A DNA stretch of 64,000 bases from Melioribacteraceae bacterium (GTDB lineage: Bacteria > Bacteroidota > Ignavibacteria > Ignavibacteriales > Melioribacteraceae): positions 2,017,511-2,081,510 of the forward strand of contig CP129490.1 of the NCBI GenBank assembly GCA_030584085.1, in the 5' to 3' direction. This document shows, piece by piece, positions 1 to 64,000 of the stretch. The position numbers and the translations under genes are program-made. The notes below the pieces were generated by a model. That model was given only the letters and a program-made list of their open reading frames with translations. It ran no database searches and had not been told where the DNA came from. How positions within the stretch are numbered: the stretch's first letter is position 1; each line of letters starts with the position of its first letter.

Positions 1-544
1 GTGTTTTTTGAATATGCGGATCAATCTCTAATAGAATTACATTTTCCGGATCAGAGTTTCCTAAAATAATTTTCTGAAAGAAATTTTCGTAACTAGTATG
101 ATCAAAATCATTAAAATAGGCAGTCATTTCTATGGGAATTTCAAAATGCTTAGTAATCTGTTTACTCAAAAATGACTGATACATATAAAGAGATGCAAAG
201 CCTTGAAGTTCTATAAGTTTTGGGATAAACTCACCGGATTCATCTTTACAAATTCCGAAATCAAGCTGCAGAAATAAAGGATTCTTTGATTCATTCGGTA
301 TTCGATATTTTTCGGGTAATCCTTTCTCAGAATTCTCTCGAAACTTTTCTGTTTTGAGAATTGAAATAATTTCTTCCGATGCTTTTAAAAGTTTTTGATT
401 AAGTTCTTTGTCCAGAAATAACGGTGTTTCACAAATTCTAAAATCAATTTCTCCATTTGTTAATCTCCAACATTCTTCCAAAAATGAAACATATTTTTTA
501 TCGGAAAAATTCTCGTTATAATTTTTTCTTAGACTTTCTATCAT
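1..544 (-). CDS. Partial protein, possible circularly permuted ATP-grasp ligase (3' end outside window)
   Basis: The first 181 residues are visible; the gene runs off the left edge. The ATG at 542-544 lies 6 bases after the stop of the GCS2-family gene, so it is the last visible gene of that minus-strand run. The N-terminus is charged with no signal peptide. Around residues 94-120 it reads LQLDFGI, then a GEF turn, then PKLIELQGFASLY. That is an acidic strand followed by an E-L-Q strand, which resembles the substrate/ATP region of glutathionylspermidine-synthase-like, circularly permuted ATP-grasp enzymes. This family call is inference from a short stretch and from its neighbours; the ATP-binding core would lie in the missing part. 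The open frame is certain, the function is not. Confidence 0.5.
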   Translation of the reverse strand, partial: MIESLRKNYNENFSDKKYVSFLEECWRLTNGEIDFRICETPLFLDKELNQKLLKASEEIISILKTEKFRENSEKGLPEKYRIPNESKNPLFLQLDFGICKDESGEFIPKLIELQGFASLYMYQSFLSKQITKHFEIPIEMTAYFNDFDHTSYENFFQKIILGNSDPENVILLEIDPHIQKT

Positions 545-550
545 TATTAA

Positions 551-1672
551 CTATTCATCAAGATTTTGATTTGTTTCATCAAGGATTAAATCTACAACGT
601 GAAGTAAACTGCCGGTTTCTTCAAATTTTTTGAGTTGTCGTTTTGCACCGGTGCCATTATCTAAAATATGATATACATAATTAATTTCTTCTCTACTTCC
701 GAGTTCGTCGATTACATCATCGACAAAGTTCAGCAATTCACCTACAAGTTCACGTGTCGGTACTTCTTTCTGCTTTCCGAAATCTATTAATTTCCCTTCA
801 ACTCCGTAACGCGAAGCACGCCATTTGTTTTCATTAATTACTAATCTTCTGTAAAGTCTAAACCCTAAATTCTGTTCAATCAGTTTATATAGTTTAACAA
901 CAACCGCTTGAATCAATGCCGCGATAGCGATTGTCTCTTCAACTCTCATTTGAACATCACAAATACGAAATTCTAAAGTCGGATATTTTGGATGAGGACG
1001 AATATCCCACCAAATCTTGCTGGGATCTTCGATACATTTTGTTTTGACAAGTAAATCAACGTAAGCTAAATATTCGCCATGACTATTAAAATGATCCGGG
1101 ATTCCGGTTCTTGGAAAACGGTCAAATATTTTCGAACGATATGATTTGAAACCCGTATTTCTCCCTTTCCAAAAAGGTGAATTTGTCGAGAGCGCAAATA
1201 TATGAGGAAGAAAATATCTTGCTGCATTCATGATGTGAATTATTCTTTCTTTATCATCAATACCAATATGTACATGTAAACCAAAGATTAAGTTTGCCCG
1301 GGCTACTTGCTGCATTTCCTCAACAACTGCCTGATATCTATCTCGCTGAGTTATCTGCTGCTCTTCCCATTTGCTAAACGGATGAGTTCCGGCAGCACCG
1401 ATTTTTAATCCTTTACGTGCAGCAACTTCCCGCAAATTATAGCGATGTCTTTTAACTTCCTCTTTTGCTTCTTTAATATTGTAACAGATGTTTGAGCCCA
1501 CCTCAACAACTGATTGATGCATTTCAGCTTTGGCATGCTCTTTTAAAATCATTTTTCCTTCATCGAGTAATTCCTGTATATGCGATTTTAACTCTCGAGT
1601 TTCGGGATCAATAATTTGGAATTCTTCTTCTATACCAATAGTAAACAGTTTGTTATCGCTCATATATTTCAC
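551..1672 (-). CDS. GCS2-family carboxylate-amine ligase (YbdK-like)
   Basis: A member of the glutamate-cysteine ligase family 2, enzymes of the glutamine-synthetase fold that join a carboxylate to an amine using ATP. The 373 residues show the family blocks in order: GIEEEF (13-18) on the first strand, GLHVHIGI (131-138) with metal-binding His residues, LSTNSPFW (about 161-168), WWDIRP...TLEFRICD (221-239), and NENKWRASRYG (280-290). The GTG at 1670-1672 overlaps the TGA of the upstream ATP-grasp gene; an ATG at residue 4 is an alternative. Neither has a clear Shine-Dalgarno, which suggests translational coupling. True glutathione synthesis is not implied: family members have weak or unknown substrates. 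The neighbouring ATP-grasp genes argue for a small peptide or amide product made stepwise. Confidence 0.88.
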   Translation of the reverse strand: MKYMSDNKLFTIGIEEEFQIIDPETRELKSHIQELLDEGKMILKEHAKAEMHQSVVEVGSNICYNIKEAKEEVKRHRYNLREVAARKGLKIGAAGTHPFSKWEEQQITQRDRYQAVVEEMQQVARANLIFGLHVHIGIDDKERIIHIMNAARYFLPHIFALSTNSPFWKGRNTGFKSYRSKIFDRFPRTGIPDHFNSHGEYLAYVDLLVKTKCIEDPSKIWWDIRPHPKYPTLEFRICDVQMRVEETIAIAALIQAVVVKLYKLIEQNLGFRLYRRLVINENKWRASRYGVEGKLIDFGKQKEVPTRELVGELLNFVDDVIDELGSREEINYVYHILDNGTGAKRQLKKFEETGSLLHVVDLILDETNQNLDE

Positions 1673-2646
1673 TTGTTTATATTTTTGTTTGGTTTTAATT
1701 GCTTACCACCTGTAAAAGAAGTTATAAAGTCACCCCATATTAAATTGTTTTGTCTGTCTACATGGTTCTTAGCTTTTCTAATTGCCATGTTTGCAGCTGC
1801 TTCTACAACCCATTCAAAATTCTCTTCTCCTACTGAATGAACATCCGCATCGGGAGCGGGATTACAAAAATCAATAGCGTAAGGTATTCCATCTCTAACC
1901 GCAAACTCAACAGTATTAAAATCATAGCCTAATGCATTATTAATCACAAGCACGTATTCTTCAATTTGTTTAAGCAGTTTACTTTCAATTGGTTTAGGAT
2001 TTTTAACATACCTTAAATGGTGAGGCTGTTTTGGATCATATTGCATTATTCTAACATCTTTTCTATCGATCGAATAACATCTAAAATATTCAGTAAAATC
2101 AATTGCTTCTTGGAGCATCATCACAAGTTGACCGGTTTCATGATAAGCCCGGAAAAAGTCATCGGCATTCTCAAGTTTGTAAACATTTTTCCAGCCACCA
2201 CCGGCAAATGGTTTGAAGAAAGCCGGAAAACCAACGTAATTGAAAATACCCGACCAATCCAACGGATATTCTAAATTTCTCATAGAGAACTCATTTGTAT
2301 CAGGTGGATGTTGGTTTGATGGAAGCAAAACAGTCTTAGGAATCGGAACACCAAGTTTTGTCATCAAAGCATTGTTAAAGAATTTTTCATCGGCACTCCA
2401 CCAGAAAGGATTATTTAATACTGCAGTTCCGGATAACGCGGCATTTTTTAAGTACGCACGATAAAAAGGAATGTCTTGCGAAATCCTATCAATCATTACT
2501 GCATAATCTGTCGGTTCACCTTGAATCACTTTATTAATACTTGCTAACTCGGCGGATATTCCGGGTTCCTTTTTTGAATTAACTCTATCGACAAATGCCT
2601 GAGGAAAAGAATTTTCTTGCCCGAAAAGTATTCCAATTTTTTTCAT
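1669..2646 (-). CDS. ATP-grasp domain ligase (D-Ala-D-Ala ligase/RimK-like fold)
   Basis: A cytosolic ATP-grasp enzyme of 325 residues. The N-terminal third is a Rossmann-like pre-ATP-grasp domain (KKIGILFGQ at 2-10). The ATP-binding loop is seen as FPAFFKPFAGGGWKNVY (140-156), with the lysine after the hydrophobic strand and the Gly-rich loop. It is followed by MLQEAID...TEYFRCY (177-191), and by the metal-binding segment VEFAVRDGIPYAIDFCNP (about 246-263), which carries the Glu, Asp and Asn ligands. All core residues look intact, so it should be active. It lies 12 bases downstream of the esterase-like gene and overlaps the GCS2 gene by 4 bases, so the three are almost certainly one transcript. 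The substrate is not predictable from sequence. Such enzymes make acyl-phosphate intermediates and join them to amines. Confidence 0.85.
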   Translation of the reverse strand: MKKIGILFGQENSFPQAFVDRVNSKKEPGISAELASINKVIQGEPTDYAVMIDRISQDIPFYRAYLKNAALSGTAVLNNPFWWSADEKFFNNALMTKLGVPIPKTVLLPSNQHPPDTNEFSMRNLEYPLDWSGIFNYVGFPAFFKPFAGGGWKNVYKLENADDFFRAYHETGQLVMMLQEAIDFTEYFRCYSIDRKDVRIMQYDPKQPHHLRYVKNPKPIESKLLKQIEEYVLVINNALGYDFNTVEFAVRDGIPYAIDFCNPAPDADVHSVGEENFEWVVEAAANMAIRKAKNHVDRQNNLIWGDFITSFTGGKQLKPNKNINK

Positions 2647-2658
2647 AATAATTTCCCG

Positions 2659-3384
2659 CTATTCTTGTATTAAATAATTAATATTATTGTACAGAGTCAA
2701 TTTACAATCATCATAAGTGTTTATTTTGAAAGGATAGACATCAAACAGATGATTAACATTTTTTTCGAATAACAACTTTGATATATATTTAGTCTGCTCA
2801 AATGAATCATCCGATGCACCACAAGCAAGTATAATATTTATTTTCTTATACTGATTCATATATCTCGAATCGCTTAAACCAAATAAATAATCCAGCGGAC
2901 TGTTATAATATGCTTGTTCATCAAAGTGGCCGTGAATATTTTGTTTAATATCAAATTCTCCCCCAATCGTGATTAATCCTTTTGCAAGATCGGGATATTT
3001 TAAAACAGTATTGAGAGCATAATATGCTCCAAATCCAAAACCACCAAATATTAGCTTATCTTCTTCGGTTTCGTAATTTGCAAAGCCAACAATATCATGT
3101 AGAATTACTTGTTCGAATTTTTGATACTTCTCAATTCGTTCTTCTGGGGTTAGTTTGAAATCAAACCAAATTTTGGAATCGTAGCTATCGGGGCAATAAA
3201 CTTTAATTATACCATCATCAATCAGATTTCCTAAACTTTCGACAACACCGAAATCTTTATAATCGTAATAATTGGTAAACTTTTGCGGAAATAAAATTAA
3301 TGGTATTCCTTTTTCACCAAAGACCAGCATTTTAAAATCTTCACCAATCCATTGTGAATACCACTTATGAAAATTTTCAGTCAA
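2659..3384 (-). CDS. Esterase-fold (COG4947-like) alpha/beta hydrolase without catalytic serine
   Basis: 241 residues with the layout of small bacterial esterase-D-like alpha/beta hydrolases: early strands (VFGEKGIPLILFP, 21-33), the turn to the nucleophile elbow (KLIFGGFGFGAYYALN, 110-125) and a later strand before an Asp-bearing turn (IILACGASDD). In the usual elbow G-x-S-x-G a serine sits in the middle; here residues 115-119 read G-F-G-F-G, so the serine position is Gly117. The C-terminal GHDW-type histidine motif of the family is also absent. I read the bases at 3001-3060 directly and they agree. The protein is therefore probably a non-catalytic binding or scaffold subunit. The start is a TTG at 3382-3384 with GAGGG about 8 bases upstream. 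It opens the ATP-grasp/GCS2 run. Confidence 0.75.
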   Translation of the reverse strand: MTENFHKWYSQWIGEDFKMLVFGEKGIPLILFPQKFTNYYDYKDFGVVESLGNLIDDGIIKVYCPDSYDSKIWFDFKLTPEERIEKYQKFEQVILHDIVGFANYETEEDKLIFGGFGFGAYYALNTVLKYPDLAKGLITIGGEFDIKQNIHGHFDEQAYYNSPLDYLFGLSDSRYMNQYKKINIILACGASDDSFEQTKYISKLLFEKNVNHLFDVYPFKINTYDDCKLTLYNNINYLIQE

Positions 3385-3452
3385 GAAATTGCCCTCGAGT
3401 ATATTGAAGCAGAAATATACTGAAGGGGAAATTAAGTTGCACTATCTGTTAA

Positions 3453-4220
3453 TTAGTTCTTGGCAAATATCTCTCGGACATAGGTTACAACCAGATCATC
3501 AATTTCAGACTTATCTTTATAACCGAGCTTTTTAGCTTGTTCTAACCATTTATTAGTTGATTCAGAATTATTTGGTGTTGACAAAGAAAGCGCCGCATAT
3601 AATTCTTTTGATTTTAGATCTTTATTAAGGGCTTTTTGAAATCTTGCATGTGCTTTTTCATATTCATTAAAAAATGTTAAATGAAAATATCCGAGGATAA
3701 AATCATATTTTGGATTATCTTTTTGAGCGGTTGATAATTTTTTAACTTCCGTAAATAGTCTATAATCCTGAAATGAAATTGAATTATATTTTTGTTCTTC
3801 CATAAAGTTTAATACAGTTTTCATATTCTCAGGATCGAAATATCCACTGACTAACTCGATAAATTTGAAATCCGGTGTAAAAAATACTGTTGCCGGATAA
3901 CCTCGAACACCGACTTCATTGGCTAATTCTCTATAAGACATCTCACCACTTTTGAGTTTAACTGTTCCTTGTTTCTCCGGATTGATCTTTACCACGACAA
4001 AATTTGCGTTCAATATTTTTATTATGCCTTTGTCAGTATAAGTTTCTTTATCCATCTTTTTACACCAGCCGCACCAATCGGTATAAAAATCTATGAGTAT
4101 AGTCTTGTTTTCTTTTTCGGCAATTTTCACTGCCTCTTCTAAACTTAACCATTTTAATTCGTTTGCGCTGACTGATGTAAATAAAATTAATGTCATAAAA
4201 AAGAATATATTTTTAAACAT
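3453..4220 (-). CDS. Exported thioredoxin-fold protein with C-terminal TPR-like region
   Basis: A 255-residue secreted thiol-disulfide protein. Residues 1-19 form a signal peptide ending in SVSA. A thioredoxin domain follows with the active site WCGWC (Cys50 and Cys53) and a cis-proline strand GYPATVFF (about 107-114). The stretch DWCGWCKKM resembles the periplasmic DsbD-gamma/DUF255-like class that reduces disulfides, rather than cytosolic thioredoxin. Residues 150-250 are helical, with a repeat-like segment (YEKAHARFQKAL) that looks like one or two TPR motifs for protein contact. A gap of 68 bases separates it from the esterase-like gene downstream, so membership of that cluster is uncertain. 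A terminator-like hairpin upstream separates it from the nifJ unit. Confidence 0.82.
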   Translation of the reverse strand: MFKNIFFFMTLILFTSVSANELKWLSLEEAVKIAEKENKTILIDFYTDWCGWCKKMDKETYTDKGIIKILNANFVVVKINPEKQGTVKLKSGEMSYRELANEVGVRGYPATVFFTPDFKFIELVSGYFDPENMKTVLNFMEEQKYNSISFQDYRLFTEVKKLSTAQKDNPKYDFILGYFHLTFFNEYEKAHARFQKALNKDLKSKELYAALSLSTPNNSESTNKWLEQAKKLGYKDKSEIDDLVVTYVREIFAKN

Positions 4221-4299
4221 ATTATTATCCCGTTTTGTTAATTCGTTAGATGATTAAAATGTAAAAATGTTTCAAGAAATGAAAATAAACTTAGAGGAT

Positions 4300-4328
4300 A
4301 TCCCCGGCTAATTAACCGAACCGGGGAT
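4300..4328 (-). terminator. Hairpin terminator after the nifJ/DHOD-like unit
   Basis: An 8-bp perfect stem, ATCCCCGG paired with CCGGGGAT, with a 13-base AT-rich loop. It lies 17 bases past the stop of the DHOD-like gene. Read on the minus strand the stem is followed by a T-rich stretch (TCTAAGTTTATTTTC), fitting intrinsic termination. Confidence 0.65.
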
Positions 4329-4344
4329 TCAAATTTGAGACTAA

Positions 4345-5349
4345 TTAAAGAAGTGATCTATAACTTTGTAAAGTTTTCATGTAGTTAGCTCGTTCAAAAG
4401 CTGCTGGTTCACCAACTTTCTTTTGGCTCATACTTCCCTTCATCATTTGGATTGATTCATATTCATGTTCTTCCATCCAGTTCTTCACTCCATCTAGTAA
4501 TTCTTTTACACGAGAAGTACCGTTTAATAACAAGTTCGAAGCAATCTGAGCAACATCTCCGCCGGCCATCATTACTTTAATGATGTCTTCCGATGAATGC
4601 ACGCCACTAGTTAATGCCATACTTGCATTGATATTTCCGTAGAGAATTGAAATCCATCTAAGTGGTAATCTCATTTCAACATTAGTGCTTAATTTTAAAT
4701 TTGGCTCAACGGTTAATGTATCCAAATTGAAATCCGGTTGGTAGAATCTGTTAAATAAAACTAGAGCATTTGCACCAGCTTTATCTAAACGTCTAGCCAT
4801 ATTTGCCATCGAGGTAAAATAAGGACTTAATTTAACGGCAACCGGAATTTTCACTGTTTGTTTTACTGCCGTTAAAGTATCGATGTACATATTTTCAATT
4901 TCTGATCCCGTTAAATTGGGGTTTGTCGGGATGTAGTAAATATTTAGCTCCAATCCATCTGCACCGGCATCTTCTATATTCTTAGCATATTTAATCCAAC
5001 CACCAGTACTAACTCCATTTAGACTTCCTATAACGGGAATTTTGACTTCTTTTTTAAGATTGGCAATATGATCGAGATATTCGTAAGGTGTTAATTTAAA
5101 TTCATCCGGTTCAGGAAAATATGATGTAGCTTCTGCGTAAGATTCTGTACCATAGGATAAATAATGATCAAGTTCACCGGATTCGTGCGAAATTTGCTCT
5201 TCAAATAAAGAATAACAAATAATTGCCGCAGCACCGGCATCTTCTAATTTTTTTACCGAATCTACACTTTCGGATAATGGAGAAGCAGAAGGAACAATCG
5301 GATTCTCCAGTTTCAATCCCATGTAAGTCGTCGATAAATCCATTTTCAC
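4345..5349 (-). CDS. Dihydroorotate dehydrogenase-like FMN protein next to nifJ
   Basis: 334 residues with the DHOD-type TIM barrel. The N-terminus ([20 protein letters not shown]) is the usual start of class 1 DHOD and related flavoproteins. It is followed by a loop with [11 protein letters not shown] (about 113-123), a substrate/FMN strand [10 protein letters not shown], and [10 protein letters not shown]. The C-terminal barrel strand has the Gly-rich phosphate-binding turn [11 protein letters not shown]. No other pyrimidine gene is near. Proteins of this kind are known as neighbours of pyruvate:ferredoxin oxidoreductase in several anaerobes, where they are called DHOD-like without a proven reaction. 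A redox role tied to ferredoxin or a pyruvate-derived product is inference. It follows nifJ after 79 bases that contain a hairpin. Confidence 0.82.
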
Positions 5350-5384
5350 TCCAATTTATTTTTCAAAATTTATTTCATTAATCA

Positions 5385-5414
5385 ATCCGAATCCTGTGTA
5401 AACAAGATTCGGAT
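5385..5414 (-). terminator. Hairpin between nifJ and the DHOD-like gene
   Basis: ATCCGAATC pairs perfectly with GATTCGGAT (9 bp) around a 12-base loop. It sits directly after the nifJ stop on the minus strand, followed by AT-rich sequence with short T runs. It may be a leaky terminator that lowers expression of the downstream DHOD-like gene, or a 3'-end stabiliser for the nifJ message. Confidence 0.45.
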
Positions 5415-5428
5415 CAAAGTTCATTCAA

Positions 5429-8400
5429 TTAATTTACTTTCTCTTCCTCTTTTCCATTTCCATCAATCGAATAATCCATGTTTGCAAGTTGTTCATAATA
5501 ATGCCATTTCTTTATAACATTATCCTGAGCTATTTTTAATAACTCTTTTGCTTCTTTAGGATGAGATTTCGTTAACATTTTATATCGAGTTTCTCTGTAA
5601 ATGTAATCTTCCAATTTGATCTTTGGAGCTTTTGAATCCAACTTCAATGGATTTTTACCTTCTTTTTTATTGTCCGGATTATATCTGAATAATGGCCAGT
5701 GTCCGCTTTCAACAGCCAGAGTTTGATTTTCCATTCCTTTACCCATGTTAATACCATGAGCAATACAGTGACTGTATGCAATTATCAACGATGGACCGTC
5801 ATAAGCTTCAGCTTCAAGAATTGCTTTTAATGTTTGAAGATCATTTGCCCCCATTGCAATTTGAGCAACGTAAACATTTCCGTAACTCATTGCCATTGCA
5901 GCAAGATCTTTCTTCCCTGTTGGCTTACCAGCTGCGGCAAATTTTGCCACGGCTCCGGTACCGGTTGCTTTTGACATTTGACCACCGGTATTTGAATAGA
6001 CTTCCGTATCAAGTACAAGAATATTTACGTTTTTACCTGAGGCAAGTACGTGATCTAAACCGCCAAAACCGATATCGTAAGCCCAACCGTCACCACCCAT
6101 AATCCAAATAGATTTTTTGAGTAAGTAATCCGCAACTGCAAGTAGATTTCTTGCATCATCTGAATCAACTTTTGCTAGTTTATCTTTTAACTCAGTTATT
6201 CTGTCTCTTTGTTCATGAATACCGACTTCATCGCTTTGATCAGCAGTAAGAATTTGATCGGCAAATTCTTTACCAACAGTATCAGCCAGTCTTACCAATA
6301 ATTCTTTCGCGTATTCATTATTTTTATCAACAGCTAGTCTCATACCAAAACCGAACTCAGCATTGTCTTCAAACAATGAATTTGACCAAGCAGGTCCTCG
6401 GCCTTCTTTATTAGCTGTCCAAGGAGTAGTTGGCAAGTTGCCGCCATAAATAGATGAACAGCCTGTTGCATTCGCAACAATTGTTCTATCACCGAATAAT
6501 TGCGAAACTAATTTAACGTAAGGAGTTTCACCGCAACCTGAACAAGCCCCGGAGAATTCGAATAATGGTTCAAGTAATTGGCTGCCTTTAATGGTGTTTA
6601 TTTTTACTTCTTTTCTATCGAATTCAGGAATTTCTAAGAAATAATCCCAATTTGCTCTTTCTTGTTCTCTAACCGGTAGTTGAGGAATCATGTTAAGAGC
6701 TTTTCTTCCTGTTTCTTTTTTATTCTTAGCAGGACAAACTTCAACACAAAGTTCACATCCGGTACAATCTTCAACTGCAACTTGAATGGTGTAAGCTAAT
6801 CCATCCCATTCTTTACCTTTTGCTTCAGTAAATTTGAAAGTTGCAGGAGCATTTTCAGTAAATGATTTTGGATATGCTTTTATTCTTATTGTAGCGTGTG
6901 GACAAACCATCGCGCATTTACCGCATTGAATACAAACTTCTTCATCCCATTCGGGAACTGATAATGCTATATTTCTCTTTTCCCATTTTGTAGTACCGGC
7001 AGGAAATGTTCCGTCAACCGGCATTCCACTAACCGGAACAGTATCGCCTTGTCCTTCCATTAATTTGGCAAGAACATTTTTTACATATTCCGGAGCTTTA
7101 TTTGATACAATCGGAGGAAGTTCGATTGAACTTGATGCTTTAGATGGAACTTCAATTTGATGCAAGTTCTCAAGAGTTTGATCGACGGCACGATAATTTT
7201 TATTTACTATTTCTTCGCCTTTACTTCCGTAAGTTTTCTTAATTGCTTCTTTAATTTTATTTATTGCTTCTTCTTTTGGAAGAATACCGGAAATTGCGAA
7301 GAAGCATGTTTGCATAATTGTGTTAACTCTTGCACCCATTCCGGTAGCTTGAGCTACATCATAACCATCGATAGCATAGAATTTTAATTTTTTATTAATG
7401 ATCTGCTCTTGAACTTTCTTCGGCATCTTATCCCAAACTTCGTCTTTTGAGTAAGGACTGTTCAATAAAAACGTTCCACCTTCAACAATTTTTGAAAGCA
7501 TATCAAATTTCTCTAGTAAGTGAAATTGATGACAACCCACAAAATTAGTACTTTGAATTAAGTAAGTAGAATGAATCGGTTTCTTACCAAATCTTAGGTG
7601 AGAAATTGTTGTTGATCCGGATTTTTTAGAATCGTAAACAAAGTAACCTTGTGCAAAGTTATCAGTCTCTTCACCAATAATTTTAATTGAGTTTTTATTT
7701 GCACCAACTGTACCATCTGCTCCAAGACCAAAGAACATTCCTCTAAACACATCCTCGCCTTCAATTATGAATGAATGATCGTAGTCAAGACTTGTATTAG
7801 TAACATCATCATTAATACCAACTGTAAAGTGATTCTTTGGATTATCTTTTTTTAATTCATCAAAAACGGCTTTAACCATTGCGGGAGTGAATTCTTTTGA
7901 TGACAAACCATATCTACCGCCAATAATTTTAGGCATAGATTTGAAAGGAGCAAATCCACCGTCCATTGCTTCATAGCAACCGGAAACTACATCAAGATAC
8001 AAAGGTTCGCCAAGTGCGCCGGGTTCTTTTGTTCTATCGAGCACAGCAATTTTCTCAACGGTTGAAGGAAGTGCTTCCATTAAATGCTTAATTGAGAATG
8101 GTCTGTATAACCTTACCTTGATTGCTCCGACTTTTTCCTCTAATCTTTCACTCATGTAGTCGACTGTTTCTTGAACAGTTTCTGCTCCGGAACCCATAAG
8201 AATTACAACACGTTTTGCATCGGGAGCACCATAATAATCAAATAACTTATATTGTCTTCCTGTCAATTCAGCAAATTTATTCATTGCTTCTTGAACAACA
8301 TTCGGACAAGCATCATAATATTTATTAACCGCTTCTCTTCCTTGGAAATAAACATCTGGGTTTTGAGCAGTGCCGCGTATAAATGGTTTTTCCGGATTTA

Positions 8401-9022
8401 AAGCTCTGGATCTATGAGCATGAACAAATTTATCGTCAATAAGTGCTTTTAAGTCTTCTACTGTAAGTTGTTCTATTTTATTGACTTCGTGAGATGATCT
8501 AAAACCATCAAAGAAGTGTACAAATGGTATTCTTGATTCGAGGGTTGATTTGTGAGCAATTGCTGCTAAATCCATAACTTCTTGAATTGAACCTGAAGCT
8601 AATAATGCGAAACCAGTCTGTCGAGCTGCCATAACATCACTATGATCACCAAAAATCGAAAGAGCTGAAGCAGCTAATGATCTTGCCGAAACGTGAAAAA
8701 CTGTAGAAGTTAATTCACCGGCAATTTTATACATATTGGGGATCATCAATAATAAACCTTGAGAAGCTGTAAAAGTTGTGGTTAATGCTCCGGTTTGTAA
8801 TGAACCATGCACTGCTCCGGAAGCACCACCTTCACTTTGTAATTCCGCAACGTGAGGAACTGTTCCCCAAATATTTTTCTTTCCGGCTGCAGCCCAAGCA
8901 TCGGATAATTCACCCATACCCGAAGAAGGAGTAATTGGATAAATTGCGATTACTTCACTGTTATGAAAACCAACATAAGCGGCAGCATCGTTTCCATCAA
9001 TTGTTATCATTTTTCTGCCCAT
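5429..9022 (-). CDS. nifJ: Pyruvate:ferredoxin (flavodoxin) oxidoreductase, single-chain
   Basis: Converts pyruvate, CoA and oxidised ferredoxin to acetyl-CoA, CO2 and reduced ferredoxin in the cytosol. At 1197 residues it is the full-length one-chain form. The pyruvate-binding N-terminal domain starts with DGNDAAAYVGF and YPITPSS. Two ferredoxin motifs, CIQCGKCAMVCP (about 694) and CTGCELCVEVCP (about 755), hold two 4Fe-4S clusters. The proximal cluster begins at CSGCGE (about 826). The thiamine diphosphate site is seen as GDGWAYDIGFGG (about 977) and DTEVYSNTGGQ. All key Cys residues are intact. The start at 9022 (MGRKM) is chosen over Met5 because GGTATG-type spacing fits either; this matters little. 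It is the central enzyme of anaerobic pyruvate use and is likely well expressed. Confidence 0.97.
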   Translation of the reverse strand: MGRKMITIDGNDAAAYVGFHNSEVIAIYPITPSSGMGELSDAWAAAGKKNIWGTVPHVAELQSEGGASGAVHGSLQTGALTTTFTASQGLLLMIPNMYKIAGELTSTVFHVSARSLAASALSIFGDHSDVMAARQTGFALLASGSIQEVMDLAAIAHKSTLESRIPFVHFFDGFRSSHEVNKIEQLTVEDLKALIDDKFVHAHRSRALNPEKPFIRGTAQNPDVYFQGREAVNKYYDACPNVVQEAMNKFAELTGRQYKLFDYYGAPDAKRVVILMGSGAETVQETVDYMSERLEEKVGAIKVRLYRPFSIKHLMEALPSTVEKIAVLDRTKEPGALGEPLYLDVVSGCYEAMDGGFAPFKSMPKIIGGRYGLSSKEFTPAMVKAVFDELKKDNPKNHFTVGINDDVTNTSLDYDHSFIIEGEDVFRGMFFGLGADGTVGANKNSIKIIGEETDNFAQGYFVYDSKKSGSTTISHLRFGKKPIHSTYLIQSTNFVGCHQFHLLEKFDMLSKIVEGGTFLLNSPYSKDEVWDKMPKKVQEQIINKKLKFYAIDGYDVAQATGMGARVNTIMQTCFFAISGILPKEEAINKIKEAIKKTYGSKGEEIVNKNYRAVDQTLENLHQIEVPSKASSSIELPPIVSNKAPEYVKNVLAKLMEGQGDTVPVSGMPVDGTFPAGTTKWEKRNIALSVPEWDEEVCIQCGKCAMVCPHATIRIKAYPKSFTENAPATFKFTEAKGKEWDGLAYTIQVAVEDCTGCELCVEVCPAKNKKETGRKALNMIPQLPVREQERANWDYFLEIPEFDRKEVKINTIKGSQLLEPLFEFSGACSGCGETPYVKLVSQLFGDRTIVANATGCSSIYGGNLPTTPWTANKEGRGPAWSNSLFEDNAEFGFGMRLAVDKNNEYAKELLVRLADTVGKEFADQILTADQSDEVGIHEQRDRITELKDKLAKVDSDDARNLLAVADYLLKKSIWIMGGDGWAYDIGFGGLDHVLASGKNVNILVLDTEVYSNTGGQMSKATGTGAVAKFAAAGKPTGKKDLAAMAMSYGNVYVAQIAMGANDLQTLKAILEAEAYDGPSLIIAYSHCIAHGINMGKGMENQTLAVESGHWPLFRYNPDNKKEGKNPLKLDSKAPKIKLEDYIYRETRYKMLTKSHPKEAKELLKIAQDNVIKKWHYYEQLANMDYSIDGNGKEEEKVN

Positions 9023-9447
9023 AAAGCATACCTGTATTTATTTATTGTTTACTGAATTATCTTAAGTTCTTGTACTAAATTTCAAATATTGAGCCACATT
9101 TAAGAGTACTATATCTTGTTATTTTGCGCAAAAATGCATTTTTTAATTTATAATGAGACAGTTTATCTGGATTTATTAAGAAAAATGAGTCTTTTACTCT
9201 TAATATTGAGAATCCAAATTCAAATGCAGTTTTAATAATACGATAATTTTATGAGATATTAAAGACCTTCTTATCGTAAAGATGGGCGAGGTAATCGTTG
9301 AAAAGGTTAAAGTGTTTTACTTTGTTACTCTGTAGCCCACAGTTGAATCTGTGGGTTAATGATGGGATTTGACTATATCTTTTTCTAAGTTAACCAACAA
9401 ATTTTTTGCTCGCACAACAACGAGAAAAGTAAAACCTATTGACGGTT
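9023..9447. other. Gene-free stretch between purE and nifJ
   Basis: 425 bases with no supported gene. It should contain the nifJ promoter on its right-hand side for the minus strand, but I could not pick one confidently in this AT-rich DNA. It contains the CCCACAG palindrome described separately and, at its left end, a short ACGGTT/AACCGT inverted repeat overlapping the purE stop (9442-9455). That repeat could be a weak terminator for purK-purE. Confidence 0.6.
9334..9357. repeat. Intergenic palindrome CCCACAG/CTGTGGG
   Basis: A 7-bp perfect inverted repeat (9336-9342 with 9349-9355), extended by an A-T and a G-T pair, around a 6-base loop TTGAAT. It has no T run on either side. It resembles a dispersed REP-like element more than a terminator. 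Only this copy was seen in the window. Confidence 0.5.
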
Positions 9448-9939
9448 TTAACCGTTTATCTTATCATTCTTCGCCATCGATTCTGCAGCCATCTTCTTTT
9501 TGTAGGCAATAATTTTTTTTTGAAGTTTTTCGTCCGATGCTGCAATTATTTCTGCGGCAAGAATTCCGGCATTTTTTGATCCGCCTATTGCAACTGTAGC
9601 AACCGGAACACCGCCCGGCATTTGAACAATAGACAAAAGTGAATCTAATCCTTTTAGAGATTTTGATTCAACCGGAACTCCTATAACAGGCAAAGGTGTA
9701 TATGATGCGGTCATACCAGGTAAATGAGCTGCTCCTCCTGCACCGGCAATAATTACTTTCAATCCCCTTTCGTGCGCGGTTTTTCCGTATTCTGCCATTA
9801 CGTCCGGTGTGCGGTGAGCGGAAACAACTTTTACCTCAAACGGTATTCCAAATTCTCTTAGTGGTTCAAAGGCTTTTTCCATTGTGGGAAGATCTGAATC
9901 ACTTCCCATTATTATTCCGACTAGTGGTTTGTCTGACAT
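9448..9939 (-). CDS. purE: N5-carboxyaminoimidazole ribonucleotide mutase
   Basis: Moves the carboxylate from N5 to C4 of CAIR in de novo purine synthesis, acting after PurK. 163 residues is the normal length for class I PurE. It shows [13 protein letters not shown] at the N-terminus (phosphate/substrate site), the catalytic-histidine segment [19 protein letters not shown], and PVIGVPV. The ATG at 9937-9939 is the only sensible start. It lies 75 bases downstream of purK, with a large imperfect palindrome in between. The two genes probably form one unit, and the palindrome may tune the ratio of the two products. Confidence 0.96.
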
Positions 9940-9956
9940 TTTTAATCTCCGATTTT

Positions 9957-10002
9957 CTTTGTGCTCTTTGCGGTAAACCGTTTCACCACAAAGGACACAG
10001 AG
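9957..10002. repeat. Dispersed palindromic element, CTCTGTG...CTTTGTGGTGAAA family
   Basis: The left arm CTTTGTGCTCTTTGCGGTAAA is an imperfect inverse of the right arm, which read on the minus strand is CTCTGTG TCCTTTGTGGTGAAA. A second, overlapping pairing joins CTTTGCGG (9966-9973) to CCGCAAAG (10005-10012). A related copy is at 27483-27539. It lies inside the purK-purE spacer and would form a long hairpin in the mRNA. Confidence 0.6.
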
Positions 10003-10014
10003 TTCCGCAAAGAA

Positions 10015-11151
10015 TTAAATTATTACCCTCTTCTCCATCTGCTTTGCTTTATGAAGAATCGTATTCAATTTATCACCAATAATTGTAATGTGCCCCATCT
10101 TTCGTCCAATTCTTGAGTTTGCTTTGCCATAAATGTGGAGATGTAAATCGGGCTCACTTAAACTTTCTTGATAATTTTGGACTACACCTTTTCCATCTCT
10201 TTTACCAAGAAGATTTACCATTACAGCATATTTTTTAACTAAATCAGTTGAACCAAGAGGTAAACTAAGTACTGAACGAATATGATTTTCAAATTGTGAA
10301 GTTACACATCCTTCAATTGTATAATGACCTGAGTTATGAGGACGCGGAGCCATTTCGTTAACTAATATTTTATCTTTCTCATCGATAAACATTTCAATTC
10401 CAAATAAACCAAATCCTTTTACGGCTTTAACACAATCAATTCCAATTTTTTCGGCTTCCTTTAATTTACGCTTGGAGATTTGAGCCGGTGCAATCACAGT
10501 ATGACAAATATGGTTCTTCTGAATTGTTTCAACAACCGGATAAGTTTTAATTTCCCTTTTAGTCCGCACAACCATAACGGCTAATTCTTTTTTGAATTTT
10601 ATAAATTCTTCAGCATAAAGATTTACATGACGAGTTGTTAATTTTTTAAACGCATCTTTAAAGTCAGATTCATTTTTTACATCTGCATTACCATATCCAT
10701 CGTAACCCATTTTTCTGGATTTGACTATAAACCTCTTTCCTAATACTGCTGAAATTTTTTGATAATCAATTTCTGATTTTACTTCGATGAATTTAGGATG
10801 TGGAATATTATGTTTAGCTAATGTCTTCTTCTGAATGTATTTGTCCTGGATTAGTCTAATGGTATTAGAAGAAGGAATAACTTTTTTGCCGAGTGACTCT
10901 ATAAACTTCAATCTGTCTGCATCAATAAACTCATTTTCCAAAGTGAATATATCAGATTTATCGACAAACTCTTTTAGCAGTTTATCATTTTCAATCGAAC
11001 CAACAAATTCATTATGTGTTAGTTGACCGGCTGGTGAGTTTTTTTCTTTCTCTAGAATTGCAACATTAAAACCGAGTTTATATGCTTGATATGCGGACAT
11101 TCTAGCAAGTTGGCCGCCGCCTAAAATTCCAATTATTTTTTGAGTTTTCAA
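10015..11151 (-). CDS. purK: N5-carboxyaminoimidazole ribonucleotide synthase
   Basis: ATP-dependent carboxylation of AIR to N5-CAIR, the step before PurE. 378 residues with an N-terminal Rossmann motif IIGILGGGQLARM, the ATP-grasp core (FIVKSRKMGYDGYGN, about 140-154; EEFIKFKKELAVMVV), and the metal-binding end FGIEMFIDEKDKILVNE followed by APRPHNSGHYT, typical of PurK. The start is TTG at 11149-11151: no in-frame ATG or GTG lies upstream, and the next Met is beyond the GGGQLAR loop. No strong Shine-Dalgarno is visible. It is first in a purK-purE pair. Confidence 0.95.
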   Translation of the reverse strand: MKTQKIIGILGGGQLARMSAYQAYKLGFNVAILEKEKNSPAGQLTHNEFVGSIENDKLLKEFVDKSDIFTLENEFIDADRLKFIESLGKKVIPSSNTIRLIQDKYIQKKTLAKHNIPHPKFIEVKSEIDYQKISAVLGKRFIVKSRKMGYDGYGNADVKNESDFKDAFKKLTTRHVNLYAEEFIKFKKELAVMVVRTKREIKTYPVVETIQKNHICHTVIAPAQISKRKLKEAEKIGIDCVKAVKGFGLFGIEMFIDEKDKILVNEMAPRPHNSGHYTIEGCVTSQFENHIRSVLSLPLGSTDLVKKYAVMVNLLGKRDGKGVVQNYQESLSEPDLHLHIYGKANSRIGRKMGHITIIGDKLNTILHKAKQMEKRVII

Positions 11152-11242
11152 GTGCTTATGAATGGATGTTTAGAATTGTTCAAAATTAGATTATAATGAG
11201 ATAATAAACAACAAGTGTAAGTGGGCAGACTAAAAATTTATA

Positions 11243-11896
11243 TTAATATTCTCGTCTAACAATTCTGCCGATTCCTGAAATATTTGTTTTTACATCCTGA
11301 GGATCACCGTAATATTCTATATTTCCAACACCTGATAAATCAGCGACCAAACTTTCCGAGACATAAATTTCGGCAGATGAGGCTCCGCTTGCGTCAATAT
11401 TTACAAATCTTGAAAAAAGTTCAATGGCTTCTAAACGGCCCGCTCCGGAAAGTTCAGCATTAAATTGTTCTACTTTTCCATAAAGTTCAATAAAACCGGC
11501 ACCGCTTAAATCAAGATTAAAAATTCGTTCATCTATTCCGGATGCGTAAACATTGCTAATTCCTGAGCCTTCAATCAGTTCCAAAGAAGGAGTTTGTAAT
11601 GTTATTCTAATTTTTCTTTTAGGTGAAATACTTCTGGAATTTTCAATAACTAATTTACCATTAATAACTTCAGTTGTAATGTAAGTAAGTAAATTATCTT
11701 CCGCACTAATCTCGCAACTGGTTTCTGGTCCTACTTCTATCTCAATGTTGTAAGCACCACTAACTGCTAATTCATCAAAATCATCAATTTGACGAGTTTC
11801 GGTTTTAAGATTACCACTTCCCTTCACTCCTCTTTCGCGGCATCCAACAAATAGTACTAATAATATTAAACCGGAGAAAAGTATTATTTTTTTCAT
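11243..11896 (-). CDS. DUF2807 (head-GIN) lipoprotein
   Basis: A probable lipoprotein of 217 residues: the signal segment IILFSGLILLVLFVGC ends in a lipobox Cys. The body is a right-handed beta-helix-like DUF2807 repeat, with recurring turns of the type SGAG, SGAS, SGVG and SGIG every 20-25 residues (for example LSGAGFIELYG, LSGVGNIEYYG). Proteins of this family are common in Bacteroidota and their function is unknown; they are often annotated as putative adhesins without proof. I chose the ATG at 11894-11896 rather than the GTG one codon upstream. It is a single minus-strand gene, divergent from the large AAA gene at 12043 with 146 bases between them. Confidence 0.82.
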   Translation of the reverse strand: MKKIILFSGLILLVLFVGCRERGVKGSGNLKTETRQIDDFDELAVSGAYNIEIEVGPETSCEISAEDNLLTYITTEVINGKLVIENSRSISPKRKIRITLQTPSLELIEGSGISNVYASGIDERIFNLDLSGAGFIELYGKVEQFNAELSGAGRLEAIELFSRFVNIDASGASSAEIYVSESLVADLSGVGNIEYYGDPQDVKTNISGIGRIVRREY

Positions 11897-12042
11897 CACC
11901 CACTCACTTTTCGAAATTAGACGCCTGCATATTAAAAATGTTAGATCGATATTTCAAGTATATATTTTGATCAGATAATTAAATTTAATATTACAAATCA
12001 AATTCCTATCTTTACGATTAATTGTTGATATAAAAACCTAAT

Positions 12043-15000
12043 ATGACAACTGAAGAACTTAATCAACTCCAAGAAGAAGCATACGACCATCTTTGGAACG
12101 GTAGATACAGAATGGCACTTGAAGCTGCCAAAAAGGTTTACCGTGACCGTCAGGATGATAGCGAATCTGCAATTTGTCTAGCCTGGGCTTTATTAGAAAA
12201 CGGTAACCCGGTTAAAGCTATGGAGTTTGCAAATTTAGCCGTTGAATTAAAAGGTGATTCAGTTAAGGCCCATCTTTACCGTGGTTATCTCTTAATGAGA
12301 ATGAGTATTTTTGAAGGTGCGGTTTCCGATTTTGATTTTGCCATCAATCAACAAAAAGAATCTCTTGCATGGGCTTACTTAAACAAAGCTAGAACACTCG
12401 CCGGAATGGAAAAATTTTCCGAAGCCGAGAAGACATTAGAACTTGCTATACTAATTGATCGCGGTAAAAATCCGGCATGGAATGATATTAAGAAATGGTA
12501 CGCTTCCGCCAAAAACATTAACAAGGGTATTGAAAAATTTGATCACAAAAAGATAAAGGAATATTTACTTAGATGTTCAGATGCAATTAAACAAAAAGAA
12601 TATTGGTATGCGTTAAAAATATCTCGTCTAATACAAAATGATTCAGCGGTTAAAAAAGATGAAAAGTTAGCTGCTGAATATGTTGAGCTGGAAGCGATGT
12701 TTTATCTTTATCAATTTAGACCAGCTCTTAAAAAGGCCGAAAAACTTAAGAGCAAGTTTAAGAAAGATGACAAGTTCAACAGTTTATATAATTCTCTTAT
12801 AAAATTAACTTCACAATCAGAATCCGACAAAATTGATAAAGAACTTGCGTCAACATCATTAACTTCACCAAGTGATCCTAATCGCAAAACCAGAACATCG
12901 GAGATTAACGGGAAAACTCACGCATTATTTTTCCCAAATAAAAATGCTGATGTTTTTTCCGCAAAAATATTTAACGGTGATGATGATGAAAGTTCTGGCA
13001 ATAAAACATATTATCTTGCACTCGATCCGGATTCAGTTAAGAACATTGGTTTAGAGGTCATATTTAACAATCCATACTATGATGAAAAGAATAAGGATTA
13101 CGATTGTAAACTGATTTGGTATCTGAATGATTTTGAAATTGCTCAATCGCCTTTCAAACTTAATGTTAAGAAAAGTTGGGACTCGGTTATTTTTGTTCAA
13201 ACTCTTCAATCAAACGGTAAGGTCAAAATTACAACCGGTCAAGCTAGAGTCGATGTCTATATTGATAATTTTAAAGTTTGTGAAAAATGGTTTATACTTG
13301 GCGATCGTAATATTAAACAGCATATCGAATCACCAAATGTTCCTCGTGATTCCAAACCACCGAAAACAGAAACAACGGAAGATAAAAATAAAGTTGAAAT
13401 CTCTGCACAAATACATGAATCGGATTCAACAAAATCACTCGAAGAACTACTTGAAGAACTTAACAAGTTTATTGGATTGAATAACGTAAAAAATTCTTTA
13501 AAAGATTTTGTCGATTACCTAAAGTTTATGCAAGAACGACAAAAACTTGGATTGAAATCAACAGAAAAACTTTCGCTTCACACTTTATTCCTAGGAAATC
13601 CCGGAACTGGTAAAACTACAATTGCAAGATTACTCGGTCAGATTTTTAAGACTATGGGAATACTTGATCGCGGTCATGTAGTTGAAGTCGATAGAAGCGG
13701 TTTAGTCGGGCAATTCATTGGTGAGACTGCTCAAAAAACCGAGAAAGTTATAGCTGCTTCTTTAGGTGGAGTTTTATTTATTGATGAAGCTTATACACTT
13801 TCAAAAAAAGGCGGAAGCGGACAAGATTTCGGTCAAGAGGCAATCGATGTTTTATTAAAGCGAATGGAAGATAAAAAAGGTGAATTTTTTGTGATAGCAG
13901 CCGGTTATCCGGAAGAGATGCAAATCTTTATGGATTCAAATCCGGGATTGAAATCGCGTTTTGCTAGAACATTTATGTTCGAAGATTATTCACCTGATGA
14001 ACTTTTACAAATTTATTTAAAGCAGCTTGAATCCGAAGAATACAAAATAAAAGATGATGCAAAAGAAGTTGTTAAAAAACATTTAATCAACCTCTACCGA
14101 AAGCGTGACAAATCATTTGGCAATGCTCGTCTTTGCATTCAGTTTTTTGAGGATTCTAAGATTAACATTGGCAAACGTTATTTAAGTTTACCCGATGATC
14201 AGAAAACCAAAGAACAAATGACCACAATTTTTGCAGATGATGTTCAAAGGTTGTTAGTTGAAGAAACTACTGATGATGTAAAAATTCCTATTAACGAAGA
14301 AGCTTTAACAGAAGCATTAAGCGAACTAAATAGTCTCACCGGAATTGAATCAGTTAAAAATGATATAAAAGATATAGTAAAACTTGTCCGATACTATCAT
14401 GAAAAGAATGAAGATGTAAGCGATAAATTTTCTTCGCATATTCTGTTTGTTGGAAATCCCGGAACTGGTAAAACAACCGTAGCTCGATTAGTAAGTTCAA
14501 TATATGCCGCATTAGGAATTCTTAAAAAAGGTCACATGATCGAAACCGATCGCCAAGGATTGGTTGCTAGTTATGTTGGACAAACTGCAGAGAAGACAAA
14601 ATCCATAATCGATAAATCAATCGGCGGAACATTATTTATTGATGAAGCATATGCTCTGGTAAAAAAAGATGGCGGCGGTAATGATTTCGGTAACGAAGCA
14701 GTAGATGTTCTAATCAAGCGCATGGAAGATGATCGTGGTAAATTTATTGTCATTGCTGCCGGTTACACGGATGAAATGAAAAGATTTTTAGAAAGCAATC
14801 CTGGTCTTCAATCACGATTTACAAAAACATTTCACTTCAAAGATTATGATCCAAATGAACTAATGGAAATAACGGCATATAACTTTAATAAATCCAATCT
14901 AAAACTTTCTGAGGATGCTTACGAGAAATTAATGATTTACTATAATGAAATGTATCGGAACAGAGATAAAAATTTCGGTAATGCAAGAATCGTTAGAGCG

Positions 15001-15978
15001 ATTGTAGATAAAGCTAAACAGAATGCTTTATTAAGAAAAGCAGAGCCAAAAAACGATTCGAAAAAAGTTGAAGAAAATTTAATAATCTGTGAAGATATTA
15101 AATCAATAATATCAACAGAGGAACAGAGAGAAACTTACCAAATTATTGGCGATCCGGAAAAGTTAGAAAAAGAATTGCTTGAACTAAATTCCCTTACGGG
15201 TTTGGAATCGGTTAAAACTAGTGTTGAAAAATTAATTAGTTCTATAAAAGTTTCGCAGTTACGTAAACAACAAGGCTTAAAAGTAATTGAAAAAAGTTTA
15301 CATGCTGTGTTTGTCGGAAACCCGGGAACCGGTAAAACAACCGTAGCCAGAATTTTGAGCAACATCTATAAAGAACTCGGTTTATTAGAAAAAGGTCATC
15401 TTGTTGAAGTTGATAGAGCCGGACTTGTTGCCGGATATCAAGGACAAACCGCTATAAAAACCAATGATGTTATTCAACAAGCTCTAGGCGGAACTCTTTT
15501 TATTGATGAAGCTTATACTCTATCTCGTGGTGTTAATGATTTTGGTCAAGAAGCAATTGATACTCTGTTAAAAAGAATGGAAGATAATCGCGGACAATTC
15601 GTAGTAATTGTTGCTGGTTATCCGGCTGAGATGAAAAAGTTTATCTCTTCAAATCCGGGACTTCAATCTCGCTTCGAAAATATTCTTGATTTTGAAGATT
15701 ATAACGCGAGACAACTTTTAGAAATTTCCGCAGAGATAGCCGTTCAGCACGGGTATAATCTTGACGAAGGTGCCTTACAATTATTGTTGGAAATCTTTCA
15801 ATCACTTTATAGTGAACGTGATAAAAATTTCGGGAACGCCCGTACCGCTAAGAATATTTTATATAAAGCAATTAGTTACCAAGAAGAACGAATTTCTCAA
15901 ATGTTTGAACACAGTAAAGATGATTTAATGACGATTCGCTTTGAGGACGTAGAAAAAGTTAAAAAAGAATTAATTTGA
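12043..15978 (+). CDS. TPR protein with three tandem CbxX/CfxQ-type AAA+ ATPase modules
   Basis: A 1311-residue cytosolic protein without signal peptide. Residues 1-160 are TPR-like helical repeats (ESAICLAWALLENGNPVKAM, then AHLYRGYLLMRMSIFEGAV). Residues 290-420 look beta-rich and hold an immunoglobulin-like accessory domain. Three AAA modules follow, each starting with an ELN...GL(N/E)(N/S)VK segment. Walker A GNPGTGKTT occurs near residues 518, 803 and 1091. Each module also has Walker B LFIDEAY and an arginine-finger motif NPGL(K/Q)SRF. All nucleotide-binding residues are intact in the three. The modules are clearly of the CbbX/SpoVK/EccA class, which remodel protein partners, but no Rubisco or type VII secretion gene is near. 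The ABC transporter genes start 17 bases after its stop, suggesting one operon. Confidence 0.9.
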   Translation: MTTEELNQLQEEAYDHLWNGRYRMALEAAKKVYRDRQDDSESAICLAWALLENGNPVKAMEFANLAVELKGDSVKAHLYRGYLLMRMSIFEGAVSDFDFAINQQKESLAWAYLNKARTLAGMEKFSEAEKTLELAILIDRGKNPAWNDIKKWYASAKNINKGIEKFDHKKIKEYLLRCSDAIKQKEYWYALKISRLIQNDSAVKKDEKLAAEYVELEAMFYLYQFRPALKKAEKLKSKFKKDDKFNSLYNSLIKLTSQSESDKIDKELASTSLTSPSDPNRKTRTSEINGKTHALFFPNKNADVFSAKIFNGDDDESSGNKTYYLALDPDSVKNIGLEVIFNNPYYDEKNKDYDCKLIWYLNDFEIAQSPFKLNVKKSWDSVIFVQTLQSNGKVKITTGQARVDVYIDNFKVCEKWFILGDRNIKQHIESPNVPRDSKPPKTETTEDKNKVEISAQIHESDSTKSLEELLEELNKFIGLNNVKNSLKDFVDYLKFMQERQKLGLKSTEKLSLHTLFLGNPGTGKTTIARLLGQIFKTMGILDRGHVVEVDRSGLVGQFIGETAQKTEKVIAASLGGVLFIDEAYTLSKKGGSGQDFGQEAIDVLLKRMEDKKGEFFVIAAGYPEEMQIFMDSNPGLKSRFARTFMFEDYSPDELLQIYLKQLESEEYKIKDDAKEVVKKHLINLYRKRDKSFGNARLCIQFFEDSKINIGKRYLSLPDDQKTKEQMTTIFADDVQRLLVEETTDDVKIPINEEALTEALSELNSLTGIESVKNDIKDIVKLVRYYHEKNEDVSDKFSSHILFVGNPGTGKTTVARLVSSIYAALGILKKGHMIETDRQGLVASYVGQTAEKTKSIIDKSIGGTLFIDEAYALVKKDGGGNDFGNEAVDVLIKRMEDDRGKFIVIAAGYTDEMKRFLESNPGLQSRFTKTFHFKDYDPNELMEITAYNFNKSNLKLSEDAYEKLMIYYNEMYRNRDKNFGNARIVRAIVDKAKQNALLRKAEPKNDSKKVEENLIICEDIKSIISTEEQRETYQIIGDPEKLEKELLELNSLTGLESVKTSVEKLISSIKVSQLRKQQGLKVIEKSLHAVFVGNPGTGKTTVARILSNIYKELGLLEKGHLVEVDRAGLVAGYQGQTAIKTNDVIQQALGGTLFIDEAYTLSRGVNDFGQEAIDTLLKRMEDNRGQFVVIVAGYPAEMKKFISSNPGLQSRFENILDFEDYNARQLLEISAEIAVQHGYNLDEGALQLLLEIFQSLYSERDKNFGNARTAKNILYKAISYQEERISQMFEHSKDDLMTIRFEDVEKVKKELI

Positions 15979-15995
15979 TAACTCTCCCCCGCTAA

Positions 15996-16715
15996 ATGTT
16001 AAAAATAAAAAACTTAACAAAAACATTCGGAAGTTTCACCGCAGTTGATAATATCTCACTTGAAATAAATAAAGGTGACTTATACGGATTTCTCGGACCA
16101 AACGGAGCCGGGAAAACCACTACTATTAAAATCATCACGGGACTTTATACTCAAACTTCCGGAAGTGTTGAAATTGACGGAATTGATATTTCAAAAAATC
16201 ATATTGAAGCAAAAAGAATAATCGGATATATACCGGATCAACCTTTCCTTTATGAAAAATTAACCGGAAAAGAGTTTCTATTTTTTTCAGGCGGACTTTA
16301 TCAAATTCCCAAGATACTACTTCGAAAAAAAATTAATGAAGTGATCGAAGTTCTCAATATAGGTGACTGGGTAAATAAACGTACTGAAGAATACTCACAA
16401 GGAATGCGGCAACGAATTACTATTGCCTCTGCCCTTTTACACGATCCGAAATTAATTGTTGTAGATGAACCGATGGTTGGATTAGATCCGCAAAGTGCTC
16501 ATGTGATTAAAAAGTTATTTAAGGAGCTTACAAAAAATGGAACTTCCATTTTCATGTCAACACATTCACTAAATGTGGTTGAAGAAATTTGTAATAAAGT
16601 TGCAATAATTAATAACGGGAAAATCATTTTTAATGATGAGATCGACAAACTATATGAATTACAAAAGGATATGGATCGTAATCTCGAACAAATTTTCATA
16701 CAATTAACAAATTGA
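15996..16715 (+). CDS. ABC transporter ATP-binding protein
   Basis: A 239-residue ABC ATPase of the CcmA/NatA type (ABC-2 exporters). It has Walker A GPNGAGKTTTIK (about 35-46), signature YSQGMRQRI, Walker B LIVVDEPMVGLDP, and the switch His in STHSL. No extra domain. The ATG follows the AAA-gene stop by 17 bases with no clear Shine-Dalgarno, suggesting coupling. Its stop overlaps the permease start (ATGATGG, 16712), so ATPase and permease are coupled too. Substrate unknown. Confidence 0.93.
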   Translation: MLKIKNLTKTFGSFTAVDNISLEINKGDLYGFLGPNGAGKTTTIKIITGLYTQTSGSVEIDGIDISKNHIEAKRIIGYIPDQPFLYEKLTGKEFLFFSGGLYQIPKILLRKKINEVIEVLNIGDWVNKRTEEYSQGMRQRITIASALLHDPKLIVVDEPMVGLDPQSAHVIKKLFKELTKNGTSIFMSTHSLNVVEEICNKVAIINNGKIIFNDEIDKLYELQKDMDRNLEQIFIQLTN

Positions 16716-18394
16716 TGGCAATAATAGTCCACATACTTAAGTATAAATTTCTATCATTTATCAAGCTCAATATTTCCTTTGAATTCTCAAATGTGTTAAA
16801 AAATACCGGTAGCTTTCTTGTCTATTCTTCATTCGCAATAGGAGCTTTTTTTTTCTCATATTCGACTGTTCAATATCTACTTGAAGAATTAAAGATCGGT
16901 TTATTTTTACTGCATGAATTTTTCTCCATCACCTTGTTCATTTTTTTTATTGCAGTAAACATTGGGAATATTATTGTTTCATATTCTACGTTATATAAAT
17001 CTGCTGAGGTGACATATTTATTTAACAAACCTATCCGGCCATCTGCGATTTTTGTAATAAAATTCTTCGATAATTTTTTCTATAGTTCTTCAACTCTTAT
17101 ACTAATTTTGCTTTCGATACTTGGAGGATACGCTTATTACTTAGGATTATCATTTGTAGATGTATCGCTAATTTTCTTTCTAAATTTTATCCCGTTCATG
17201 TTATCTGCCGCAGCATTAGGAATAATTACATTATTAACTATTGTGAAATTATCCACGATCGTTGGTCCGCGTATTGTATTATTTGGTTTATTGATTCTTT
17301 ATTTAACCAGTATATTTCTTTTCTTCAATTTAGTTTCACCGGTCGATTTAGTTAATCAGGTAATGAAATACTATCCAAATGTGGATTTATATTTTGGAGA
17401 GTATCTGCCGATCGGATTACATTATTTGCCAAACCATTGGCTTTCTGAATCTCTATATTGGATTGCACGTGATAATTCTATTGCTGCTGGTAAATATTTT
17501 TACTTGCAAGTTTTATCTGCTTCACTCTTATTACTGTTAGCATTAGTTCTTGGAATGAGATGGTATCATAAAACATGGTTTTACGAAATAAAACTAAGAG
17601 GCAACAAAACTATTAATGATTTGGATAGATTTTTTTCATTTAAAAATCATTCCAAACTTTCCAACTTATCCGAAGTTATTTTCAAAAGAGAACATCATTT
17701 ATTTTTACGTGAACCGACGCAAATGTTTCACATGATAGTTTTAATCGTTTTGATAGCTGTTTTTCTTTCGAGTGTTTCTAGTCTTGTTAAGCTAGGCGGT
17801 TTAAATATTTTCTTACAGACCGTTATTTATTTATCGGTTTTCATTTTTAATACATTTATGGTATCAACACTTGCACTTAGATTTGTTTTTCCTTTAATAA
17901 GTCTGGAGGGCAAAACATTCTGGAAAATTAAATCAGCACCAATTTCCGTTAAACACTTTATTAAACTTAAGCTAACTCCATATTTTGCTTTTATACTTTT
18001 CATCTCTACTATATTAACAGTGATAGTAAATAGACTTTTCAGTATAGAATTAATACTGATCATGCTTGTCTGCAACCTATTAATTACAGCCACTATTGTC
18101 ATGATGAATTTCTCACTCGGTTCATTATTCGTTAATTATAACGAAAGAAATCCAATTAGAATTGCTTCATCTCAAGGGGCTTCTCTTTCATTTCTTCTCA
18201 ATTTAATTTATATGGTTTTATTGATTGTGGTATTTTATCTACCAATTAATATTTATTTTAATAACTTTATAAGATATGGTGAGTCGGAAATTTCTTATCT
18301 TTTTTATGCAGCACTAATTATTTTATCTATAGCTTTGATAGTTGTGAGTATTTCGTTGATTATTTTGAAAAAATGTTTAGTCAGAGATTTCTAA
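16712..18394 (+). CDS. ABC-2-type permease, large membrane subunit
   Basis: A 560-residue integral membrane protein with about 12 hydrophobic segments in two groups. The first group spans roughly residues 25-290. A cytoplasmic loop with WYHKTWFYEIKLRG and FKREHHLFLREP follows, then the second group at 340-555. The layout fits fused permeases partnered with single ATPases (two half-transporters in one chain). I recognise no substrate motif. It overlaps the ATPase gene by 4 bases. Together with the upstream triple-AAA protein it may form an export or membrane-remodelling system; this link rests on gene order only. Confidence 0.8.
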   Translation: MMAIIVHILKYKFLSFIKLNISFEFSNVLKNTGSFLVYSSFAIGAFFFSYSTVQYLLEELKIGLFLLHEFFSITLFIFFIAVNIGNIIVSYSTLYKSAEVTYLFNKPIRPSAIFVIKFFDNFFYSSSTLILILLSILGGYAYYLGLSFVDVSLIFFLNFIPFMLSAAALGIITLLTIVKLSTIVGPRIVLFGLLILYLTSIFLFFNLVSPVDLVNQVMKYYPNVDLYFGEYLPIGLHYLPNHWLSESLYWIARDNSIAAGKYFYLQVLSASLLLLLALVLGMRWYHKTWFYEIKLRGNKTINDLDRFFSFKNHSKLSNLSEVIFKREHHLFLREPTQMFHMIVLIVLIAVFLSSVSSLVKLGGLNIFLQTVIYLSVFIFNTFMVSTLALRFVFPLISLEGKTFWKIKSAPISVKHFIKLKLTPYFAFILFISTILTVIVNRLFSIELILIMLVCNLLITATIVMMNFSLGSLFVNYNERNPIRIASSQGASLSFLLNLIYMVLLIVVFYLPINIYFNNFIRYGESEISYLFYAALIILSIALIVVSISLIILKKCLVRDF

Positions 18395-18436
18395 TATTAT
18401 TTGATGAAAATAATTCCGGTTATAAATGAATAATAA

Positions 18437-19537
18437 ATGAGGACGAAAATGCTTTTCAAAAAATTAATTTTATTTCTACTTCTTTTGTTTTTTGCTTCGG
18501 TATTATTTGGTCAAGTGACTAATTCCGATTTACAGTCCGATCTGAATTCACTTAAAAACAGTAATGAAAATTTTAACCACAGGTTAGATGTTTTAGAAAA
18601 GAAAATCGATGATATTATTTGGTATGAACGTGTCGGTGACATTGCTAATGTTGATAAAGTATTTATGTACGGACCACCGTTATGGAAAGAAAAAAACCCG
18701 AATGCGCAAGGCGCAGGGAATCCGGTAAAATTTTGGAGTTATGTATTCATTCCAAAAAATATTGATTATAATAAGAAATATCCTCTAATTGTTTTCCCCC
18801 ACGGCGGTGTTCATGCTGATTTTTCAACTTATTATACACACATTGTTCGTGAGCTTGTAAGTCAAGGATACATTATTGTCGCTGCAGAATATAGAGGAAG
18901 TACCGGTTATGGAAAATCACACTATGAAAAAATAGATTACGGTGGTTTGGAAAACGAAGATGTTTATTACAGCAGAAATTATATGATTGATAATTATGAA
19001 TTTGTTGATAAAAATAGAGTCGGAATTATCGGATGGAGTCATGGCGGTATGATTACATTGTTCAATATTTTTGAACATCCTGATGATTATCAAGTCGCAT
19101 TTGCCGGAGTTCCGGTAAGTGATGTTATTGCAAGAATGGGATATAAAGATCAAAGCTATCGCGATTTATATGAAGCAGATTATCACATTGGTGAAAGTGC
19201 GGATGATAATGTTCAAGAATATAGAAGACGATCACCCGCATGGAATACTCACAAATTCCAAAACACTCCTTTACTAATTCACACAAATACAAACGACGAA
19301 GATGTTAATGTGCTTGAGGTTGAACATCTAATCAAATCACTTAAAGCAGATGACAAAAAATTTGAGTACGAAATATTTCAAGATCTTCCGGGTGGACATT
19401 CTTTCGATAGAATGGATACAAAAAAAGCAAAAGAAATTCGCATTAAGATTTACAAACATTTGGCAAAATACTTAAATCCGCCAAATCCAATTAATACTTT
19501 TGAAGACATTCACAAAGCCGGTTACTTAATAAATTAG
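18437..19537 (+). CDS. Exported prolyl-oligopeptidase-like (S9) alpha/beta hydrolase
   Basis: 366 residues. A signal peptide (hydrophobic 10-24, ending LFGQ) directs export. After a short coiled region (DLQSDLNSLKNSNENFNHRL) comes a single alpha/beta hydrolase domain with the S9 signatures: oxyanion HGG near 122-124, EYRGSTGYGKSHY (151-163), the nucleophile elbow GWSHGG with Ser201, Asp289 in the NDEDV turn, and His321 in GGHSF. The beta-propeller of full S9 enzymes is missing, so it resembles stand-alone dienelactone-hydrolase-like or acylaminoacyl-peptidase-like enzymes. The C69 peptidase gene follows after 8 bases with a good ribosome site (AGGAGA). The pair probably degrades peptides in the periplasm. 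Confidence 0.85.
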   Translation: MRTKMLFKKLILFLLLLFFASVLFGQVTNSDLQSDLNSLKNSNENFNHRLDVLEKKIDDIIWYERVGDIANVDKVFMYGPPLWKEKNPNAQGAGNPVKFWSYVFIPKNIDYNKKYPLIVFPHGGVHADFSTYYTHIVRELVSQGYIIVAAEYRGSTGYGKSHYEKIDYGGLENEDVYYSRNYMIDNYEFVDKNRVGIIGWSHGGMITLFNIFEHPDDYQVAFAGVPVSDVIARMGYKDQSYRDLYEADYHIGESADDNVQEYRRRSPAWNTHKFQNTPLLIHTNTNDEDVNVLEVEHLIKSLKADDKKFEYEIFQDLPGGHSFDRMDTKKAKEIRIKIYKHLAKYLNPPNPINTFEDIHKAGYLIN

Positions 19538-19545
19538 GAGAAGTA

Positions 19546-21150
19546 ATGATTTTGACACACAAACAAAAACTTGTTTTCGTTTTATTAATTTCACTCTTAT
19601 CAACTTTATTAGTCGCACAGGATAAACCTGATTGGGAAGGCGGAGTTCCCGAAGGTTGTACAACTATCACCGTCGGTAAATTAGCTACTTATGACGGTTC
19701 TGTGATGACCTCGCATACGGACGATTCGCACAGAACAAGATCATGGCTGGATATTACTCACGCAAAAGATCATCCCGAAGGTGCTACGACGACTATGTAT
19801 AAACGAGAACCTTACGATTCTCTCGCTATGCCTACTTACATGCACACTCCCATTGGTGAAATTCCACAAATTGAACATACATATCAATTTATAAATACAG
19901 CCTACCCTAGTATGAATCAACATCAATTAGCAATTGGTGAAACTACCTTCGGAGGACGTGAATCTCTTCAATCCGATAAAGGTCTGATCGATTGTCAAAG
20001 ACTCTGCCAATTAATGTTGGAAAGAACAACTACCGCGCGTGATGCAATAAAATTAGCAGGAGAATTGACAAAAAAATATGGATGGAATGATGCCGGAGAA
20101 ATGTTAACAATTGCCGACACGAAAGAAGTATGGCATTTAGAAATTGTAGGTCCCGGAAAAGGAAATGTCGGTTCAATCTGGGTCGCTCAAAGAGTTCCGG
20201 ATGATCACATATCTGTCGGTGCAAACGGAAGCAGAATAAGACAAATAGATTTAGATGATCCCGATTATTTTATGGCATCGGAAAACATATATCAGGTAGC
20301 CCAAGACAGCGGTTGGTGGAATCCGGAGAATGGAGAATTTGAATTCTGCTATGCTTATTCACCCGATAGTAGAGAAACATTTTCGACGAGAAGAAGAGAA
20401 TGGCGGGTTTTATCTTTAGCTGCACCTTCACTTAATCTTCACCCAAATTCAGAGAACTATCCTTTCTCGGTAAAACCGGATGAGCCGATCACGAAAGAAA
20501 AAATGGTCGAAATGTTTCAAGATTATTATGAAGGAACCGATTACAATTTTATTAAAGACTTAACTTGGGTTAATCCTGATGGCGAAGTTGAAATATCACC
20601 ATTAGCAAATCCTTTTATGCCATATGATATGAATAAACTTTTCAAAATTAATGGCGGATGGAGCTGGCGTGGTGAAAGAACAATCGCAAGATGGTATACA
20701 ATGTATGCAACAATTACACAGTCACGCGATTGGCTTCCCGATGAAGTCGGCGGTGTTGTTTGGCTGGCTTGGGATAACGTAGCAACTTCGGTATACACTC
20801 CAATCTATGCAAACATAACCGAAGTAAATAAATATTTTAAAACACCGGGTAGAGTTCATGGATATACACATGATTCGGCTTGGTGGGCTTTTAACAGATT
20901 AGGAACATTAGCAGCACAACGTTGGGGCGATATGCGTCATGATGTTCGTGCAGTTTGGGATCCGATGCAAGAAGAACTTTTTGCAAATCAAAAATCATTT
21001 GAAGAAAAAGTAATTGATCTGCTAAAAGCCGATCGCAATGCCGCAATAAAATTAATGACCGACTATACCAATGAATGGGGAATCAAAGCTACGGAACGAG
21101 CTTGGAAACTTGGCGATGAACTGTGGACAAAATATGATGAAAAGTTTTAA
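19546..21150 (+). CDS. Exported C69-family dipeptidase (PepD-like, Ntn hydrolase)
   Basis: 534 residues. A signal peptide covers about residues 1-24 (LLISLLSTLLVAQ). The C69 nucleophile is Cys38 in EGCTTITVGKLATYDG, the conserved start of the mature enzyme after the pro-part is removed. Other family blocks are seen: SHTDDSHRTRSW, ERTTTARDAIKLA, and GEMLTIADTKEVWHLEIVG. The C-terminal half has aromatic-rich blocks (WARYT-like, HDSAWWAFNRL). Length is normal for exported members. It follows the S9-like hydrolase and precedes a GH2 enzyme after 57 bases. Confidence 0.92.
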   Translation: MILTHKQKLVFVLLISLLSTLLVAQDKPDWEGGVPEGCTTITVGKLATYDGSVMTSHTDDSHRTRSWLDITHAKDHPEGATTTMYKREPYDSLAMPTYMHTPIGEIPQIEHTYQFINTAYPSMNQHQLAIGETTFGGRESLQSDKGLIDCQRLCQLMLERTTTARDAIKLAGELTKKYGWNDAGEMLTIADTKEVWHLEIVGPGKGNVGSIWVAQRVPDDHISVGANGSRIRQIDLDDPDYFMASENIYQVAQDSGWWNPENGEFEFCYAYSPDSRETFSTRRREWRVLSLAAPSLNLHPNSENYPFSVKPDEPITKEKMVEMFQDYYEGTDYNFIKDLTWVNPDGEVEISPLANPFMPYDMNKLFKINGGWSWRGERTIARWYTMYATITQSRDWLPDEVGGVVWLAWDNVATSVYTPIYANITEVNKYFKTPGRVHGYTHDSAWWAFNRLGTLAAQRWGDMRHDVRAVWDPMQEELFANQKSFEEKVIDLLKADRNAAIKLMTDYTNEWGIKATERAWKLGDELWTKYDEKF

Positions 21151-21207
21151 AAACAATTTTAAGAATATGAGATATCTCTAAAAATATTTATTACTCAGGA
21201 AATTAAA

Positions 21208-22989
21208 ATGTTCAAAACATTCTGCCTAATATTCTTGTTCGTAAATCTACAAATCATTTCACAAGATGAGTTAATACAGAATATTAGCGGGAGAAAAACT
21301 GTTAGTTTAAACGGTGATTGGCACATTATAATTGATCCTTTTGAAAACGGCTATTACAATTATCGCTATGAACCAAACCCAAACGGGTATTTCAAAAATC
21401 AGAAACCAAAAGATAAATCAGATTTAGTTGAATATGATTTTGATCTATCTCCTACTGTTAAAGTCCCCGGTGACTGGAATTCACAAAGAACTGATCTATT
21501 TTTCTATGAAGGAACTATTTGGTATAAGAATTCTTTTAATTACGTTTTGCCGGAGAACAAAAAATTATTTCTCCATTTTGGCGGAGTAAATTATGAAGCC
21601 AAAGTTTATTTCAACGGTCATTATCTTGGAACTCACATAGGTGGTTTTACTCCATTCAATTTTGAAATCACTGATTTAGTTAAAGTGAAAAATAACATCG
21701 TTGTTCTTAAAGTTGACAATACAAGAAAACGAGAAGGAGTTCCGACAAAAAATACTGATTGGTGGAATTACGGAGGATTAACAAGAGATGTTTCTTTAGT
21801 TGAAACTCCAAAGCTTTTTGTTCAAGATTATTCGATACAATTAAATCCTAAGAACATTCAACAAATCCAATTTGGACTAAATCTATCTGAACAGATAAGT
21901 GAAGAATTAATTAATATTTCCATTCCAGAAATCAAGCTAGATACATTAGTTGGAACCAACTCGCTAGGTAAAGTTGCTTTTTCCTTCCAATGTGAATTAG
22001 AATTATGGTCACCCGAAAATCCAAAATTATATGATGTATTAATTGAGTATAACGATGAAATCATAAAGGATAGAATTGGTTTTAGAACAATCTCAACATC
22101 CGGTTATGATATTTTATTAAACGGTAAACCAATATTTCTAAGAGGGATCTCAATTCATGAAGAGGCTCCAATTACCGGAGGCCGTGCAACAAATCCAAAA
22201 CATGCACAAATACTTTTAAATTGGGCCAAAGAACTCGGATGCAATTTTGTAAGACTGGCGCATTATCCTCACAATGAACATATGCTGAAACTTGCTGACG
22301 AACTAGGGCTAATGGTTTGGTCTGAGATTCCCGTGTATTGGACAATACTTTGGGATAATGATGAAACATACAAGAACGCTGCAAATCAACTGACTGAAAT
22401 GATAACCCGCGATAAAAATCGAGCATCCGTAATTATTTGGTCAGTTGCAAATGAAACACCTAGAAGTGAATCACGACTTAAATTTCTTCGTAATTTAATT
22501 GATTCTGCAAGAACACTTGATCCCACAAGATTAATCTCTGCAGCAACTGAATTAACATATTCTGGGAATAATAATATTTTACTAGACGATCCCCTTTCGG
22601 AATATTTAGATGTGATTGGCGCAAACGAATATCTTGGATGGTATGGCGGTAAAGTAGAAGATATTCCAAATCATAATTGGAAAATTAGTTTTGAAAAACC
22701 CCTAGTCATAAGTGAATTTGGTGCCGGTGCACTTCAAGGTTATCATGCGGATAAGGAAACACGATGGAGTGAAGAATACCAGGAAGAACTTTATATCAAA
22801 CAATTAGAAATGTTTGAGAAAGTTCATTTTTTAAAAGGTATGAGTCCTTGGATTCTAATGGATTTTCGCTCACCACGCAGAGTCTTACCAAACATTCAAG
22901 ATTACTGGAATAGAAAAGGTTTGATTTCAAATAACGGTGATAAAAAGAAAGCTTTTTATATTTTACAGAATTATTACTTGGGGAAATAA
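21208..22989 (+). CDS. Exported GH2 glycoside hydrolase, beta-glucuronidase type
   Basis: 593 residues with an N-terminal signal peptide (FCLIFLFVNLQIIS). The three GH2 parts are present: sugar-binding jelly roll (about 30-200, with DWWNYGGLTRDV at 184-195), an immunoglobulin-like domain (200-295), and the TIM barrel (295-590). The acid/base is Glu416 in SVANE and the nucleophile is Glu503 in ISEFGAG. A C-terminal N-x-K motif (Asn568-Arg-Lys570, in WNRKG) matches the residues that bind the carboxylate in known beta-glucuronidases, which favours uronic-acid substrates over galactosides. It overlaps the phosphatase gene by one base (TAATG). Ribosome site CAGGAAA lies upstream of the ATG. Confidence 0.88.
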   Translation: MFKTFCLIFLFVNLQIISQDELIQNISGRKTVSLNGDWHIIIDPFENGYYNYRYEPNPNGYFKNQKPKDKSDLVEYDFDLSPTVKVPGDWNSQRTDLFFYEGTIWYKNSFNYVLPENKKLFLHFGGVNYEAKVYFNGHYLGTHIGGFTPFNFEITDLVKVKNNIVVLKVDNTRKREGVPTKNTDWWNYGGLTRDVSLVETPKLFVQDYSIQLNPKNIQQIQFGLNLSEQISEELINISIPEIKLDTLVGTNSLGKVAFSFQCELELWSPENPKLYDVLIEYNDEIIKDRIGFRTISTSGYDILLNGKPIFLRGISIHEEAPITGGRATNPKHAQILLNWAKELGCNFVRLAHYPHNEHMLKLADELGLMVWSEIPVYWTILWDNDETYKNAANQLTEMITRDKNRASVIIWSVANETPRSESRLKFLRNLIDSARTLDPTRLISAATELTYSGNNNILLDDPLSEYLDVIGANEYLGWYGGKVEDIPNHNWKISFEKPLVISEFGAGALQGYHADKETRWSEEYQEELYIKQLEMFEKVHFLKGMSPWILMDFRSPRRVLPNIQDYWNRKGLISNNGDKKKAFYILQNYYLGK

Positions 22990-23558
22990 TGAAAAATTTT
23001 TTAATAGTTTTGTTAGGAAGCTTACTTTTACTTAGTTGTACGCAAAGAGTACCGGAAGATGTTGTTGATAATTATATTCCCCCACCACAGTCAGTTGTTG
23101 ATAAACAATTTAATTTTCATATTGTCGACGAAAATCTTTGGCGTTCATCCCAACCGAATAAAGAATCTCTCATCAGGATGAAAGAACATGGATTGAAAAC
23201 TATTATCAATCTTCGTGGTGATGAGGAAACCGATTTATGGGAGAGTTCACTTTCGGACAGCCTCGGAATTAATTACTTTAGCAAAAAAATGGATTCACGT
23301 TTTCCACAGAAATTATCTTACTTACAACAAATATTAGATATTATTGAAGATACATCATATCAACCTGTATTAATTCATTGTCTCGGCGGTAAAGATCGTA
23401 CGGGATTGATTTCGGCAATGTACAGATTCAAACACTATAATATTCCTATCGAAGATTTAAAGAAAGAAATGATTATGTATGGACATGATCATGAAAACTA
23501 TCCCGCTATTTTTGAAGCTCTTGATCTTTTTGCAAAAAATAATACTCCTAATGATTAG
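22989..23558 (+). CDS. Lipoprotein dual-specificity/tyrosine phosphatase-like protein
   Basis: 189 residues. Residues 1-17 form a lipoprotein signal (LLGSLLLLSC), so the protein should be anchored in the envelope facing the periplasm. The domain is a small cysteine phosphatase with the P-loop HCLGGKDRTG: Cys131 and Arg137 form the HCx5R signature, followed by the Thr. The Asp general acid could lie near residue 102 (KKMDSRF). This resembles the DSP-PTPase/Siw14-like group. Its start overlaps the GH2 stop, so the two are co-translated. Possible targets are phosphorylated sugars, inositol phosphates or phosphoproteins outside the cytosol; none can be chosen from sequence. Confidence 0.85.
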   Translation: MKNFLIVLLGSLLLLSCTQRVPEDVVDNYIPPPQSVVDKQFNFHIVDENLWRSSQPNKESLIRMKEHGLKTIINLRGDEETDLWESSLSDSLGINYFSKKMDSRFPQKLSYLQQILDIIEDTSYQPVLIHCLGGKDRTGLISAMYRFKHYNIPIEDLKKEMIMYGHDHENYPAIFEALDLFAKNNTPND

Positions 23559-23632
23559 ATTTTAATTGCCTTGATATTCAAAAACACTTATATTATCGGA
23601 CATCTTATCTTTTATAATAATTAGGAGTAGGA

Positions 23633-24220
23633 ATGAAAAAAATAACAGCTCTCTTTTTATCTTTAATGTTTGTCTCAATACTCTTCGCACAAGAAGAAGT
23701 TTCACAACAAATGCAAGACGAAGCGACCAAAGCCTGGATGGAATTCATGACTCCGGGTGATCCTCATACATGGTTTTCAAAAGCTGTCGGTGATTGGGAA
23801 ATTACAAACAAATACTGGTTTGCTCCCGGTGCTGAACCGACAATCAGTGAAGGAACAGCACATGCCGAAATGCTAATGGGTGGAAGATATCTAAAGTTTG
23901 ATCACAAGGGATCTGTTATGGGAATGCCCTTTGAAGGAATGAGTCTTGAAGGTTATGATAATGCTCGCGGTAAATATATTTCTATCTGGGTTGATAATCT
24001 TGGTACCGGCATAACTTATGCTGAAGGTGATTATGATAAAGAGAAAAATATATTAGTATATGAAGGAAAAATGACCGATCCGATGACGAAAGAACCAGTT
24101 TGGTTTAAACAAACCGTTCACCCAGTCAATGAAAATCAATACATGTTTGAAATGTATATGAAAGGTCCGGACGGCAAGGAAATGAAAAATATGGAAATAA
24201 CATTTAATAGAAAGAAATAG
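23633..24220 (+). CDS. Exported DUF1579 protein
   Basis: 195 residues with a clear signal peptide (ITALFLSLMFVSILFA). The mature part matches DUF1579: AVGDWEITNKYWFAPGAEPT, AEMLMGGRYLKFDHKG, and SLEGYDNARGKYISIWVDNLG. The fold is a small beta-barrel of unknown function, often secreted. A strong ribosome site (TAGGAGTAGGA) precedes the ATG. A terminator follows 26 bases after the stop, so this gene ends the run that starts at 18437. A 74-base gap upstream could hold its own promoter. Confidence 0.85.
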   Translation: MKKITALFLSLMFVSILFAQEEVSQQMQDEATKAWMEFMTPGDPHTWFSKAVGDWEITNKYWFAPGAEPTISEGTAHAEMLMGGRYLKFDHKGSVMGMPFEGMSLEGYDNARGKYISIWVDNLGTGITYAEGDYDKEKNILVYEGKMTDPMTKEPVWFKQTVHPVNENQYMFEMYMKGPDGKEMKNMEITFNRKK

Positions 24221-24246
24221 TAAATTTTTTGAATAATGTATATTTA

Positions 24247-24272
24247 GGCAGCTTTTATAGCTGCCTTTTTTT
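24247..24272 (+). terminator. Intrinsic terminator
   Basis: GGCAGC and GCTGCC (6-bp perfect stem, 7-base loop TTTTATA) followed by a run of seven T on the plus strand. It lies directly before the stop of the convergent minus-strand gene, so it closes the plus-strand unit ending with DUF1579. Confidence 0.85.
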
Positions 24273-24903
24273 ATTTGTTAGGCACATTTTTTCTTAGAAT
24301 AATATTTTGCTCTCCTACCATCAAATCGCCCTCTCTTTCAAGAGAAATTATATTTGAACCTCCACCTCTTGGATTTTTACTAATATGATTAAAATTCTCA
24401 AGTAAAGGATCACCGTCGAAAAAATAACTATCAAGCCAATAATATTTGCCATCAGGTTCAAGTATTGTTGGATGAATATGGGCAGGTTGAGTTCTGTTTG
24501 GATAGCTGCCCGGAACAATTGTATAGAATGTATATTGACCATCAATTCCCGTTTTAATCCATCCACGATTGTAGCCATGACGTTTTCCCCAACCGGATTC
24601 ATAATCAGCGGTTGTGTAGATTCCTTTTTCATCAGTATGGTAGATATAAAGAATTACATCACTTGCGGGCGTAATTCCATCGGGTTGAAATATTTTACCT
24701 GATAGTTTTAATTTTTGTGTGCTATTGAAAAAATCCGGTAGAGTATCAGTTGGAGAAAGTTCATCATTACCAAATTCAAAGACAGCTTCACAACCTTCAC
24801 ATTGACCGCCGATAAGTTGATACTCTTCTTCGGTATTGGCCTGCGAATATTTACAGCCAACAATAAAAACAATCATAAAGAATACTTTGAAATAGTTTAT
24901 CAT
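24271..24903 (-). CDS. Lipoprotein intradiol ring-cleavage dioxygenase-like protein
   Basis: 210 residues from the ATG at 24901-24903, preferred because GGGGGA lies 5 bases upstream; an ATG four codons earlier is possible. Residues 1-17 form a lipoprotein signal (MIVFIVGC). The domain resembles protocatechuate 3,4-dioxygenase subunits: YIYHTDEKGIY carries the first Tyr ligand (Tyr96), GSYPNRTQPAHIH carries Tyr134, His142 and His144. All four Fe(III) ligands are thus present. Length is close to single-domain family members. Envelope-located intradiol-like proteins are known in Bacteroidota, with unclear substrates. No aromatic-degradation genes are near, so a catechol-pathway role is not supported by context. 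Confidence 0.83.
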   Translation of the reverse strand: MINYFKVFFMIVFIVGCKYSQANTEEEYQLIGGQCEGCEAVFEFGNDELSPTDTLPDFFNSTQKLKLSGKIFQPDGITPASDVILYIYHTDEKGIYTTADYESGWGKRHGYNRGWIKTGIDGQYTFYTIVPGSYPNRTQPAHIHPTILEPDGKYYWLDSYFFDGDPLLENFNHISKNPRGGGSNIISLEREGDLMVGEQNIILRKNVPNK

Positions 24904-24929
24904 ATTTTCCCCCATTTGTAAATGATTAA

Positions 24930-25439
24930 TTAACCATTAACCAAGTTATGAACCTCGCTTTGAGCTAAACCCGTTGCATTAAGTTTAAGACCATACTCAA
25001 GCCACGCTTTTAAATTGGTCAACCAAAATGTCCACCCGGTTGAGCAGCCGCAATAGTAATTCATTTTAGCTTGATCATCGACAGGTATCTTATCTTGGAT
25101 TAATACTACTTCGGTTTTATCGTCAAAAGTCTTCAAATTTATATGTACATTGCCAGCTGCACCGAATGAAAAGCTTACTTTATCCTTACCATTGGCTGTG
25201 AAAACTTCACCAGTTTCTAAAATATCCCAATTGTGCCACTTCCAAGTAAAAGTATCACCTGACTGAATGAAATCTTTCTTGTCTCTCGGATTATTTTCCT
25301 TGGTTAAGTAATCTGCCTTCTCAAGAAACCATTCTGTTAATAGCTCAGGTATAGTCCAGCACTTATAGACATCTTCAAAATTTTTATTCAGTATGATTCG
25401 TTTGGTAAACGATCCCCATTCTAATTTAGTATCATTCAT
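24930..25439 (-). CDS. SRPBCC/AHSA1-type hydrophobic-ligand-binding domain protein
   Basis: 169 residues, cytosolic. The START-like pattern of the AHSA1 family is visible: an N-terminal strand FTKRIILNKNFEDVYKCWT, the segment IPELLTEWFLEKADY, the charged strand DTFTWKWHNWD, a KVSFSFGA strand, and a C-terminal helix WTFWLTNLKAWLEYGL. The family binds lipids or acts as Hsp90 co-chaperone-like domains; no specific role can be assigned. It lies 26 bases upstream of the dioxygenase-like gene on the same strand and is probably co-transcribed. Confidence 0.82.
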   Translation of the reverse strand: MNDTKLEWGSFTKRIILNKNFEDVYKCWTIPELLTEWFLEKADYLTKENNPRDKKDFIQSGDTFTWKWHNWDILETGEVFTANGKDKVSFSFGAAGNVHINLKTFDDKTEVVLIQDKIPVDDQAKMNYYCGCSTGWTFWLTNLKAWLEYGLKLNATGLAQSEVHNLVNG

Positions 25440-25594
25440 ATTAACCTCATGGTTACGAAATAAAGATAATATATCTATTTTTCGTTAAATATTCTATTTA
25501 TGCCATTTTTATTGACACCGAAATTGGATATGCCTTTTTATTCTAATTAAAAAAATTGTAGTTTTGCTTCTCATTTCATTACTTAGAGGAAATA

Positions 25595-26782
25595 TTGGAA
25601 TCAACTGTTGAAACAAAATACGGTACGGATGTAATTCATTTATCAAGAAACGGCAGAGAATTTATTCTAATCGGAACTGCTCACATCTCAAGGGATTCTG
25701 CTGATTTAGTTAGAAAAGTAATTGAAGAAGAAAAACCGGATGTCGTTTGTATTGAGCTCGATGAAAAAAGGTATAAATCATTAAGTGAAAAGAAAAAGTG
25801 GGAAGAACTTGATTTAAAAAATATTATTAAAGAAAAACAGCTTGCCACATTACTTATAAATATCTTACTAGCTTCATATCAAAAAAAACTTGGTGAAAAA
25901 CTTGGTGTTAATCCGGGAGTAGAATTGTTGGAAGCAGCTAACACTGCAAAAGAGAATAATATTCCCATTGAACTTTGTGATAGAGATGTTCGAATCACTT
26001 TACGACGAGCTTGGAACTCAATGTCTCTATGGCAAAAATTAAAATTCCTGACAGCCGGTATAGCCGGTACTTTGGAAAAAGAAGAACTCAGCGAAGAAAA
26101 ACTAAAAGAACTGCGTGATTCAGATATTCTGAACGAATTAATGTCGGAGTTGGGTAAAGCCATGCCGGTTCTTAAAACAGTTTTAATTGATGAGCGCGAT
26201 GTTTACTTATCCCAAAAAATTAAAGAATCCAAAGGAAATAAAATTGTTGCTGTAGTCGGTGCAGGTCACCTCAGCGGCATCGTAAAAATGATGGAAAGTG
26301 ATGTGACTGAAGATTTAGCAAAATATGAAGTTATTCCACCTGTCTCCCCTCTCTGGAAAACTATTGGTTATGCCATCCCGTTGATAATTATCGGAGCTAT
26401 TGTTTATATCGGAATTTCTCAAGGAACCCAAGCTGCAAGTGATAACGCAATTTATTGGATATTGGCAAATGGAATCCCTAGTGCTCTTGGTTCAGCAATT
26501 GCTTGGGGACATCCATTGACCATTCTTATCTCATTTATAGCTGCACCATTTACCAGCTTAACACCATTAATCGGTGCCGGTTATGTTGCCGCATTCGTGC
26601 AATTAATGTTGGTCCCTCCAAAAGTAAAAGAATTTGAAACAGTAAGTGTCGATGTTCTAAAAGCAAAGAATTGGTGGAAGAATCGATTACTAAGAATCTT
26701 ATTAGTATTTATTCTTGCGAGTCTTGGAAGCGCATTAGGTACTTATGTTGGAATGTTTGAAATTGTAAAGAATTTATTTTAG
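25595..26782 (+). CDS. TraB/PrgY family membrane protein
   Basis: 395 residues from a TTG at 25595 with GAGG six bases upstream. The N-terminal TraB domain has the hallmark GTAHIS (27-32), the acidic block PDVVCIELDEKRY, GVELLEAANTAKENNIPIELCDRDV, LIDERDVYLSQKI, and the second hallmark VVGAGHLSGIV. The region 255-395 holds four or five hydrophobic segments, so it is an integral membrane protein. Family members are linked to pheromone inactivation (PrgY) or tentatively classed as metalloprotease-like (Tiki/TraB clan); the bacterial role of this version is unknown. It stands alone between a divergent and a co-oriented gene. Confidence 0.88.
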   Translation: MESTVETKYGTDVIHLSRNGREFILIGTAHISRDSADLVRKVIEEEKPDVVCIELDEKRYKSLSEKKKWEELDLKNIIKEKQLATLLINILLASYQKKLGEKLGVNPGVELLEAANTAKENNIPIELCDRDVRITLRRAWNSMSLWQKLKFLTAGIAGTLEKEELSEEKLKELRDSDILNELMSELGKAMPVLKTVLIDERDVYLSQKIKESKGNKIVAVVGAGHLSGIVKMMESDVTEDLAKYEVIPPVSPLWKTIGYAIPLIIIGAIVYIGISQGTQAASDNAIYWILANGIPSALGSAIAWGHPLTILISFIAAPFTSLTPLIGAGYVAAFVQLMLVPPKVKEFETVSVDVLKAKNWWKNRLLRILLVFILASLGSALGTYVGMFEIVKNLF

Positions 26783-26971
26783 AAACTTCTTCTCTATAAA
26801 AGATAATAGATTACGAATTTGTTCATTTTCACATTTAAATTTTGCTCTATATTCGATAACAGTAATTTTTCTCGTTGAACCGATAAGACTTCTTTTATTG
26901 ATAAATTTATTTATCTTTAATGTAAACTTCGAAAACAAAACCTAATCCGAAAAATCAATAACGGAGGAAAT

Positions 26972-27433
26972 ATGTATACTGCCGAAGATGTATTGAAAGA
27001 AAAAGATACTGAAATGATTACAACACCCTCTGATACAAAGATTAAAGATGCAATTAAGAAGATGGTTGATAATAAAATCGGGTCAATACTTGTCACCGAG
27101 AATAATAAAATAGTTGGTATTTGGACCGAAAGAGATTTTTTAAGAAACTCTTTGCTCGAGTCATTCGATATAAATAATGATACTGTAGAAAAATATATGA
27201 CAAGAAATATAACTTCAGCCCCTCACAACGCATCATTGTATTCGCTGCTTGACATTTTCTTAGGTAAGAGATTTCGGCATCTTCTCATTCAAAAAAAAGA
27301 CGAATACGTTGGGCTACTTTCCATGGGTGATGTTATTAAAGCAAACTTAAACGAAAAAACAAAAGAACTAGAAGCACTAAATGCCATTGTTAGTTGGGAG
27401 TACTACGAAAATTGGAGATTCAAGAAAAAGTAA
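26972..27433 (+). CDS. Tandem CBS-domain protein
   Basis: 153 residues made almost wholly of two CBS motifs: MITTPSDTKIKDAIKKM...GSILVTENNKIVGIWTERDF (about 15-60) and MTRNITSAPHNASLYSLLD...HLLIQKKDEYVGLLSMGDV (about 80-130). A charged helix and WEYYENWRF tail close it. Such stand-alone CBS pairs bind adenine nucleotides and act as regulatory modules; the partner is not evident. A very strong ribosome site (GGAGGAAAT) precedes the ATG, pointing to good expression. The 189 bases upstream hold no gene. Confidence 0.88.
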   Translation: MYTAEDVLKEKDTEMITTPSDTKIKDAIKKMVDNKIGSILVTENNKIVGIWTERDFLRNSLLESFDINNDTVEKYMTRNITSAPHNASLYSLLDIFLGKRFRHLLIQKKDEYVGLLSMGDVIKANLNEKTKELEALNAIVSWEYYENWRFKKK

Positions 27434-27482
27434 ATATTAATCAGTACTGTCCTTTCTTCTGTATATGATAACACTGATTTAA

Positions 27483-27539
27483 TCTCTGTGCTACTTTGAG
27501 TTCTTTGTGGTGAAATGTATTATCAAGTATTACACAAAG
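27483..27539. repeat. Dispersed palindromic element, CTCTGTG...CTTTGTGGTGAAA family
   Basis: Second copy of the family at 9957-10002: CTCTGTG, ten further bases, then TTCTTTGTGGTGAAA, and after a 17-base loop the inverse CACAAAG (27533-27539). It sits between the ends of two convergent genes, where it could also help terminate transcription. Confidence 0.55.
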
Positions 27540-27543
27540 CAAA

Positions 27544-28095
27544 TTAAATCATCTCACTCATCAATTCTTTGCGTGGCTGCGGGATTACAACTTTGTTAAC
27601 GAGCAAACCTTTATCTGCAATAACTTGAGCACCAGCATCAACCGCACTTCTTACTGCGGCTACTTCGCCTGTCAACGTACAAAATGCTTTTCCGCCGAGT
27701 GCCATTGCCAATCTTATTTCAATCAATTGAACACTTGCGGCTTTAACGGCGGCATCGGCTCCTTCAATCAAGGAGGCAACCGAAAATGATTCAATAATTC
27801 CTAATGCTTCCAATTCAGTTGCGAGAGTATGACCGGAAAGTGCCGGGAAAACATCCGGATGAACATGAGGAATAACAAAAGTATCAATTACTGCAAAATC
27901 AATCTGTGTTGAGGCAGCATCGATCGCTGATTGAACTTCTGCGACTTCACCACCGATTAAAACCATATATTTACCTGAACATATCGTACGTGAAAGAACA
28001 AGTTCGACTTGCGATGTTTTTAACATAATATCAGCTGCTTGCATTCCCGCTGCAATACTTGTCATCTCAATCAATCCAAGTGAATTCATTTGCAT
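27544..28095 (-). CDS. pduT: Tandem-BMC shell protein with Fe-S pore cysteine (PduT-like)
   Basis: 183 residues containing two BMC domains in tandem (about 4-85 and 95-175), as in trimeric BMC-T shell proteins. The first repeat has SLGLIEMTSIAAGMQAAD and the second has LGIIESFSVASLIEGADAAV. The loop RTICSGKY places Cys39 at the position that in PduT of Salmonella lines the central pore and holds a shared 4Fe-4S cluster. This supports an electron-conducting pore rather than a metabolite gate. It lies 12 bases after the PduS-like gene, its known partner in propanediol microcompartments. No hexameric or pentameric shell gene is in the window, so the rest of the compartment must be elsewhere or absent. 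Confidence 0.9.
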   Translation of the reverse strand: MQMNSLGLIEMTSIAAGMQAADIMLKTSQVELVLSRTICSGKYMVLIGGEVAEVQSAIDAASTQIDFAVIDTFVIPHVHPDVFPALSGHTLATELEALGIIESFSVASLIEGADAAVKAASVQLIEIRLAMALGGKAFCTLTGEVAAVRSAVDAGAQVIADKGLLVNKVVIPQPRKELMSEMI

Positions 28096-28107
28096 AATGA
28101 TACCTTT

Positions 28108-29421
28108 CTATTTTGAAATTCTTATAAATTCTTCATTAATATGTGATATTTTTCCACTAATCGATGCATGAATGGTTGAACCAAGTTTTCCTTCTTCAGG
28201 TTTCGCTATTACATCCCCAACCTTGACTATATCTCCGATATTAACCAAGGAAATTGCCGGTGCACCAACATGCTGCTTCAACTTTATTTTTACCGAATTG
28301 GGTTGCGGTCTATTGCTATTATAAGGTGTGTCTTTTTCATATTCCTCTACATTTAATCTCTTCCGCAACTGCTTCAATGGAACCCGTCTTCCCTCTTTAA
28401 TAGGATGAACTTTAACAGGTTTTTGTTGTTCATATTTTTCGCCATTCACGCGCATTTCTTCTTTACTCTGCACACATGCTTCACGTGGATATAAATCTTC
28501 GGGACAAGCGTATAATGAACAAAGCCCGCAAGCACAACAAAGATCCGCATATTGATTCCATAAATCCTTACCCGATGCTGTGAATTGTAATGACCGCATC
28601 ACTTTATGAGGTTGAACATCATAGCCGAGTAAATAACGCGGACAGAATTCAGTACAATAACTACATTGATCGCAAGCCGATTTACCTATACGATTCATGT
28701 CCTCTTTCGGTCGTTCCATTCTATTAATCATATAATGATTCTTAGGGAGAACGATTATCGCTGCCGTTGTTTTTGTTACAACTTCAGAGAGATCGAACGT
28801 TAATGTACCCATCAGTAAACCACCGATGAATATTCCATAATCATTAACAGTAGCTCCGCCAGCATGTTTAATTAGTTCTTCAAAACTGGTCCCAACCGGA
28901 GCAAAAAATGTTGATGGATTTCTCACCGCTCCGGCAACACAAACAAATTTCTCAGTTACGGGTATTCCTTCAGATGCACGACTGACATTATAAAATGTTT
29001 CCACATTGTTGACAACACATCCAACATCGAGTGGAATTCCATGAGGCGGAATTAATCTTTTTGTAGCTTCGTAAACTAACTCGTATTCATCACCGGATGG
29101 ATAAAAGTCACCAAGAATTGTCAAATCAATTTTTCCGTTGGTGAATTCATTTTGAATTTTTTCCATCGCAATCGTGTTCTTTGATTTTATTCCAAAAAAA
29201 CCTTTCTTCGCTTTTGTCTGTTTTATCATTAATTCCATGCCATTAACAATTTCTTTCGGGAAATTTTTCATAATCTCAAGATCTTTATGAATCAACGGTT
29301 CACACTCGGCACCATTTGCTAACACAAATTCTACGGTTGATTTTGCTTTAATGTGTGTTGGGAAACCGGCACCGCCCGCACCAACAACTCCGGCTTCAAA
29401 CATTTTTTGGTCTAACGACAT
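28108..29421 (-). CDS. pduS: PduS-like RnfC-type flavoprotein NADH dehydrogenase
   Basis: 437 residues. The N-terminus GVVGAGGAGFPTHIKA is the nucleotide-binding Gly-rich start shared with RnfC and NuoF/SLBB proteins, followed by NGAECEPLIHKD. Two 4Fe-4S motifs are seen: CDQCSYCTEFCPR (about 249-261) and CCACGLCSLYACP (about 291-303). A C-terminal RnfC-like barrel (VKIKLKQHVGAPA...VGDVIA) completes the known PduS layout. In characterised systems PduS reduces cob(III)alamin or passes electrons across the shell through PduT. Here it lies between a PP2C phosphatase and the PduT-like gene, with 1- and 12-base gaps, so the three form one operon. Confidence 0.9.
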   Translation of the reverse strand: MSLDQKMFEAGVVGAGGAGFPTHIKAKSTVEFVLANGAECEPLIHKDLEIMKNFPKEIVNGMELMIKQTKAKKGFFGIKSKNTIAMEKIQNEFTNGKIDLTILGDFYPSGDEYELVYEATKRLIPPHGIPLDVGCVVNNVETFYNVSRASEGIPVTEKFVCVAGAVRNPSTFFAPVGTSFEELIKHAGGATVNDYGIFIGGLLMGTLTFDLSEVVTKTTAAIIVLPKNHYMINRMERPKEDMNRIGKSACDQCSYCTEFCPRYLLGYDVQPHKVMRSLQFTASGKDLWNQYADLCCACGLCSLYACPEDLYPREACVQSKEEMRVNGEKYEQQKPVKVHPIKEGRRVPLKQLRKRLNVEEYEKDTPYNSNRPQPNSVKIKLKQHVGAPAISLVNIGDIVKVGDVIAKPEEGKLGSTIHASISGKISHINEEFIRISK

Positions 29422-29422
29422 T

Positions 29423-30658
29423 TTATCCCTTTCGTTTAATCACTACTATGGTTTTATCGTCTTGATATTTGCTATCGGTTGTGGAAAATTTTGTAACATC
29501 CTCAATAATTGTCATCGCAATTTCTTTGGGTGTTCTGGCAACATTAGCTTTGATAATTTCTTTTAATCTTTCTTCTTCATAAAACTCAAAGTTTTGATTT
29601 GCGGCTTCTGTTACTCCATCGGAGTAAATAACTAAAATATCTCCCTCACTAAAATTAAAGCTATCAGTGCTGTAAGTTGAGTGCGGAGCCGGTCCAATTA
29701 AAGGACCCGTAGGATCAAGATAGAAAAGTTCTTGTTTACTTTTATCAAAAAATATCGGCGGATTATGACCGGCATTAGCATATAAACATAATCCTTTTTT
29801 ATCAGTTGATATTTCGCAATAGAAGAGTGAAGAAAATTTATCATCTTCAAAAATTTTATTCACCAATTCATTCATACGATAAAATAAAGGTGAAATTTTT
29901 ATTTCAAATGTACATGCCATTCTTAATGCACCCGAAATGTACATTGCTTCTGCCGCAGCAGCCAAACCCTTTGAAGCAGCATCACCAACAGCTATACCAA
30001 GTCTATCACCATGCGGACCAATTTCGAGGTAATCGAAAAAATCACCGCCAACTATATATGCCGGTAAGGTAATGCCAAAAAGATCATAATTATGAAAACT
30101 ATATTCATGTTCCGGAAGAATACTTTTTTGAAGTTGTTTTGCTCTATCAATATCTTCAATTAAATCTTTTCTTGAATTGGACAATCGCCATGCGTTTAAT
30201 TTGGATGTAAGTACTGTAGCAACAATGTTCAATGTGTAGCTAAGATCTTCATTTTTTTCTTCACTGTTAACAGCAAGCATGTATTCATAATATCTATCGG
30301 CACCTATTTTTATTTTTAAACCAACACCCGATGCAGAATACTTAAAAATACCTTTGCTTTTTAGAATTTGGTTTGTTTCATCAGCGAGAATTGTCCTTTC
30401 TTTAGTTATTTCTTTGAAGATAGGATATTCTTCTACAGGTAGTAAGAAATCCGCAGGAATCTTTTGAACATCACCGGTTTGATAAACTAGAGTATATGCT
30501 TTCGCAAGTTTGTTGAGTCTCCAAATTCGCCCGCCGGTTACGTTGATTTGTTCTCTCGCAACAACTTGGTTTAATACTTCGATTAGCATTTCTTCTTCAC
30601 TTTTAAACCGACGAGATGCAATTGTGTCTAATGTCTTGTATAATTTCCTTTGTTCCAT
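29423..30658 (-). CDS. PP2C-family (SpoIIE/RsbU-type) serine phosphatase with N-terminal sensor region
   Basis: 411 residues. The C-terminal 230 residues are a PPM phosphatase: GGDFFDYLEI (about 204-213), GIAVGDAASKGLAAA with the metal-binding Asp, LYANAGHNPP, GDILVIYSDGVTEA, and a final DDKTIVVIKR strand. Metal-binding Asp residues are all present. The N-terminal 160 residues lack a transmembrane segment and look like a GAF-type sensor (VGLKIKIGADRYYEYML), joined by a helix (DIDRAKQLQKSILPEHEY) typical of RsbU-like enzymes. These usually dephosphorylate STAS anti-anti-sigma factors. No sigma-factor gene is near. It is the first gene of the PduS-PduT operon, an unusual place. Confidence 0.9.
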   Translation of the reverse strand: MEQRKLYKTLDTIASRRFKSEEEMLIEVLNQVVAREQINVTGGRIWRLNKLAKAYTLVYQTGDVQKIPADFLLPVEEYPIFKEITKERTILADETNQILKSKGIFKYSASGVGLKIKIGADRYYEYMLAVNSEEKNEDLSYTLNIVATVLTSKLNAWRLSNSRKDLIEDIDRAKQLQKSILPEHEYSFHNYDLFGITLPAYIVGGDFFDYLEIGPHGDRLGIAVGDAASKGLAAAAEAMYISGALRMACTFEIKISPLFYRMNELVNKIFEDDKFSSLFYCEISTDKKGLCLYANAGHNPPIFFDKSKQELFYLDPTGPLIGPAPHSTYSTDSFNFSEGDILVIYSDGVTEAANQNFEFYEEERLKEIIKANVARTPKEIAMTIIEDVTKFSTTDSKYQDDKTIVVIKRKG

Positions 30659-30778
30659 ATATCCCTAGATTAGAGTAAGGTGAATGAGTGTTGTAAAATT
30701 AATCATTTTACGGTAGTTATAAAATTAAAAAGATTCTCTTGGTCATACTTTTGGTAAACAAGTCTAGAATACTTCACT

Positions 30779-30856
30779 GTAAAGCGAACTTCCTTGTTCG
30801 CTTGGTTTGGGCTTATTCAATTTGAAAAAGTAAGCGACGATGGATCGCCTCTTTAC
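30779..30856. repeat. Double-hairpin intergenic palindrome (GTAAAGCGAAC element)
   Basis: The outer arms GTAAAG (30779-30784) and CTTTAC (30851-30856) enclose two smaller hairpins: AAGCGAAC with GTTCGCTT (30782-30789 and 30796-30803, loop TTCCTT) and GCGA with TCGC (30834-30837 and 30845-30848). This nested form is typical of MITE- or REP-like elements. It lies between the PP2C gene start and the DCoH gene end; no T run follows. Confidence 0.5.
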
Positions 30857-30873
30857 ATATCAGTAAAATTCAT

Positions 30874-31152
30874 TTATAAGTTATCAATTTTTTCGGCTAG
30901 TGAAATATCTTTATTGGTAATTCCGCCTTGACTATGGGTGGACAAAGTAATTTTCACTTTATTCCATGAGTTAATTAGAATATCCGGATGGTGATCGACT
31001 TTTTCAGCTACAATACCTACTTGTGTTACAAATCCAATCGCTGCTGAAAAATCTTTCAATTCATATTCCTTGAAAATGGAATTATTTTCGAGCTTCCATC
31101 CATCAAGTTTATTCAATGATTCGTTGATTGCTTTGTTGCTGAGTAATGACAT
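30874..31152 (-). CDS. Pterin-4a-carbinolamine dehydratase (DCoH/PCD)
   Basis: 92 residues, the usual size. The family signature is clear: EKVDHHPDILINSWNKVKI contains the two catalytic histidines, followed by LSTHSQGGITNKDISLAEKI. It dehydrates 4a-hydroxy-tetrahydropterin formed by aromatic amino acid hydroxylases. No hydroxylase gene is in the window, and such stand-alone proteins may serve other pterin or molybdopterin needs. A good ribosome site (AAAGGAAA) precedes the ATG. Confidence 0.93.
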   Translation of the reverse strand: MSLLSNKAINESLNKLDGWKLENNSIFKEYELKDFSAAIGFVTQVGIVAEKVDHHPDILINSWNKVKITLSTHSQGGITNKDISLAEKIDNL

Positions 31153-31300
31153 AAAATTTTCCTTTCAATTATTTTAAAGAATTATCTATGCGTTTTAATT
31201 AATTGTTGAAAGGTCCTCTAAATTTGTGAATTCTTGAATAAATTATGTTGTTTCCAGCTTATCATCGAATGACAATAAAAAGAATAACCTAACAAAAACC

Positions 31301-31329
31301 AAAAAGCCCGGAATAACCGAGCTTTTTTT
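31301..31329 (-). terminator. Terminator after clpC
   Basis: An A/T-flanked hairpin, AAAAGC(T)CGG with CCG(G)GCTTTTT on the minus strand and loop TTATT, followed by GGTTTTTG. The plus-strand copy ends in seven T, so it may work in both directions. It lies 32 bases after the clpC stop. Confidence 0.8.
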
Positions 31330-31360
31330 ACTGTTTGTTTCTTAATTCTATATTCTGCTT

Positions 31361-33913
31361 TTAATCGACTTTCTCTTCTTTTTTATTTCCGCTTGTCTCT
31401 TCGTTGGACTCTGATTTATCATCATCATTTTTATCCGATAATTTAGGGGAAATGAAATAAAGTTCCTCAGTATTCTTTTTGTGCTTTACGAGTATTTTAC
31501 TACCTTCTTTAAAATTACCCAAGAGCATTTCTTCAGCGAGTGGATCTTCAATATATTTTTGAATTGCACGTTTTAACGGTCGAGCCCCATACTTTTGATC
31601 AAATCCTTTTTCAGCTAAGAAAGCAAGGGCCGACTTATCAAGTTCGATTTCCATTTTGTTATCTTCAACATTCTTAACTAATTCTTTCATCTCGATTTCA
31701 ATAATTTGTTTGATATCTTCGATTTCAAGATTTCTAAACACAATCGCTTCATCAATTCTATTTAAGAATTCCGGGTTGAAAAGTTTTTTCATCGCATCTT
31801 CTACAGTGTTTTTTAACTTTTCATATGCATTCGCTTCAGACTCATCGGCAAAACCAATTCCGCCGGTAGCTTTAATATCTTTTGTTCCGACGTTTGATGT
31901 CATTATTATAATTGTGTTTTTGAAATCAACTCTTCGTCCTAAACTATCAGTCAACATACCATCATCAAGGACTTGCAATAAAATGTTGAATACATCCGGA
32001 TGAGCTTTTTCTATTTCGTCGAACAGAACAACTGAATAAGGTTTACGTCTCACTTTTTCAGTAAGTTGACCACCTTCTTCATAACCGACATATCCGGGAG
32101 GGGCACCAACTAACCGGGAAACTGAATACTTCTCCATGTATTCACTCATGTCAATTCTAATTAATGCTTCATCAGAATCAAATAAGTATCTGGCAAGTAC
32201 CTTAGCTAATTCAGTTTTTCCTACACCGGTTGGACCTAAGAAAATAAAACTTCCTATTGGTCTATGCGGGTTCTTTAGCCCGGCTCTTGTTCTTCTTATT
32301 GCTTTAGTTAGTTTAATAACTGCTTCATCTTGACCAACAATTTTTGCCTTGAGAGCATTTTCCATTTTAAGAAGTTTTTCGGATTCAGCTTGAACAACAC
32401 GAGTTACGGGTATTCCTGTCATCATCGAAACGACTGTAGCAATATCATCTTCCGAAACATCATGGATAATGTCTTTAGTTTTTGCATCCCATTCTCTTTT
32501 AGCCACTTCAAGATCAGATTGTAATGTTCTCTCTTTATCACGAAGTCTAGCAGCTTGTTCGTAATCTTGTTCTTTAACAACTTTTATTTTCTCGTGTTTT
32601 ACTTTTTCTATTTCTTCTTCAAGTTTTAGAATTTCGTCACTCACGGTAAAGTTACCCATGTGAACCCGAGAACCCGCTTCGTCTATAACATCAATAGCCT
32701 TATCAGGTAGATGCCGATCCGTCATATAACGCGCACTCATTTTAACTGCGGATGCTAAAGCTTCACTTGAATATTTAACTCTGTGATGCTCCTCGTATTT
32801 AACTTTTATGTGCTCAAGAATTTCGATAGTTTCATCAATTGACGGAGGGTCAACCATTACTTTTTGGAACCTTCTATCTAACGCACCATCAGTTTCGATG
32901 TATTTTCTATACTCATCCAAAGTTGTTGCACCGATACATTGTATATCACCTCTTGCTAAAGCTGGTTTAAACATATTTGAAGCATCCAACGAACCGGATG
33001 CTCCGCCGGCACCGACAATTGTATGTAATTCATCAATGAATAAAATTACATCATCGGCTTTTTCTAATTCATTCATTAAGGCTTTCATTCTTTCTTCAAA
33101 TTGTCCACGATACTTTGTTCCGGCAACTAATCCGGCTAAATCAAGAGTAACAATTCTTTTATCTTGCAGAATTCTAGGAACTTTGCGTTGATGAATTCTT
33201 AATGCTAAACCTTCCGCAATTGCTGTTTTACCAACTCCGGGTTCACCAATTAATACAGGATTATTTTTCTTTCTTCGACTTAAAACTTGAGCAACACGTT
33301 CAATTTCTTTTTCTCTCCCTATAACAGGATCGAGTTTATCATCAGCTGCAAATTTGGTTAGATCTCTCCCAAAATTATCTAATACAGGTGTTTTAGTTCT
33401 CTCGGCTTTTTGACCACCTTTAGGCGATTGAGGAGCTCCCGGATGTGGAAAACCTTTTGTTGGTTCGTCGGGATCTTTACTGCTTAGAATGCTATTTAGT
33501 TCAGCCCGAGCACTATCATAATTAACATTGAATTGATGAAGAATTTGTGTAGCAATGTTATCCTCATCTCTCAATAAAGAAAGCAGTATATGCTCTGTCC
33601 CAATTACATCTGATTTATATATTTTTGATTCGATCTGTGTAATCTTCAAAACTTTTTCAGCTTGTTTAGTCAGTGGAATATTTCCAATTGTTAATGTACC
33701 ACCCGAACTTCTAACTGTATCCTCAATTGCTTTTTTTAATTTTACTAACTCAACATCCAAATTTCTAAGAATTTTAACAGCAACACCGTGTCCTTCTCTA
33801 ATTATTCCTAGAAGCAAATGTTCAGTACCGATATAATCATGACCTAACCGCAGGGCTTCTTCTCTGCTTAATCTGATGACTTCCTGTACTCTTTCAGAAA
33901 AATTACCATCCAT
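31361..33913 (-). CDS. clpC: ATP-dependent Clp protease ATP-binding subunit ClpC
   Basis: 850 residues, the class of HSP100 unfoldases with two AAA modules. The double N-domain (1-150) is followed by D1 with Walker [10 protein letters not shown] (about 219), Walker B LFIDELH, a UVR linker ([16 protein letters not shown], about 445-460), and D2 with Walker [10 protein letters not shown] (about 561) and [10 protein letters not shown]. Conserved arginines and the [10 protein letters not shown] sensor are present. It feeds substrates to ClpP for degradation. It is transcribed alone and ends at a terminator. No mcsA/mcsB/ctsR genes are near and I saw no CIRCE or CtsR box upstream, so regulation differs from Firmicutes. 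The C-terminus is an acidic, disordered tail. Confidence 0.96.
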
Positions 33914-34117
33914 AATATTATCCTTTGCGTAAATTGAATTAAATCTTTAACAGAATTTCTATTAAAATTGTTTCAAAAATACATATAAAGTATCCTCTAT
34001 TCAACAATACTAAACAACTTGAACTATAACAAGTATTAAAGATGTTACCTATTTTTGAAACATTGTAATAATTTTTTGTTAATTTTCAATTAATAAGTCA
34101 AATTAAGGAGAACAAGA

Positions 34118-35116
34118 ATGGATGCAGTCTCAGGTATTTCAATATTTATTATAATCGGTGCCATATTATTTTTATTCCTCATTTTCTACTTCGTCCCGAT
34201 AGGGTTATTTATTACAGCCTATTTTTCTGGTGTAAAACTAAAAATCTTTAAAGATTTAGTAGGAATGAGACTTAGAAAAGTTTCGCCAGTTGTAATTGTT
34301 AGAAGTATGATATCTGCAACAAAAGCTGGCTTGTATGTTCAAGTTTCGTTACTTGAAGCACATTACCTTGCAGGAGGTAATGTAATTAAAGTTGTTAACG
34401 CTTTGATTTCTGCAAATAAGGCAAATCTAGAATTAGATTTTGAAAAAGCCGCAGCTATTGATCTTGCGGGACGTGATGTATTAGAAGCCGTAAAAATGTC
34501 CGTGCTTCCGAAAGTTATTGAAACACCATTAGTTGCTGCTGTTGCGAAAGATGGTATTCAATTGAAGGCGATTGCACGTATTACCGTTAGAGCAAATATA
34601 GAAAGATTAGTCGGTGGTGCCGGTGAAGCAACAATATTAGCTCGTGTGGGTGAAGGTATTGTATCAACAATTGGTTCAAGCGAAACTCACAAAGCAGTAT
34701 TAGAAAATCCGGATAGTATTTCTAAGGTTGTTTTAGCAAAAGGATTGGATTCCGGAACAGCATTTGAAATTCTATCAATTGATATCGCGGATGTTGACAT
34801 AGGTACAAACATCGGTGCTATTTTACAAACAGATCAAGCTGAAGCCGATTTAAAAGTTGCAAGAGCTAAAGCCGAAGAAAGAAGAGCCGCAGCGGTTGCA
34901 ACTGAGCAAGAAATGAAAGCCAGAGTTGCCGAAATGCGTGCAAAAGTTGTTGAAGCCGAAGCTGAAATTCCGAAAGCAATTTCCGAAGCATTTAGATCAG
35001 GAAATCTTGGTGTTATGGATTATTATAATTTACGTAACATTCAATCTGATACAGATATGCGAAATACAATAGCAAAACCTGATGAAAAGCGGGATAAGGA
35101 CCAAGATGGACAGTAA
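34118..35116 (+). CDS. floA: Flotillin-like protein FloA
   Basis: 332 residues of the bacterial FloA type. An N-terminal membrane hairpin/helix ([22 protein letters not shown], split here as [15 protein letters not shown] and VPIGLFI) anchors it. An SPFH core follows ([22 protein letters not shown], seen as ATKAGLYVQ and [10 protein letters not shown]), then an Ala/Glu-rich coiled coil (about 250-295) and a C-terminal [15 protein letters not shown]. These proteins organise membrane microdomains. Ribosome site AAGGAGAAC precedes the ATG. FloA genes often follow an nfeD gene; none is present here. The stop overlaps the next gene, a membrane-anchored protein of unknown role. Confidence 0.95.
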
Positions 35117-35714
35117 TCTTTTTGAATATCTTATAATAATTTTCTTTATTGTTTCTGCTTTGCAAAGTTTTTTCGGCAAAAAGAAAAAAAAGCAAACCGA
35201 ACAACGTAATAGAGATGAAACAGCTAGGACTCAATCGACTCAGTCACAACAAAAAGTTGAGAAGAAAAAGGAAACTACACAAGATATTCTAGAACAATTA
35301 TTTGGTCTTAAAATTCCGGATCAAACTGGCTCTCAGACAAAATATCCGTCCGATAGAAATACCGAAGTCTTCGATCCAAGTGGATATCATGATACAACAT
35401 GGAATCCTGAGGAAGAGTTTGAAGACTCAGTTGGAGTCGAGACTGTTCGATATGAGCAAAAAAAAGTAGATCAAGAAAAAGTTGAATCCGAATTCATTGA
35501 TCCAAATGCTCGGCTAGAGGCTAGAATCAAAAAAGCAAAAGAAAGTTTAAAAAGATTACCGGATAAAATCGAAGTTGAAGATGTCGGTCAATCAATGACG
35601 GAAACTGTTGAGTATGTTAAAAACATCAGAAAGAATATCAGTAACCCGGATACAATTAGAGAATATATTTTAGTATCGGAAATATTAAACAAACCCAAAG
35701 CTTATCGCAGATAA
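35106..35714 (+). CDS. Membrane-anchored protein of unknown function, coupled to floA
   Basis: 202 residues from the ATG at 35106, which has AAGGA six bases upstream and overlaps the floA stop; an in-frame ATG at 35082 is less likely. One transmembrane helix at residues 5-21 ([17 protein letters not shown]) is followed by a lysine patch (GKKKKK), a long polar low-complexity stretch rich in Gln, Thr and Glu (25-130), and two C-terminal helices ending in [19 protein letters not shown]. The positive patch suggests that most of the protein is cytosolic. I do not recognise the family. Stop/start overlaps with floA and the helicase gene show translational coupling, so it may be a FloA partner. Confidence 0.75.
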
Positions 35715-37714
35715 TGGCTAAAAAATATAAGCTTACCAGAGTTAATAAAGCGGGCTTCAATGCAAAAGTTGATGAAGCCCGTTTTACTATAGATTATGAC
35801 AATGAATTAAACCCCGCTCAACTTGACGCGGTAAAAGCAGTCGAAGGAGCTTATCTTCTTATTGCCGGTGCCGGAACTGGTAAAACTAGAACTCTCGTAT
35901 ATCGAGTTGCTCGTTTAGTTGAAATGGGATATGACCCACAATCGATTTTACTTTTAACATTTACAAGAAAAGCTGCACGTGAAATGATGAATCGAGCTGC
36001 AATTCTTCTTGATAACCGATGTTCGAAAATTAATGGCGGAACTTTTCATTCATTCGCAAATCTCACTTTAAGAAAATATGCAAAGGATCTTGGACTTCAT
36101 TCCGGTTTTACTATTCTCGATCAGGGTGATAGTGAAGATGTAATTAATCTCATCCGTGGTCAGTTAAATTTGCAAGAACTGAAAAAGAGATTTCCAAATA
36201 AGCAGACACTAAATAAAGTATTCTCTTTAAGTGTAAATACTAGTAAAACGATACAAGAAATTCTTGAGTTTGATTATCCTCATTTTGCAAAGTATGTTAA
36301 TCAAATTTTAGAAATAAAGAAAATCTATGAATCTTATAAGAAACAAAATAGTTTATTGGACTACGATGATCTTCTAATTTATTTGAGAAAATTTCTTTTT
36401 GATCTTTCGCCCGGTGCTAAGAATCTACTTTCATCAATAAAATTTGTAATGGTTGATGAATATCAAGACACTAATAAACTTCAGGCTGATATCGTAATGG
36501 GTTTGGCACAAAATCATAATAATGTTATGGTTGTCGGTGATGATTCGCAATCAATCTATTCATTTCGTGGTGCGAACTTTAAAAATATCATGGACTTCCC
36601 TAACCTCTTTAAAAATGTTGAAATCATTAAGCTGGAAGAAAATTATAGAAGTACACAAGCAATTTTAAAATTGACCAATTACATTATAGATGCGGCGATA
36701 GAAAAGTATGAAAAACATTTATTCACACGCAGACCATTTGGTGAATTGCCCGCAATAATTTCTGCAGCAAATGAAAATATGCAATCGAGGTTTATTGTCG
36801 ATAGAATCTTAGAGTTACGTGAAGAAAATGTCCCGTTGAATGAGATTGCAGTATTGTTTCGCAATTCGTATTTCTCATTTGATTTAGAAATAGAATTAAA
36901 CAAAGCAAATATCCCTTTCATTAAATTCGGCGGAATGAAATTTGTCGAAACAGCACACGTAAAAGATGTTTTGGCTTTTCTTCGCATAGCCGCAAACCCA
37001 CGGGACTTTGTTAGCTGGTACAGAATTTTATTACTGCATGAAGGTATTGGTCCAAAGAAAGCACAAATTATTTTAGATGAAATTTCGCAAAATAAAATTC
37101 ATTTCAAAGCAAAACCGGATGCAATTGCCGAACAGTCTTCGCTTGGCGATAAACTCTATCCGCTCTTCGAAGTATTACATGATCTTCATTCAACCAAACA
37201 GACTCCGGCAGAAAAAGCTATACGTGCAATTAATTACTATGATCCCCTTTTTATTAATAAGTATGATGATTTTAACAAACGCAAAAAGGATTTAGAAGTT
37301 TTTACAAATATTGCTGAAAACTATAGAAGTTTAGACAGTTTTCTTGCCGATATGGCTTTGGAACCACCTCAAGATTCTGTGACCGATGTAATTGAAGAAG
37401 ATAAAGAAAATGAAAAGTTAATTCTTTCAACTATTCATTCCGCAAAAGGATTGGAATGGCATTCCGTATTTATAATTCACGCACTTGAAGGAATGTTTCC
37501 TTCCGGTCAATCTTACGAAAGTATTGAAGCTTTGGAAGAAGAAAGACGATTAATGTATGTTGCATCAACAAGAGCTAAGCAAAATTTATTTGTATCGTAT
37601 CCGATGAATATTTTTGATCGAATAACCGGGACTACATTATCAAAGCGATCAAGATTTATTGACGGTATCTCAGATGAGTTAGCTGATGAGTATTTGCTGG
37701 AAGAAGAGCACTGA
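35714..37714 (+). CDS. UvrD/Rep-family 3'-5' DNA helicase (PcrA-like)
   Basis: 666 residues, superfamily 1A helicase. Motifs in order: Q motif LNPAQLDAV, Walker A AGAGTGKTRTL (about 52-62), TFTRKAAREM, motif II DEYQDTN, motif III GDDSQSIYSFRGA, motif IV ENYRST, motif V TIHSAKGLEWHSVF, and motif VI ASTRAKQN. The N-terminus carries about 30 extra residues. Family roles are nucleotide excision and mismatch repair and clearing RNA polymerase or recombinase from DNA. The start overlaps the previous stop (TAATG). It converges on the next gene with no spacer: its TGA ends one base before that gene's stop codon. Confidence 0.93.
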   Translation: MAKKYKLTRVNKAGFNAKVDEARFTIDYDNELNPAQLDAVKAVEGAYLLIAGAGTGKTRTLVYRVARLVEMGYDPQSILLLTFTRKAAREMMNRAAILLDNRCSKINGGTFHSFANLTLRKYAKDLGLHSGFTILDQGDSEDVINLIRGQLNLQELKKRFPNKQTLNKVFSLSVNTSKTIQEILEFDYPHFAKYVNQILEIKKIYESYKKQNSLLDYDDLLIYLRKFLFDLSPGAKNLLSSIKFVMVDEYQDTNKLQADIVMGLAQNHNNVMVVGDDSQSIYSFRGANFKNIMDFPNLFKNVEIIKLEENYRSTQAILKLTNYIIDAAIEKYEKHLFTRRPFGELPAIISAANENMQSRFIVDRILELREENVPLNEIAVLFRNSYFSFDLEIELNKANIPFIKFGGMKFVETAHVKDVLAFLRIAANPRDFVSWYRILLLHEGIGPKKAQIILDEISQNKIHFKAKPDAIAEQSSLGDKLYPLFEVLHDLHSTKQTPAEKAIRAINYYDPLFINKYDDFNKRKKDLEVFTNIAENYRSLDSFLADMALEPPQDSVTDVIEEDKENEKLILSTIHSAKGLEWHSVFIIHALEGMFPSGQSYESIEALEEERRLMYVASTRAKQNLFVSYPMNIFDRITGTTLSKRSRFIDGISDELADEYLLEEEH

Positions 37715-38728
37715 TTAATCTAATCTATATGCAAAATTTATTGAACCTGAATAAGGTCCTATTCTCCAGTAATATGGACGATCATTCCAGTAACGCATGT
37801 ACTCAATAGAAACTGAAAACTTAGTAACTTTTGGTGGAAAATGAATTCCAATTCCACCAGTATGAATTATATTGTCTCTGAACGGTGATTTGTAATATCC
37901 GTCCCTAATAGAAATTAGCTTGAATAAGGTGAGTTCAAATCCAACCCCCCAATAATCTCTTTCTTTTTTTTCACTTCTATCACTTAAAAAATACTCACTG
38001 CTATTTGAAGAAGGATTTAAATAGTTTTTATATTTCATCGAAGCTTCAAATGAGTAGGCAAATAAAGACTTATCTCCGGAGATTAACCTTAATGTTGTAC
38101 CTATCGATCCATAAATTGGCAGAAAAACATTATCCCATTCTGTTTCAATATCCGGTCCAATATTATTTATCGCAAAACCAAAATATATTTCGTTTTTTAG
38201 AATCGAACTGTTGAAGGGATTTTCAATTTTATAAATACTCCCAATATTAATTTTATATGATATGTTATTATTAAGATCAAACATTGTAACGGATGTTCCG
38301 ATAGCAAAATCAGCCAGAATAAATTTGCTTAAGGATAGTGAATAAAAATTATTCTGATAATCATTTGAGTAATATTGCGAGGTGAAATCAAAACTTGGAG
38401 TCAAATACGCATGGTAACTTGCATAGGAATAATCTACTGCAATCCCTAAACCGTTGATACTTACAGAAGATGATAATACATTTTCATCTTCAACCCCACC
38501 TCCATATAAATTTATGTCGGAGTCAAAACTTAAATTTGCCGGATTTGATTTATAACTCATTGGAGTAAATGGATTAGATACTGCAGTAAAACCCATTGCT
38601 GAACTTTTTGTATCTGCATAATCGCTAAAATGATAAGATGATAATCTATTTTGTTGTGCTTTTGCTGCTGAGGTGAGAAATAATAAAATAATTATTGCGG
38701 AATATGATATTTTAGTAATTATATTCAC
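37715..38728 (-). CDS. Outer-membrane beta-barrel protein, PorV/UPF0164-like, function unknown
   Basis: 337 residues. A signal peptide (SAIIILLFLTSAAKA) is followed by a long run of alternating hydrophobic/polar strands with aromatic girdle residues, ending in the C-terminal aromatic-rich strand INFAYRLD. The N-terminal mature stretch (DTKSSAMGFTAVSNPFTPMSYKSNPANL) resembles the PorV/PorQ and FadL-like start, where a G-A-(F/T)TA-V segment precedes NPA. No conserved catalytic residues are visible. It is monocistronic and faces the GT2 gene with 61 bases between the starts. A loosely PorV-like barrel is my best guess. Confidence 0.7.
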   Translation of the reverse strand: MNIITKISYSAIIILLFLTSAAKAQQNRLSSYHFSDYADTKSSAMGFTAVSNPFTPMSYKSNPANLSFDSDINLYGGGVEDENVLSSSVSINGLGIAVDYSYASYHAYLTPSFDFTSQYYSNDYQNNFYSLSLSKFILADFAIGTSVTMFDLNNNISYKINIGSIYKIENPFNSSILKNEIYFGFAINNIGPDIETEWDNVFLPIYGSIGTTLRLISGDKSLFAYSFEASMKYKNYLNPSSNSSEYFLSDRSEKKERDYWGVGFELTLFKLISIRDGYYKSPFRDNIIHTGGIGIHFPPKVTKFSVSIEYMRYWNDRPYYWRIGPYSGSINFAYRLD

Positions 38729-38789
38729 TCTATAAAAATGAATTTTTCACAAAAATTTGTCAATATATAAATTGATCTCTTAAGATAAA

Positions 38790-39779
38790 ATGTCCAATAA
38801 CCATCTTTTAAAATTCTCAATAATAATCGCTGCGCACAATGAAGAAAAAACTATGGCTTCCCTTTTTGAGTCATTGAAAAAATTAAATTATCCGAAAGAA
38901 AATTATGAGATCATTTTTGTTAACGACCAATCAACCGATAACACAAAAAGTGTAATTGATGAATTTATTCAGACAAATCCCAACGCAAAATTATTTGACT
39001 CACTCGGTAAAAAGCATCCAGGGAAAAAAGGTGCTCTTGATATTGGGATTGCTCATGCAAAAAATGATTTCATTTTAATTACGGATGCGGACTGCGAACC
39101 GGAGCCAAATTGGTTAATTCGTTATTCCGAAAAGTTTAGCAAAGGTTATGATTTTCTTTTCGGCATTTCACCTTACAAACAAACCGGTAGTTTTGTTAAT
39201 AAAGTTGCTACATTCGAAAATCTTCGCTCACACATTCTAACGTTCACTGCTACAAGATTTGGTTTTCCCTATTCGGCTGCTGCAAGAAGTTTCGGATTTC
39301 ATAAAATCGCTTTTGAAAAATTAGATGGTTACAGCAAAACACTTCAGACACTCTGCGGCGATGACGATTTATTGATTCGTGAAGCTGTAAAAAATAAAAT
39401 GAAAATCGGAACAGTTGAATATCCGGATGCATTTGTTTATTCAAAAACAAAAGAAAATTGGAATGATTACTTAATTCAAAAAGCACGTCACACATCTACA
39501 TCAAATTATTATTTATTAAAGCATCAAATCTTTTTGGCAGTTTGGCATTTAATAAATCTCATTTTACTTTTTAGTTTCATAGGCGGTTTCTTTAATCCTA
39601 CCTTCTTTATACCATTTGCTCTTAAGATGGGCTTTGATGTTTTGCTCATACAAATTTCACAGAGTAAATTTGGTTATCGATTTACAATAATTGAGGCTTT
39701 TTATCTACAAATTATTTATGAATTTTTATTAATTGTAAATTATATACGCGGTACTTATGGGGGTACAAAGTGGAAGTGA
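38790..39779 (+). CDS. Family 2 glycosyltransferase with C-terminal membrane segments
   Basis: 329 residues. GT-A fold: IIAAHNEEKTMASLFESL (12-29) and YEIIFVNDQSTDNT bind the nucleotide, DADCEPEP (about 99-106) is the DxD-like metal site, and CGDDDLLIREA the catalytic-loop Asp region. Two hydrophobic helices (about 250-285 and 300-320) anchor it to the membrane. The length and late helices fit polyprenyl-linked or cell-surface glycan synthesis. The acceptor cannot be predicted. It stands alone: the nucleoside operon begins 98 bases later. Confidence 0.88.
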   Translation: MSNNHLLKFSIIIAAHNEEKTMASLFESLKKLNYPKENYEIIFVNDQSTDNTKSVIDEFIQTNPNAKLFDSLGKKHPGKKGALDIGIAHAKNDFILITDADCEPEPNWLIRYSEKFSKGYDFLFGISPYKQTGSFVNKVATFENLRSHILTFTATRFGFPYSAAARSFGFHKIAFEKLDGYSKTLQTLCGDDDLLIREAVKNKMKIGTVEYPDAFVYSKTKENWNDYLIQKARHTSTSNYYLLKHQIFLAVWHLINLILLFSFIGGFFNPTFFIPFALKMGFDVLLIQISQSKFGYRFTIIEAFYLQIIYEFLLIVNYIRGTYGGTKWK

Positions 39780-39877
39780 TTTTGTTTGAATTAGCATCAA
39801 AATAAATTATTTTAGGAAAGTTTTTAATCAATTTTCATAATTAAGTATACTAAATTTTTTATTTATCAGAGAACTTT

Positions 39878-40273
39878 ATGGATTCATTAGCACTAGGTAA
39901 AAAAGCAATCGCAGCTAAATCAAAATCATTAGCTCAATATTCAAATTTTCATGTAGGCGCCGCACTTAAAACAAAAAGTGGAAAAATTTATGAAGGTGCA
40001 AATATTGAATCATCTTCATACAGCTTGACGATATGCGCGGAAAGAACAGCTGTTTTTCAAGCTATATTAGAAGGTGAACGAGAATTTGATTCAATCGCAA
40101 TAGCGAGTGATGCTAAAGAATTTTGTCCACCCTGCGGAGCTTGCCGACAAGTATTATTAGATCTTTGCGGTAAAGATTTGGATATTATTTTAATCAATTC
40201 AAAAGAAGAAATTATTAAATATAAAATTACCGAACTTATTCCCCATTCATTCGGGGAAGATTTCTTAAAATAA
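39878..40273 (+). CDS. cdd: Cytidine deaminase
   Basis: Deaminates cytidine and deoxycytidine in pyrimidine salvage. 131 residues, the homotetrameric short form. Zn ligands are Cys53 (CAE, with catalytic Glu55), Cys86 and Cys89 in CPPCGACRQ. The substrate loop [21 protein letters not shown] is complete. It begins the salvage operon cdd-tdk-CNT-punA; the next gene starts 2 bases after its stop. Confidence 0.96.
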
Positions 40274-40275
40274 TT

Positions 40276-40854
40276 ATGATGGAATTTCAACCACACGCAA
40301 CCCCAAAAGAAACCGGCTGGATAGAAGTTGTGGCCGGATGTATGTTCAGCGGTAAAACCGAGGAACTAATTAGAAGATTAAGACGGGCACAAATCGCAAA
40401 ACTTCGTGTAAAAATTTTTAAACCGAAGATCGATAATCGCTATTCCGAAAATAAAATCGTTTCGCACAGTGAGCAATCATTGCCGTCAGAAGTTGTTTCT
40501 TCGGCACAAGAAATTTTAGAACTTTCTTCCGATGCTCAAGTTATCGGAATTGATGAAGCACAATTTTATGAAAGTGATTTAGTTGAAGTATGCAATAGAT
40601 TAGCCGATAGCGGAAAAAGAGTGATTGTAGCAGGACTCGATCAAGATTATAGAGGAATTCCATTTGAACCGATGCCTCAACTTTTAGCGATTGCAGAATA
40701 CATTACAAAAACATTAGCAATTTGTGTTAACTGCGGAAACCCAGCAGATAGAACTCAAAGAAAAATTAAATCGACAGACAGAGTTTTAGTCGGTGCTTCC
40801 GATAGTTATGAAGCCAGATGCCGCAGATGTCATTATATCCCTGAAACTGAATAA
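40276..40854 (+). CDS. tdk: Thymidine kinase
   Basis: Phosphorylates thymidine or deoxyuridine. 192 residues, class II kinase: P-loop [11 protein letters not shown] (about 21-31), Asp/Glu catalytic segment [14 protein letters not shown], the lasso with Zn-binding pairs CVNCG and CRRCH, and the RTQRK region. Met1 and Met2 are both possible starts. It follows cdd by 2 bases and precedes the CNT transporter by 8 bases, so uptake and trapping of nucleosides are co-expressed. Confidence 0.96.
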
Positions 40855-40862
40855 GGATTAAT

Positions 40863-42215
40863 ATGGATTTTATTGCCATACTTAGAGGAATTATTGGAAT
40901 CGGAGTATTAATTGGAATCGCTTTCCTATTATCTAACAATCGTACAAAAGTTAACTGGCGATTAGTCGGTACCGGTTTAGGATTGCAAATCCTTTTTGCC
41001 ATTCTAATTATAAAGGGGGAATTACTTGGTTCCTATTTTTCCCCGCTCGGTTGGCCAAAACAATTTTTCAGTTGGGTTAGTAGTTTCTTTGTTCTGGTTT
41101 TAAATTTTACCGGAGAAGGAGCAAAATTTGTTTTTGGTGATTTAGCAATTAGTCCGGGACAAGATGGTAGTCTAGGAATGTTCTTCGCATTTCAAGTTTT
41201 ACCTACCATAATTTTCTTTGCCAGTTTAATGTCAATTCTTTACTATCTCGGCATTATGCAAAGAGTAGTGCAAGGAATGGCGTGGGTTATGGCCAAGTTA
41301 ATGGGAACCAGTGGAGCAGAATCTCTTTCAGTTACAGCTAATATTTTTGTAGGCCAGACCGAAGCTCCGCTAATGATAAAACCATTTTTGAAGGGTTTAA
41401 CAAAAAGTGAATTACTCACCATCATGACAGGTGGAATGGCGACAATTGCAGGTGGCGTTATGGCAGCTTACATTCAAATGCTCGGTTATTCATTCTCACA
41501 ATCTATGGGATTACCACTCGAAGAAGCACAATTAATGTTCGCTACACATTTATTGGGAGCAAGCGTAATGGCTGCTCCAGCCGCTCTTTTAATTTCTAAA
41601 ATTATTTTTCCGGAAACTGACACACCCGAAACGAAAGGTGATGTAAAAGTAAATATTGAGAAAAATGCGTCTAATCTGATTGAATCGGCCGCAGTTGGTG
41701 CGGGAGATGGTCTAAAATTAGCTTTAAATGTCGGCGCTATGTTGATTGCTTTCATAGCTTTAATCGCTTTAGTTAATCATATTTTGATTGGACTTGGTGA
41801 TGTTTTTGGAATTAATACATTTTTTGAGACTGAGTTTGGAAAACCACTAAGTATGCAATTGCTGTTTGGTCTCGTGCTCCAATTTTTAGCATTTGCTATC
41901 GGAGTTCCATGGGAAAATGCATTAGAATTTGGAAGCTTGATAGGTACAAAAGTAGTTCTAAATGAATTTGTGGCATATTTTGATATGAGCCGGTTGATAG
42001 AATTAAAAACTCTAGTTAATGAAAAAGCAATTGTTATGGCTACATACGCGTTATGCGGATTTGCTAATTTCAGTTCTATTGCAATTCAATTGGGAGGAAT
42101 TACACCGCTTGCTCCCAATCGTGGGACAGATATCGCATCACTAGGAATAAAAGCAGTTATTGGCGGAACCTTGGCTACATTGATGACGGCAACTTTAGCA
42201 GGAATTTTATTTTAG
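40863..42215 (+). CDS. CNT-family concentrative nucleoside transporter (NupC-like)
   Basis: 450 residues with about ten membrane segments. The CNT hallmarks are visible: the early helices IGIGVLIGIAFLLS, GQTEAPLMIKPFL (helix hairpin, substrate/Na+ region), MATIAGGVMAAYIQ, SAVG-like NLIESAAVGAGDGLKLALNV, and GVPWENALEFGSLIG. These proteins bring in nucleosides with H+ or Na+. Ribosome site AAGGATTA precedes the ATG. Its TAG overlaps the GTG start of punA. The operon order couples uptake to cleavage. Confidence 0.94.
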   Translation: MDFIAILRGIIGIGVLIGIAFLLSNNRTKVNWRLVGTGLGLQILFAILIIKGELLGSYFSPLGWPKQFFSWVSSFFVLVLNFTGEGAKFVFGDLAISPGQDGSLGMFFAFQVLPTIIFFASLMSILYYLGIMQRVVQGMAWVMAKLMGTSGAESLSVTANIFVGQTEAPLMIKPFLKGLTKSELLTIMTGGMATIAGGVMAAYIQMLGYSFSQSMGLPLEEAQLMFATHLLGASVMAAPAALLISKIIFPETDTPETKGDVKVNIEKNASNLIESAAVGAGDGLKLALNVGAMLIAFIALIALVNHILIGLGDVFGINTFFETEFGKPLSMQLLFGLVLQFLAFAIGVPWENALEFGSLIGTKVVLNEFVAYFDMSRLIELKTLVNEKAIVMATYALCGFANFSSIAIQLGGITPLAPNRGTDIASLGIKAVIGGTLATLMTATLAGILF

Positions 42216-43036
42216 TGATAAACTTAACGGAAAAATATCGAGAACTCTTAAATCAAATTAAATCAAAAGCTCCTTTTACACCCGAAATCGGCTTAATTCT
42301 TGGCAGTGGATTAGGTGATTTTGCAACTAAAGTAGATACATCTTTATCAATTCCGACCGAATCGTTATCGAATTATCCAAAGTCAACTGTTGAAGGACAC
42401 AAGGGATTTATTCACTTTTCGAAATATGCCGGTAAAAATTTATTGATCTTCCAAGGCAGAATTCATTATTACGAAGGTTATCGATTATCCGAATGCGTGC
42501 TCCCGGTTTTAATTGCTTCCGAATTAGGTTGTAAAAATCTGATAATCACAAATGCTGCCGGTGGAGTAAATCCAAACTTTTCACCCGGTGATTTAATGCT
42601 GACGTTGGATTTTAATTCTCTAAATCTCAAAAAAGAAATCACCGAATTATTTGGTATAGCTACTGCCGAAGAAAAAAATTACTTACAAGACTTTCCTTCG
42701 AAGAAAATTAAATCAGCGATTCGAGAAGCTGCGTTGGATGAAAAAATTCCATTAAAAGAAGGCACATACATATTGACAAAAGGACCGAGTTATGAAAGTC
42801 CGGCTGAAATTAAAATGTATGGGAAATTAGGAATTGATGCCGTCGGAATGTCAACTGTTCATGAAGCTATATTCGGAATGAAGTTAGGATTAAAAGTCGG
42901 AGCAATTTCATTGATAACAAATCACGCTGCCGGAATCTCCCCTCAAAAATTATCTCATCAAGAAGTAATGGAAACAGCCGATCATTCAAAAGTGATGTTC
43001 GAGCGATTAATTAAGAAAACCATTTCGCTTTTGTAA
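42215..43036 (+). CDS. punA: Purine nucleoside phosphorylase (trimeric, type I)
   Basis: Splits purine nucleosides with phosphate to base and ribose 1-phosphate. 273 residues with LILGSGLGDFA (phosphate loop), VEGHKGFIHF, LIFQGRIHYYEGY, ITNAAGGVNPNFSPGDLM, GPSYESPAEIKM, and GMSTVHEAI with the base-binding region. The GTG start overlaps the transporter stop (TAGTG), so the upstream gene drives it. Last gene of the salvage operon. It converges with rsmE 18 bases later, and no hairpin lies in the gap. Confidence 0.95.
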   Translation: MINLTEKYRELLNQIKSKAPFTPEIGLILGSGLGDFATKVDTSLSIPTESLSNYPKSTVEGHKGFIHFSKYAGKNLLIFQGRIHYYEGYRLSECVLPVLIASELGCKNLIITNAAGGVNPNFSPGDLMLTLDFNSLNLKKEITELFGIATAEEKNYLQDFPSKKIKSAIREAALDEKIPLKEGTYILTKGPSYESPAEIKMYGKLGIDAVGMSTVHEAIFGMKLGLKVGAISLITNHAAGISPQKLSHQEVMETADHSKVMFERLIKKTISLL

Positions 43037-43054
43037 TCTTTTTACAAATAATTC

Positions 43055-43765
43055 TTAGAAATTTGTTGATATGATCGATGCTGCAGTTATAATCGCGGTT
43101 TCAGTGCGAAGTCGATTAGATGTGAGTTTATAAACGTTAGATTTTCCAAGAAGTGTAGTTTCATCTTCAGTCAAGCCACCTTCGGGACCGAATATTAAAT
43201 AGTATTTCTCATTTTGGTGAAAAGTCTTAATCACATCGGAAAAATGTTTCTCCGAGTTTTGATCGAATGTAATTTTCAGTCCTTCCAACTCATTAAATTT
43301 ATTAACTTTATTCAAATATGTAATATTTGGCAAATAACTTTGTAAAGATTGTTTCATCGCTGCCATTGCAATCTTTTGCCAACGGTCCGATTTATCACCT
43401 CGTGCAAGAGTTCTATCAGTCTCAAATACTATGAAGTTCGTGAAACCAAGTTCAACACATTTTTCTAAAGCAAATTCAAATCTGTCGATCACTCTTAATC
43501 GAGGAATACAAATAGTGAATTGTTTTAGTTTGTTTTCATATTGAAATGATTTTTCAATCTCACCTTTAATTTCATTCTTCGCCATCGATGTAATGTTGAT
43601 AAGAAATATCTTACCGTTTCCATTTGTTACATAAATTGAATCACCGACCGAATGACGCATAACTTTCATTATGTGATGACATTCCTCACCGACAACTGAA
43701 ACCTTTGAATCGGTTGTGTAAAGTGAGAAGTAAAGTTCAATATCAGAATGAAAAACCGACGCCAA
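43055..43765 (-). CDS. rsmE: 16S rRNA m3U1498 methyltransferase
   Basis: 236 residues, SPOUT/TrmD-type fold. N-terminal PUA-like domain (GEECHHIMKVMRHSVGD), then the knot: YYLIFGPEGGLTEDE and the C-terminal TSNRLRTETAIITA that binds S-adenosylmethionine. The start is TTG at 43763-43765, inside the 3' end of the upstream Omp85-like gene; GGAG lies nine bases upstream, and the next Met (residue 33) is too far in. The 23-base overlap makes coupling likely. Confidence 0.93.
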   Translation of the reverse strand: MASVFHSDIELYFSLYTTDSKVSVVGEECHHIMKVMRHSVGDSIYVTNGNGKIFLINITSMAKNEIKGEIEKSFQYENKLKQFTICIPRLRVIDRFEFALEKCVELGFTNFIVFETDRTLARGDKSDRWQKIAMAAMKQSLQSYLPNITYLNKVNKFNELEGLKITFDQNSEKHFSDVIKTFHQNEKYYLIFGPEGGLTEDETTLLGKSNVYKLTSNRLRTETAIITAASIISTNF

Positions 43766-45068
43766 TTATAAATTCTCCGTTCATATATTCATCAAATGCA
43801 TATTCAAATCGAACAGCATTAAATGGTAAGAATAAAATGTTTAGTCCGAAACCATATCCGGAAATAAAATTGTTAAGCTTTAGTTCGTTGAAATGATCAA
43901 ATGTAACTCCCGCATCCGTAAATATATTAAAATTAACTCCGATACGAGTTGAAGTAAGACTTTTCGGCAGCAGCGGTAAATCCAGACTTAAATGCCATTC
44001 ATCAACTATTGAGTAACTCATTTCGAAAGAGCCGAGTAAATATTGTAGACCTTCCATTTCATTTTTGCGATGACCTCGAATATATTCCGAATAACCTAAA
44101 AATGAATAATCATAAAATGGAATTGTTTTGCCAAAAGTACTACGATAATTTACTCTCCATCTTGCAGTGATGTCTTCACCCACTTGATTGTATTGACGTA
44201 AGTCTAATTCAAATATTTGATATGCAACTCCCTCAATTCCAAATCCTTTGTGTGATATTTGTGCAGAAGTCAATAATCCGGTTTTCGAAAACTGTTTTAG
44301 ATCACGCGAATCATAGACATACGCAAGACTCATAAATGGATATCTATCGATAGTGCTACCAGTTGCCGTAATCCCTTTATAAGATATACCATCAGTGGCG
44401 ATATATGAATACCCGGTCATTAACTCAAAGAGATTAAACTGATCCAATCGTTTATTAATTGAAATCGCACCGGTATAAATTGTATAATCAAAATCATTTC
44501 CAACAAGCGTCTCTGCAATATTACTTTTATTTGAGAAATCTTGATAAGCAATTTGGAAACCTAATCCTATTCCCTCTTTATATAAAAAAGCAGGAATCGT
44601 ATAACTAAAACGAACTCGCGGATCATAACCCAATCCAAGATAAGCACTTAGTGTTTCGTTTCTTCCTCGAAAATTTTCCAATTTAAAATTAATTCCATAA
44701 GTAGCTTTATCGAAATCATCCTCGTTAAGGTATACGAATGGTAAAGGATACAAATACCACTTTTCTAGGACATCAATTACTAAGTTAATTTTTTCTTCAT
44801 CTTGAATTAGATAAAACTCAACATAGTTAAAAAGTCCTAAGCTGTAAACTCGTTCGCGATTATATTTTAATAAAGTCTGATTAATTTCATCACCCGGAAA
44901 GAATGTGAGTTCTCTGGTTATGATAAATTCTTCCGTGATTTCATTCCCTTGAATAATAATCGAATCAATTCTAGCAAATTGATTTGGGTCGGTAAGCTTA
45001 AGAGTATCCGCAAATTGTGCAAACAAGAATTGCTGAACAAATAGAAATGAATAAATATAAATTTTCAT
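43743..45068 (-). CDS. Omp85-superfamily outer-membrane protein (POTRA plus BamA-like barrel)
   Basis: 441 residues. Signal peptide 1-17 (IYSFLFVQQFLFAQ). One POTRA-like domain (about 30-115): IDSIIIQGNEITEEFIITREL, LKYNRERVYSLGLFNYVEFYL, INLVIDVLEKW. The rest is a barrel: repeated aromatic strands, the strand pair with YSFLGYSEYIRGHRKNEMEG, where the VRGY-like loop of Omp85 proteins is expected (YIRGH), and a terminal FIIGVGFSF strand. One POTRA is fewer than BamA's five, so this is not the main assembly factor. It may be a TamA-like or patatin-linked barrel. It follows the CoA-binding gene by 15 bases. Confidence 0.82.
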   Translation of the reverse strand: MKIYIYSFLFVQQFLFAQFADTLKLTDPNQFARIDSIIIQGNEITEEFIITRELTFFPGDEINQTLLKYNRERVYSLGLFNYVEFYLIQDEEKINLVIDVLEKWYLYPLPFVYLNEDDFDKATYGINFKLENFRGRNETLSAYLGLGYDPRVRFSYTIPAFLYKEGIGLGFQIAYQDFSNKSNIAETLVGNDFDYTIYTGAISINKRLDQFNLFELMTGYSYIATDGISYKGITATGSTIDRYPFMSLAYVYDSRDLKQFSKTGLLTSAQISHKGFGIEGVAYQIFELDLRQYNQVGEDITARWRVNYRSTFGKTIPFYDYSFLGYSEYIRGHRKNEMEGLQYLLGSFEMSYSIVDEWHLSLDLPLLPKSLTSTRIGVNFNIFTDAGVTFDHFNELKLNNFISGYGFGLNILFLPFNAVRFEYAFDEYMNGEFIIGVGFSF

Positions 45069-45083
45069 TTATTGGATAGATTT

Positions 45084-45491
45084 TTATTTCGATTTGCAAA
45101 GTGAATGCATAACAGCAATGCATGTGTCTTGAATTGTTTCGATACCATTTTCGATTACGGATTTAACTGCTTCATCGTTTCTGATACCCTGCTGCAGCCA
45201 AAGTACATTTGGCTTTTTATTTAATACATCTTCAATTAGATAAGGAATGTCATTCGATCTTCGGAAAACATCGACGATATCTATTTCGAACGGAATATCT
45301 TTTAAAGTTGGATAAACAACAATATCACCGGCTTTTGAGATGGCGGGATTTACACCCACCACCTCAAAACCGTTATCAACTAAATACTCTGCAATTTCTC
45401 TGCTTGTCTTATATGGATGTCGTGAAATACCATAAACGGCGATTGTTTTTGAGTTATTAAATATCTCACAATATCTTTTAAGATTGTTCAT
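45084..45491 (-). CDS. CoA-binding domain protein (YccU-like)
   Basis: 135 residues, one Rossmann-type CoA-binding domain: KTIAVYGISRHPYKTSREIAEYL (Gly-x-Ser turn), VVGVNPAI, IDIVDVFRRSNDIPYLI, and VLWLQQGIRNDEAV, all typical of the COG1832 family. No ligase domain is attached. Its role is unknown, though the family binds CoA in crystal structures. It overlaps the gcvP stop by one base (TAATG), so it is translated from the same message. Confidence 0.9.
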   Translation of the reverse strand: MNNLKRYCEIFNNSKTIAVYGISRHPYKTSREIAEYLVDNGFEVVGVNPAISKAGDIVVYPTLKDIPFEIDIVDVFRRSNDIPYLIEDVLNKKPNVLWLQQGIRNDEAVKSVIENGIETIQDTCIAVMHSLCKSK

Positions 45492-48385
45492 TATATAATA
45501 ACCTCTTGTTCATATTCTTCCATTGGCGGACAACTGCAGACTAAATTTCTATCACCGTAAGCATTATTTACTCTGCCGACTGAAGGCCAAAATTTATTCT
45601 CTTTAATCCATGAAACCGGGAAACATGCTTTCTCTCTAGTGTATGAATGGTTCCAATTATCAGAAATAAGTTCGACTGCGATGTGCGGTGAATTTTTAAG
45701 AACATTATCTTCCCTATCGGCAATCCCGTTTTCAATTTCCTTTATTTCTTCTCGGATTGAAATCATTGCATCAATAAATCGATCAAGTTCTGCTTTTGAT
45801 TCACTTTCAGTTGGTTCGACCATAAAGGTACCAGGTACCGGGAAAGAAACTGTCGGTGCATGATAGCTGTAATCCATTAAACGTTTTGCAATATCTTCAG
45901 CTTCAATATTTACGGAATGTTTGAACTCACGTAAATCGAAAATCAATTCGTGTCCGACAAAATTATTTTTTCCACTATATAAGACTTTATAATACGGCGA
46001 TAATTTTGATTTAAGATAATTTGCATTGAGTATTGCAATTTCAGTAGCTTTAGTTAAACCATTTACACCCATCATCTTGATATAGGCATAAGAAATAATC
46101 AAAATTGACGCACTTCCCCAAGGTGCAGCAGAAACTGCGGTAATTGATTTTTCTTTGTTAATATTGATTACAGAATGACCGGGTAAATATTTTGCAAGTT
46201 TTTCATTCACGGCAATCGGACCCATGCCAGGTCCGCCGCCGCCATGTGGGATTGTAAATGTCTTATGAAGATTAAGATGACAAACATCTGCGCCAATTTC
46301 AGCCGGAGTTGTTAAACCAACTTGTGCATTCATATTAGCACCGTCCATATAAACTAAACCGCCATTATTATGAACGATTTGACAAATTTCTTTTATACCT
46401 TCTTCAAAAACACCATGGGTAGAAGGATAGGTTACCATTAATGCGGATAAATTATCTTTATACTTTTCAGCTTTTTCTCTTAAGTCCGGAATATCAATAT
46501 TACCTTCATCATCACATTTAATAACTACCACTTTCCCACCGGCCATAACTGCACTTGCGGGATTTGTACCATGTGCAGATGATGGAATTAACACAACATC
46601 TCTATGATGATCTCCCATATCCTTATGATAAGCACGAATTACCATTAATCCGGCATATTCGCCTTGTGCACCTGAATTGGGTTGAAGTGATGTCGCTGTG
46701 AAACCGGTAATCGAGTTTAAGTATTGTTCAAGTTCTTCAAATAATTGCGTATAACCTTGTGCTTGTTCTCTTGGAGCAAAAGGATGAAGCATTGCGAACT
46801 CGGGCCAAGATATTCCGAACATTTCTGAAGATGCATTCAATTTCATTGTGCATGAACCAAGTGGTATCATTGATGTAGTAAGCGAAAGATCCTTTTTCTC
46901 TAAACTCTTAATGTAGCGCAGCATTTCATGTTCGGAATAAAATAAATTGAATTTTGGATGAATCATGTATTCCGATTTTCTTAATAAAGATTCTTCCCAA
47001 TTTGTTTGAACATTTGAGGAAATAGTTCCTAAATCTATTTTTGATTTATCAACTGCTTCAGAAAAAATGTCAACAATTTCTTGTACATCTTCCATTAATA
47101 CTTTTTCATTAAGAGAAATACCAATATTACTATCTCCGAAATATCTAAAGTTAACTTCTTTACTTTCCGCAATCTCTTTAACTTTTTGTTTCAGTTCAGC
47201 TGAACCAAGATCAATTTTAAGAGTATCAAAGAAATATTTATTAGTTTGTTTCAAACCGAGTGAATTGATTGCATCATTAAGCAACAATGTAAAATTATGA
47301 ATTCTTTCGGCTATCTTTTTTAACCCTTTGGGACCATGATAAACACCGTACATACCGGCCATAACAGCTAATAATACTTGAGCAGTACAAATGTTACTCG
47401 TTGCGCGTTCACGTTTAATATGTTGTTCACGAGTTTGCAAAGCCATTCTATAAGCCGGACGATTGTGCGAATCGACTGAAACTCCTATAATTCTTCCAGG
47501 AATCTGTCTTTTAAATTCTTCCTTAGTGGCAAAATAACCCGCGTGAGGTCCGCCATAACCCATCGGAACTCCAAATCTTTGAGCTGAACCTACAACAGCA
47601 TCTGCACCCATTTCTCCCGGTGGAGTCAATAATGTCAGACTCAATAAATCAGTTGCAACACTCACATAAATGCCTATTTCATTTGCACTTTTAATAATAG
47701 ATGAAATATCTTTAATCTCACCATCATCATTCGGATATTGTAATAAAATTCCAAAAACGTCATCGGTTAAAAGCTCGTCCGTTATATTAGCAATTTTTAA
47801 TTCTATTCCGAATGGTTCTGACCTTGTTTTTAGCACATCAATAGTTTGTGGAAAAGTCTTTTCATCTACAAGAAAAACATTAGCTGATTTTCTTCCACCT
47901 TTTCTCGAAGCAAAGAACATACCCATTGCTTCCGCAGCAGCCGTTCCCTCATCTAGTAAAGATGCATTTGCTAACTCCATTTTTGTTAAATCGGAAATCA
48001 TAGTTTGAAAATTCACCAAGGCTTCTAATCTGCCTTGTGAAATCTCAGCTTGATAAGGTGTGTACTGTGTGTACCAACCGGGATTTTCAAGAATATTTCT
48101 TTGAATTACACCGGGTGTAATTGTTGGATAATATCCCATTCCAATATAAGATTTGAATACTTTGTTTTTTGATGCAACACTTTTTAAATGATGAAGAAAC
48201 TCGAATTCGGTTTGTGCTTTTGGCAAATCCAATCTTTCACTTAACCTTATACCACTTGGAACTGTTTTCTCGATCAGTTCATCCACAGATGAAAGATTGA
48301 GTTCATTAAGCATTTCTCTAATTTCTTCTTCACTTGGACCGATATGGCGGTCAACAAAACGATCATAAAATTCAAATTTTTCCAT
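45491..48385 (-). CDS. gcvP: Glycine dehydrogenase (decarboxylating), P protein, single chain
   Basis: PLP enzyme that decarboxylates glycine and loads aminomethyl onto lipoyl-H protein. 964 residues, the fused two-domain form. N-terminal half: [33 protein letters not shown]-terminal half: PLP lysine near residue 705 in [16 protein letters not shown], and [12 protein letters not shown] before it. All conserved blocks are intact. No gcvT or gcvH is adjacent, so the complex partners lie elsewhere. No glycine riboswitch could be recognised in the 130 bases upstream. It leads a run with a CoA-binding protein, an Omp85 barrel and rsmE. Confidence 0.97.
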
Positions 48386-48515
48386 AAAGTTTTCTTTTAG
48401 TTTAATTGACGGACTTATTTAAAAAAATATAATTTGTAAATATAATGAAATTAGGAGACTATAAAATGTAGAACAACTTTTTGTGGATATAAGTTTTAGT
48501 GGGAGTAATAAAAAA

Positions 48516-49283
48516 TCACATTTTATCTAAAGCAGATTTTGCTGCGGCTTGTTCAGCCGTTTTTTTACTTTTTCCTTCACCGGAACCATAAATTTCACCA
48601 TTTATTTTTACAATCACGGTAAATTTTTTATCATGCTCCGGACCTTCTTCGTTAATTACTTTATAAATTGGTGATTCCATACCTTGTGAGTGAGCTAACT
48701 CGAGTAATCTTCCTTTATAGTTTTTATCAACCGGTAAAGATCCATCTAAGGTATTTGGCTCTATGATCCATTTGTGGACAACTTCTTTTGCTGTCTCAAA
48801 TCCTTGGTCTAAATAAATTGCTCCAATAATTGCTTCCAACGCATCGGCTAAAATTGTTTTAAGACCCGAACTTGAACCACTCACAAAACGTCCGTCATAA
48901 AGTATGAATTCCTTTAAATTCATGGCTGTAGCCGCTTTAGCTAATGCATCTCTATTTACCATGAGTGAACGGTACTTTGTTAAAAAACCTTCCTCTTCAT
49001 CCTCAAATGTCTCAAAAAGATGATGTGAAACAATTAATGATAGGACAGAATCTCCGAGAAATTCAAGCCGTTCATTTGATTTAGTCAATTGAGGTAAAAC
49101 TTCGAGATAAGACCTGTGGGTTAAAGCCTTTATAAAGTATTGAGAGTTATTAATTTGGAAACCGAAAAACTTTTCTAACTGTTCGGTTTTTAAAGCTACA
49201 ATTTTTTCAAGTTTTTTCTCTTGTTTTGAATCTTTGTTACTTGAAAAAATAGATTTTATACCGGAAAATAATTTACCAAACAA
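48516..49283 (-). CDS. rnc: Ribonuclease III
   Basis: Cuts double-stranded RNA in rRNA processing. 255 residues: a basic N-terminal extension (SNKDSKQEKKLEK, before about 35), the catalytic domain with NERLEFLGDSVLSLIVSHHLF (signature and metal-binding Glu/Asp) and ADALEAIIGAIYLDQGF, and a C-terminal dsRNA-binding domain (YKGRLLELAHSQG ... GEGKSKKTAEQAAAKSALDKM). It starts 2 bases after the fabF stop and is the last gene of the fab run. Confidence 0.96.
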   Translation of the reverse strand: MFGKLFSGIKSIFSSNKDSKQEKKLEKIVALKTEQLEKFFGFQINNSQYFIKALTHRSYLEVLPQLTKSNERLEFLGDSVLSLIVSHHLFETFEDEEEGFLTKYRSLMVNRDALAKAATAMNLKEFILYDGRFVSGSSSGLKTILADALEAIIGAIYLDQGFETAKEVVHKWIIEPNTLDGSLPVDKNYKGRLLELAHSQGMESPIYKVINEEGPEHDKKFTVIVKINGEIYGSGEGKSKKTAEQAAAKSALDKM

Positions 49284-49285
49284 AA

Positions 49286-50530
49286 TTATTCGTCATATTT
49301 TTTGAACAAGAGAGATGCATTGTGTCCCCCAAATCCAAATGTATTGGAAATCGCATAATCAATATTGCGTTCTTTCCCGACTTTAGGAGTGTAGTCAAGA
49401 TCGCATAGTGGATCCGGCTCATCTAAGTTTATGGTTGGTGGAACAAAACTATTCTTTATTGCGAGGACAGTAGCTACCGCCTCAACTGCACCGGCAGCGC
49501 CAAGAAGATGACCGGTCATAGATTTTGTTGAACTGATCGCTAACTTATAGGCGTGTTCGCCAAATAAATTTCGTATTGCCGCAGTTTCGTTTTCATCATT
49601 CAGCGGAGTAGAAGTTCCATGTGCATTAATATAATCGACTTGCTCAGGTTTAATTCCACCATCTTTTAATGCTTCACGCATCGAACGGAAGGCGCCTTCA
49701 CCTTCCGGAGGCGGAGCAGTAACGTGGAAAGCATCTCCGGTTAAACCTGCACCGATTATTTCAGCATAAATTTTCGCACCGCGAGCTTTTGCATGCTCAA
49801 GTTCTTCCAAAAGGATTGTACCACCACCTTCTCCCATGACAAATCCATTTCTGTCTTTATCAAATGGTCTGGATGCCTCTTTCGGTCTATCATTCCAAGT
49901 TGAAATAGCTCTTGATGCGTTAAAGCCACCAATAGACATTTGAGTAATTGCCGCTTCGGATCCACCGGTTACCATTAAATCAGCCGAACCTCTTTGTATA
50001 AGAAAGAATGCATCCGCGATAGCATGAGAGGAAGTAGCGCATGCGGAAGTTGTAGCATAATTTGGTCCTTTCAATCCGTAACGAATTGAAATTTGTCCGG
50101 CTGCAATATCTGATATCATCATGGGTACAAAGAAAGGACTTATTTTCCTTGGTCCTCCATCAAAAAATGCTTTGGTTTGATTTTCAAAAGTATCCATACC
50201 TCCAATTCCACTGCCGAAAACAACGCCAATTCTTTCCCTATCTTCTTTTTCAAGATCGAGTTCAGAATCCTCCATTGCCATTATTGCTGTAGCTAATGCA
50301 AATTGAGTAAATAGGTCCATTCTTTTGGCAGCTTTTTTATCAATATATTTTTCAGGATCAAAACCTTTTACCTCACAAGCAAATTGAGTTGCAAAATTAG
50401 ATGCATCAAAATATGTAATTGGGCCAGCCCCGCTCACCCCGGCTTTTAGAGCTTTCCAAAATTCTGTTACATTATTACCAATTGGCGTTAGCACACCTAA
50501 CCCTGTAATTACAACTCTTCTATTTTGCAT
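49286..50530 (-). CDS. fabF: 3-oxoacyl-ACP synthase II
   Basis: Elongating condensing enzyme of type II fatty-acid synthesis. 414 residues. Catalytic triad Cys164 (TTSACATSS), His304 (NAHGTSTP) and His341 (MTGHLLGAAG). N-terminal RRVVITGLGVLTPIG is typical. It follows acpP by 76 bases that contain a strong hairpin, and is followed by rnc, the classic order. Confidence 0.97.
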   Translation of the reverse strand: MQNRRVVITGLGVLTPIGNNVTEFWKALKAGVSGAGPITYFDASNFATQFACEVKGFDPEKYIDKKAAKRMDLFTQFALATAIMAMEDSELDLEKEDRERIGVVFGSGIGGMDTFENQTKAFFDGGPRKISPFFVPMMISDIAAGQISIRYGLKGPNYATTSACATSSHAIADAFFLIQRGSADLMVTGGSEAAITQMSIGGFNASRAISTWNDRPKEASRPFDKDRNGFVMGEGGGTILLEELEHAKARGAKIYAEIIGAGLTGDAFHVTAPPPEGEGAFRSMREALKDGGIKPEQVDYINAHGTSTPLNDENETAAIRNLFGEHAYKLAISSTKSMTGHLLGAAGAVEAVATVLAIKNSFVPPTINLDEPDPLCDLDYTPKVGKERNIDYAISNTFGFGGHNASLLFKKYDE

Positions 50531-50574
50531 TATTCGACCTAAAAATTATTGAATACTTTGAGTAAGAGAGGAAA

Positions 50575-50592
50575 GACCACGAAAACGTGGTC
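50575..50592 (-). terminator. Hairpin between acpP and fabF
   Basis: GACCACG pairs perfectly with CGTGGTC around an AAAA loop (TTTT on the minus strand), 14 bases after the acpP stop. On the minus strand TTTCCTCTCTT follows, a weak U-tract. It could be a leaky terminator or an RNA 3'-end stabiliser allowing more ACP than FabF. Confidence 0.55.
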
Positions 50593-50606
50593 CTTCAGAA
50601 AAACTA

Positions 50607-50840
50607 TTAACCTTTATGTTCAGTTAAATATTTTATTGCATCACCAACCGTAGAGATTTTTTCTGCATCTTCATCTGGGATTGATAATCCGAATTCGGAT
50701 TCAAAACCCATTACTAATTCAACGATATCAAGAGAATCTGCGCCTAGATCGTTAGTAAAAGAAGCTTCTGGTGTGATTTGAGATTCTTCAACACCAAGTT
50801 TATCCATAATTATCTCTTTTACTTTTGCTTCAATATCCAT
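50607..50840 (-). CDS. acpP: Acyl carrier protein
   Basis: 77 residues, acidic, four-helix ACP. The phosphopantetheine attachment site is Ser36 in [13 protein letters not shown]. Length and sequence are standard. It lies between fabG (39 bases upstream on the minus strand) and fabF in the fatty-acid operon. A ribosome site AGGAGT precedes the start. Confidence 0.98.
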
Positions 50841-50879
50841 ATTTACTCCTATAAGTTTTTGGTTTATTATGTTTAGAAA

Positions 50880-51617
50880 TCACATTGCCAAACCGCCATC
50901 AACGGCGATTACTTGTCCGGTGATATAATCGGAAGCCGGACTGCTTAAAAATACGACAAGTTTTGCAACGTCTTCCCCGCTGCCTAATTTTTTTAATGGT
51001 ATATTGGAAGTTATAGCTTCTTTCTGCTGATCATTCAATTTTGAAGTCATATCTGTGTCAATAAATCCCGGTGCAATTGCATTTACACAAATATTTCTTG
51101 AAGCCAACTCTTTTGCATTAGATTTTGTTAAACCTATAACTCCGGCTTTAGATGCCACGTAATTTGCCTGTCCGGGATTGCCCATTAATGCTACAACCGA
51201 TGTAATATTCACAATTTTTCCATAACGTTGCCCCATCATCGGTTTCAAAACAGACTTAGTATAATTGAATACACTTTTCAAATTGCTTTCAATAACATGA
51301 TCAAAATCCGCTTCGGTCATTCTCAGAAGCAAATTATCCTTTGTTATTCCGGCGTTGTTAACTAATATATCAACACCACCCAATTTTTCCAAAGCAAATT
51401 TTATGGTTTCTTCAGCGTCTTGAAACTTTCCAGCATCGGCTTTTAGAGCATAAACTTTGGAATTTGGGAAAGTATTAATCAATTCATTTGCTTTTTCGTC
51501 AGAACTATGGTAAGTAAAGACAACCGAGCAGCCTTCGTTTAGAAGTTCTTCAACAATAGCTTTTCCAATACCACGTGTTCCGCCGGTTACAATAGCTCGC
51601 TTATCTTTTAATATCAC
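50880..51617 (-). CDS. fabG: 3-oxoacyl-ACP reductase
   Basis: 245 residues, short-chain dehydrogenase. NADPH loop TGGTRGIG (11-18), NNAG, catalytic Ser140, Tyr153 and Lys157 (NYVASKAG). C-terminal GQVIAVDGGLAM is the FabG ending. The start overlaps the DUF3109 gene by 4 bases. Confidence 0.97.
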   Translation of the reverse strand: MILKDKRAIVTGGTRGIGKAIVEELLNEGCSVVFTYHSSDEKANELINTFPNSKVYALKADAGKFQDAEETIKFALEKLGGVDILVNNAGITKDNLLLRMTEADFDHVIESNLKSVFNYTKSVLKPMMGQRYGKIVNITSVVALMGNPGQANYVASKAGVIGLTKSNAKELASRNICVNAIAPGFIDTDMTSKLNDQQKEAITSNIPLKKLGSGEDVAKLVVFLSSPASDYITGQVIAVDGGLAM

Positions 51618-52216
51618 TTTTTATTTCTACTGTTAGTTTTCAAATATTGATTACGATATTTTTCTAGTTCCGCAAAACCTTTTTTACCTAGAAGATGTTG
51701 AATCTCTTCTTTGCAACAATCATAAATGGTGGAATTTTGATTCTCCGGTTTGTTACAATAATGCAATCTGTTAAGATGGTCATCATCGACTGTTAAAGCA
51801 CCTTCATAGATTACTAAGGGAAATAATATACAATATAATGGTTTATATTTCCACTTGTGAACTTTATCTTCCATCGCAATTTTTTGAAGAGTACAATAGC
51901 CTTGTCTATCAAGAAAGACACATTTCCCGTTATGAACCTCTGTACCAACTGCCCAACCGGAATCAAAATCTGAGTCTTCCTCAGGATCTTCGAACCATTT
52001 TTTAACATCTTTTGTCTGCGAATCATCCATCGATTGAATAATTCTTTTTTTCATCTTCATGATGTTTTTGTGTTCCGCAAGATCAGTGTAAACACCATAA
52101 TAACAACACTCTCCGGAACAGATGCATACATCACAAGTTTTAACAAATTTATGTGTAAAAATTAACGGATCGATCCAGAGTCCATTAATTTTTTTCTCGA
52201 ATTTTTGTTCGGGCAT
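51614..52216 (-). CDS. DUF3109-like cysteine-rich protein inside the fab operon
   Basis: 200 residues, cytosolic. Cysteine clusters suggest a metal or Fe-S site: C28, C31, C33, C37 and C38 (CDVCICSGECC), then GKCVFLDRQGYCTL, PLYCILFPLVI, LHYCNKP and DCC. The pattern CxxxCC followed by a C...C pair and (P)xxCxxxP resembles DUF3109 and the related YkgJ/UPF0153 class of putative zinc or iron chelating proteins; I could not confirm the exact family. It overlaps fabD (1 base, TAATG) and fabG (4 bases), so it is strictly co-translated with fatty-acid genes, although it is not part of the usual cluster. Confidence 0.78.
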   Translation of the reverse strand: MPEQKFEKKINGLWIDPLIFTHKFVKTCDVCICSGECCYYGVYTDLAEHKNIMKMKKRIIQSMDDSQTKDVKKWFEDPEEDSDFDSGWAVGTEVHNGKCVFLDRQGYCTLQKIAMEDKVHKWKYKPLYCILFPLVIYEGALTVDDDHLNRLHYCNKPENQNSTIYDCCKEEIQHLLGKKGFAELEKYRNQYLKTNSRNKK

Positions 52217-53130
52217 TAAAGGTACCTTTCAACGTCTTCGAATTTATCAATGCCGAAGAATTTAACATCGGGATTTATTCTTTTAACCAAACCTTGTAAA
52301 ACTTTACCGGGTCCAATTTCAATAAATTCATCAGCACCATCGGAAATCATATTGTTAATCGTTTCTTCCCAACGAACCGGTGAATCTAGTTGTCTGTAAA
52401 GTAAATCGATTATTTCTAATTTATTTGTAACGGGTTTGCCAGTAACATTAGCGTATACTGGAAATTTAGCATCGTAAAAATTAGTCTTATCGAGTTCTTG
52501 TTTAAATTCTTCTTTTGTACTTCTCATAAGTGGAGAATGAAAAGCCCCGCTAACAACTAACTCTTTGACGAGTTTTGCGCCATTTTCTTTCGCTAATTTC
52601 ATAGCTTCATGCACACCCTCAACCGAACCCGAAATAACAATTTGTCCGGGAGAATTAAAATTCGCACATTGAACAACATAATTTTCCGAGACGGAATTAC
52701 ATATTTCTTCAAGTTTTAGAGCTTCTATTCCTAATACAGCAGCCATTGTACCGGGTTGTTCAATCCCTGCTCTTAACATCAATTCACCTCTTTTACGAAC
52801 AAGTTTTACGGCATCATAATATTGAATTGCTTTAGATGCAACTAACGCTGAATACTCACCCAGAGAATGTCCCGCAGCCATATCGGCATCTAATATTCTA
52901 ATTATACTCGCGAGTGCTACTGAATGAACAAATATTGCAGGTTGAGTTACATCGGTCTGTTTTAAAGAATCTTCAGGACCATTGAACATTATATGTGAGA
53001 GTTTAACGCCTGTTGCTTCTTCGGCAGTCAATATCATTTCTTTGGCTTCTACAGATTTCTCATATAAATCTTTTGCCATACCGACATATTGTGAACCTTG
53101 TCCAGGAAATAAGAATGCACGTTTACCCAT
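52216..53130 (-). CDS. fabD: Malonyl-CoA:ACP transacylase
   Basis: 304 residues. Signature FLFPGQGSQYVGMA (7-20), nucleophile Ser89 in AAGHSLGEYSAL, catalytic His in GAFHSPLM (about 198), and the conserved Arg/Gln residues. It loads malonyl on ACP. The start overlaps the fabH stop by one base (TAATG). Confidence 0.97.
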   Translation of the reverse strand: MGKRAFLFPGQGSQYVGMAKDLYEKSVEAKEMILTAEEATGVKLSHIMFNGPEDSLKQTDVTQPAIFVHSVALASIIRILDADMAAGHSLGEYSALVASKAIQYYDAVKLVRKRGELMLRAGIEQPGTMAAVLGIEALKLEEICNSVSENYVVQCANFNSPGQIVISGSVEGVHEAMKLAKENGAKLVKELVVSGAFHSPLMRSTKEEFKQELDKTNFYDAKFPVYANVTGKPVTNKLEIIDLLYRQLDSPVRWEETINNMISDGADEFIEIGPGKVLQGLVKRINPDVKFFGIDKFEDVERYL

Positions 53131-54131
53131 TAATCAATACCCCACGTCAAATACATAGAACCCCAAGTGTATCCTGCGCCAAATGCAGCCAAAATTAAAT
53201 TGTCACCTTTTTTCAATTTACCGTTACGGTAATATTCGGTCAAGCATAAAGGGATTGTCGCTGCGGTTGTATTTCCGTATCTATCAATATTAATCATTAC
53301 TTTGTCCTTACCGATACCCATTCTATTAGCGGTGGCATCGATTATTCTCAAATTTGCTTGATGAGGAACGAGATAGGCAACATCTTCAGATTTGAGATTA
53401 TTCTTTTCCATAATTTCAACTGATACATCAGCCATACCTTTAACTGCGACTTTGAAAACAGCTTTACCATCCTGATAGATATAATGCAATTTATTATCCA
53501 CGGTTTCATGAGATGCCGGTAAAGCACTACCACCCGCTTTCATATAAAGTGCTTCTTTACCTTTTCCGTCAACTCTTAATATGGAATCATGAATTCCCAG
53601 ATTATCATCGTCGGTTGGTTCGAGTAAAACCGCAGAAGCAGCATCACCAAATAAAATACATGTATTTCTGTCGGTATAATCGGTAATTGCACTCATTTTA
53701 TCAGAACCAACGACAATTACTTTTTTATACCTACCGCTTTCAATTAATGAAGTACCGGTTTGAAGAGCAAATAGAAATCCCGAACACGCGGCTGAAAGAT
53801 CAAATCCCCATGCATCCGGAATATTTAATTTCTCTTGCACCAAACAAGCTGTTGCCGGGAAAAACATATCGGGTGTTACCGTTGCAACTATAATGACTTC
53901 GATTTCGTTTCTATCGATATTTTTTGATTTAAGTAGATCTTCAATTGCGAGTGCAGCCATATCACTTGTTGCACCGTCTTCCATTTTACGACGTTCACTA
54001 ATTCCGGTACGTGTTTTAATCCATTCGTCATTAGTGTCAACAATACTTTCAAAATATTTATTATCCATTACCGTTTCGGGAACATACATTCCGACAGCGG
54101 TAATTGCAGCCTTTATTCTATTTGTTTGCAT
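53130..54131 (-). CDS. fabH: 3-oxoacyl-ACP synthase III
   Basis: 333 residues. Condenses acetyl-CoA (or a branched starter) with malonyl-ACP to start synthesis. Catalytic Cys116 in DLSAACSGFLFAL, His in VPHQANLRI, and Asn in RYGNTTAATIP. The start overlaps plsX by 14 bases, so it is coupled. Confidence 0.97.
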   Translation of the reverse strand: MQTNRIKAAITAVGMYVPETVMDNKYFESIVDTNDEWIKTRTGISERRKMEDGATSDMAALAIEDLLKSKNIDRNEIEVIIVATVTPDMFFPATACLVQEKLNIPDAWGFDLSAACSGFLFALQTGTSLIESGRYKKVIVVGSDKMSAITDYTDRNTCILFGDAASAVLLEPTDDDNLGIHDSILRVDGKGKEALYMKAGGSALPASHETVDNKLHYIYQDGKAVFKVAVKGMADVSVEIMEKNNLKSEDVAYLVPHQANLRIIDATANRMGIGKDKVMINIDRYGNTTAATIPLCLTEYYRNGKLKKGDNLILAAFGAGYTWGSMYLTWGID

Positions 54132-55149
54132 AATACTTTAACGATTCCTCAAATTTTTGGAGAATATTTAGATCGTACATTTCCTTTGCACGAAGTACCA
54201 TATTCTTAATGGCTAGAGGTGAACTTGAACCATGACCGATAATACTAATTCCATTTACACCTAATAATGGAACTCCGCCATGATATTGGTAATCCATATC
54301 TTTTAGTGAATCTTTTAATACTCCTTTTGTGACAAGAGCTTTAATTTTATTGGTTATTCCTTTACCAGCATATGTTCTGATTTTAGAACGAAGCAAACCT
54401 AAAACACTTTCACCAAATTTCAGAATAATATTTCCGACAAAACCATCACAAACAATTACATCAACTTTTCCGTTCATAACATCTCTACCCTCAACATTTC
54501 CAATATAATTTAGTTTGGAAGCTTTAAGAAGTTTATGAGTTTCAAAAGTTAATTCATTCCCTTTTTCCTCTTCTTCGCCGACACTTAGTAAACCAACTTT
54601 TGGGTTTTGAACTTTATAAATCTCTTGTGAAATTATTGTACCTAATGCGGCGTATTCTAAAAGATGCTGTGGTTTAGAATCAACACTTGCACCGGCATCG
54701 AACAGCATAGTGAATTTATTTTCGGCATTCGGAAAAGAGGCGCCAATAGTCGGTCTTCCTACTCCAGGGATTCTTCCCATAATCAAAGTTGAAGCTGCTA
54801 ACATTGCACCGGTATTACCTGCACTAACAAATGCATCGACTTTTTTATCTTTGACCAGATTTGCACCAACTACGATTGACGAATTTTTCTTCGTACGAAT
54901 TGCAGCTGTAGGAGTATCTGTCATTGTGATTTGTTCGGGTGCGTGAATTATGAATTCATCGGAAAATTTAAAACCATTTTTATTTATAACTTCTTTTATT
55001 TTGACTATATCGCCAACTAGAAATAATTCAAAGCTTTTACTCTCTTGAAATGCTTGTATTGCACCAACGACGTCGTTATGGGGAGCGAAATCACTCCCCA
55101 TCGCGTCAACTGCTATCTTGCAATTTGAATTATTCTGTAGGTTTGTCAT
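54118..55149 (-). CDS. plsX: Phosphate acyltransferase
   Basis: Makes acyl-phosphate from acyl-ACP for phospholipid synthesis. 343 residues with IAVDAMGSDFAP, DAFVSAGNTGAMLA, MLFDAGASVDSKP and KVDVIVCDGFVGNI. The cluster position (rpmF-plsX-fabH-fabD) is the standard one. Start ATG 11 bases after the rpmF stop. Confidence 0.97.
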   Translation of the reverse strand: MTNLQNNSNCKIAVDAMGSDFAPHNDVVGAIQAFQESKSFELFLVGDIVKIKEVINKNGFKFSDEFIIHAPEQITMTDTPTAAIRTKKNSSIVVGANLVKDKKVDAFVSAGNTGAMLAASTLIMGRIPGVGRPTIGASFPNAENKFTMLFDAGASVDSKPQHLLEYAALGTIISQEIYKVQNPKVGLLSVGEEEEKGNELTFETHKLLKASKLNYIGNVEGRDVMNGKVDVIVCDGFVGNIILKFGESVLGLLRSKIRTYAGKGITNKIKALVTKGVLKDSLKDMDYQYHGGVPLLGVNGISIIGHGSSSPLAIKNMVLRAKEMYDLNILQKFEESLKYYANK

Positions 55150-55160
55150 AATCCGAAGAT

Positions 55161-55340
55161 TTATGATTCAGGTACGAACATTGATCTGCCGGCATAGTAA
55201 CCGCAGTTAGGGCATGCACGGTGGTTCAATTTCATTTCACCGCAATTAGAACACTTACCTAATGAAGGAGCACTTGCCTTGTAATGTGTTCTTCTTTTAT
55301 CCCTTCTAGTCTTAGATATTTTACGTTTTGGATGTGGCAT
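55161..55340 (-). CDS. rpmF: 50S ribosomal protein L32
   Basis: A 59-residue gene found by translating the minus strand between plsX and the DUF177 gene. It reads [17 protein letters not shown] at the start, and has two CxxC pairs (Cys30/33 and Cys43/46) forming the zinc ribbon, typical of the C-plus form of L32. Ends GRSMFVPES. Order DUF177-rpmF-plsX is very common in bacteria. Confidence 0.96.
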
Positions 55341-55351
55341 TTTATCCCTTC

Positions 55352-55855
55352 TTAGTTATTTAATTTATCTTTCAATTTTAGTAACGGTTCCCAAACGGGA
55401 TTTATTTCATCTTTATTACAATTGCATTCACCACTGTTCAAGTCTTTACCACATTTTGGACAAAGACCTTTGCAATCTTCACTACATAGATGCTTCATTG
55501 GCATTGCTAGCAGTGTTAATTCTTTAACATCCTTTGATAAATTGATTTTATCTTGATCGGGTGAAAGAAAATGAATATTTGTATCATCTTCAGAATCACC
55601 ACTTTTATCAATCAAATAAATCATGTTAAAATCATGATTAATCGATTGATCATATTCTTTTGTGCACCTATCACATATTAAGTGTGCAGTTGCTTGCGTA
55701 TTGCATCTTAAAACAATTTGATGCGCTGACTTATCCATCTCACAATTTAGAAGAACATCATCAACAAAATCAGAACCAAGATTTAACTTTTCTGCCGATT
55801 CTCTAAATTCCAGTTCGTGAATCCCGTCAGCAAAGTTTGTAAACTTAATTATCAT
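55352..55855 (-). CDS. DUF177 (YceD) protein, ribosome-related
   Basis: 167 residues of the YceD/DUF177 family, usually found before rpmF and linked to 23S rRNA or L32 maturation. The family core is seen in [16 protein letters not shown] and the acidic loop. A C-terminal Cys-rich knuckle ([23 protein letters not shown], read as [16 protein letters not shown] and GECNC) is the typical ending. First gene of the operon; the upstream gap (159 bases to the divergent ABC permease) should hold its promoter. Confidence 0.9.
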
Positions 55856-56014
55856 GGGAATATCAAAAAATGTAAGTTGGAAATATACTTATTGGGTTTT
55901 TGATAATCAATTATTTTTCCACAGGAAAGATTATCTTAAAATATTGTTATTTAATAAGTTATTTTGGTTATATAAAGTCATTAATTTAGTCAATTATAAT
56001 ATTTTATTGAAAAT

Positions 56015-57172
56015 ATGGGAAAAATCTGGACAATTATTAAGTGGGAATTTTTGCAAAGAGTTAAAGATCGATTATTTGTAATCACCCTAATTGCGGCTCC
56101 GTTATTGGTTTTAATGGTCGGAACAGCTGCCGGATTATTATCTGAAGCTAGTCTTGACTACACTAAAGTCATCGGATTCAGAATTGATAATCCGAAATAT
56201 TTTAACTCGATCGACAATAGATTAAATCAGCTTATTCTTGATGATGGACAACCGGCGTTTATAGGTGTTTTATTAGGAGAAGACAAAGAATATTCTCAAA
56301 ACTCAGTTGATTGTCTTGTTCGCATCACCGAAATCGAAAACCAATTCATTATTGAATTAAATTACGGTTATACACTCTCCCCTTTGGAATTGAACAAAAT
56401 TGAGGATGCAATTAAAACCGGTTTGACTGAGAATTATATAAAAAAACAAAATTCGGAAATACTATTACCCAAATTTGATTTTCAGCAGTTATTAAAAAAT
56501 CAATCAACAAGTACAATTGACGAGTTTAACAAATTATTCTTCGCCGGTTTTGCCTTTTTATTTCTTTTAATAATTGTAATAATATATTCGGGTTCAAGTT
56601 TTACAAGAGCTTTGGCGGAAGAAAAAAATACACATATCAATGAAATCTTACTTTCTAGCGTTTCTCCTAATGAAATTCTTTTTGGAAAATATTTTGGCTT
56701 AGCTTTACTTGGAATTTTACAAACTTTATTTTGGTTCGGATTTAGTTACATGTTCTTCGGGGGAAATTCCACACATCTAGAAATTGTAACTAATTTACCA
56801 TTGTTGATTATTTATTTTTTTCTGGGTTATCTTCTGTATAGCGCAATTTTTCTTGCTCTCGGTGCTCAAGTAACTACCGAAAACGAAGCTCAGCAAATTA
56901 CAACTTTAACCAGTTTGTTCTTGATAATTCCAGTAGTTATATCTGCACAAATTTTTGTTTCACCAGATTCTTTACTAAGCAGCATCTTTACTTATTTTCC
57001 ACTCACAACTGCACCGGTGATGCTGATGAAAATAAATGTTAGTGACACTAGTGTATCAGAGATTATCCTCACAATTCTCATACAAATTATATCAATAACT
57101 GTTGTTATAATGATTGCATCAAAGTATTTTGCTAAAGGTTTGTCGCAATTCAATAAAAAAACGAGAAGATAA
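56015..57172 (+). CDS. ABC-2-type permease (NatB-like)
   Basis: 385 residues. An N-terminal membrane segment (VITLIAAPLLVLMVGTAAGL) is followed by a large extracytoplasmic domain (50-180) and five or six C-terminal helices with the ABC-2 signature ALAEEKNTHINEILLSSVSPNEILFGK, read as AEEKNTHINEILLSS and NEILFGK. NatB-type transporters export ions or drugs with a NatA-like ATPase. No ATPase gene is beside it: upstream is the divergent DUF177 gene and downstream PrsW. The ATPase must be supplied from elsewhere, for example by an unlinked gene. Not preceded by a strong ribosome site. Confidence 0.85.
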   Translation: MGKIWTIIKWEFLQRVKDRLFVITLIAAPLLVLMVGTAAGLLSEASLDYTKVIGFRIDNPKYFNSIDNRLNQLILDDGQPAFIGVLLGEDKEYSQNSVDCLVRITEIENQFIIELNYGYTLSPLELNKIEDAIKTGLTENYIKKQNSEILLPKFDFQQLLKNQSTSTIDEFNKLFFAGFAFLFLLIIVIIYSGSSFTRALAEEKNTHINEILLSSVSPNEILFGKYFGLALLGILQTLFWFGFSYMFFGGNSTHLEIVTNLPLLIIYFFLGYLLYSAIFLALGAQVTTENEAQQITTLTSLFLIIPVVISAQIFVSPDSLLSSIFTYFPLTTAPVMLMKINVSDTSVSEIILTILIQIISITVVIMIASKYFAKGLSQFNKKTRR

Positions 57173-57176
57173 ACTT

Positions 57177-58145
57177 ATGCCGGTTTTAGCCTCACTTATA
57201 GCTGCCGTGGTTCCAATGACGTTTTACATGATCATTTTATGGCGGCTTGATAAATATGAAAAAGAACCATTCAAACAAGTTCTAAAACATTTTCTTTGGG
57301 GTGCAGTCGGTGCTATAATTCTGACTCTAATCGGAGCAACAATTTTTACTTCTGCTGTTGAAATTTTATTCCCGACAATTATTGCAATCGGTCTTTTTGA
57401 AGTTGTAATTGTCGCCCCACTTATTGAAGAATTAATGAAAGGTATATATTTATTCAACACTAGTCGAACAAATCATTTTGATAATATTACTGATGGATTA
57501 GTTTACGGTGGAGCAATCGGACTTGGATTCGGTATGACTGAAAACTTTATGTACTTCTTCACATATGGAGTAGATTTCGAATCATGGCTAGGTTTGGTAA
57601 TTATCAGATCAACATTTTCTGCGGTGATGCATTGCATTGCAACCGCTACATTCGGTGCGTTTATTGCCATGTATAAATTCAACATTTCCGGAATTAGATA
57701 TATGTTACCTCTTTCCGGTTATGCGATTGCTGTGTTAATTCATTTTATGTGGAATTTAAGTGTAAGTTTTGAAGCTACATATTTTCTCGGGTTTTTATTT
57801 CTATTGTTGATGATCTTTCTCTTCTTCGCAGTTTTTTTAGCATCACTTGCACACGAAAAAAGAATTATCTTAAAAGAACTAAAATCGGAAGAAAACATTT
57901 CTCTTTTAATACCGGATGAAATTGAAATTGTATCATCTCTAAAACGCAGCAAAAAAGGTTGGATTAAAGAAGAATATAGAAAGCAGTATATTGAAACTGC
58001 AATTAGATTTGCTTTTAGAAAACATCAGTTAAGAAATGCAAAGTATACAAACATTGCTTTTTATCAAACAGAAGTTGAGAAATTGAGAATTACCTTAGCA
58101 CAGTTGGTCGCAAAGATTAGAAACGATTATGAAGGAACTAAATAA
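57177..58145 (+). CDS. PrsW-family intramembrane metalloprotease
   Basis: 322 residues from the ATG at 57177, placed four bases after the previous stop; an upstream in-frame ATG would overlap the permease. About eight membrane segments. Conserved motifs: PLIEELMKG (Glu84-Glu85), GLGFGMTENFMYF, MHCIATATFGAF, and IHFMWN with the His. These Glu and His residues are the putative zinc/protease site of the family (PrsW cuts the anti-sigma factor RsiW in Bacillus). No sigma or anti-sigma gene is adjacent, so its substrate is unknown. A long cytosolic C-terminal tail (about 230-322) is helical and basic. Confidence 0.9.
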   Translation: MPVLASLIAAVVPMTFYMIILWRLDKYEKEPFKQVLKHFLWGAVGAIILTLIGATIFTSAVEILFPTIIAIGLFEVVIVAPLIEELMKGIYLFNTSRTNHFDNITDGLVYGGAIGLGFGMTENFMYFFTYGVDFESWLGLVIIRSTFSAVMHCIATATFGAFIAMYKFNISGIRYMLPLSGYAIAVLIHFMWNLSVSFEATYFLGFLFLLLMIFLFFAVFLASLAHEKRIILKELKSEENISLLIPDEIEIVSSLKRSKKGWIKEEYRKQYIETAIRFAFRKHQLRNAKYTNIAFYQTEVEKLRITLAQLVAKIRNDYEGTK

Positions 58146-58717
58146 TGGCAATCGGAATTTATGGTGGAACGTTTGATCCAATTCATCATGGTCATTTAAT
58201 AACAGCGCAAGCAGTTTTTGAAAAGAGAAATTTAGAAAAAATAGTATTTATTCCGGCCTACATTTCACCGCTCAAAACAGAAATGAAACATTCCTCATCC
58301 GAACATCGAATTAAAATGTTAGAATTAGCAATCGAAGAGAATAAATACTTAACCGTAAGCAAGCTTGAATTAGATCGAAAAAACGTTTCATACACTATTG
58401 ATACTCTTTTAGAACTTAAGAAATCTTATACAGATATAGAACTTATTATTGGTTATGATAATTTGTTGGTTTTTCATAAATGGTATAAACCGGAAAAGAT
58501 TTTGGAACTTTGTAAACTGATTGTTTTGCATCGTGAAGTTGATAAAATACCCGAAAAGAAAAATCAGTTTTATGATAAAGCAGTTATTTTAGATACACCT
58601 ACAATTGAAATTTCTTCAACTGAGATAAGAAACCGAGTTTCAAATAATTTACAAATCGATTACCTTGTTCCTCTTAAAGTAAAAGAATATATTTATAAAA
58701 ACGGATTATATAAATAA
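58145..58717 (+). CDS. nadD: Nicotinate-nucleotide adenylyltransferase
   Basis: 190 residues. Nucleotidyltransferase motif GIYGGTFDPIHHGHLITA at the N-terminus with the HxGH signature, and the ISSTEIRNR motif at about residue 158. It makes deamido-NAD in NAD synthesis. The start overlaps the PrsW stop (TAATG). No rsfS follows, unlike in many bacteria. Confidence 0.95.
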   Translation: MAIGIYGGTFDPIHHGHLITAQAVFEKRNLEKIVFIPAYISPLKTEMKHSSSEHRIKMLELAIEENKYLTVSKLELDRKNVSYTIDTLLELKKSYTDIELIIGYDNLLVFHKWYKPEKILELCKLIVLHREVDKIPEKKNQFYDKAVILDTPTIEISSTEIRNRVSNNLQIDYLVPLKVKEYIYKNGLYK

Positions 58718-58728
58718 ACCCCATATAT

Positions 58729-59688
58729 ATGTTCGATAATTCATTTCTGGAAAAATTATACAACCGAGATAAAAGAATAGTATCTCGGGCTATATCAATA
58801 GTAGAATCAGATCAAATAAAATCAGCAGAGTTATTAAATAGAATTTTCCATAAAACCGGGAATGCTTATCGAATCGGAATAACCGGTCCTCCGGGTTCGG
58901 GTAAATCAACGATAACAAATCAATTAACAAAATTGATTACTGCACAAGATAAATCCGTTGGTATAATAGCAGTAGATCCAACATCTCCTTTCACCGGCGG
59001 GGCGCTGCTTGGTGATCGTGTCCGTATGAGTGAAATAGGAACTCACCCAAATGTATTTATAAGAAGCATGGCAACAAGAGGAAGCCTCGGTGGTTTGAGT
59101 AAAAAAGCAATTGACGGTGCTGATATTCTCGATGCAGCCGGATATGATTATGTTATTTTTGAAACCGTTGGTGTCGGTCAATCCGAACTTGATATTGCTC
59201 AAGCAGCAGATACAACTGTTGTCGTCCTTGTTCCCGAATCAGGTGATGCGGTTCAAGCAATGAAAGCCGGTTTAATGGAAATTGCCGATTTGTTTGTGCT
59301 TAATAAAAGTGATAGACCGGGAGCTGAATCCGCTGCTGCAGCTTTAAGAACAATCCTTTCTTTCAGAGATCATGATGCCGATTCTTGGATGATCCCGATT
59401 CTTAAATCAATCGCGTCTGAAAATAAAGGAATTAATGAAATCGTGAACGAAATTGAAAATCATAAAATTCATCTTGAACAAAGAGGGTTACTTAAAAAAC
59501 TTAGAGAACGAAGATCCAAAACCAGAATTAAAGAGATTGTAGAATTAGTTCTGCAAAGAGAACTTTGGACCGACGAAAGAATTCACAATCTTAACGAAGC
59601 AATTGAAGATGTTGTGCTTGGCAATATTTCACCTTACAATCTTGCAAATAAAATTGTAGATCATTACAAAACACAATTCAATAATTAA
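58729..59688 (+). CDS. meaB: MeaB/ArgK-type G3E GTPase
   Basis: 319 residues. P-loop GITGPPGSGKST (50-61), IAVDPTSPFTGGALLGDRVRM, switch region FETVGVGQSE, and NKSD base-recognition motif. These GTPases protect and load adenosylcobalamin enzymes, mostly methylmalonyl-CoA mutase. No mutase or cobalamin gene is in this window, but the acyl-CoA dehydrogenase and the carboxylase beta subunit downstream fit an acyl-CoA degradation pathway that ends in propionyl-CoA or methylmalonyl-CoA. The ACAD gene begins 9 bases after its stop. Confidence 0.93.
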   Translation: MFDNSFLEKLYNRDKRIVSRAISIVESDQIKSAELLNRIFHKTGNAYRIGITGPPGSGKSTITNQLTKLITAQDKSVGIIAVDPTSPFTGGALLGDRVRMSEIGTHPNVFIRSMATRGSLGGLSKKAIDGADILDAAGYDYVIFETVGVGQSELDIAQAADTTVVVLVPESGDAVQAMKAGLMEIADLFVLNKSDRPGAESAAAALRTILSFRDHDADSWMIPILKSIASENKGINEIVNEIENHKIHLEQRGLLKKLRERRSKTRIKEIVELVLQRELWTDERIHNLNEAIEDVVLGNISPYNLANKIVDHYKTQFNN

Positions 59689-59697
59689 AGGAATGCA

Positions 59698-60852
59698 ATG
59701 GACATAACAAAGCATATTGAACTAAGTGAAAATCAACAGATGATTAGAGATACAATTAGAGAATTTGCTGAAACTAAAATAAGACCCCATGTTATGGAAT
59801 GGGATGAAGATCAGATATTCCCGATTGATTTGATGCATGAACTTGGTGAGTTAGGTTTTCTCGGAATACTCGTTCCCGAGGAACTCGGCGGTGCAGGTTT
59901 AGGCTATGTTGAATATACAATAGTTGTTGAAGAAATTGCACGTATTGATCCTTCAGTTGCTCTTTCTGTTGCAGCACATAACGGACTTTGTACAAATCAC
60001 ATTAACGTTTTTGGTAGTGATGAATTAAAGAAAAAATATATCCCTGATCTTGCAACCGGTAAAAAAATCGGTGCTTGGGGATTGACTGAACCGGCTTCGG
60101 GAAGTGATGCCGGTGGAATGCAGACAACAGCGGAGAAAGACGGTGATTACTATATATTAAATGGCACAAAAACTTTTATTACTCATGGTAAAAGTGGTGA
60201 GACAGCGGTTATAATGGCAATAACCGATAAAGAAAAAGGTAAAAAAGGTATCTCAGCATTAGTAGTAGAAAAAGGTACCGAAGGTTTCAGCGTCGGAAAG
60301 AAAGAGAATAAACTCGGAATGCGAGCAAGTGAAACAACTCAATTGATTTTTGAAAACTGCAAAATTCCCGTCACAAATTTAATTGGCAAAGAAGGAGATG
60401 GATTTACACAAGCAATGAAAATTTTGGAAGGCGGAAGAATTTCAATTGCGGCACTTAGCTGCGGACTTACAGTTGGTTGTCTCGAAGCATCTGTTAATTA
60501 TTCAAAAGAAAGAAAGCAATTCAACAAATCTTTATCCGAGTTCCAAGCTATTCAATTTAAGTTGGCAGATATGGCAACCGAACTTCATGCGGCAAGATTA
60601 TTAACTTATGATGCTGCAAGAATTAAAGATTCCGGTGGAGATATATCATTCCCCGCTTCAATGGCTAAATTATATTCGAGTGAAATTGCTACAAAAGCAT
60701 CCAACGAAGCTGTACAAATTTTCGGCGGTTACGGTTTTGTAAAAGATTATCCCGTTGAAAAACTTTATCGTGATGTAAAATTACTTACTATCGGTGAAGG
60801 CACTTCAGAAGTGCAGAGAATTGTTATTGCACGTCATTTGTTGAGGGACTAG
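59698..60852 (+). CDS. Short/medium-chain acyl-CoA dehydrogenase
   Basis: 384 residues. N-terminal helical domain (IRDTIREFAETKIRPHV), FAD/acyl-binding ILVPEELGGAGLGYVEY, WGLTEPASGSDAGGMQT, and the C-terminal YPVEKLYRDVKLLTIGEGTSE, where the catalytic Glu of short-chain dehydrogenases is expected (about residue 367). It oxidises acyl-CoA to enoyl-CoA and passes electrons to ETF. Substrate (butyryl, isobutyryl or isovaleryl) cannot be fixed. A ribosome site AAAGGAATG overlaps the spacer. The next metabolic gene is separated by a toxin-antitoxin pair. Confidence 0.93.
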   Translation: MDITKHIELSENQQMIRDTIREFAETKIRPHVMEWDEDQIFPIDLMHELGELGFLGILVPEELGGAGLGYVEYTIVVEEIARIDPSVALSVAAHNGLCTNHINVFGSDELKKKYIPDLATGKKIGAWGLTEPASGSDAGGMQTTAEKDGDYYILNGTKTFITHGKSGETAVIMAITDKEKGKKGISALVVEKGTEGFSVGKKENKLGMRASETTQLIFENCKIPVTNLIGKEGDGFTQAMKILEGGRISIAALSCGLTVGCLEASVNYSKERKQFNKSLSEFQAIQFKLADMATELHAARLLTYDAARIKDSGGDISFPASMAKLYSSEIATKASNEAVQIFGGYGFVKDYPVEKLYRDVKLLTIGEGTSEVQRIVIARHLLRD

Positions 60853-60860
60853 CTTTTTAT

Positions 60861-60886
60861 TTACCAGCGAATTAATTCGTTGGTAA
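60861..60886. repeat. Intergenic palindrome TTACCA-GCGAATTAATTCG-TTGGTAA
   Basis: A 26-base near-perfect inverted repeat, with a G-T wobble at one position and the central AATTAATT, directly after the acyl-CoA dehydrogenase stop. No clear T run follows, so it looks like a dispersed REP-like element or a 3'-end hairpin. Only one copy was seen. Confidence 0.5.
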
Positions 60887-61004
60887 GAGTGAAAAATCCA
60901 GAGATTTCAATTAACAAAAATTGGAACATCTAAAAACCAAAAAGAAGAAATACTAGTTTTGATCATATTTTGGCATTCTACAACATATAGAACTAAAATT
61001 CATC

Positions 61005-61036
61005 TTGCATTTTTAATTGGTATTATATATAATACC
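61005..61036 (+). promoter_or_regulatory. Promoter with overlapping operator palindrome for the toxin-antitoxin pair
   Basis: A textbook -35/-10 pair: TTGCAT (61005-61010), 17 bases, TATAAT (61028-61033). An 18-base perfect palindrome, GGTATTATA TATAATACC (61019-61036), covers the -10 box. The toxin ATG starts six bases after the -10 and three bases after the palindrome, with no Shine-Dalgarno, so transcription should begin at or close to the A of the ATG. The palindrome is the likely operator of the ribbon-helix-helix antitoxin. Confidence 0.65.
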
Positions 61037-61038
61037 AC

Positions 61039-61464
61039 ATGATTCCCTATAACATTGTTATTGATACTAATGTAATTGTTTCGGCTTTACGCTCACGAAA
61101 TGGTTATTCTTTTGATTTATTATCAATTATTGATGATGACAGATTTAACGTGGGTATTTCGGTTCCTTTAATTCTTGAGTACGAAGACGCTATTCTGAAA
61201 AGTAAATCTGCAATTAAACTGAGTCTTGAAGAAATTGATGATATTCTGGACTATATCTGTTTGATCGGTGATAAGCGAAAAATATTTTTTTTATGGCGAC
61301 CTTTTTTGAAAGATCTCAAAGATGATATGATTTTAGAATTAGCGGTAGAAGCTAGATGTGATTTTATAATTAGTTTCAATAAAAAAGATTTTGCTGGCTC
61401 TGAAAAATTTAATATAGAAATTGTAACACCAAAAGAGTTTTTGAAAATGATTGGAGAAATATAA
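61039..61464 (+). CDS. PIN-domain toxin (VapC-like, COG1569)
   Basis: 141 residues, a PIN ribonuclease-like domain. Acidic active-site residues are seen as Asp9 (IVIDTNVIVSAL), Glu47 (LILEYED), Asp95/96 (LKDDMILELA), and the last strand FIISFNKKDF. This matches the COG1569 PIN toxin family, which cut RNA. It stands first, before its antitoxin, the reverse of many VapBC pairs, and has a leaderless-looking start. It overlaps the antitoxin by one base (TAATG). Located between two acyl-CoA metabolism genes. Confidence 0.88.
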   Translation: MIPYNIVIDTNVIVSALRSRNGYSFDLLSIIDDDRFNVGISVPLILEYEDAILKSKSAIKLSLEEIDDILDYICLIGDKRKIFFLWRPFLKDLKDDMILELAVEARCDFIISFNKKDFAGSEKFNIEIVTPKEFLKMIGEI

Positions 61465-61697
61465 TGAGTACAATAAGTTTAAGATTACCCGATTCATTAC
61501 ATAGAAAAGTTCGCGATTTAGCAGAAAGGGAGAATACATCTATTAACCAATTTGTTTCTTCTGCTCTTGCTGAAAAAATTTCCGCCTTGCTTACTGAAGA
61601 ATATCTTGAAGAAAGAGCAAAACGTGCAAAAAAATCTAACTTCAAAAGAGCACTAAAAAAAGTTGCGGATGCTGAACCTGAAGAGCAAGATAAATAG
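61464..61697 (+). CDS. Ribbon-helix-helix antitoxin
   Basis: 77 residues. The N-terminal half, MSTISLRLPDSLHRKVRDLA, is a ribbon strand (ISLRLP) and helix of the MetJ/Arc (CopG- or HicB-antitoxin-type) fold; ENTSINQFVSSALAEKI is the second helix with the typical SINQF turn. The C-terminal 30 residues are charged (KRAKKSNFKRALKKVADAEP) and should wrap the toxin. It would bind the palindrome upstream of the toxin gene for self-repression. The last residues EPEEQDK may be disordered. Confidence 0.88.
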   Translation: MSTISLRLPDSLHRKVRDLAERENTSINQFVSSALAEKISALLTEEYLEERAKRAKKSNFKRALKKVADAEPEEQDK

Positions 61698-61721
61698 TAT
61701 TCAAATTTTGAGATACAAATA

Positions 61722-63377
61722 ATGACAAAAATCGGAACTGACATAAACCAAAAAGAAGACTTCCTAAAAAGAGAAGACTTCTACAAAAATTTAGTTCGTA
61801 AACTTGGTGCAGTTCGTGAAGTAACAGAACTTGGCGGTGGGAAGAAAGCAATTGAAAAACAGAAAGCAAAAGGCAAACTCACTGCTCGAGAACGGATTGC
61901 AAAACTTATAGATGAGAAATCTGTTTTTTACGAACTAAACACCTTTACTGCACATGAAATTTATGAAGAATGGGGCGGCGCTCCGAGTGCCGGGACAGTT
62001 TACGGCGTTGGAGAAATTCACGGTAAGAAACATTTAATAGTCGCCAATGATGCAACAGTAAAAGCCGGTGCATGGTTTCCGCTGACTGCAAAGAAAAATT
62101 TACGTGCTCAGGAAATTGCAATGGAAAACCACCTCCCTATCATTTATCTCGTTGATAGCGCAGGAGTTTTTCTTCCTTTACAAGAAGATATCTTTCCCGA
62201 TAAAGAACACTTCGGAAGAATTTTTAGGAACAACGCACAAATGAGTGCAATGGGTATTCCTCAGATTGCCGCAATTATGGGTCCGTGCGTTGCCGGCGGT
62301 GCTTACTTACCTATAATGAGTGATGAAGCATTAATTGTCGAAGGAGAAGGTTCGGTATTTCTTGCCGGTTCACATCTTGTGAAAGCTGCAATTGGTGAAG
62401 TAATCGACAATGAAAGTCTCGGTGGTGCACATGTTCAAACAAACATTTCCGGTGTTACAGATTATGTGATGAAAAACGATGAAGAATGTCTGCAGATGAT
62501 TAGAAATTTGGTAGATAAAAAAGGACCAACTCCCCGTTTCGGATTTAACAGAATAAAACCCGTTAAACCAAAGTTCGATCAAAAAGAGATTTACGGTGTA
62601 CTTCCCGAAGATCAATTAAAACAATATGATACACACGAACTGCTCGCTAGAATTGTTGATAACTCTGAGATTGATGAATACAAACCGGATTACGGTCAAA
62701 CAATAATTTGTGCTTATGCCAGAATTGACGGTTGGTCGGTTGGCATAGTTGCAAACCAACGCAAGATTGTAAAAAGTGCAAAAGGTGAAATGCAAATCGG
62801 CGGTGTTATTTATTCGGACAGCGCGGATAAAGCAACACGGTTTATAATGAACTGCAACCAAAAAAACATACCGCTAGTTTTCTTGCAGGATGTAACGGGA
62901 TTTATGGTAGGAAGCAAAGCCGAACACGGCGGAATAATTAAAGACGGTGCGAAGATGGTAAACGCTGTAGCAAATTCGACCGTTCCAAAAATTACAATTA
63001 TTGTCGGCAACAGTTTTGGCGCAGGCAATTATGCAATGTGCGGCAAAGCTTACGATCCCCGTTTCATTTATGCATATCCTAATGCAAAAATTTCTGTTAT
63101 GGGTTCTGCACAAGCCGGGGGTGTTTTATTAGATATCAAGATGAAACAACTTCAAAAAGAAGGTAAAGAATTTTCCGATTTTGACAAAAAGAAATTAGAA
63201 GATCAAATTAGAAAAGCTTACGATGACTCAAGTTCCGCACTTTATGCAGCAGCAAGATTATGGGTTGATGAAGTTATCGATCCGGCTAAAACTCGTGAAT
63301 ATATTTCTATGAGTTTGGAAGTAGCTGATCACAATCCTGTAATGCCGAAATTTAATGTCGGTGTAATTCAAACATAG
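61722..63377 (+). CDS. Biotin-dependent acyl-CoA carboxylase, carboxyltransferase (beta) subunit, MccB-like
   Basis: 551 residues. It transfers CO2 from carboxybiotin to an acyl-CoA. The two crotonase-like halves are visible: AIEKQKAKGKLTARERIAKLI, FLPLQEDIFPDKEHFGRIF, MGPCVAGGAYLPIMSDE, LAGSHLVKAAIG, then SLGGAHVQTNISGVTDYV, FLQDVTGFMVGSKAEHGG, IVGNSFGAGNYAMCGKAY. These fit methylcrotonyl- or geranyl-CoA carboxylases (leucine or isoprenoid degradation) more than propionyl-CoA ones. The biotin/BC subunit is not in the window. It follows the toxin-antitoxin pair by 24 bases. Confidence 0.92.
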   Translation: MTKIGTDINQKEDFLKREDFYKNLVRKLGAVREVTELGGGKKAIEKQKAKGKLTARERIAKLIDEKSVFYELNTFTAHEIYEEWGGAPSAGTVYGVGEIHGKKHLIVANDATVKAGAWFPLTAKKNLRAQEIAMENHLPIIYLVDSAGVFLPLQEDIFPDKEHFGRIFRNNAQMSAMGIPQIAAIMGPCVAGGAYLPIMSDEALIVEGEGSVFLAGSHLVKAAIGEVIDNESLGGAHVQTNISGVTDYVMKNDEECLQMIRNLVDKKGPTPRFGFNRIKPVKPKFDQKEIYGVLPEDQLKQYDTHELLARIVDNSEIDEYKPDYGQTIICAYARIDGWSVGIVANQRKIVKSAKGEMQIGGVIYSDSADKATRFIMNCNQKNIPLVFLQDVTGFMVGSKAEHGGIIKDGAKMVNAVANSTVPKITIIVGNSFGAGNYAMCGKAYDPRFIYAYPNAKISVMGSAQAGGVLLDIKMKQLQKEGKEFSDFDKKKLEDQIRKAYDDSSSALYAAARLWVDEVIDPAKTREYISMSLEVADHNPVMPKFNVGVIQT

Positions 63378-64000
63378 ATGCAGCCCGGTAAATTATATAT
63401 TGTTGCAACTCCTATCGGTAATTTGAAAGATATTACTTTTCGTGCAATTGAAACACTCAAAGAAGTCGATTTTGTAATTTGCGAAGATACCCGTGTAACG
63501 GGATTCCTTTTGAAGGAATATGATATCTCAAAAGAGTTATTTTCATTTAATGCTCAATCCGAAGAGAGAAAAATTCCAGCAGTATTGGAGAGAATAAAAA
63601 GCGGGCAAAACGCCGCACTTGTCTCCGATGCGGGAACTCCGACAATTTCAGATCCCGGCATTAGATTAGTCAGTGCCGCAATTAAAGAAGAAATTGAAGT
63701 TGTATCTATCCCTGGTGTGAATGCCGCGATAGCAGCATTGAGTATCGCCGGACTGCCGACTGATTCATTTCTCTTCGAAGGATTTCTCCCACAGAAAAAA
63801 GGAAGACAGAAAAAACTAAAAGAACTTGCGGAAGAAAACCGTACCATAGTTCTGTACGAATCGACTTATAGAATTGAAAAACTTTTAATCGAACTTAACG
63901 AGTACATTCCTGAAAGAATAGTTGTAGTCTGCAGAGAGCTCACAAAAAAATTCGAAGAAACATGGCGCGGAACAGCAAAAGAATTACTTGAGGATTTACC
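63378..64000 (+). CDS. rsmI: 16S rRNA (cytidine-1402-2'-O) methyltransferase, 3' end outside window
   Basis: The first 207 residues of the family, which is about 230-290 residues long. N-terminus KLYIVATPIGNLKDITFRAI, then VICEDTRVTGFLLKEY, ALVSDAGTPTISDPG, and the SAM-binding PGVNAAIAALSIAGLP. It runs off the right edge. It starts directly after the carboxylase stop (TAGATG), so it is translationally linked, although unrelated in function. Confidence 0.95.
   Translation, partial: MQPGKLYIVATPIGNLKDITFRAIETLKEVDFVICEDTRVTGFLLKEYDISKELFSFNAQSEERKIPAVLERIKSGQNAALVSDAGTPTISDPGIRLVSAAIKEEIEVVSIPGVNAAIAALSIAGLPTDSFLFEGFLPQKKGRQKKLKELAEENRTIVLYESTYRIEKLLIELNEYIPERIVVVCRELTKKFEETWRGTAKELLEDL

Follow-up and report, generated by a model that had tools for sequence, protein, structure and literature searches.

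A PduS-like protein and a pore-cysteine shell protein of a Melioribacteraceae genome: an apparent electron outlet for a bacterial protein organelle with genes dispersed along the chromosome

The DNA analysed here, called the window below, is a stretch of 64,000 nucleotides from the 3.74 Mb genome of a Melioribacteraceae bacterium belonging to the Ignavibacteriales (contig CP129490.1, positions 2,017,511 to 2,081,510). A cassette of three minus-strand genes, encoding a BMC-T shell protein, a PduS-like protein and a phosphatase, is confirmed with the order and the intergenic gaps of 12 and 1 bases given in a preliminary description of this DNA (Table 1). That description had also pointed to the lack of other shell genes nearby, and the only BMC domains within the window are indeed the two of the BMC-T gene. 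A search of the window against Rfam gave no match. In addition, the window holds an operon for nucleoside uptake and phosphorolysis, whose transporter scores 405.6 bits against TIGR00804, below the cut-off of 442, and whose purine-nucleoside phosphorylase would yield (deoxy)ribose-1-phosphate. Only seven of 20 relatives have this operon no more than 20 kb from the cassette.

Table 1. Genes of the window and other shell genes of the same genome (window coordinates, or approximate chromosomal place in Mb)
Feature	Position	Strand	Basis or context
PduT-like BMC-T shell protein (tandem PF00936, trimer-forming class)	27544..28095	-	Pfam, NCBIfam, pore-Cys alignment
PduS/RnfC-like flavo-iron-sulfur protein	28108..29421	-	Nuo51 FMN domain, SLBB, two 4Fe-4S motifs, RnfC barrel
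SpoIIE-family serine phosphatase	29423..30658	-	Pfam PF07228; widespread neighbour gene
Cytidine deaminase	39878..40273	+	First gene of nucleoside operon; TIGR01354, 142 bits, cut-off 114
Thymidine kinase	40276..40854	+	Nucleoside operon
CNT (NupC-type) nucleoside transporter	40863..42215	+	PF07662, PF07670, PF01773 over cut-offs
Purine-nucleoside phosphorylase	42215..43036	+	NF006054, 270 bits, cut-off 218
Lone BMC-P	0.88 Mb		Own genome
BMC-H pair	2.32 Mb		Own genome
BMC-P pair (tandem)	2.42 Mb		Own genome

The BMC-T protein carries two PF00936 BMC domains (154 bits, Pfam), and its best NCBIfam match is eut_PduT (TIGR02526); since the score of 130 bits lies under the equivalog cut-off of 250, the name PduT used in the preliminary description holds as PduT-like, but not as a PduT equivalog. 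Its pore cysteine, Cys39 in the motif SRTICSGK, aligns with a cysteine in both 3pac and 3nwg and with a residue that is serine in 3n79. A lack of conservation of Cys39 had been named as something that would weaken the redox idea, and the motif is kept in all 35 BMC-T proteins of other genomes among those listed; the residue is predicted to be a ligand of a 4Fe-4S cluster at the pore. The PduS-like protein combines Complex1_51K, SLBB, 4Fe-4S and RnfC_N domains (Pfam), and scores 235 against the NCBIfam model rnfC (cut-off 246) and 204 against PrdC (cut-off 490). It is a flavo-iron-sulfur protein of the RnfC/PduS type, for which the earlier label of electron transfer flavoprotein is loose, as it is not an ETF. 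Its cluster cysteines (250/253/256/260 and 295/298/301/306) are kept in 34 of 34 sequences, its own included. The AlphaFold2 models of PduS and of the phosphatase had a mean pLDDT of 28.0 and 32.8, respectively, and were left unused. Of 35 BMC-T loci, taken from the matches listed plus two close named strains (with L069 belonging to a different, contiguous locus), 33 have PduS as the same-strand neighbour of BMC-T, the two genes being 5 to 542 bases apart; the two exceptions are a locus that ends at a contig end (L065) and one with a partial PduS (L085). This adjacency is more than chance, and the pair looks like the electron outlet of a protein organelle with its other parts dispersed over the chromosome.

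A search of the whole genome for BMC-H, BMC-P and signature enzymes, as proposed in the preliminary description, brought up both shell classes together with a deoxyribose-phosphate aldolase (DeoC) and an acylating acetaldehyde dehydrogenase (ALDH). The shell set comprises two BMC-H, one BMC-T and three BMC-P genes in four places with one shell class each, and no place in this genome holds two classes, such as BMC-H together with BMC-P. The earlier suggestion that the cassette is a satellite of a distant BMC locus is therefore borne out as far as distant BMC-H and BMC-P genes exist, but no main locus was found. Each shell fragment adjoins, or lies within about 17 kb of, one pathway step, the pairs being BMC-P pair and phosphopentomutase (DeoB), BMC-H pair and DeoC, lone BMC-P and ALDH, and BMC-T and PduS. 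DeoB adjoins the BMC-P pair here, and is directly upstream of and co-oriented with it in 12 of 12 relatives' loci. PduL gave no match in the own genome; it occurs in five of the 58 genomes compared, each time beside the BMC-P genes of a contiguous cluster. BMC domains are present in 56 of the 58 (exactly four in 37) and BMC-P in 52 (exactly three in 37, with six genomes having none), and four BMC domains are combined with three BMC-P genes in 32. In one genome, G009, the BMC-H pair is retained in the absence of both BMC-P and ALDH. In the second BMC-H, a long linker leads to a conserved C-terminal domain; Rho_N was rejected as the identity of this domain, since a single member out of 16 gave a match (E 0.017, 15.5 bits, cut-off 24.9), and a PDB profile search returned chance-level matches only. 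The Pta family, matched in 58 of 58 genomes with no special tie to the scattered shell, was discarded as a marker, because such a distribution is uninformative.

DeoC matches TIGR00126 with 282 bits (cut-off 117), the match starting only at residue 68, and 45 of 53 readable DeoCs carry some 66 additional residues at the N-terminus. This extension is present in 43 and absent in none of the DeoCs from genomes with ALDH, and present in two and absent in eight of those from genomes without it (Fisher p 5e-8, ignoring phylogeny), an association that rests on few independent events, since the poorly resolved DeoC tree needs only two changes of the extension (two to four in bootstraps). Thus, all eight DeoCs lacking it come from genomes without ALDH; G021 and G023, which are fragmented and 68% and 90% complete, have the extension with no ALDH found. 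For the amphipathic moment of the own DeoC head, 190 of 5000 shuffles were as high, the mean over DeoC heads being 0.45. DeoC lies 8–18 kb from BMC-H in 19 f1/f2 genomes, and is distant or unlinked in f3. ALDH (TIGR02518, 615 bits, slightly below the cut-off of 620) is present in 47 of the 58 genomes and absent from all six without any BMC-P, and in 15 genomes it lies 9–28 kb from the lone BMC-P within conserved blocks of other genes. All 30 ALDH sequences read, the own one included, show by eye a C-terminal tail following a variable linker; a strict motif recovers it in 27. The moment of the own tail does not stand out, being reached by 675 of 5000 shuffles, and the average of 0.59 over the tails falls near the 90th percentile for 88 background C-termini. 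The strict active-site motif of ALDH was seen in 21 of the 30 sequences, a low count that was given no weight. The DeoC extension resembles an encapsulation peptide and the ALDH tail is a putative one, which would make both enzymes cargo candidates.

From these observed genes and families, the conserved extensions, their co-occurrence and the absence of PduL, we consider it probable that the genome encodes a dispersed, FRAG-type deoxyribose metabolosome exporting electrons via PduS and BMC-T, and that such an organelle is widespread in Ignavibacteriales. The products of the scattered BMC-H, BMC-T and BMC-P genes would build a closed shell, with the terminal extensions of DeoC and ALDH targeting both enzymes to its lumen. 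Deoxynucleosides would enter the cell by the nucleoside transporter, and nucleoside phosphorylase followed by phosphopentomutase would convert them to the substrate. If ALDH runs in the oxidative direction, NADH formed inside the shell could be reoxidised by PduS, and the electrons could pass from PduS to the 4Fe-4S cluster at the BMC-T pore and then outside the shell. This export would replace the alcohol dehydrogenase of ordinary metabolosomes. A broader version can be offered only tentatively, namely that of an organelle shared across the order yet lacking a gene locus, in which each shell fragment stays near one step of a single pathway, deoxyribose is metabolised without alcohol dehydrogenase or PduL, electrons reach respiration through the Fe-S pore, and the second BMC-H uses its C-terminal domain to anchor the organelle to some part of the cell, perhaps nucleic acid.

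DeoC, acylating ALDH and DeoB are reversible enzymes, and the same shell and cargo might also run in reverse: ALDH would serve as an electron sink by reducing acetyl-CoA to acetaldehyde, DeoC would condense the acetaldehyde with glyceraldehyde-3-phosphate for carbon storage, and PduS and BMC-T would import electrons. DeoB beside the BMC-P pair and the nucleoside operon in the window point to catabolism, and we regard the reverse direction as unlikely, although the reversibility of DeoB and the loose linkage of the operon limit this argument. Reverse operation has been proposed for Atribacteria microcompartments having DeoC and RpiB, as cited in a passage of PMC6281690.

Rather improbable, too, is a shell enclosing another aldehyde pathway, for example ethanol oxidation or the cleavage of fuculose- or rhamnulose-type phosphates by a class II aldolase, with the DeoC extension serving another role. 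A class II aldolase does occur near the lone BMC-P, at a distance of 4 kb, and belongs to the block that holds ALDH; it or a homologue occurs in 53 of the 58 genomes, and five relatives have a separate cluster of PduL and class II aldolase. However, the enzyme is not diagnostic and was set aside as a signature, because it is also found in genomes without BMC-P (G020, G034, G039, G046 and G057); the block of L129 and L130 lacks it, yet keeps ALDH and the lone BMC-P, and the own class II aldolase has, by eye, no obvious terminal extension.

The preliminary description had suggested that the electron-transfer genes may be under phosphatase control. The phosphatase (SpoIIE domain PF07228, 151 bits) is the next gene upstream in 23 of the 33 listed loci having PduS beside BMC-T, so that the gene order recurs in relatives, and the 1-base gap makes co-transcription with the cassette likely in the window's own family. 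On the other hand, its ortholog is present in 52 of 58 genomes (E <= 1e-40), eight of which have no scattered shell set: five lack BMC-P (G009, G034, G039, G046 and G057), and in three the shell genes form a contiguous locus (G035, G042 and G053). At the same threshold it was not found in five genomes with scattered-type shell genes (G024, G043, G044, G051 and G054), and all 12 further loci read have the gene with neither PduS nor BMC-T next to it. A role as dedicated regulator of the microcompartment was rejected on this distribution over 58 genomes and on the 12 neighbourhoods, and regulation of the PduS–BMC-T redox module is very unlikely. As it occurs in genomes without the scattered shell and is absent from several with it, the phosphatase is probably a mere neighbour rather than a dedicated part. 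Among 23 phosphatases, the strict motifs GGDFFD, [SY]DG[VI]TE, GDA[AS]SKG and AGHNP were seen in 10, 5, 21 and 19, respectively; the low counts among these were given no weight.

The free electron-transfer module of the preliminary description, or a remnant of a decayed microcompartment, would suit a window without further shell genes, the six relatives lacking BMC-P and the PduS gene of G010 (L055), which is read in two overlapping frames, but is highly improbable given that the three shell classes persist together in most of the 58 genomes, in places conserved in those read, and that the pore and cluster cysteines are kept throughout.

Set against known systems, a deoxyribose metabolosome of this kind shares with PDU microcompartments, for whose PduS/PduT pair an electron route across the shell has been proposed (in part of PMC4207490), a PduS-like protein and a Cys-bearing PduT-like BMC-T encoded adjacently; it differs in lacking PduL and in a BMC-T under the PduT equivalog cut-off. 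The HO (Haliangium ochraceum) type also has three BMC-P, and in some of its genomes a DeoC encoded remotely bears an EP-like N-terminal extension, according to a section of PMC8217296. However, HO has a main locus, and H. ochraceum has three BMC-T genes and one BMC-H (in part of PMC4207490), in contrast to the single PduT-like BMC-T with an Fe-S cysteine and the two BMC-H found here. SPU (sugar phosphate utilising) microcompartments contain DeoC and AldDh, are read as DNA-degradation organelles (a section of PMC8217296), and form acetyl-CoA from deoxyribose-5-phosphate, with PduS in the Atribacteria versions (in part of PMC4207490). The likeness rests on the N-terminally extended DeoC-type aldolase (TIGR00126) and acylating ALDH, the second SPU signature enzyme being RpiB (PF02502), and unlike SPU, this genome has no contiguous locus and no PduL, its genes being spread over the chromosome.

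The closest counterpart is the FRAG type (Sutter et al. 2021, PMC8217296), described there, as far as its main text goes, as an enigmatic form that occurs in Ignavibacteriae, has three BMC-P and shell genes spread over several parts of the genome, mostly remote from enzyme genes, and has no assigned function; the terms PduS, PduT and phosphatase do not appear in that main text, and we recognised no function for FRAG microcompartments among the open-licence PMC papers listed. Our assignment is based on dispersal, with four separate shell places, and on the BMC-P triplet (two in tandem, one alone), not on the FRAG1-7 combination of shell-protein HMMs. If the reading is true, which could be tested in cultured Melioribacter roseus, a microcompartment has been kept through most of an order despite its dispersed genes, and it exports electrons rather than recycling NAD+ by alcohol dehydrogenase. 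The Ignavibacteriales FRAG form would then feed on the sugar of DNA; going beyond the published description, we propose a substrate for it, together with two candidate cargo enzymes and a protein pair for electron export.

Three adjoining genes in the window had been described as a phosphatase-PduS-PduT operon, and they are indeed a minus-strand cluster with gaps of 12 and 1 bases, coding for a shell protein of the BMC-T class, a PduS-like protein and a SpoIIE-family phosphatase. The families are as claimed, save that "electron transfer flavoprotein" is loose wording for the PduS-like protein, the nearest solved relatives of which are RnfC subunits. Both of its 4Fe-4S motifs are kept in all 34 sequences compared (its own included), and Cys39 of BMC-T, without which the proposed redox role would be weakened, pairs by alignment with a cysteine of 3pac and 3nwg. 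Its counterpart in 3n79, a C38S mutant, is a serine. Among named relatives, the PduS gene has matches at 98% in an Ignavibacteriales MAG, at 87% in an Ignavibacteria MAG and at 86% in one labelled Melioribacter roseus, a species placed in Ignavibacteriota, Ignavibacteriales, Melioribacteraceae.

Comparisons covered 58 genomes of the order, including this one (G000), a single contig of 3,742,376 bases on which the window spans 2017511-2081510; the families are labelled f1, f2 and f3. Thirty-five BMC-T loci were read, 33 among the matches listed for relatives plus two (L046 and L048) from relatives of the PduS gene. In 33 of them PduS is the same-strand neighbour of BMC-T, 5 to 542 bases away; of the two exceptions, L065 is truncated where its contig stops, and in L085 PduS is partial. 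The PduS gene of L055 (G010) looks frameshifted, being read in two frames that overlap. Recurrence of the full order held for 23 of the 33 paired loci, with the phosphatase directly upstream and, where the locus comes from a handled genome, always in f1 or f2; the other ten are all f3. One of these ten, L069 of G035, belongs to a separate contiguous locus that, besides PduS and a BMC-T with the cysteine, holds EUT-like genes, Pta and an ALDH-like gene (names partly by eye), and the dispersed shell genes are missing from that genome.

Phosphatase orthologs occur in 52 of the 58 genomes, including G009, G034, G035, G039, G042, G046, G053 and G057. The same search found none in G020 and none in five others that have shell genes of the scattered type: G024 (an assembly 87% complete), G043, G044, G051 and G054. 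In 12 further loci, from those eight genomes and four shell-bearing f3 genomes, neither PduS nor BMC-T stands beside the phosphatase; ClpC and a pterin dehydratase are in the stretch in six, and genes resembling PyrE and proteases often lie nearby (names by eye). The distribution and neighbourhoods thus indicate that the phosphatase has its own wider history, with the PduS-BMC-T pair sitting downstream in f1 and f2, where the three are probably co-transcribed.

Positions of the features discussed
Feature	Position	Sequence
BMC-T	27544-28095	window
PduS-like protein	28108-29421	window
SpoIIE-family phosphatase	29423-30658	window
AAA+-like protein	12043-15978	window
ALDH	865649-867241	own genome
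Lone BMC-P	0.881 Mb	own genome
BMC-H pair	2.3198-2.3203 Mb	own genome
BMC-P pair	2.4228-2.4233 Mb	own genome
BMC-H2, long linker and conserved ~42-residue C-terminal segment	11427-12059	L005 (own genome)
Prophage-like element	1700-11177 (~2.3097-2.3192 Mb)	L005 (own genome)
Sigma-70-type factor	8884-9738	L009
PduS in two frames	4847-6150	L055 (G010)
PIN-like and toxin-antitoxin-like genes	3127-4200	L233 (G009)

A search of the whole genome for further shell genes recovered all three shell classes, but at no place more than one class. At E <= 0.001, PF00936 gives four domains, two within the window's BMC-T and one in each of two BMC-H genes; PF03319 gives three BMC-P genes, a pair and a lone gene. 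Of the 58 genomes, 56 contain BMC domains and 52 contain BMC-P; the number of BMC domains is exactly four in 37, that of BMC-P genes exactly three in 37, and 32 genomes combine both counts. BMC-P was not found in G009, G020, G034, G039, G046 and G057; G034 and G057 also yielded no BMC domain, G020 and G039 have one weaker match each, G046 has two, and G009 keeps its BMC-H pair. PduL (PF06130) was not found in our genome and occurs in five of the 58 (G008, G010, G042, G053, G056), in a contiguous cluster alongside BMC-P genes. G042 and G053 each have five BMC domains, every one of them in that cluster, and so are without the scattered set.

The BMC-H genes are preceded by RelA/SpoT and RuvX homologues in 26 of 30 loci scanned and followed by a YbbR homologue in 27 (G002 counted twice in both). 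In 29 of the 30, the thirtieth (L043) being a different locus, BMC-H2 carries a variable linker and then the conserved C-terminal segment (consensus LNVHELRRLARSxxxFPIKGREISKANRxxLLxYF), which matched no assignable known domain, with weak Rho_N likeness only. BMC-H2 and YbbR adjoin directly in relatives such as G002; in our genome a prophage-like element lies between them, with an integrase-like gene, a tape-measure-like protein and a DnaC-like ATPase (names by eye). In G009, which has no BMC-P, ALDH or DeoC extension, PIN-like and small toxin-antitoxin-like genes (by eye) separate ruvX from the BMC-H pair.

The BMC-P pair lies on one strand in the order DeoB, PIN, BMC-P, BMC-P, sigma factor, and of 12 loci read in relatives, 8 have the PIN gene and all have the other four. 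By eye, the sigma factor is of sigma-70 type. DeoB is a phosphopentomutase (485 bits against a cut-off of 341); ribosomal genes share the block, and its adjacency to BMC-P may therefore be old synteny. The lone BMC-P adjoins dprA (named by eye) and lies 9-28 kb from ALDH in 15 f1/f2 genomes, the genes between them forming a conserved block.

Two candidate cargo enzymes were identified. Among six PF00171 matches in our genome, one is an acetaldehyde dehydrogenase of acylating type (ALDH), with a C-terminus consisting of a linker and SGISESDIQRIIAEFNNK. At E <= 1e-60, 47 of the 58 genomes have an ortholog; none was found in G009, G020, G021, G023, G034, G035, G039, G042, G046, G053 and G057. Six of these are the genomes without BMC-P, three have a contiguous locus only, and G021 and G023 are incomplete assemblies (68% and 90%). 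Among the best 30 of 49 matches, our own included, a similar tail follows a variable linker in all 30 by eye and fits a strict motif in 27, our own protein being missed. Mean conservation is 0.69 in the tail, 0.52 in the linker and 0.84 in the core. The hydrophobic moment of our own tail is not exceptional (675 of 5000 shuffles as high), and the 30 tails average 0.59, where 88 background C-termini have a median of 0.34 and a 90th percentile of 0.59.

Deoxyribose-phosphate aldolase (DeoC), the second candidate, was found in 54 of the 58 genomes and not in G001, G027, G031 and G040. As family and PDB matches to our own protein start only at residue 68 and residues 61-72, respectively, its first ~66 residues are extra. 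All 54 loci were read and 53 scored, the divergent form in G039 being left out; 45 have the extension, of which 44 fit the motif CxGW[AE] and one, in G054 (CDAWE), was recognised by eye. Glu15, Leu18, Tyr22, Cys28, Trp31 and Glu32 are invariant among them, and the first 20 residues look helix-like by eye. The N-termini of the other eight (G009, G020, G034, G035, G042, G046, G053, G057) run 35-68 residues before the core and are unlike the extended ones. Where ALDH is present, 43 DeoCs are extended and none is not; where it is absent, two are (G021, G023) and eight are not (Fisher p 5e-8, ignoring kinship; 42/1/2/8 and p 4e-7, likewise ignoring kinship, with G054 scored unextended). On the DeoC tree, the resolution of which is poor, the extension needs two changes (2-4 in bootstraps). 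Both kinds occur in genus g50 (extended in G055 and G056, unextended in G053 and G057), which helps the association. In 19 f1/f2 genomes DeoC and the BMC-H pair share a contig and are 8.3-17.8 kb apart; other genomes have them on different contigs, and a comparable proximity was not seen in f3.

In our genome the nearest shell gene is 13 bases from PduS, 0.6 kb from DeoB, 13.7 kb from ALDH and 16.2 kb from DeoC; the chance of a random gene being so near one of the four shell places is ~0.002, 0.003, 0.03 and 0.04, respectively, as computed after the fact and ignoring synteny. Genes for a cytidine deaminase, a thymidine kinase, a CNT nucleoside transporter and a purine-nucleoside phosphorylase, apparently one operon, lie in the window 9 kb from the three-gene cluster. 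Such genes are within 20 kb of the cluster in 7 of 20 relatives (G002, G005, G010, G011, G016, G018, G025). The other 13, including two f3 genomes, did not show them there; for G032 and G033 less than 20 kb of sequence was covered. This loosely supports the proposed substrate supply for the compartment. The window also encodes a 1311-residue protein, three stretches of which match SpoVK/CbbX-type AAA+ models.

In the proposed pathway, DeoC would release acetaldehyde and glyceraldehyde-3-phosphate, and ALDH would form acetyl-CoA. With PduL not found, cofactors would be recycled by PduS and the BMC-T iron-sulfur site, an electron route of a kind proposed for PduS/PduT-like pairs in Axen 2014 (PMC4207490). 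Pta-family proteins occur in all 58 genomes.

The same paper gives M. roseus seven BMC-P genes across five loci. For the FRAG microcompartments of Ignavibacteriae, termed enigmatic, Sutter 2021 (PMC8217296) describes a triplet of BMC-P and shell genes spread over as many as six places, an anatomy that our system shares. SPU chemistry, as outlined there, also runs from DeoC through a dehydrogenase to acetyl-CoA, but its genes form a compact locus. Judged from its genes, our system is therefore filed as FRAG by anatomy; it would work like SPU and, having no main locus, is not an SPU member. To this picture the present analysis adds the redox pair and two candidate cargo enzymes, along with the test of co-occurrence and the nucleoside genes nearby.
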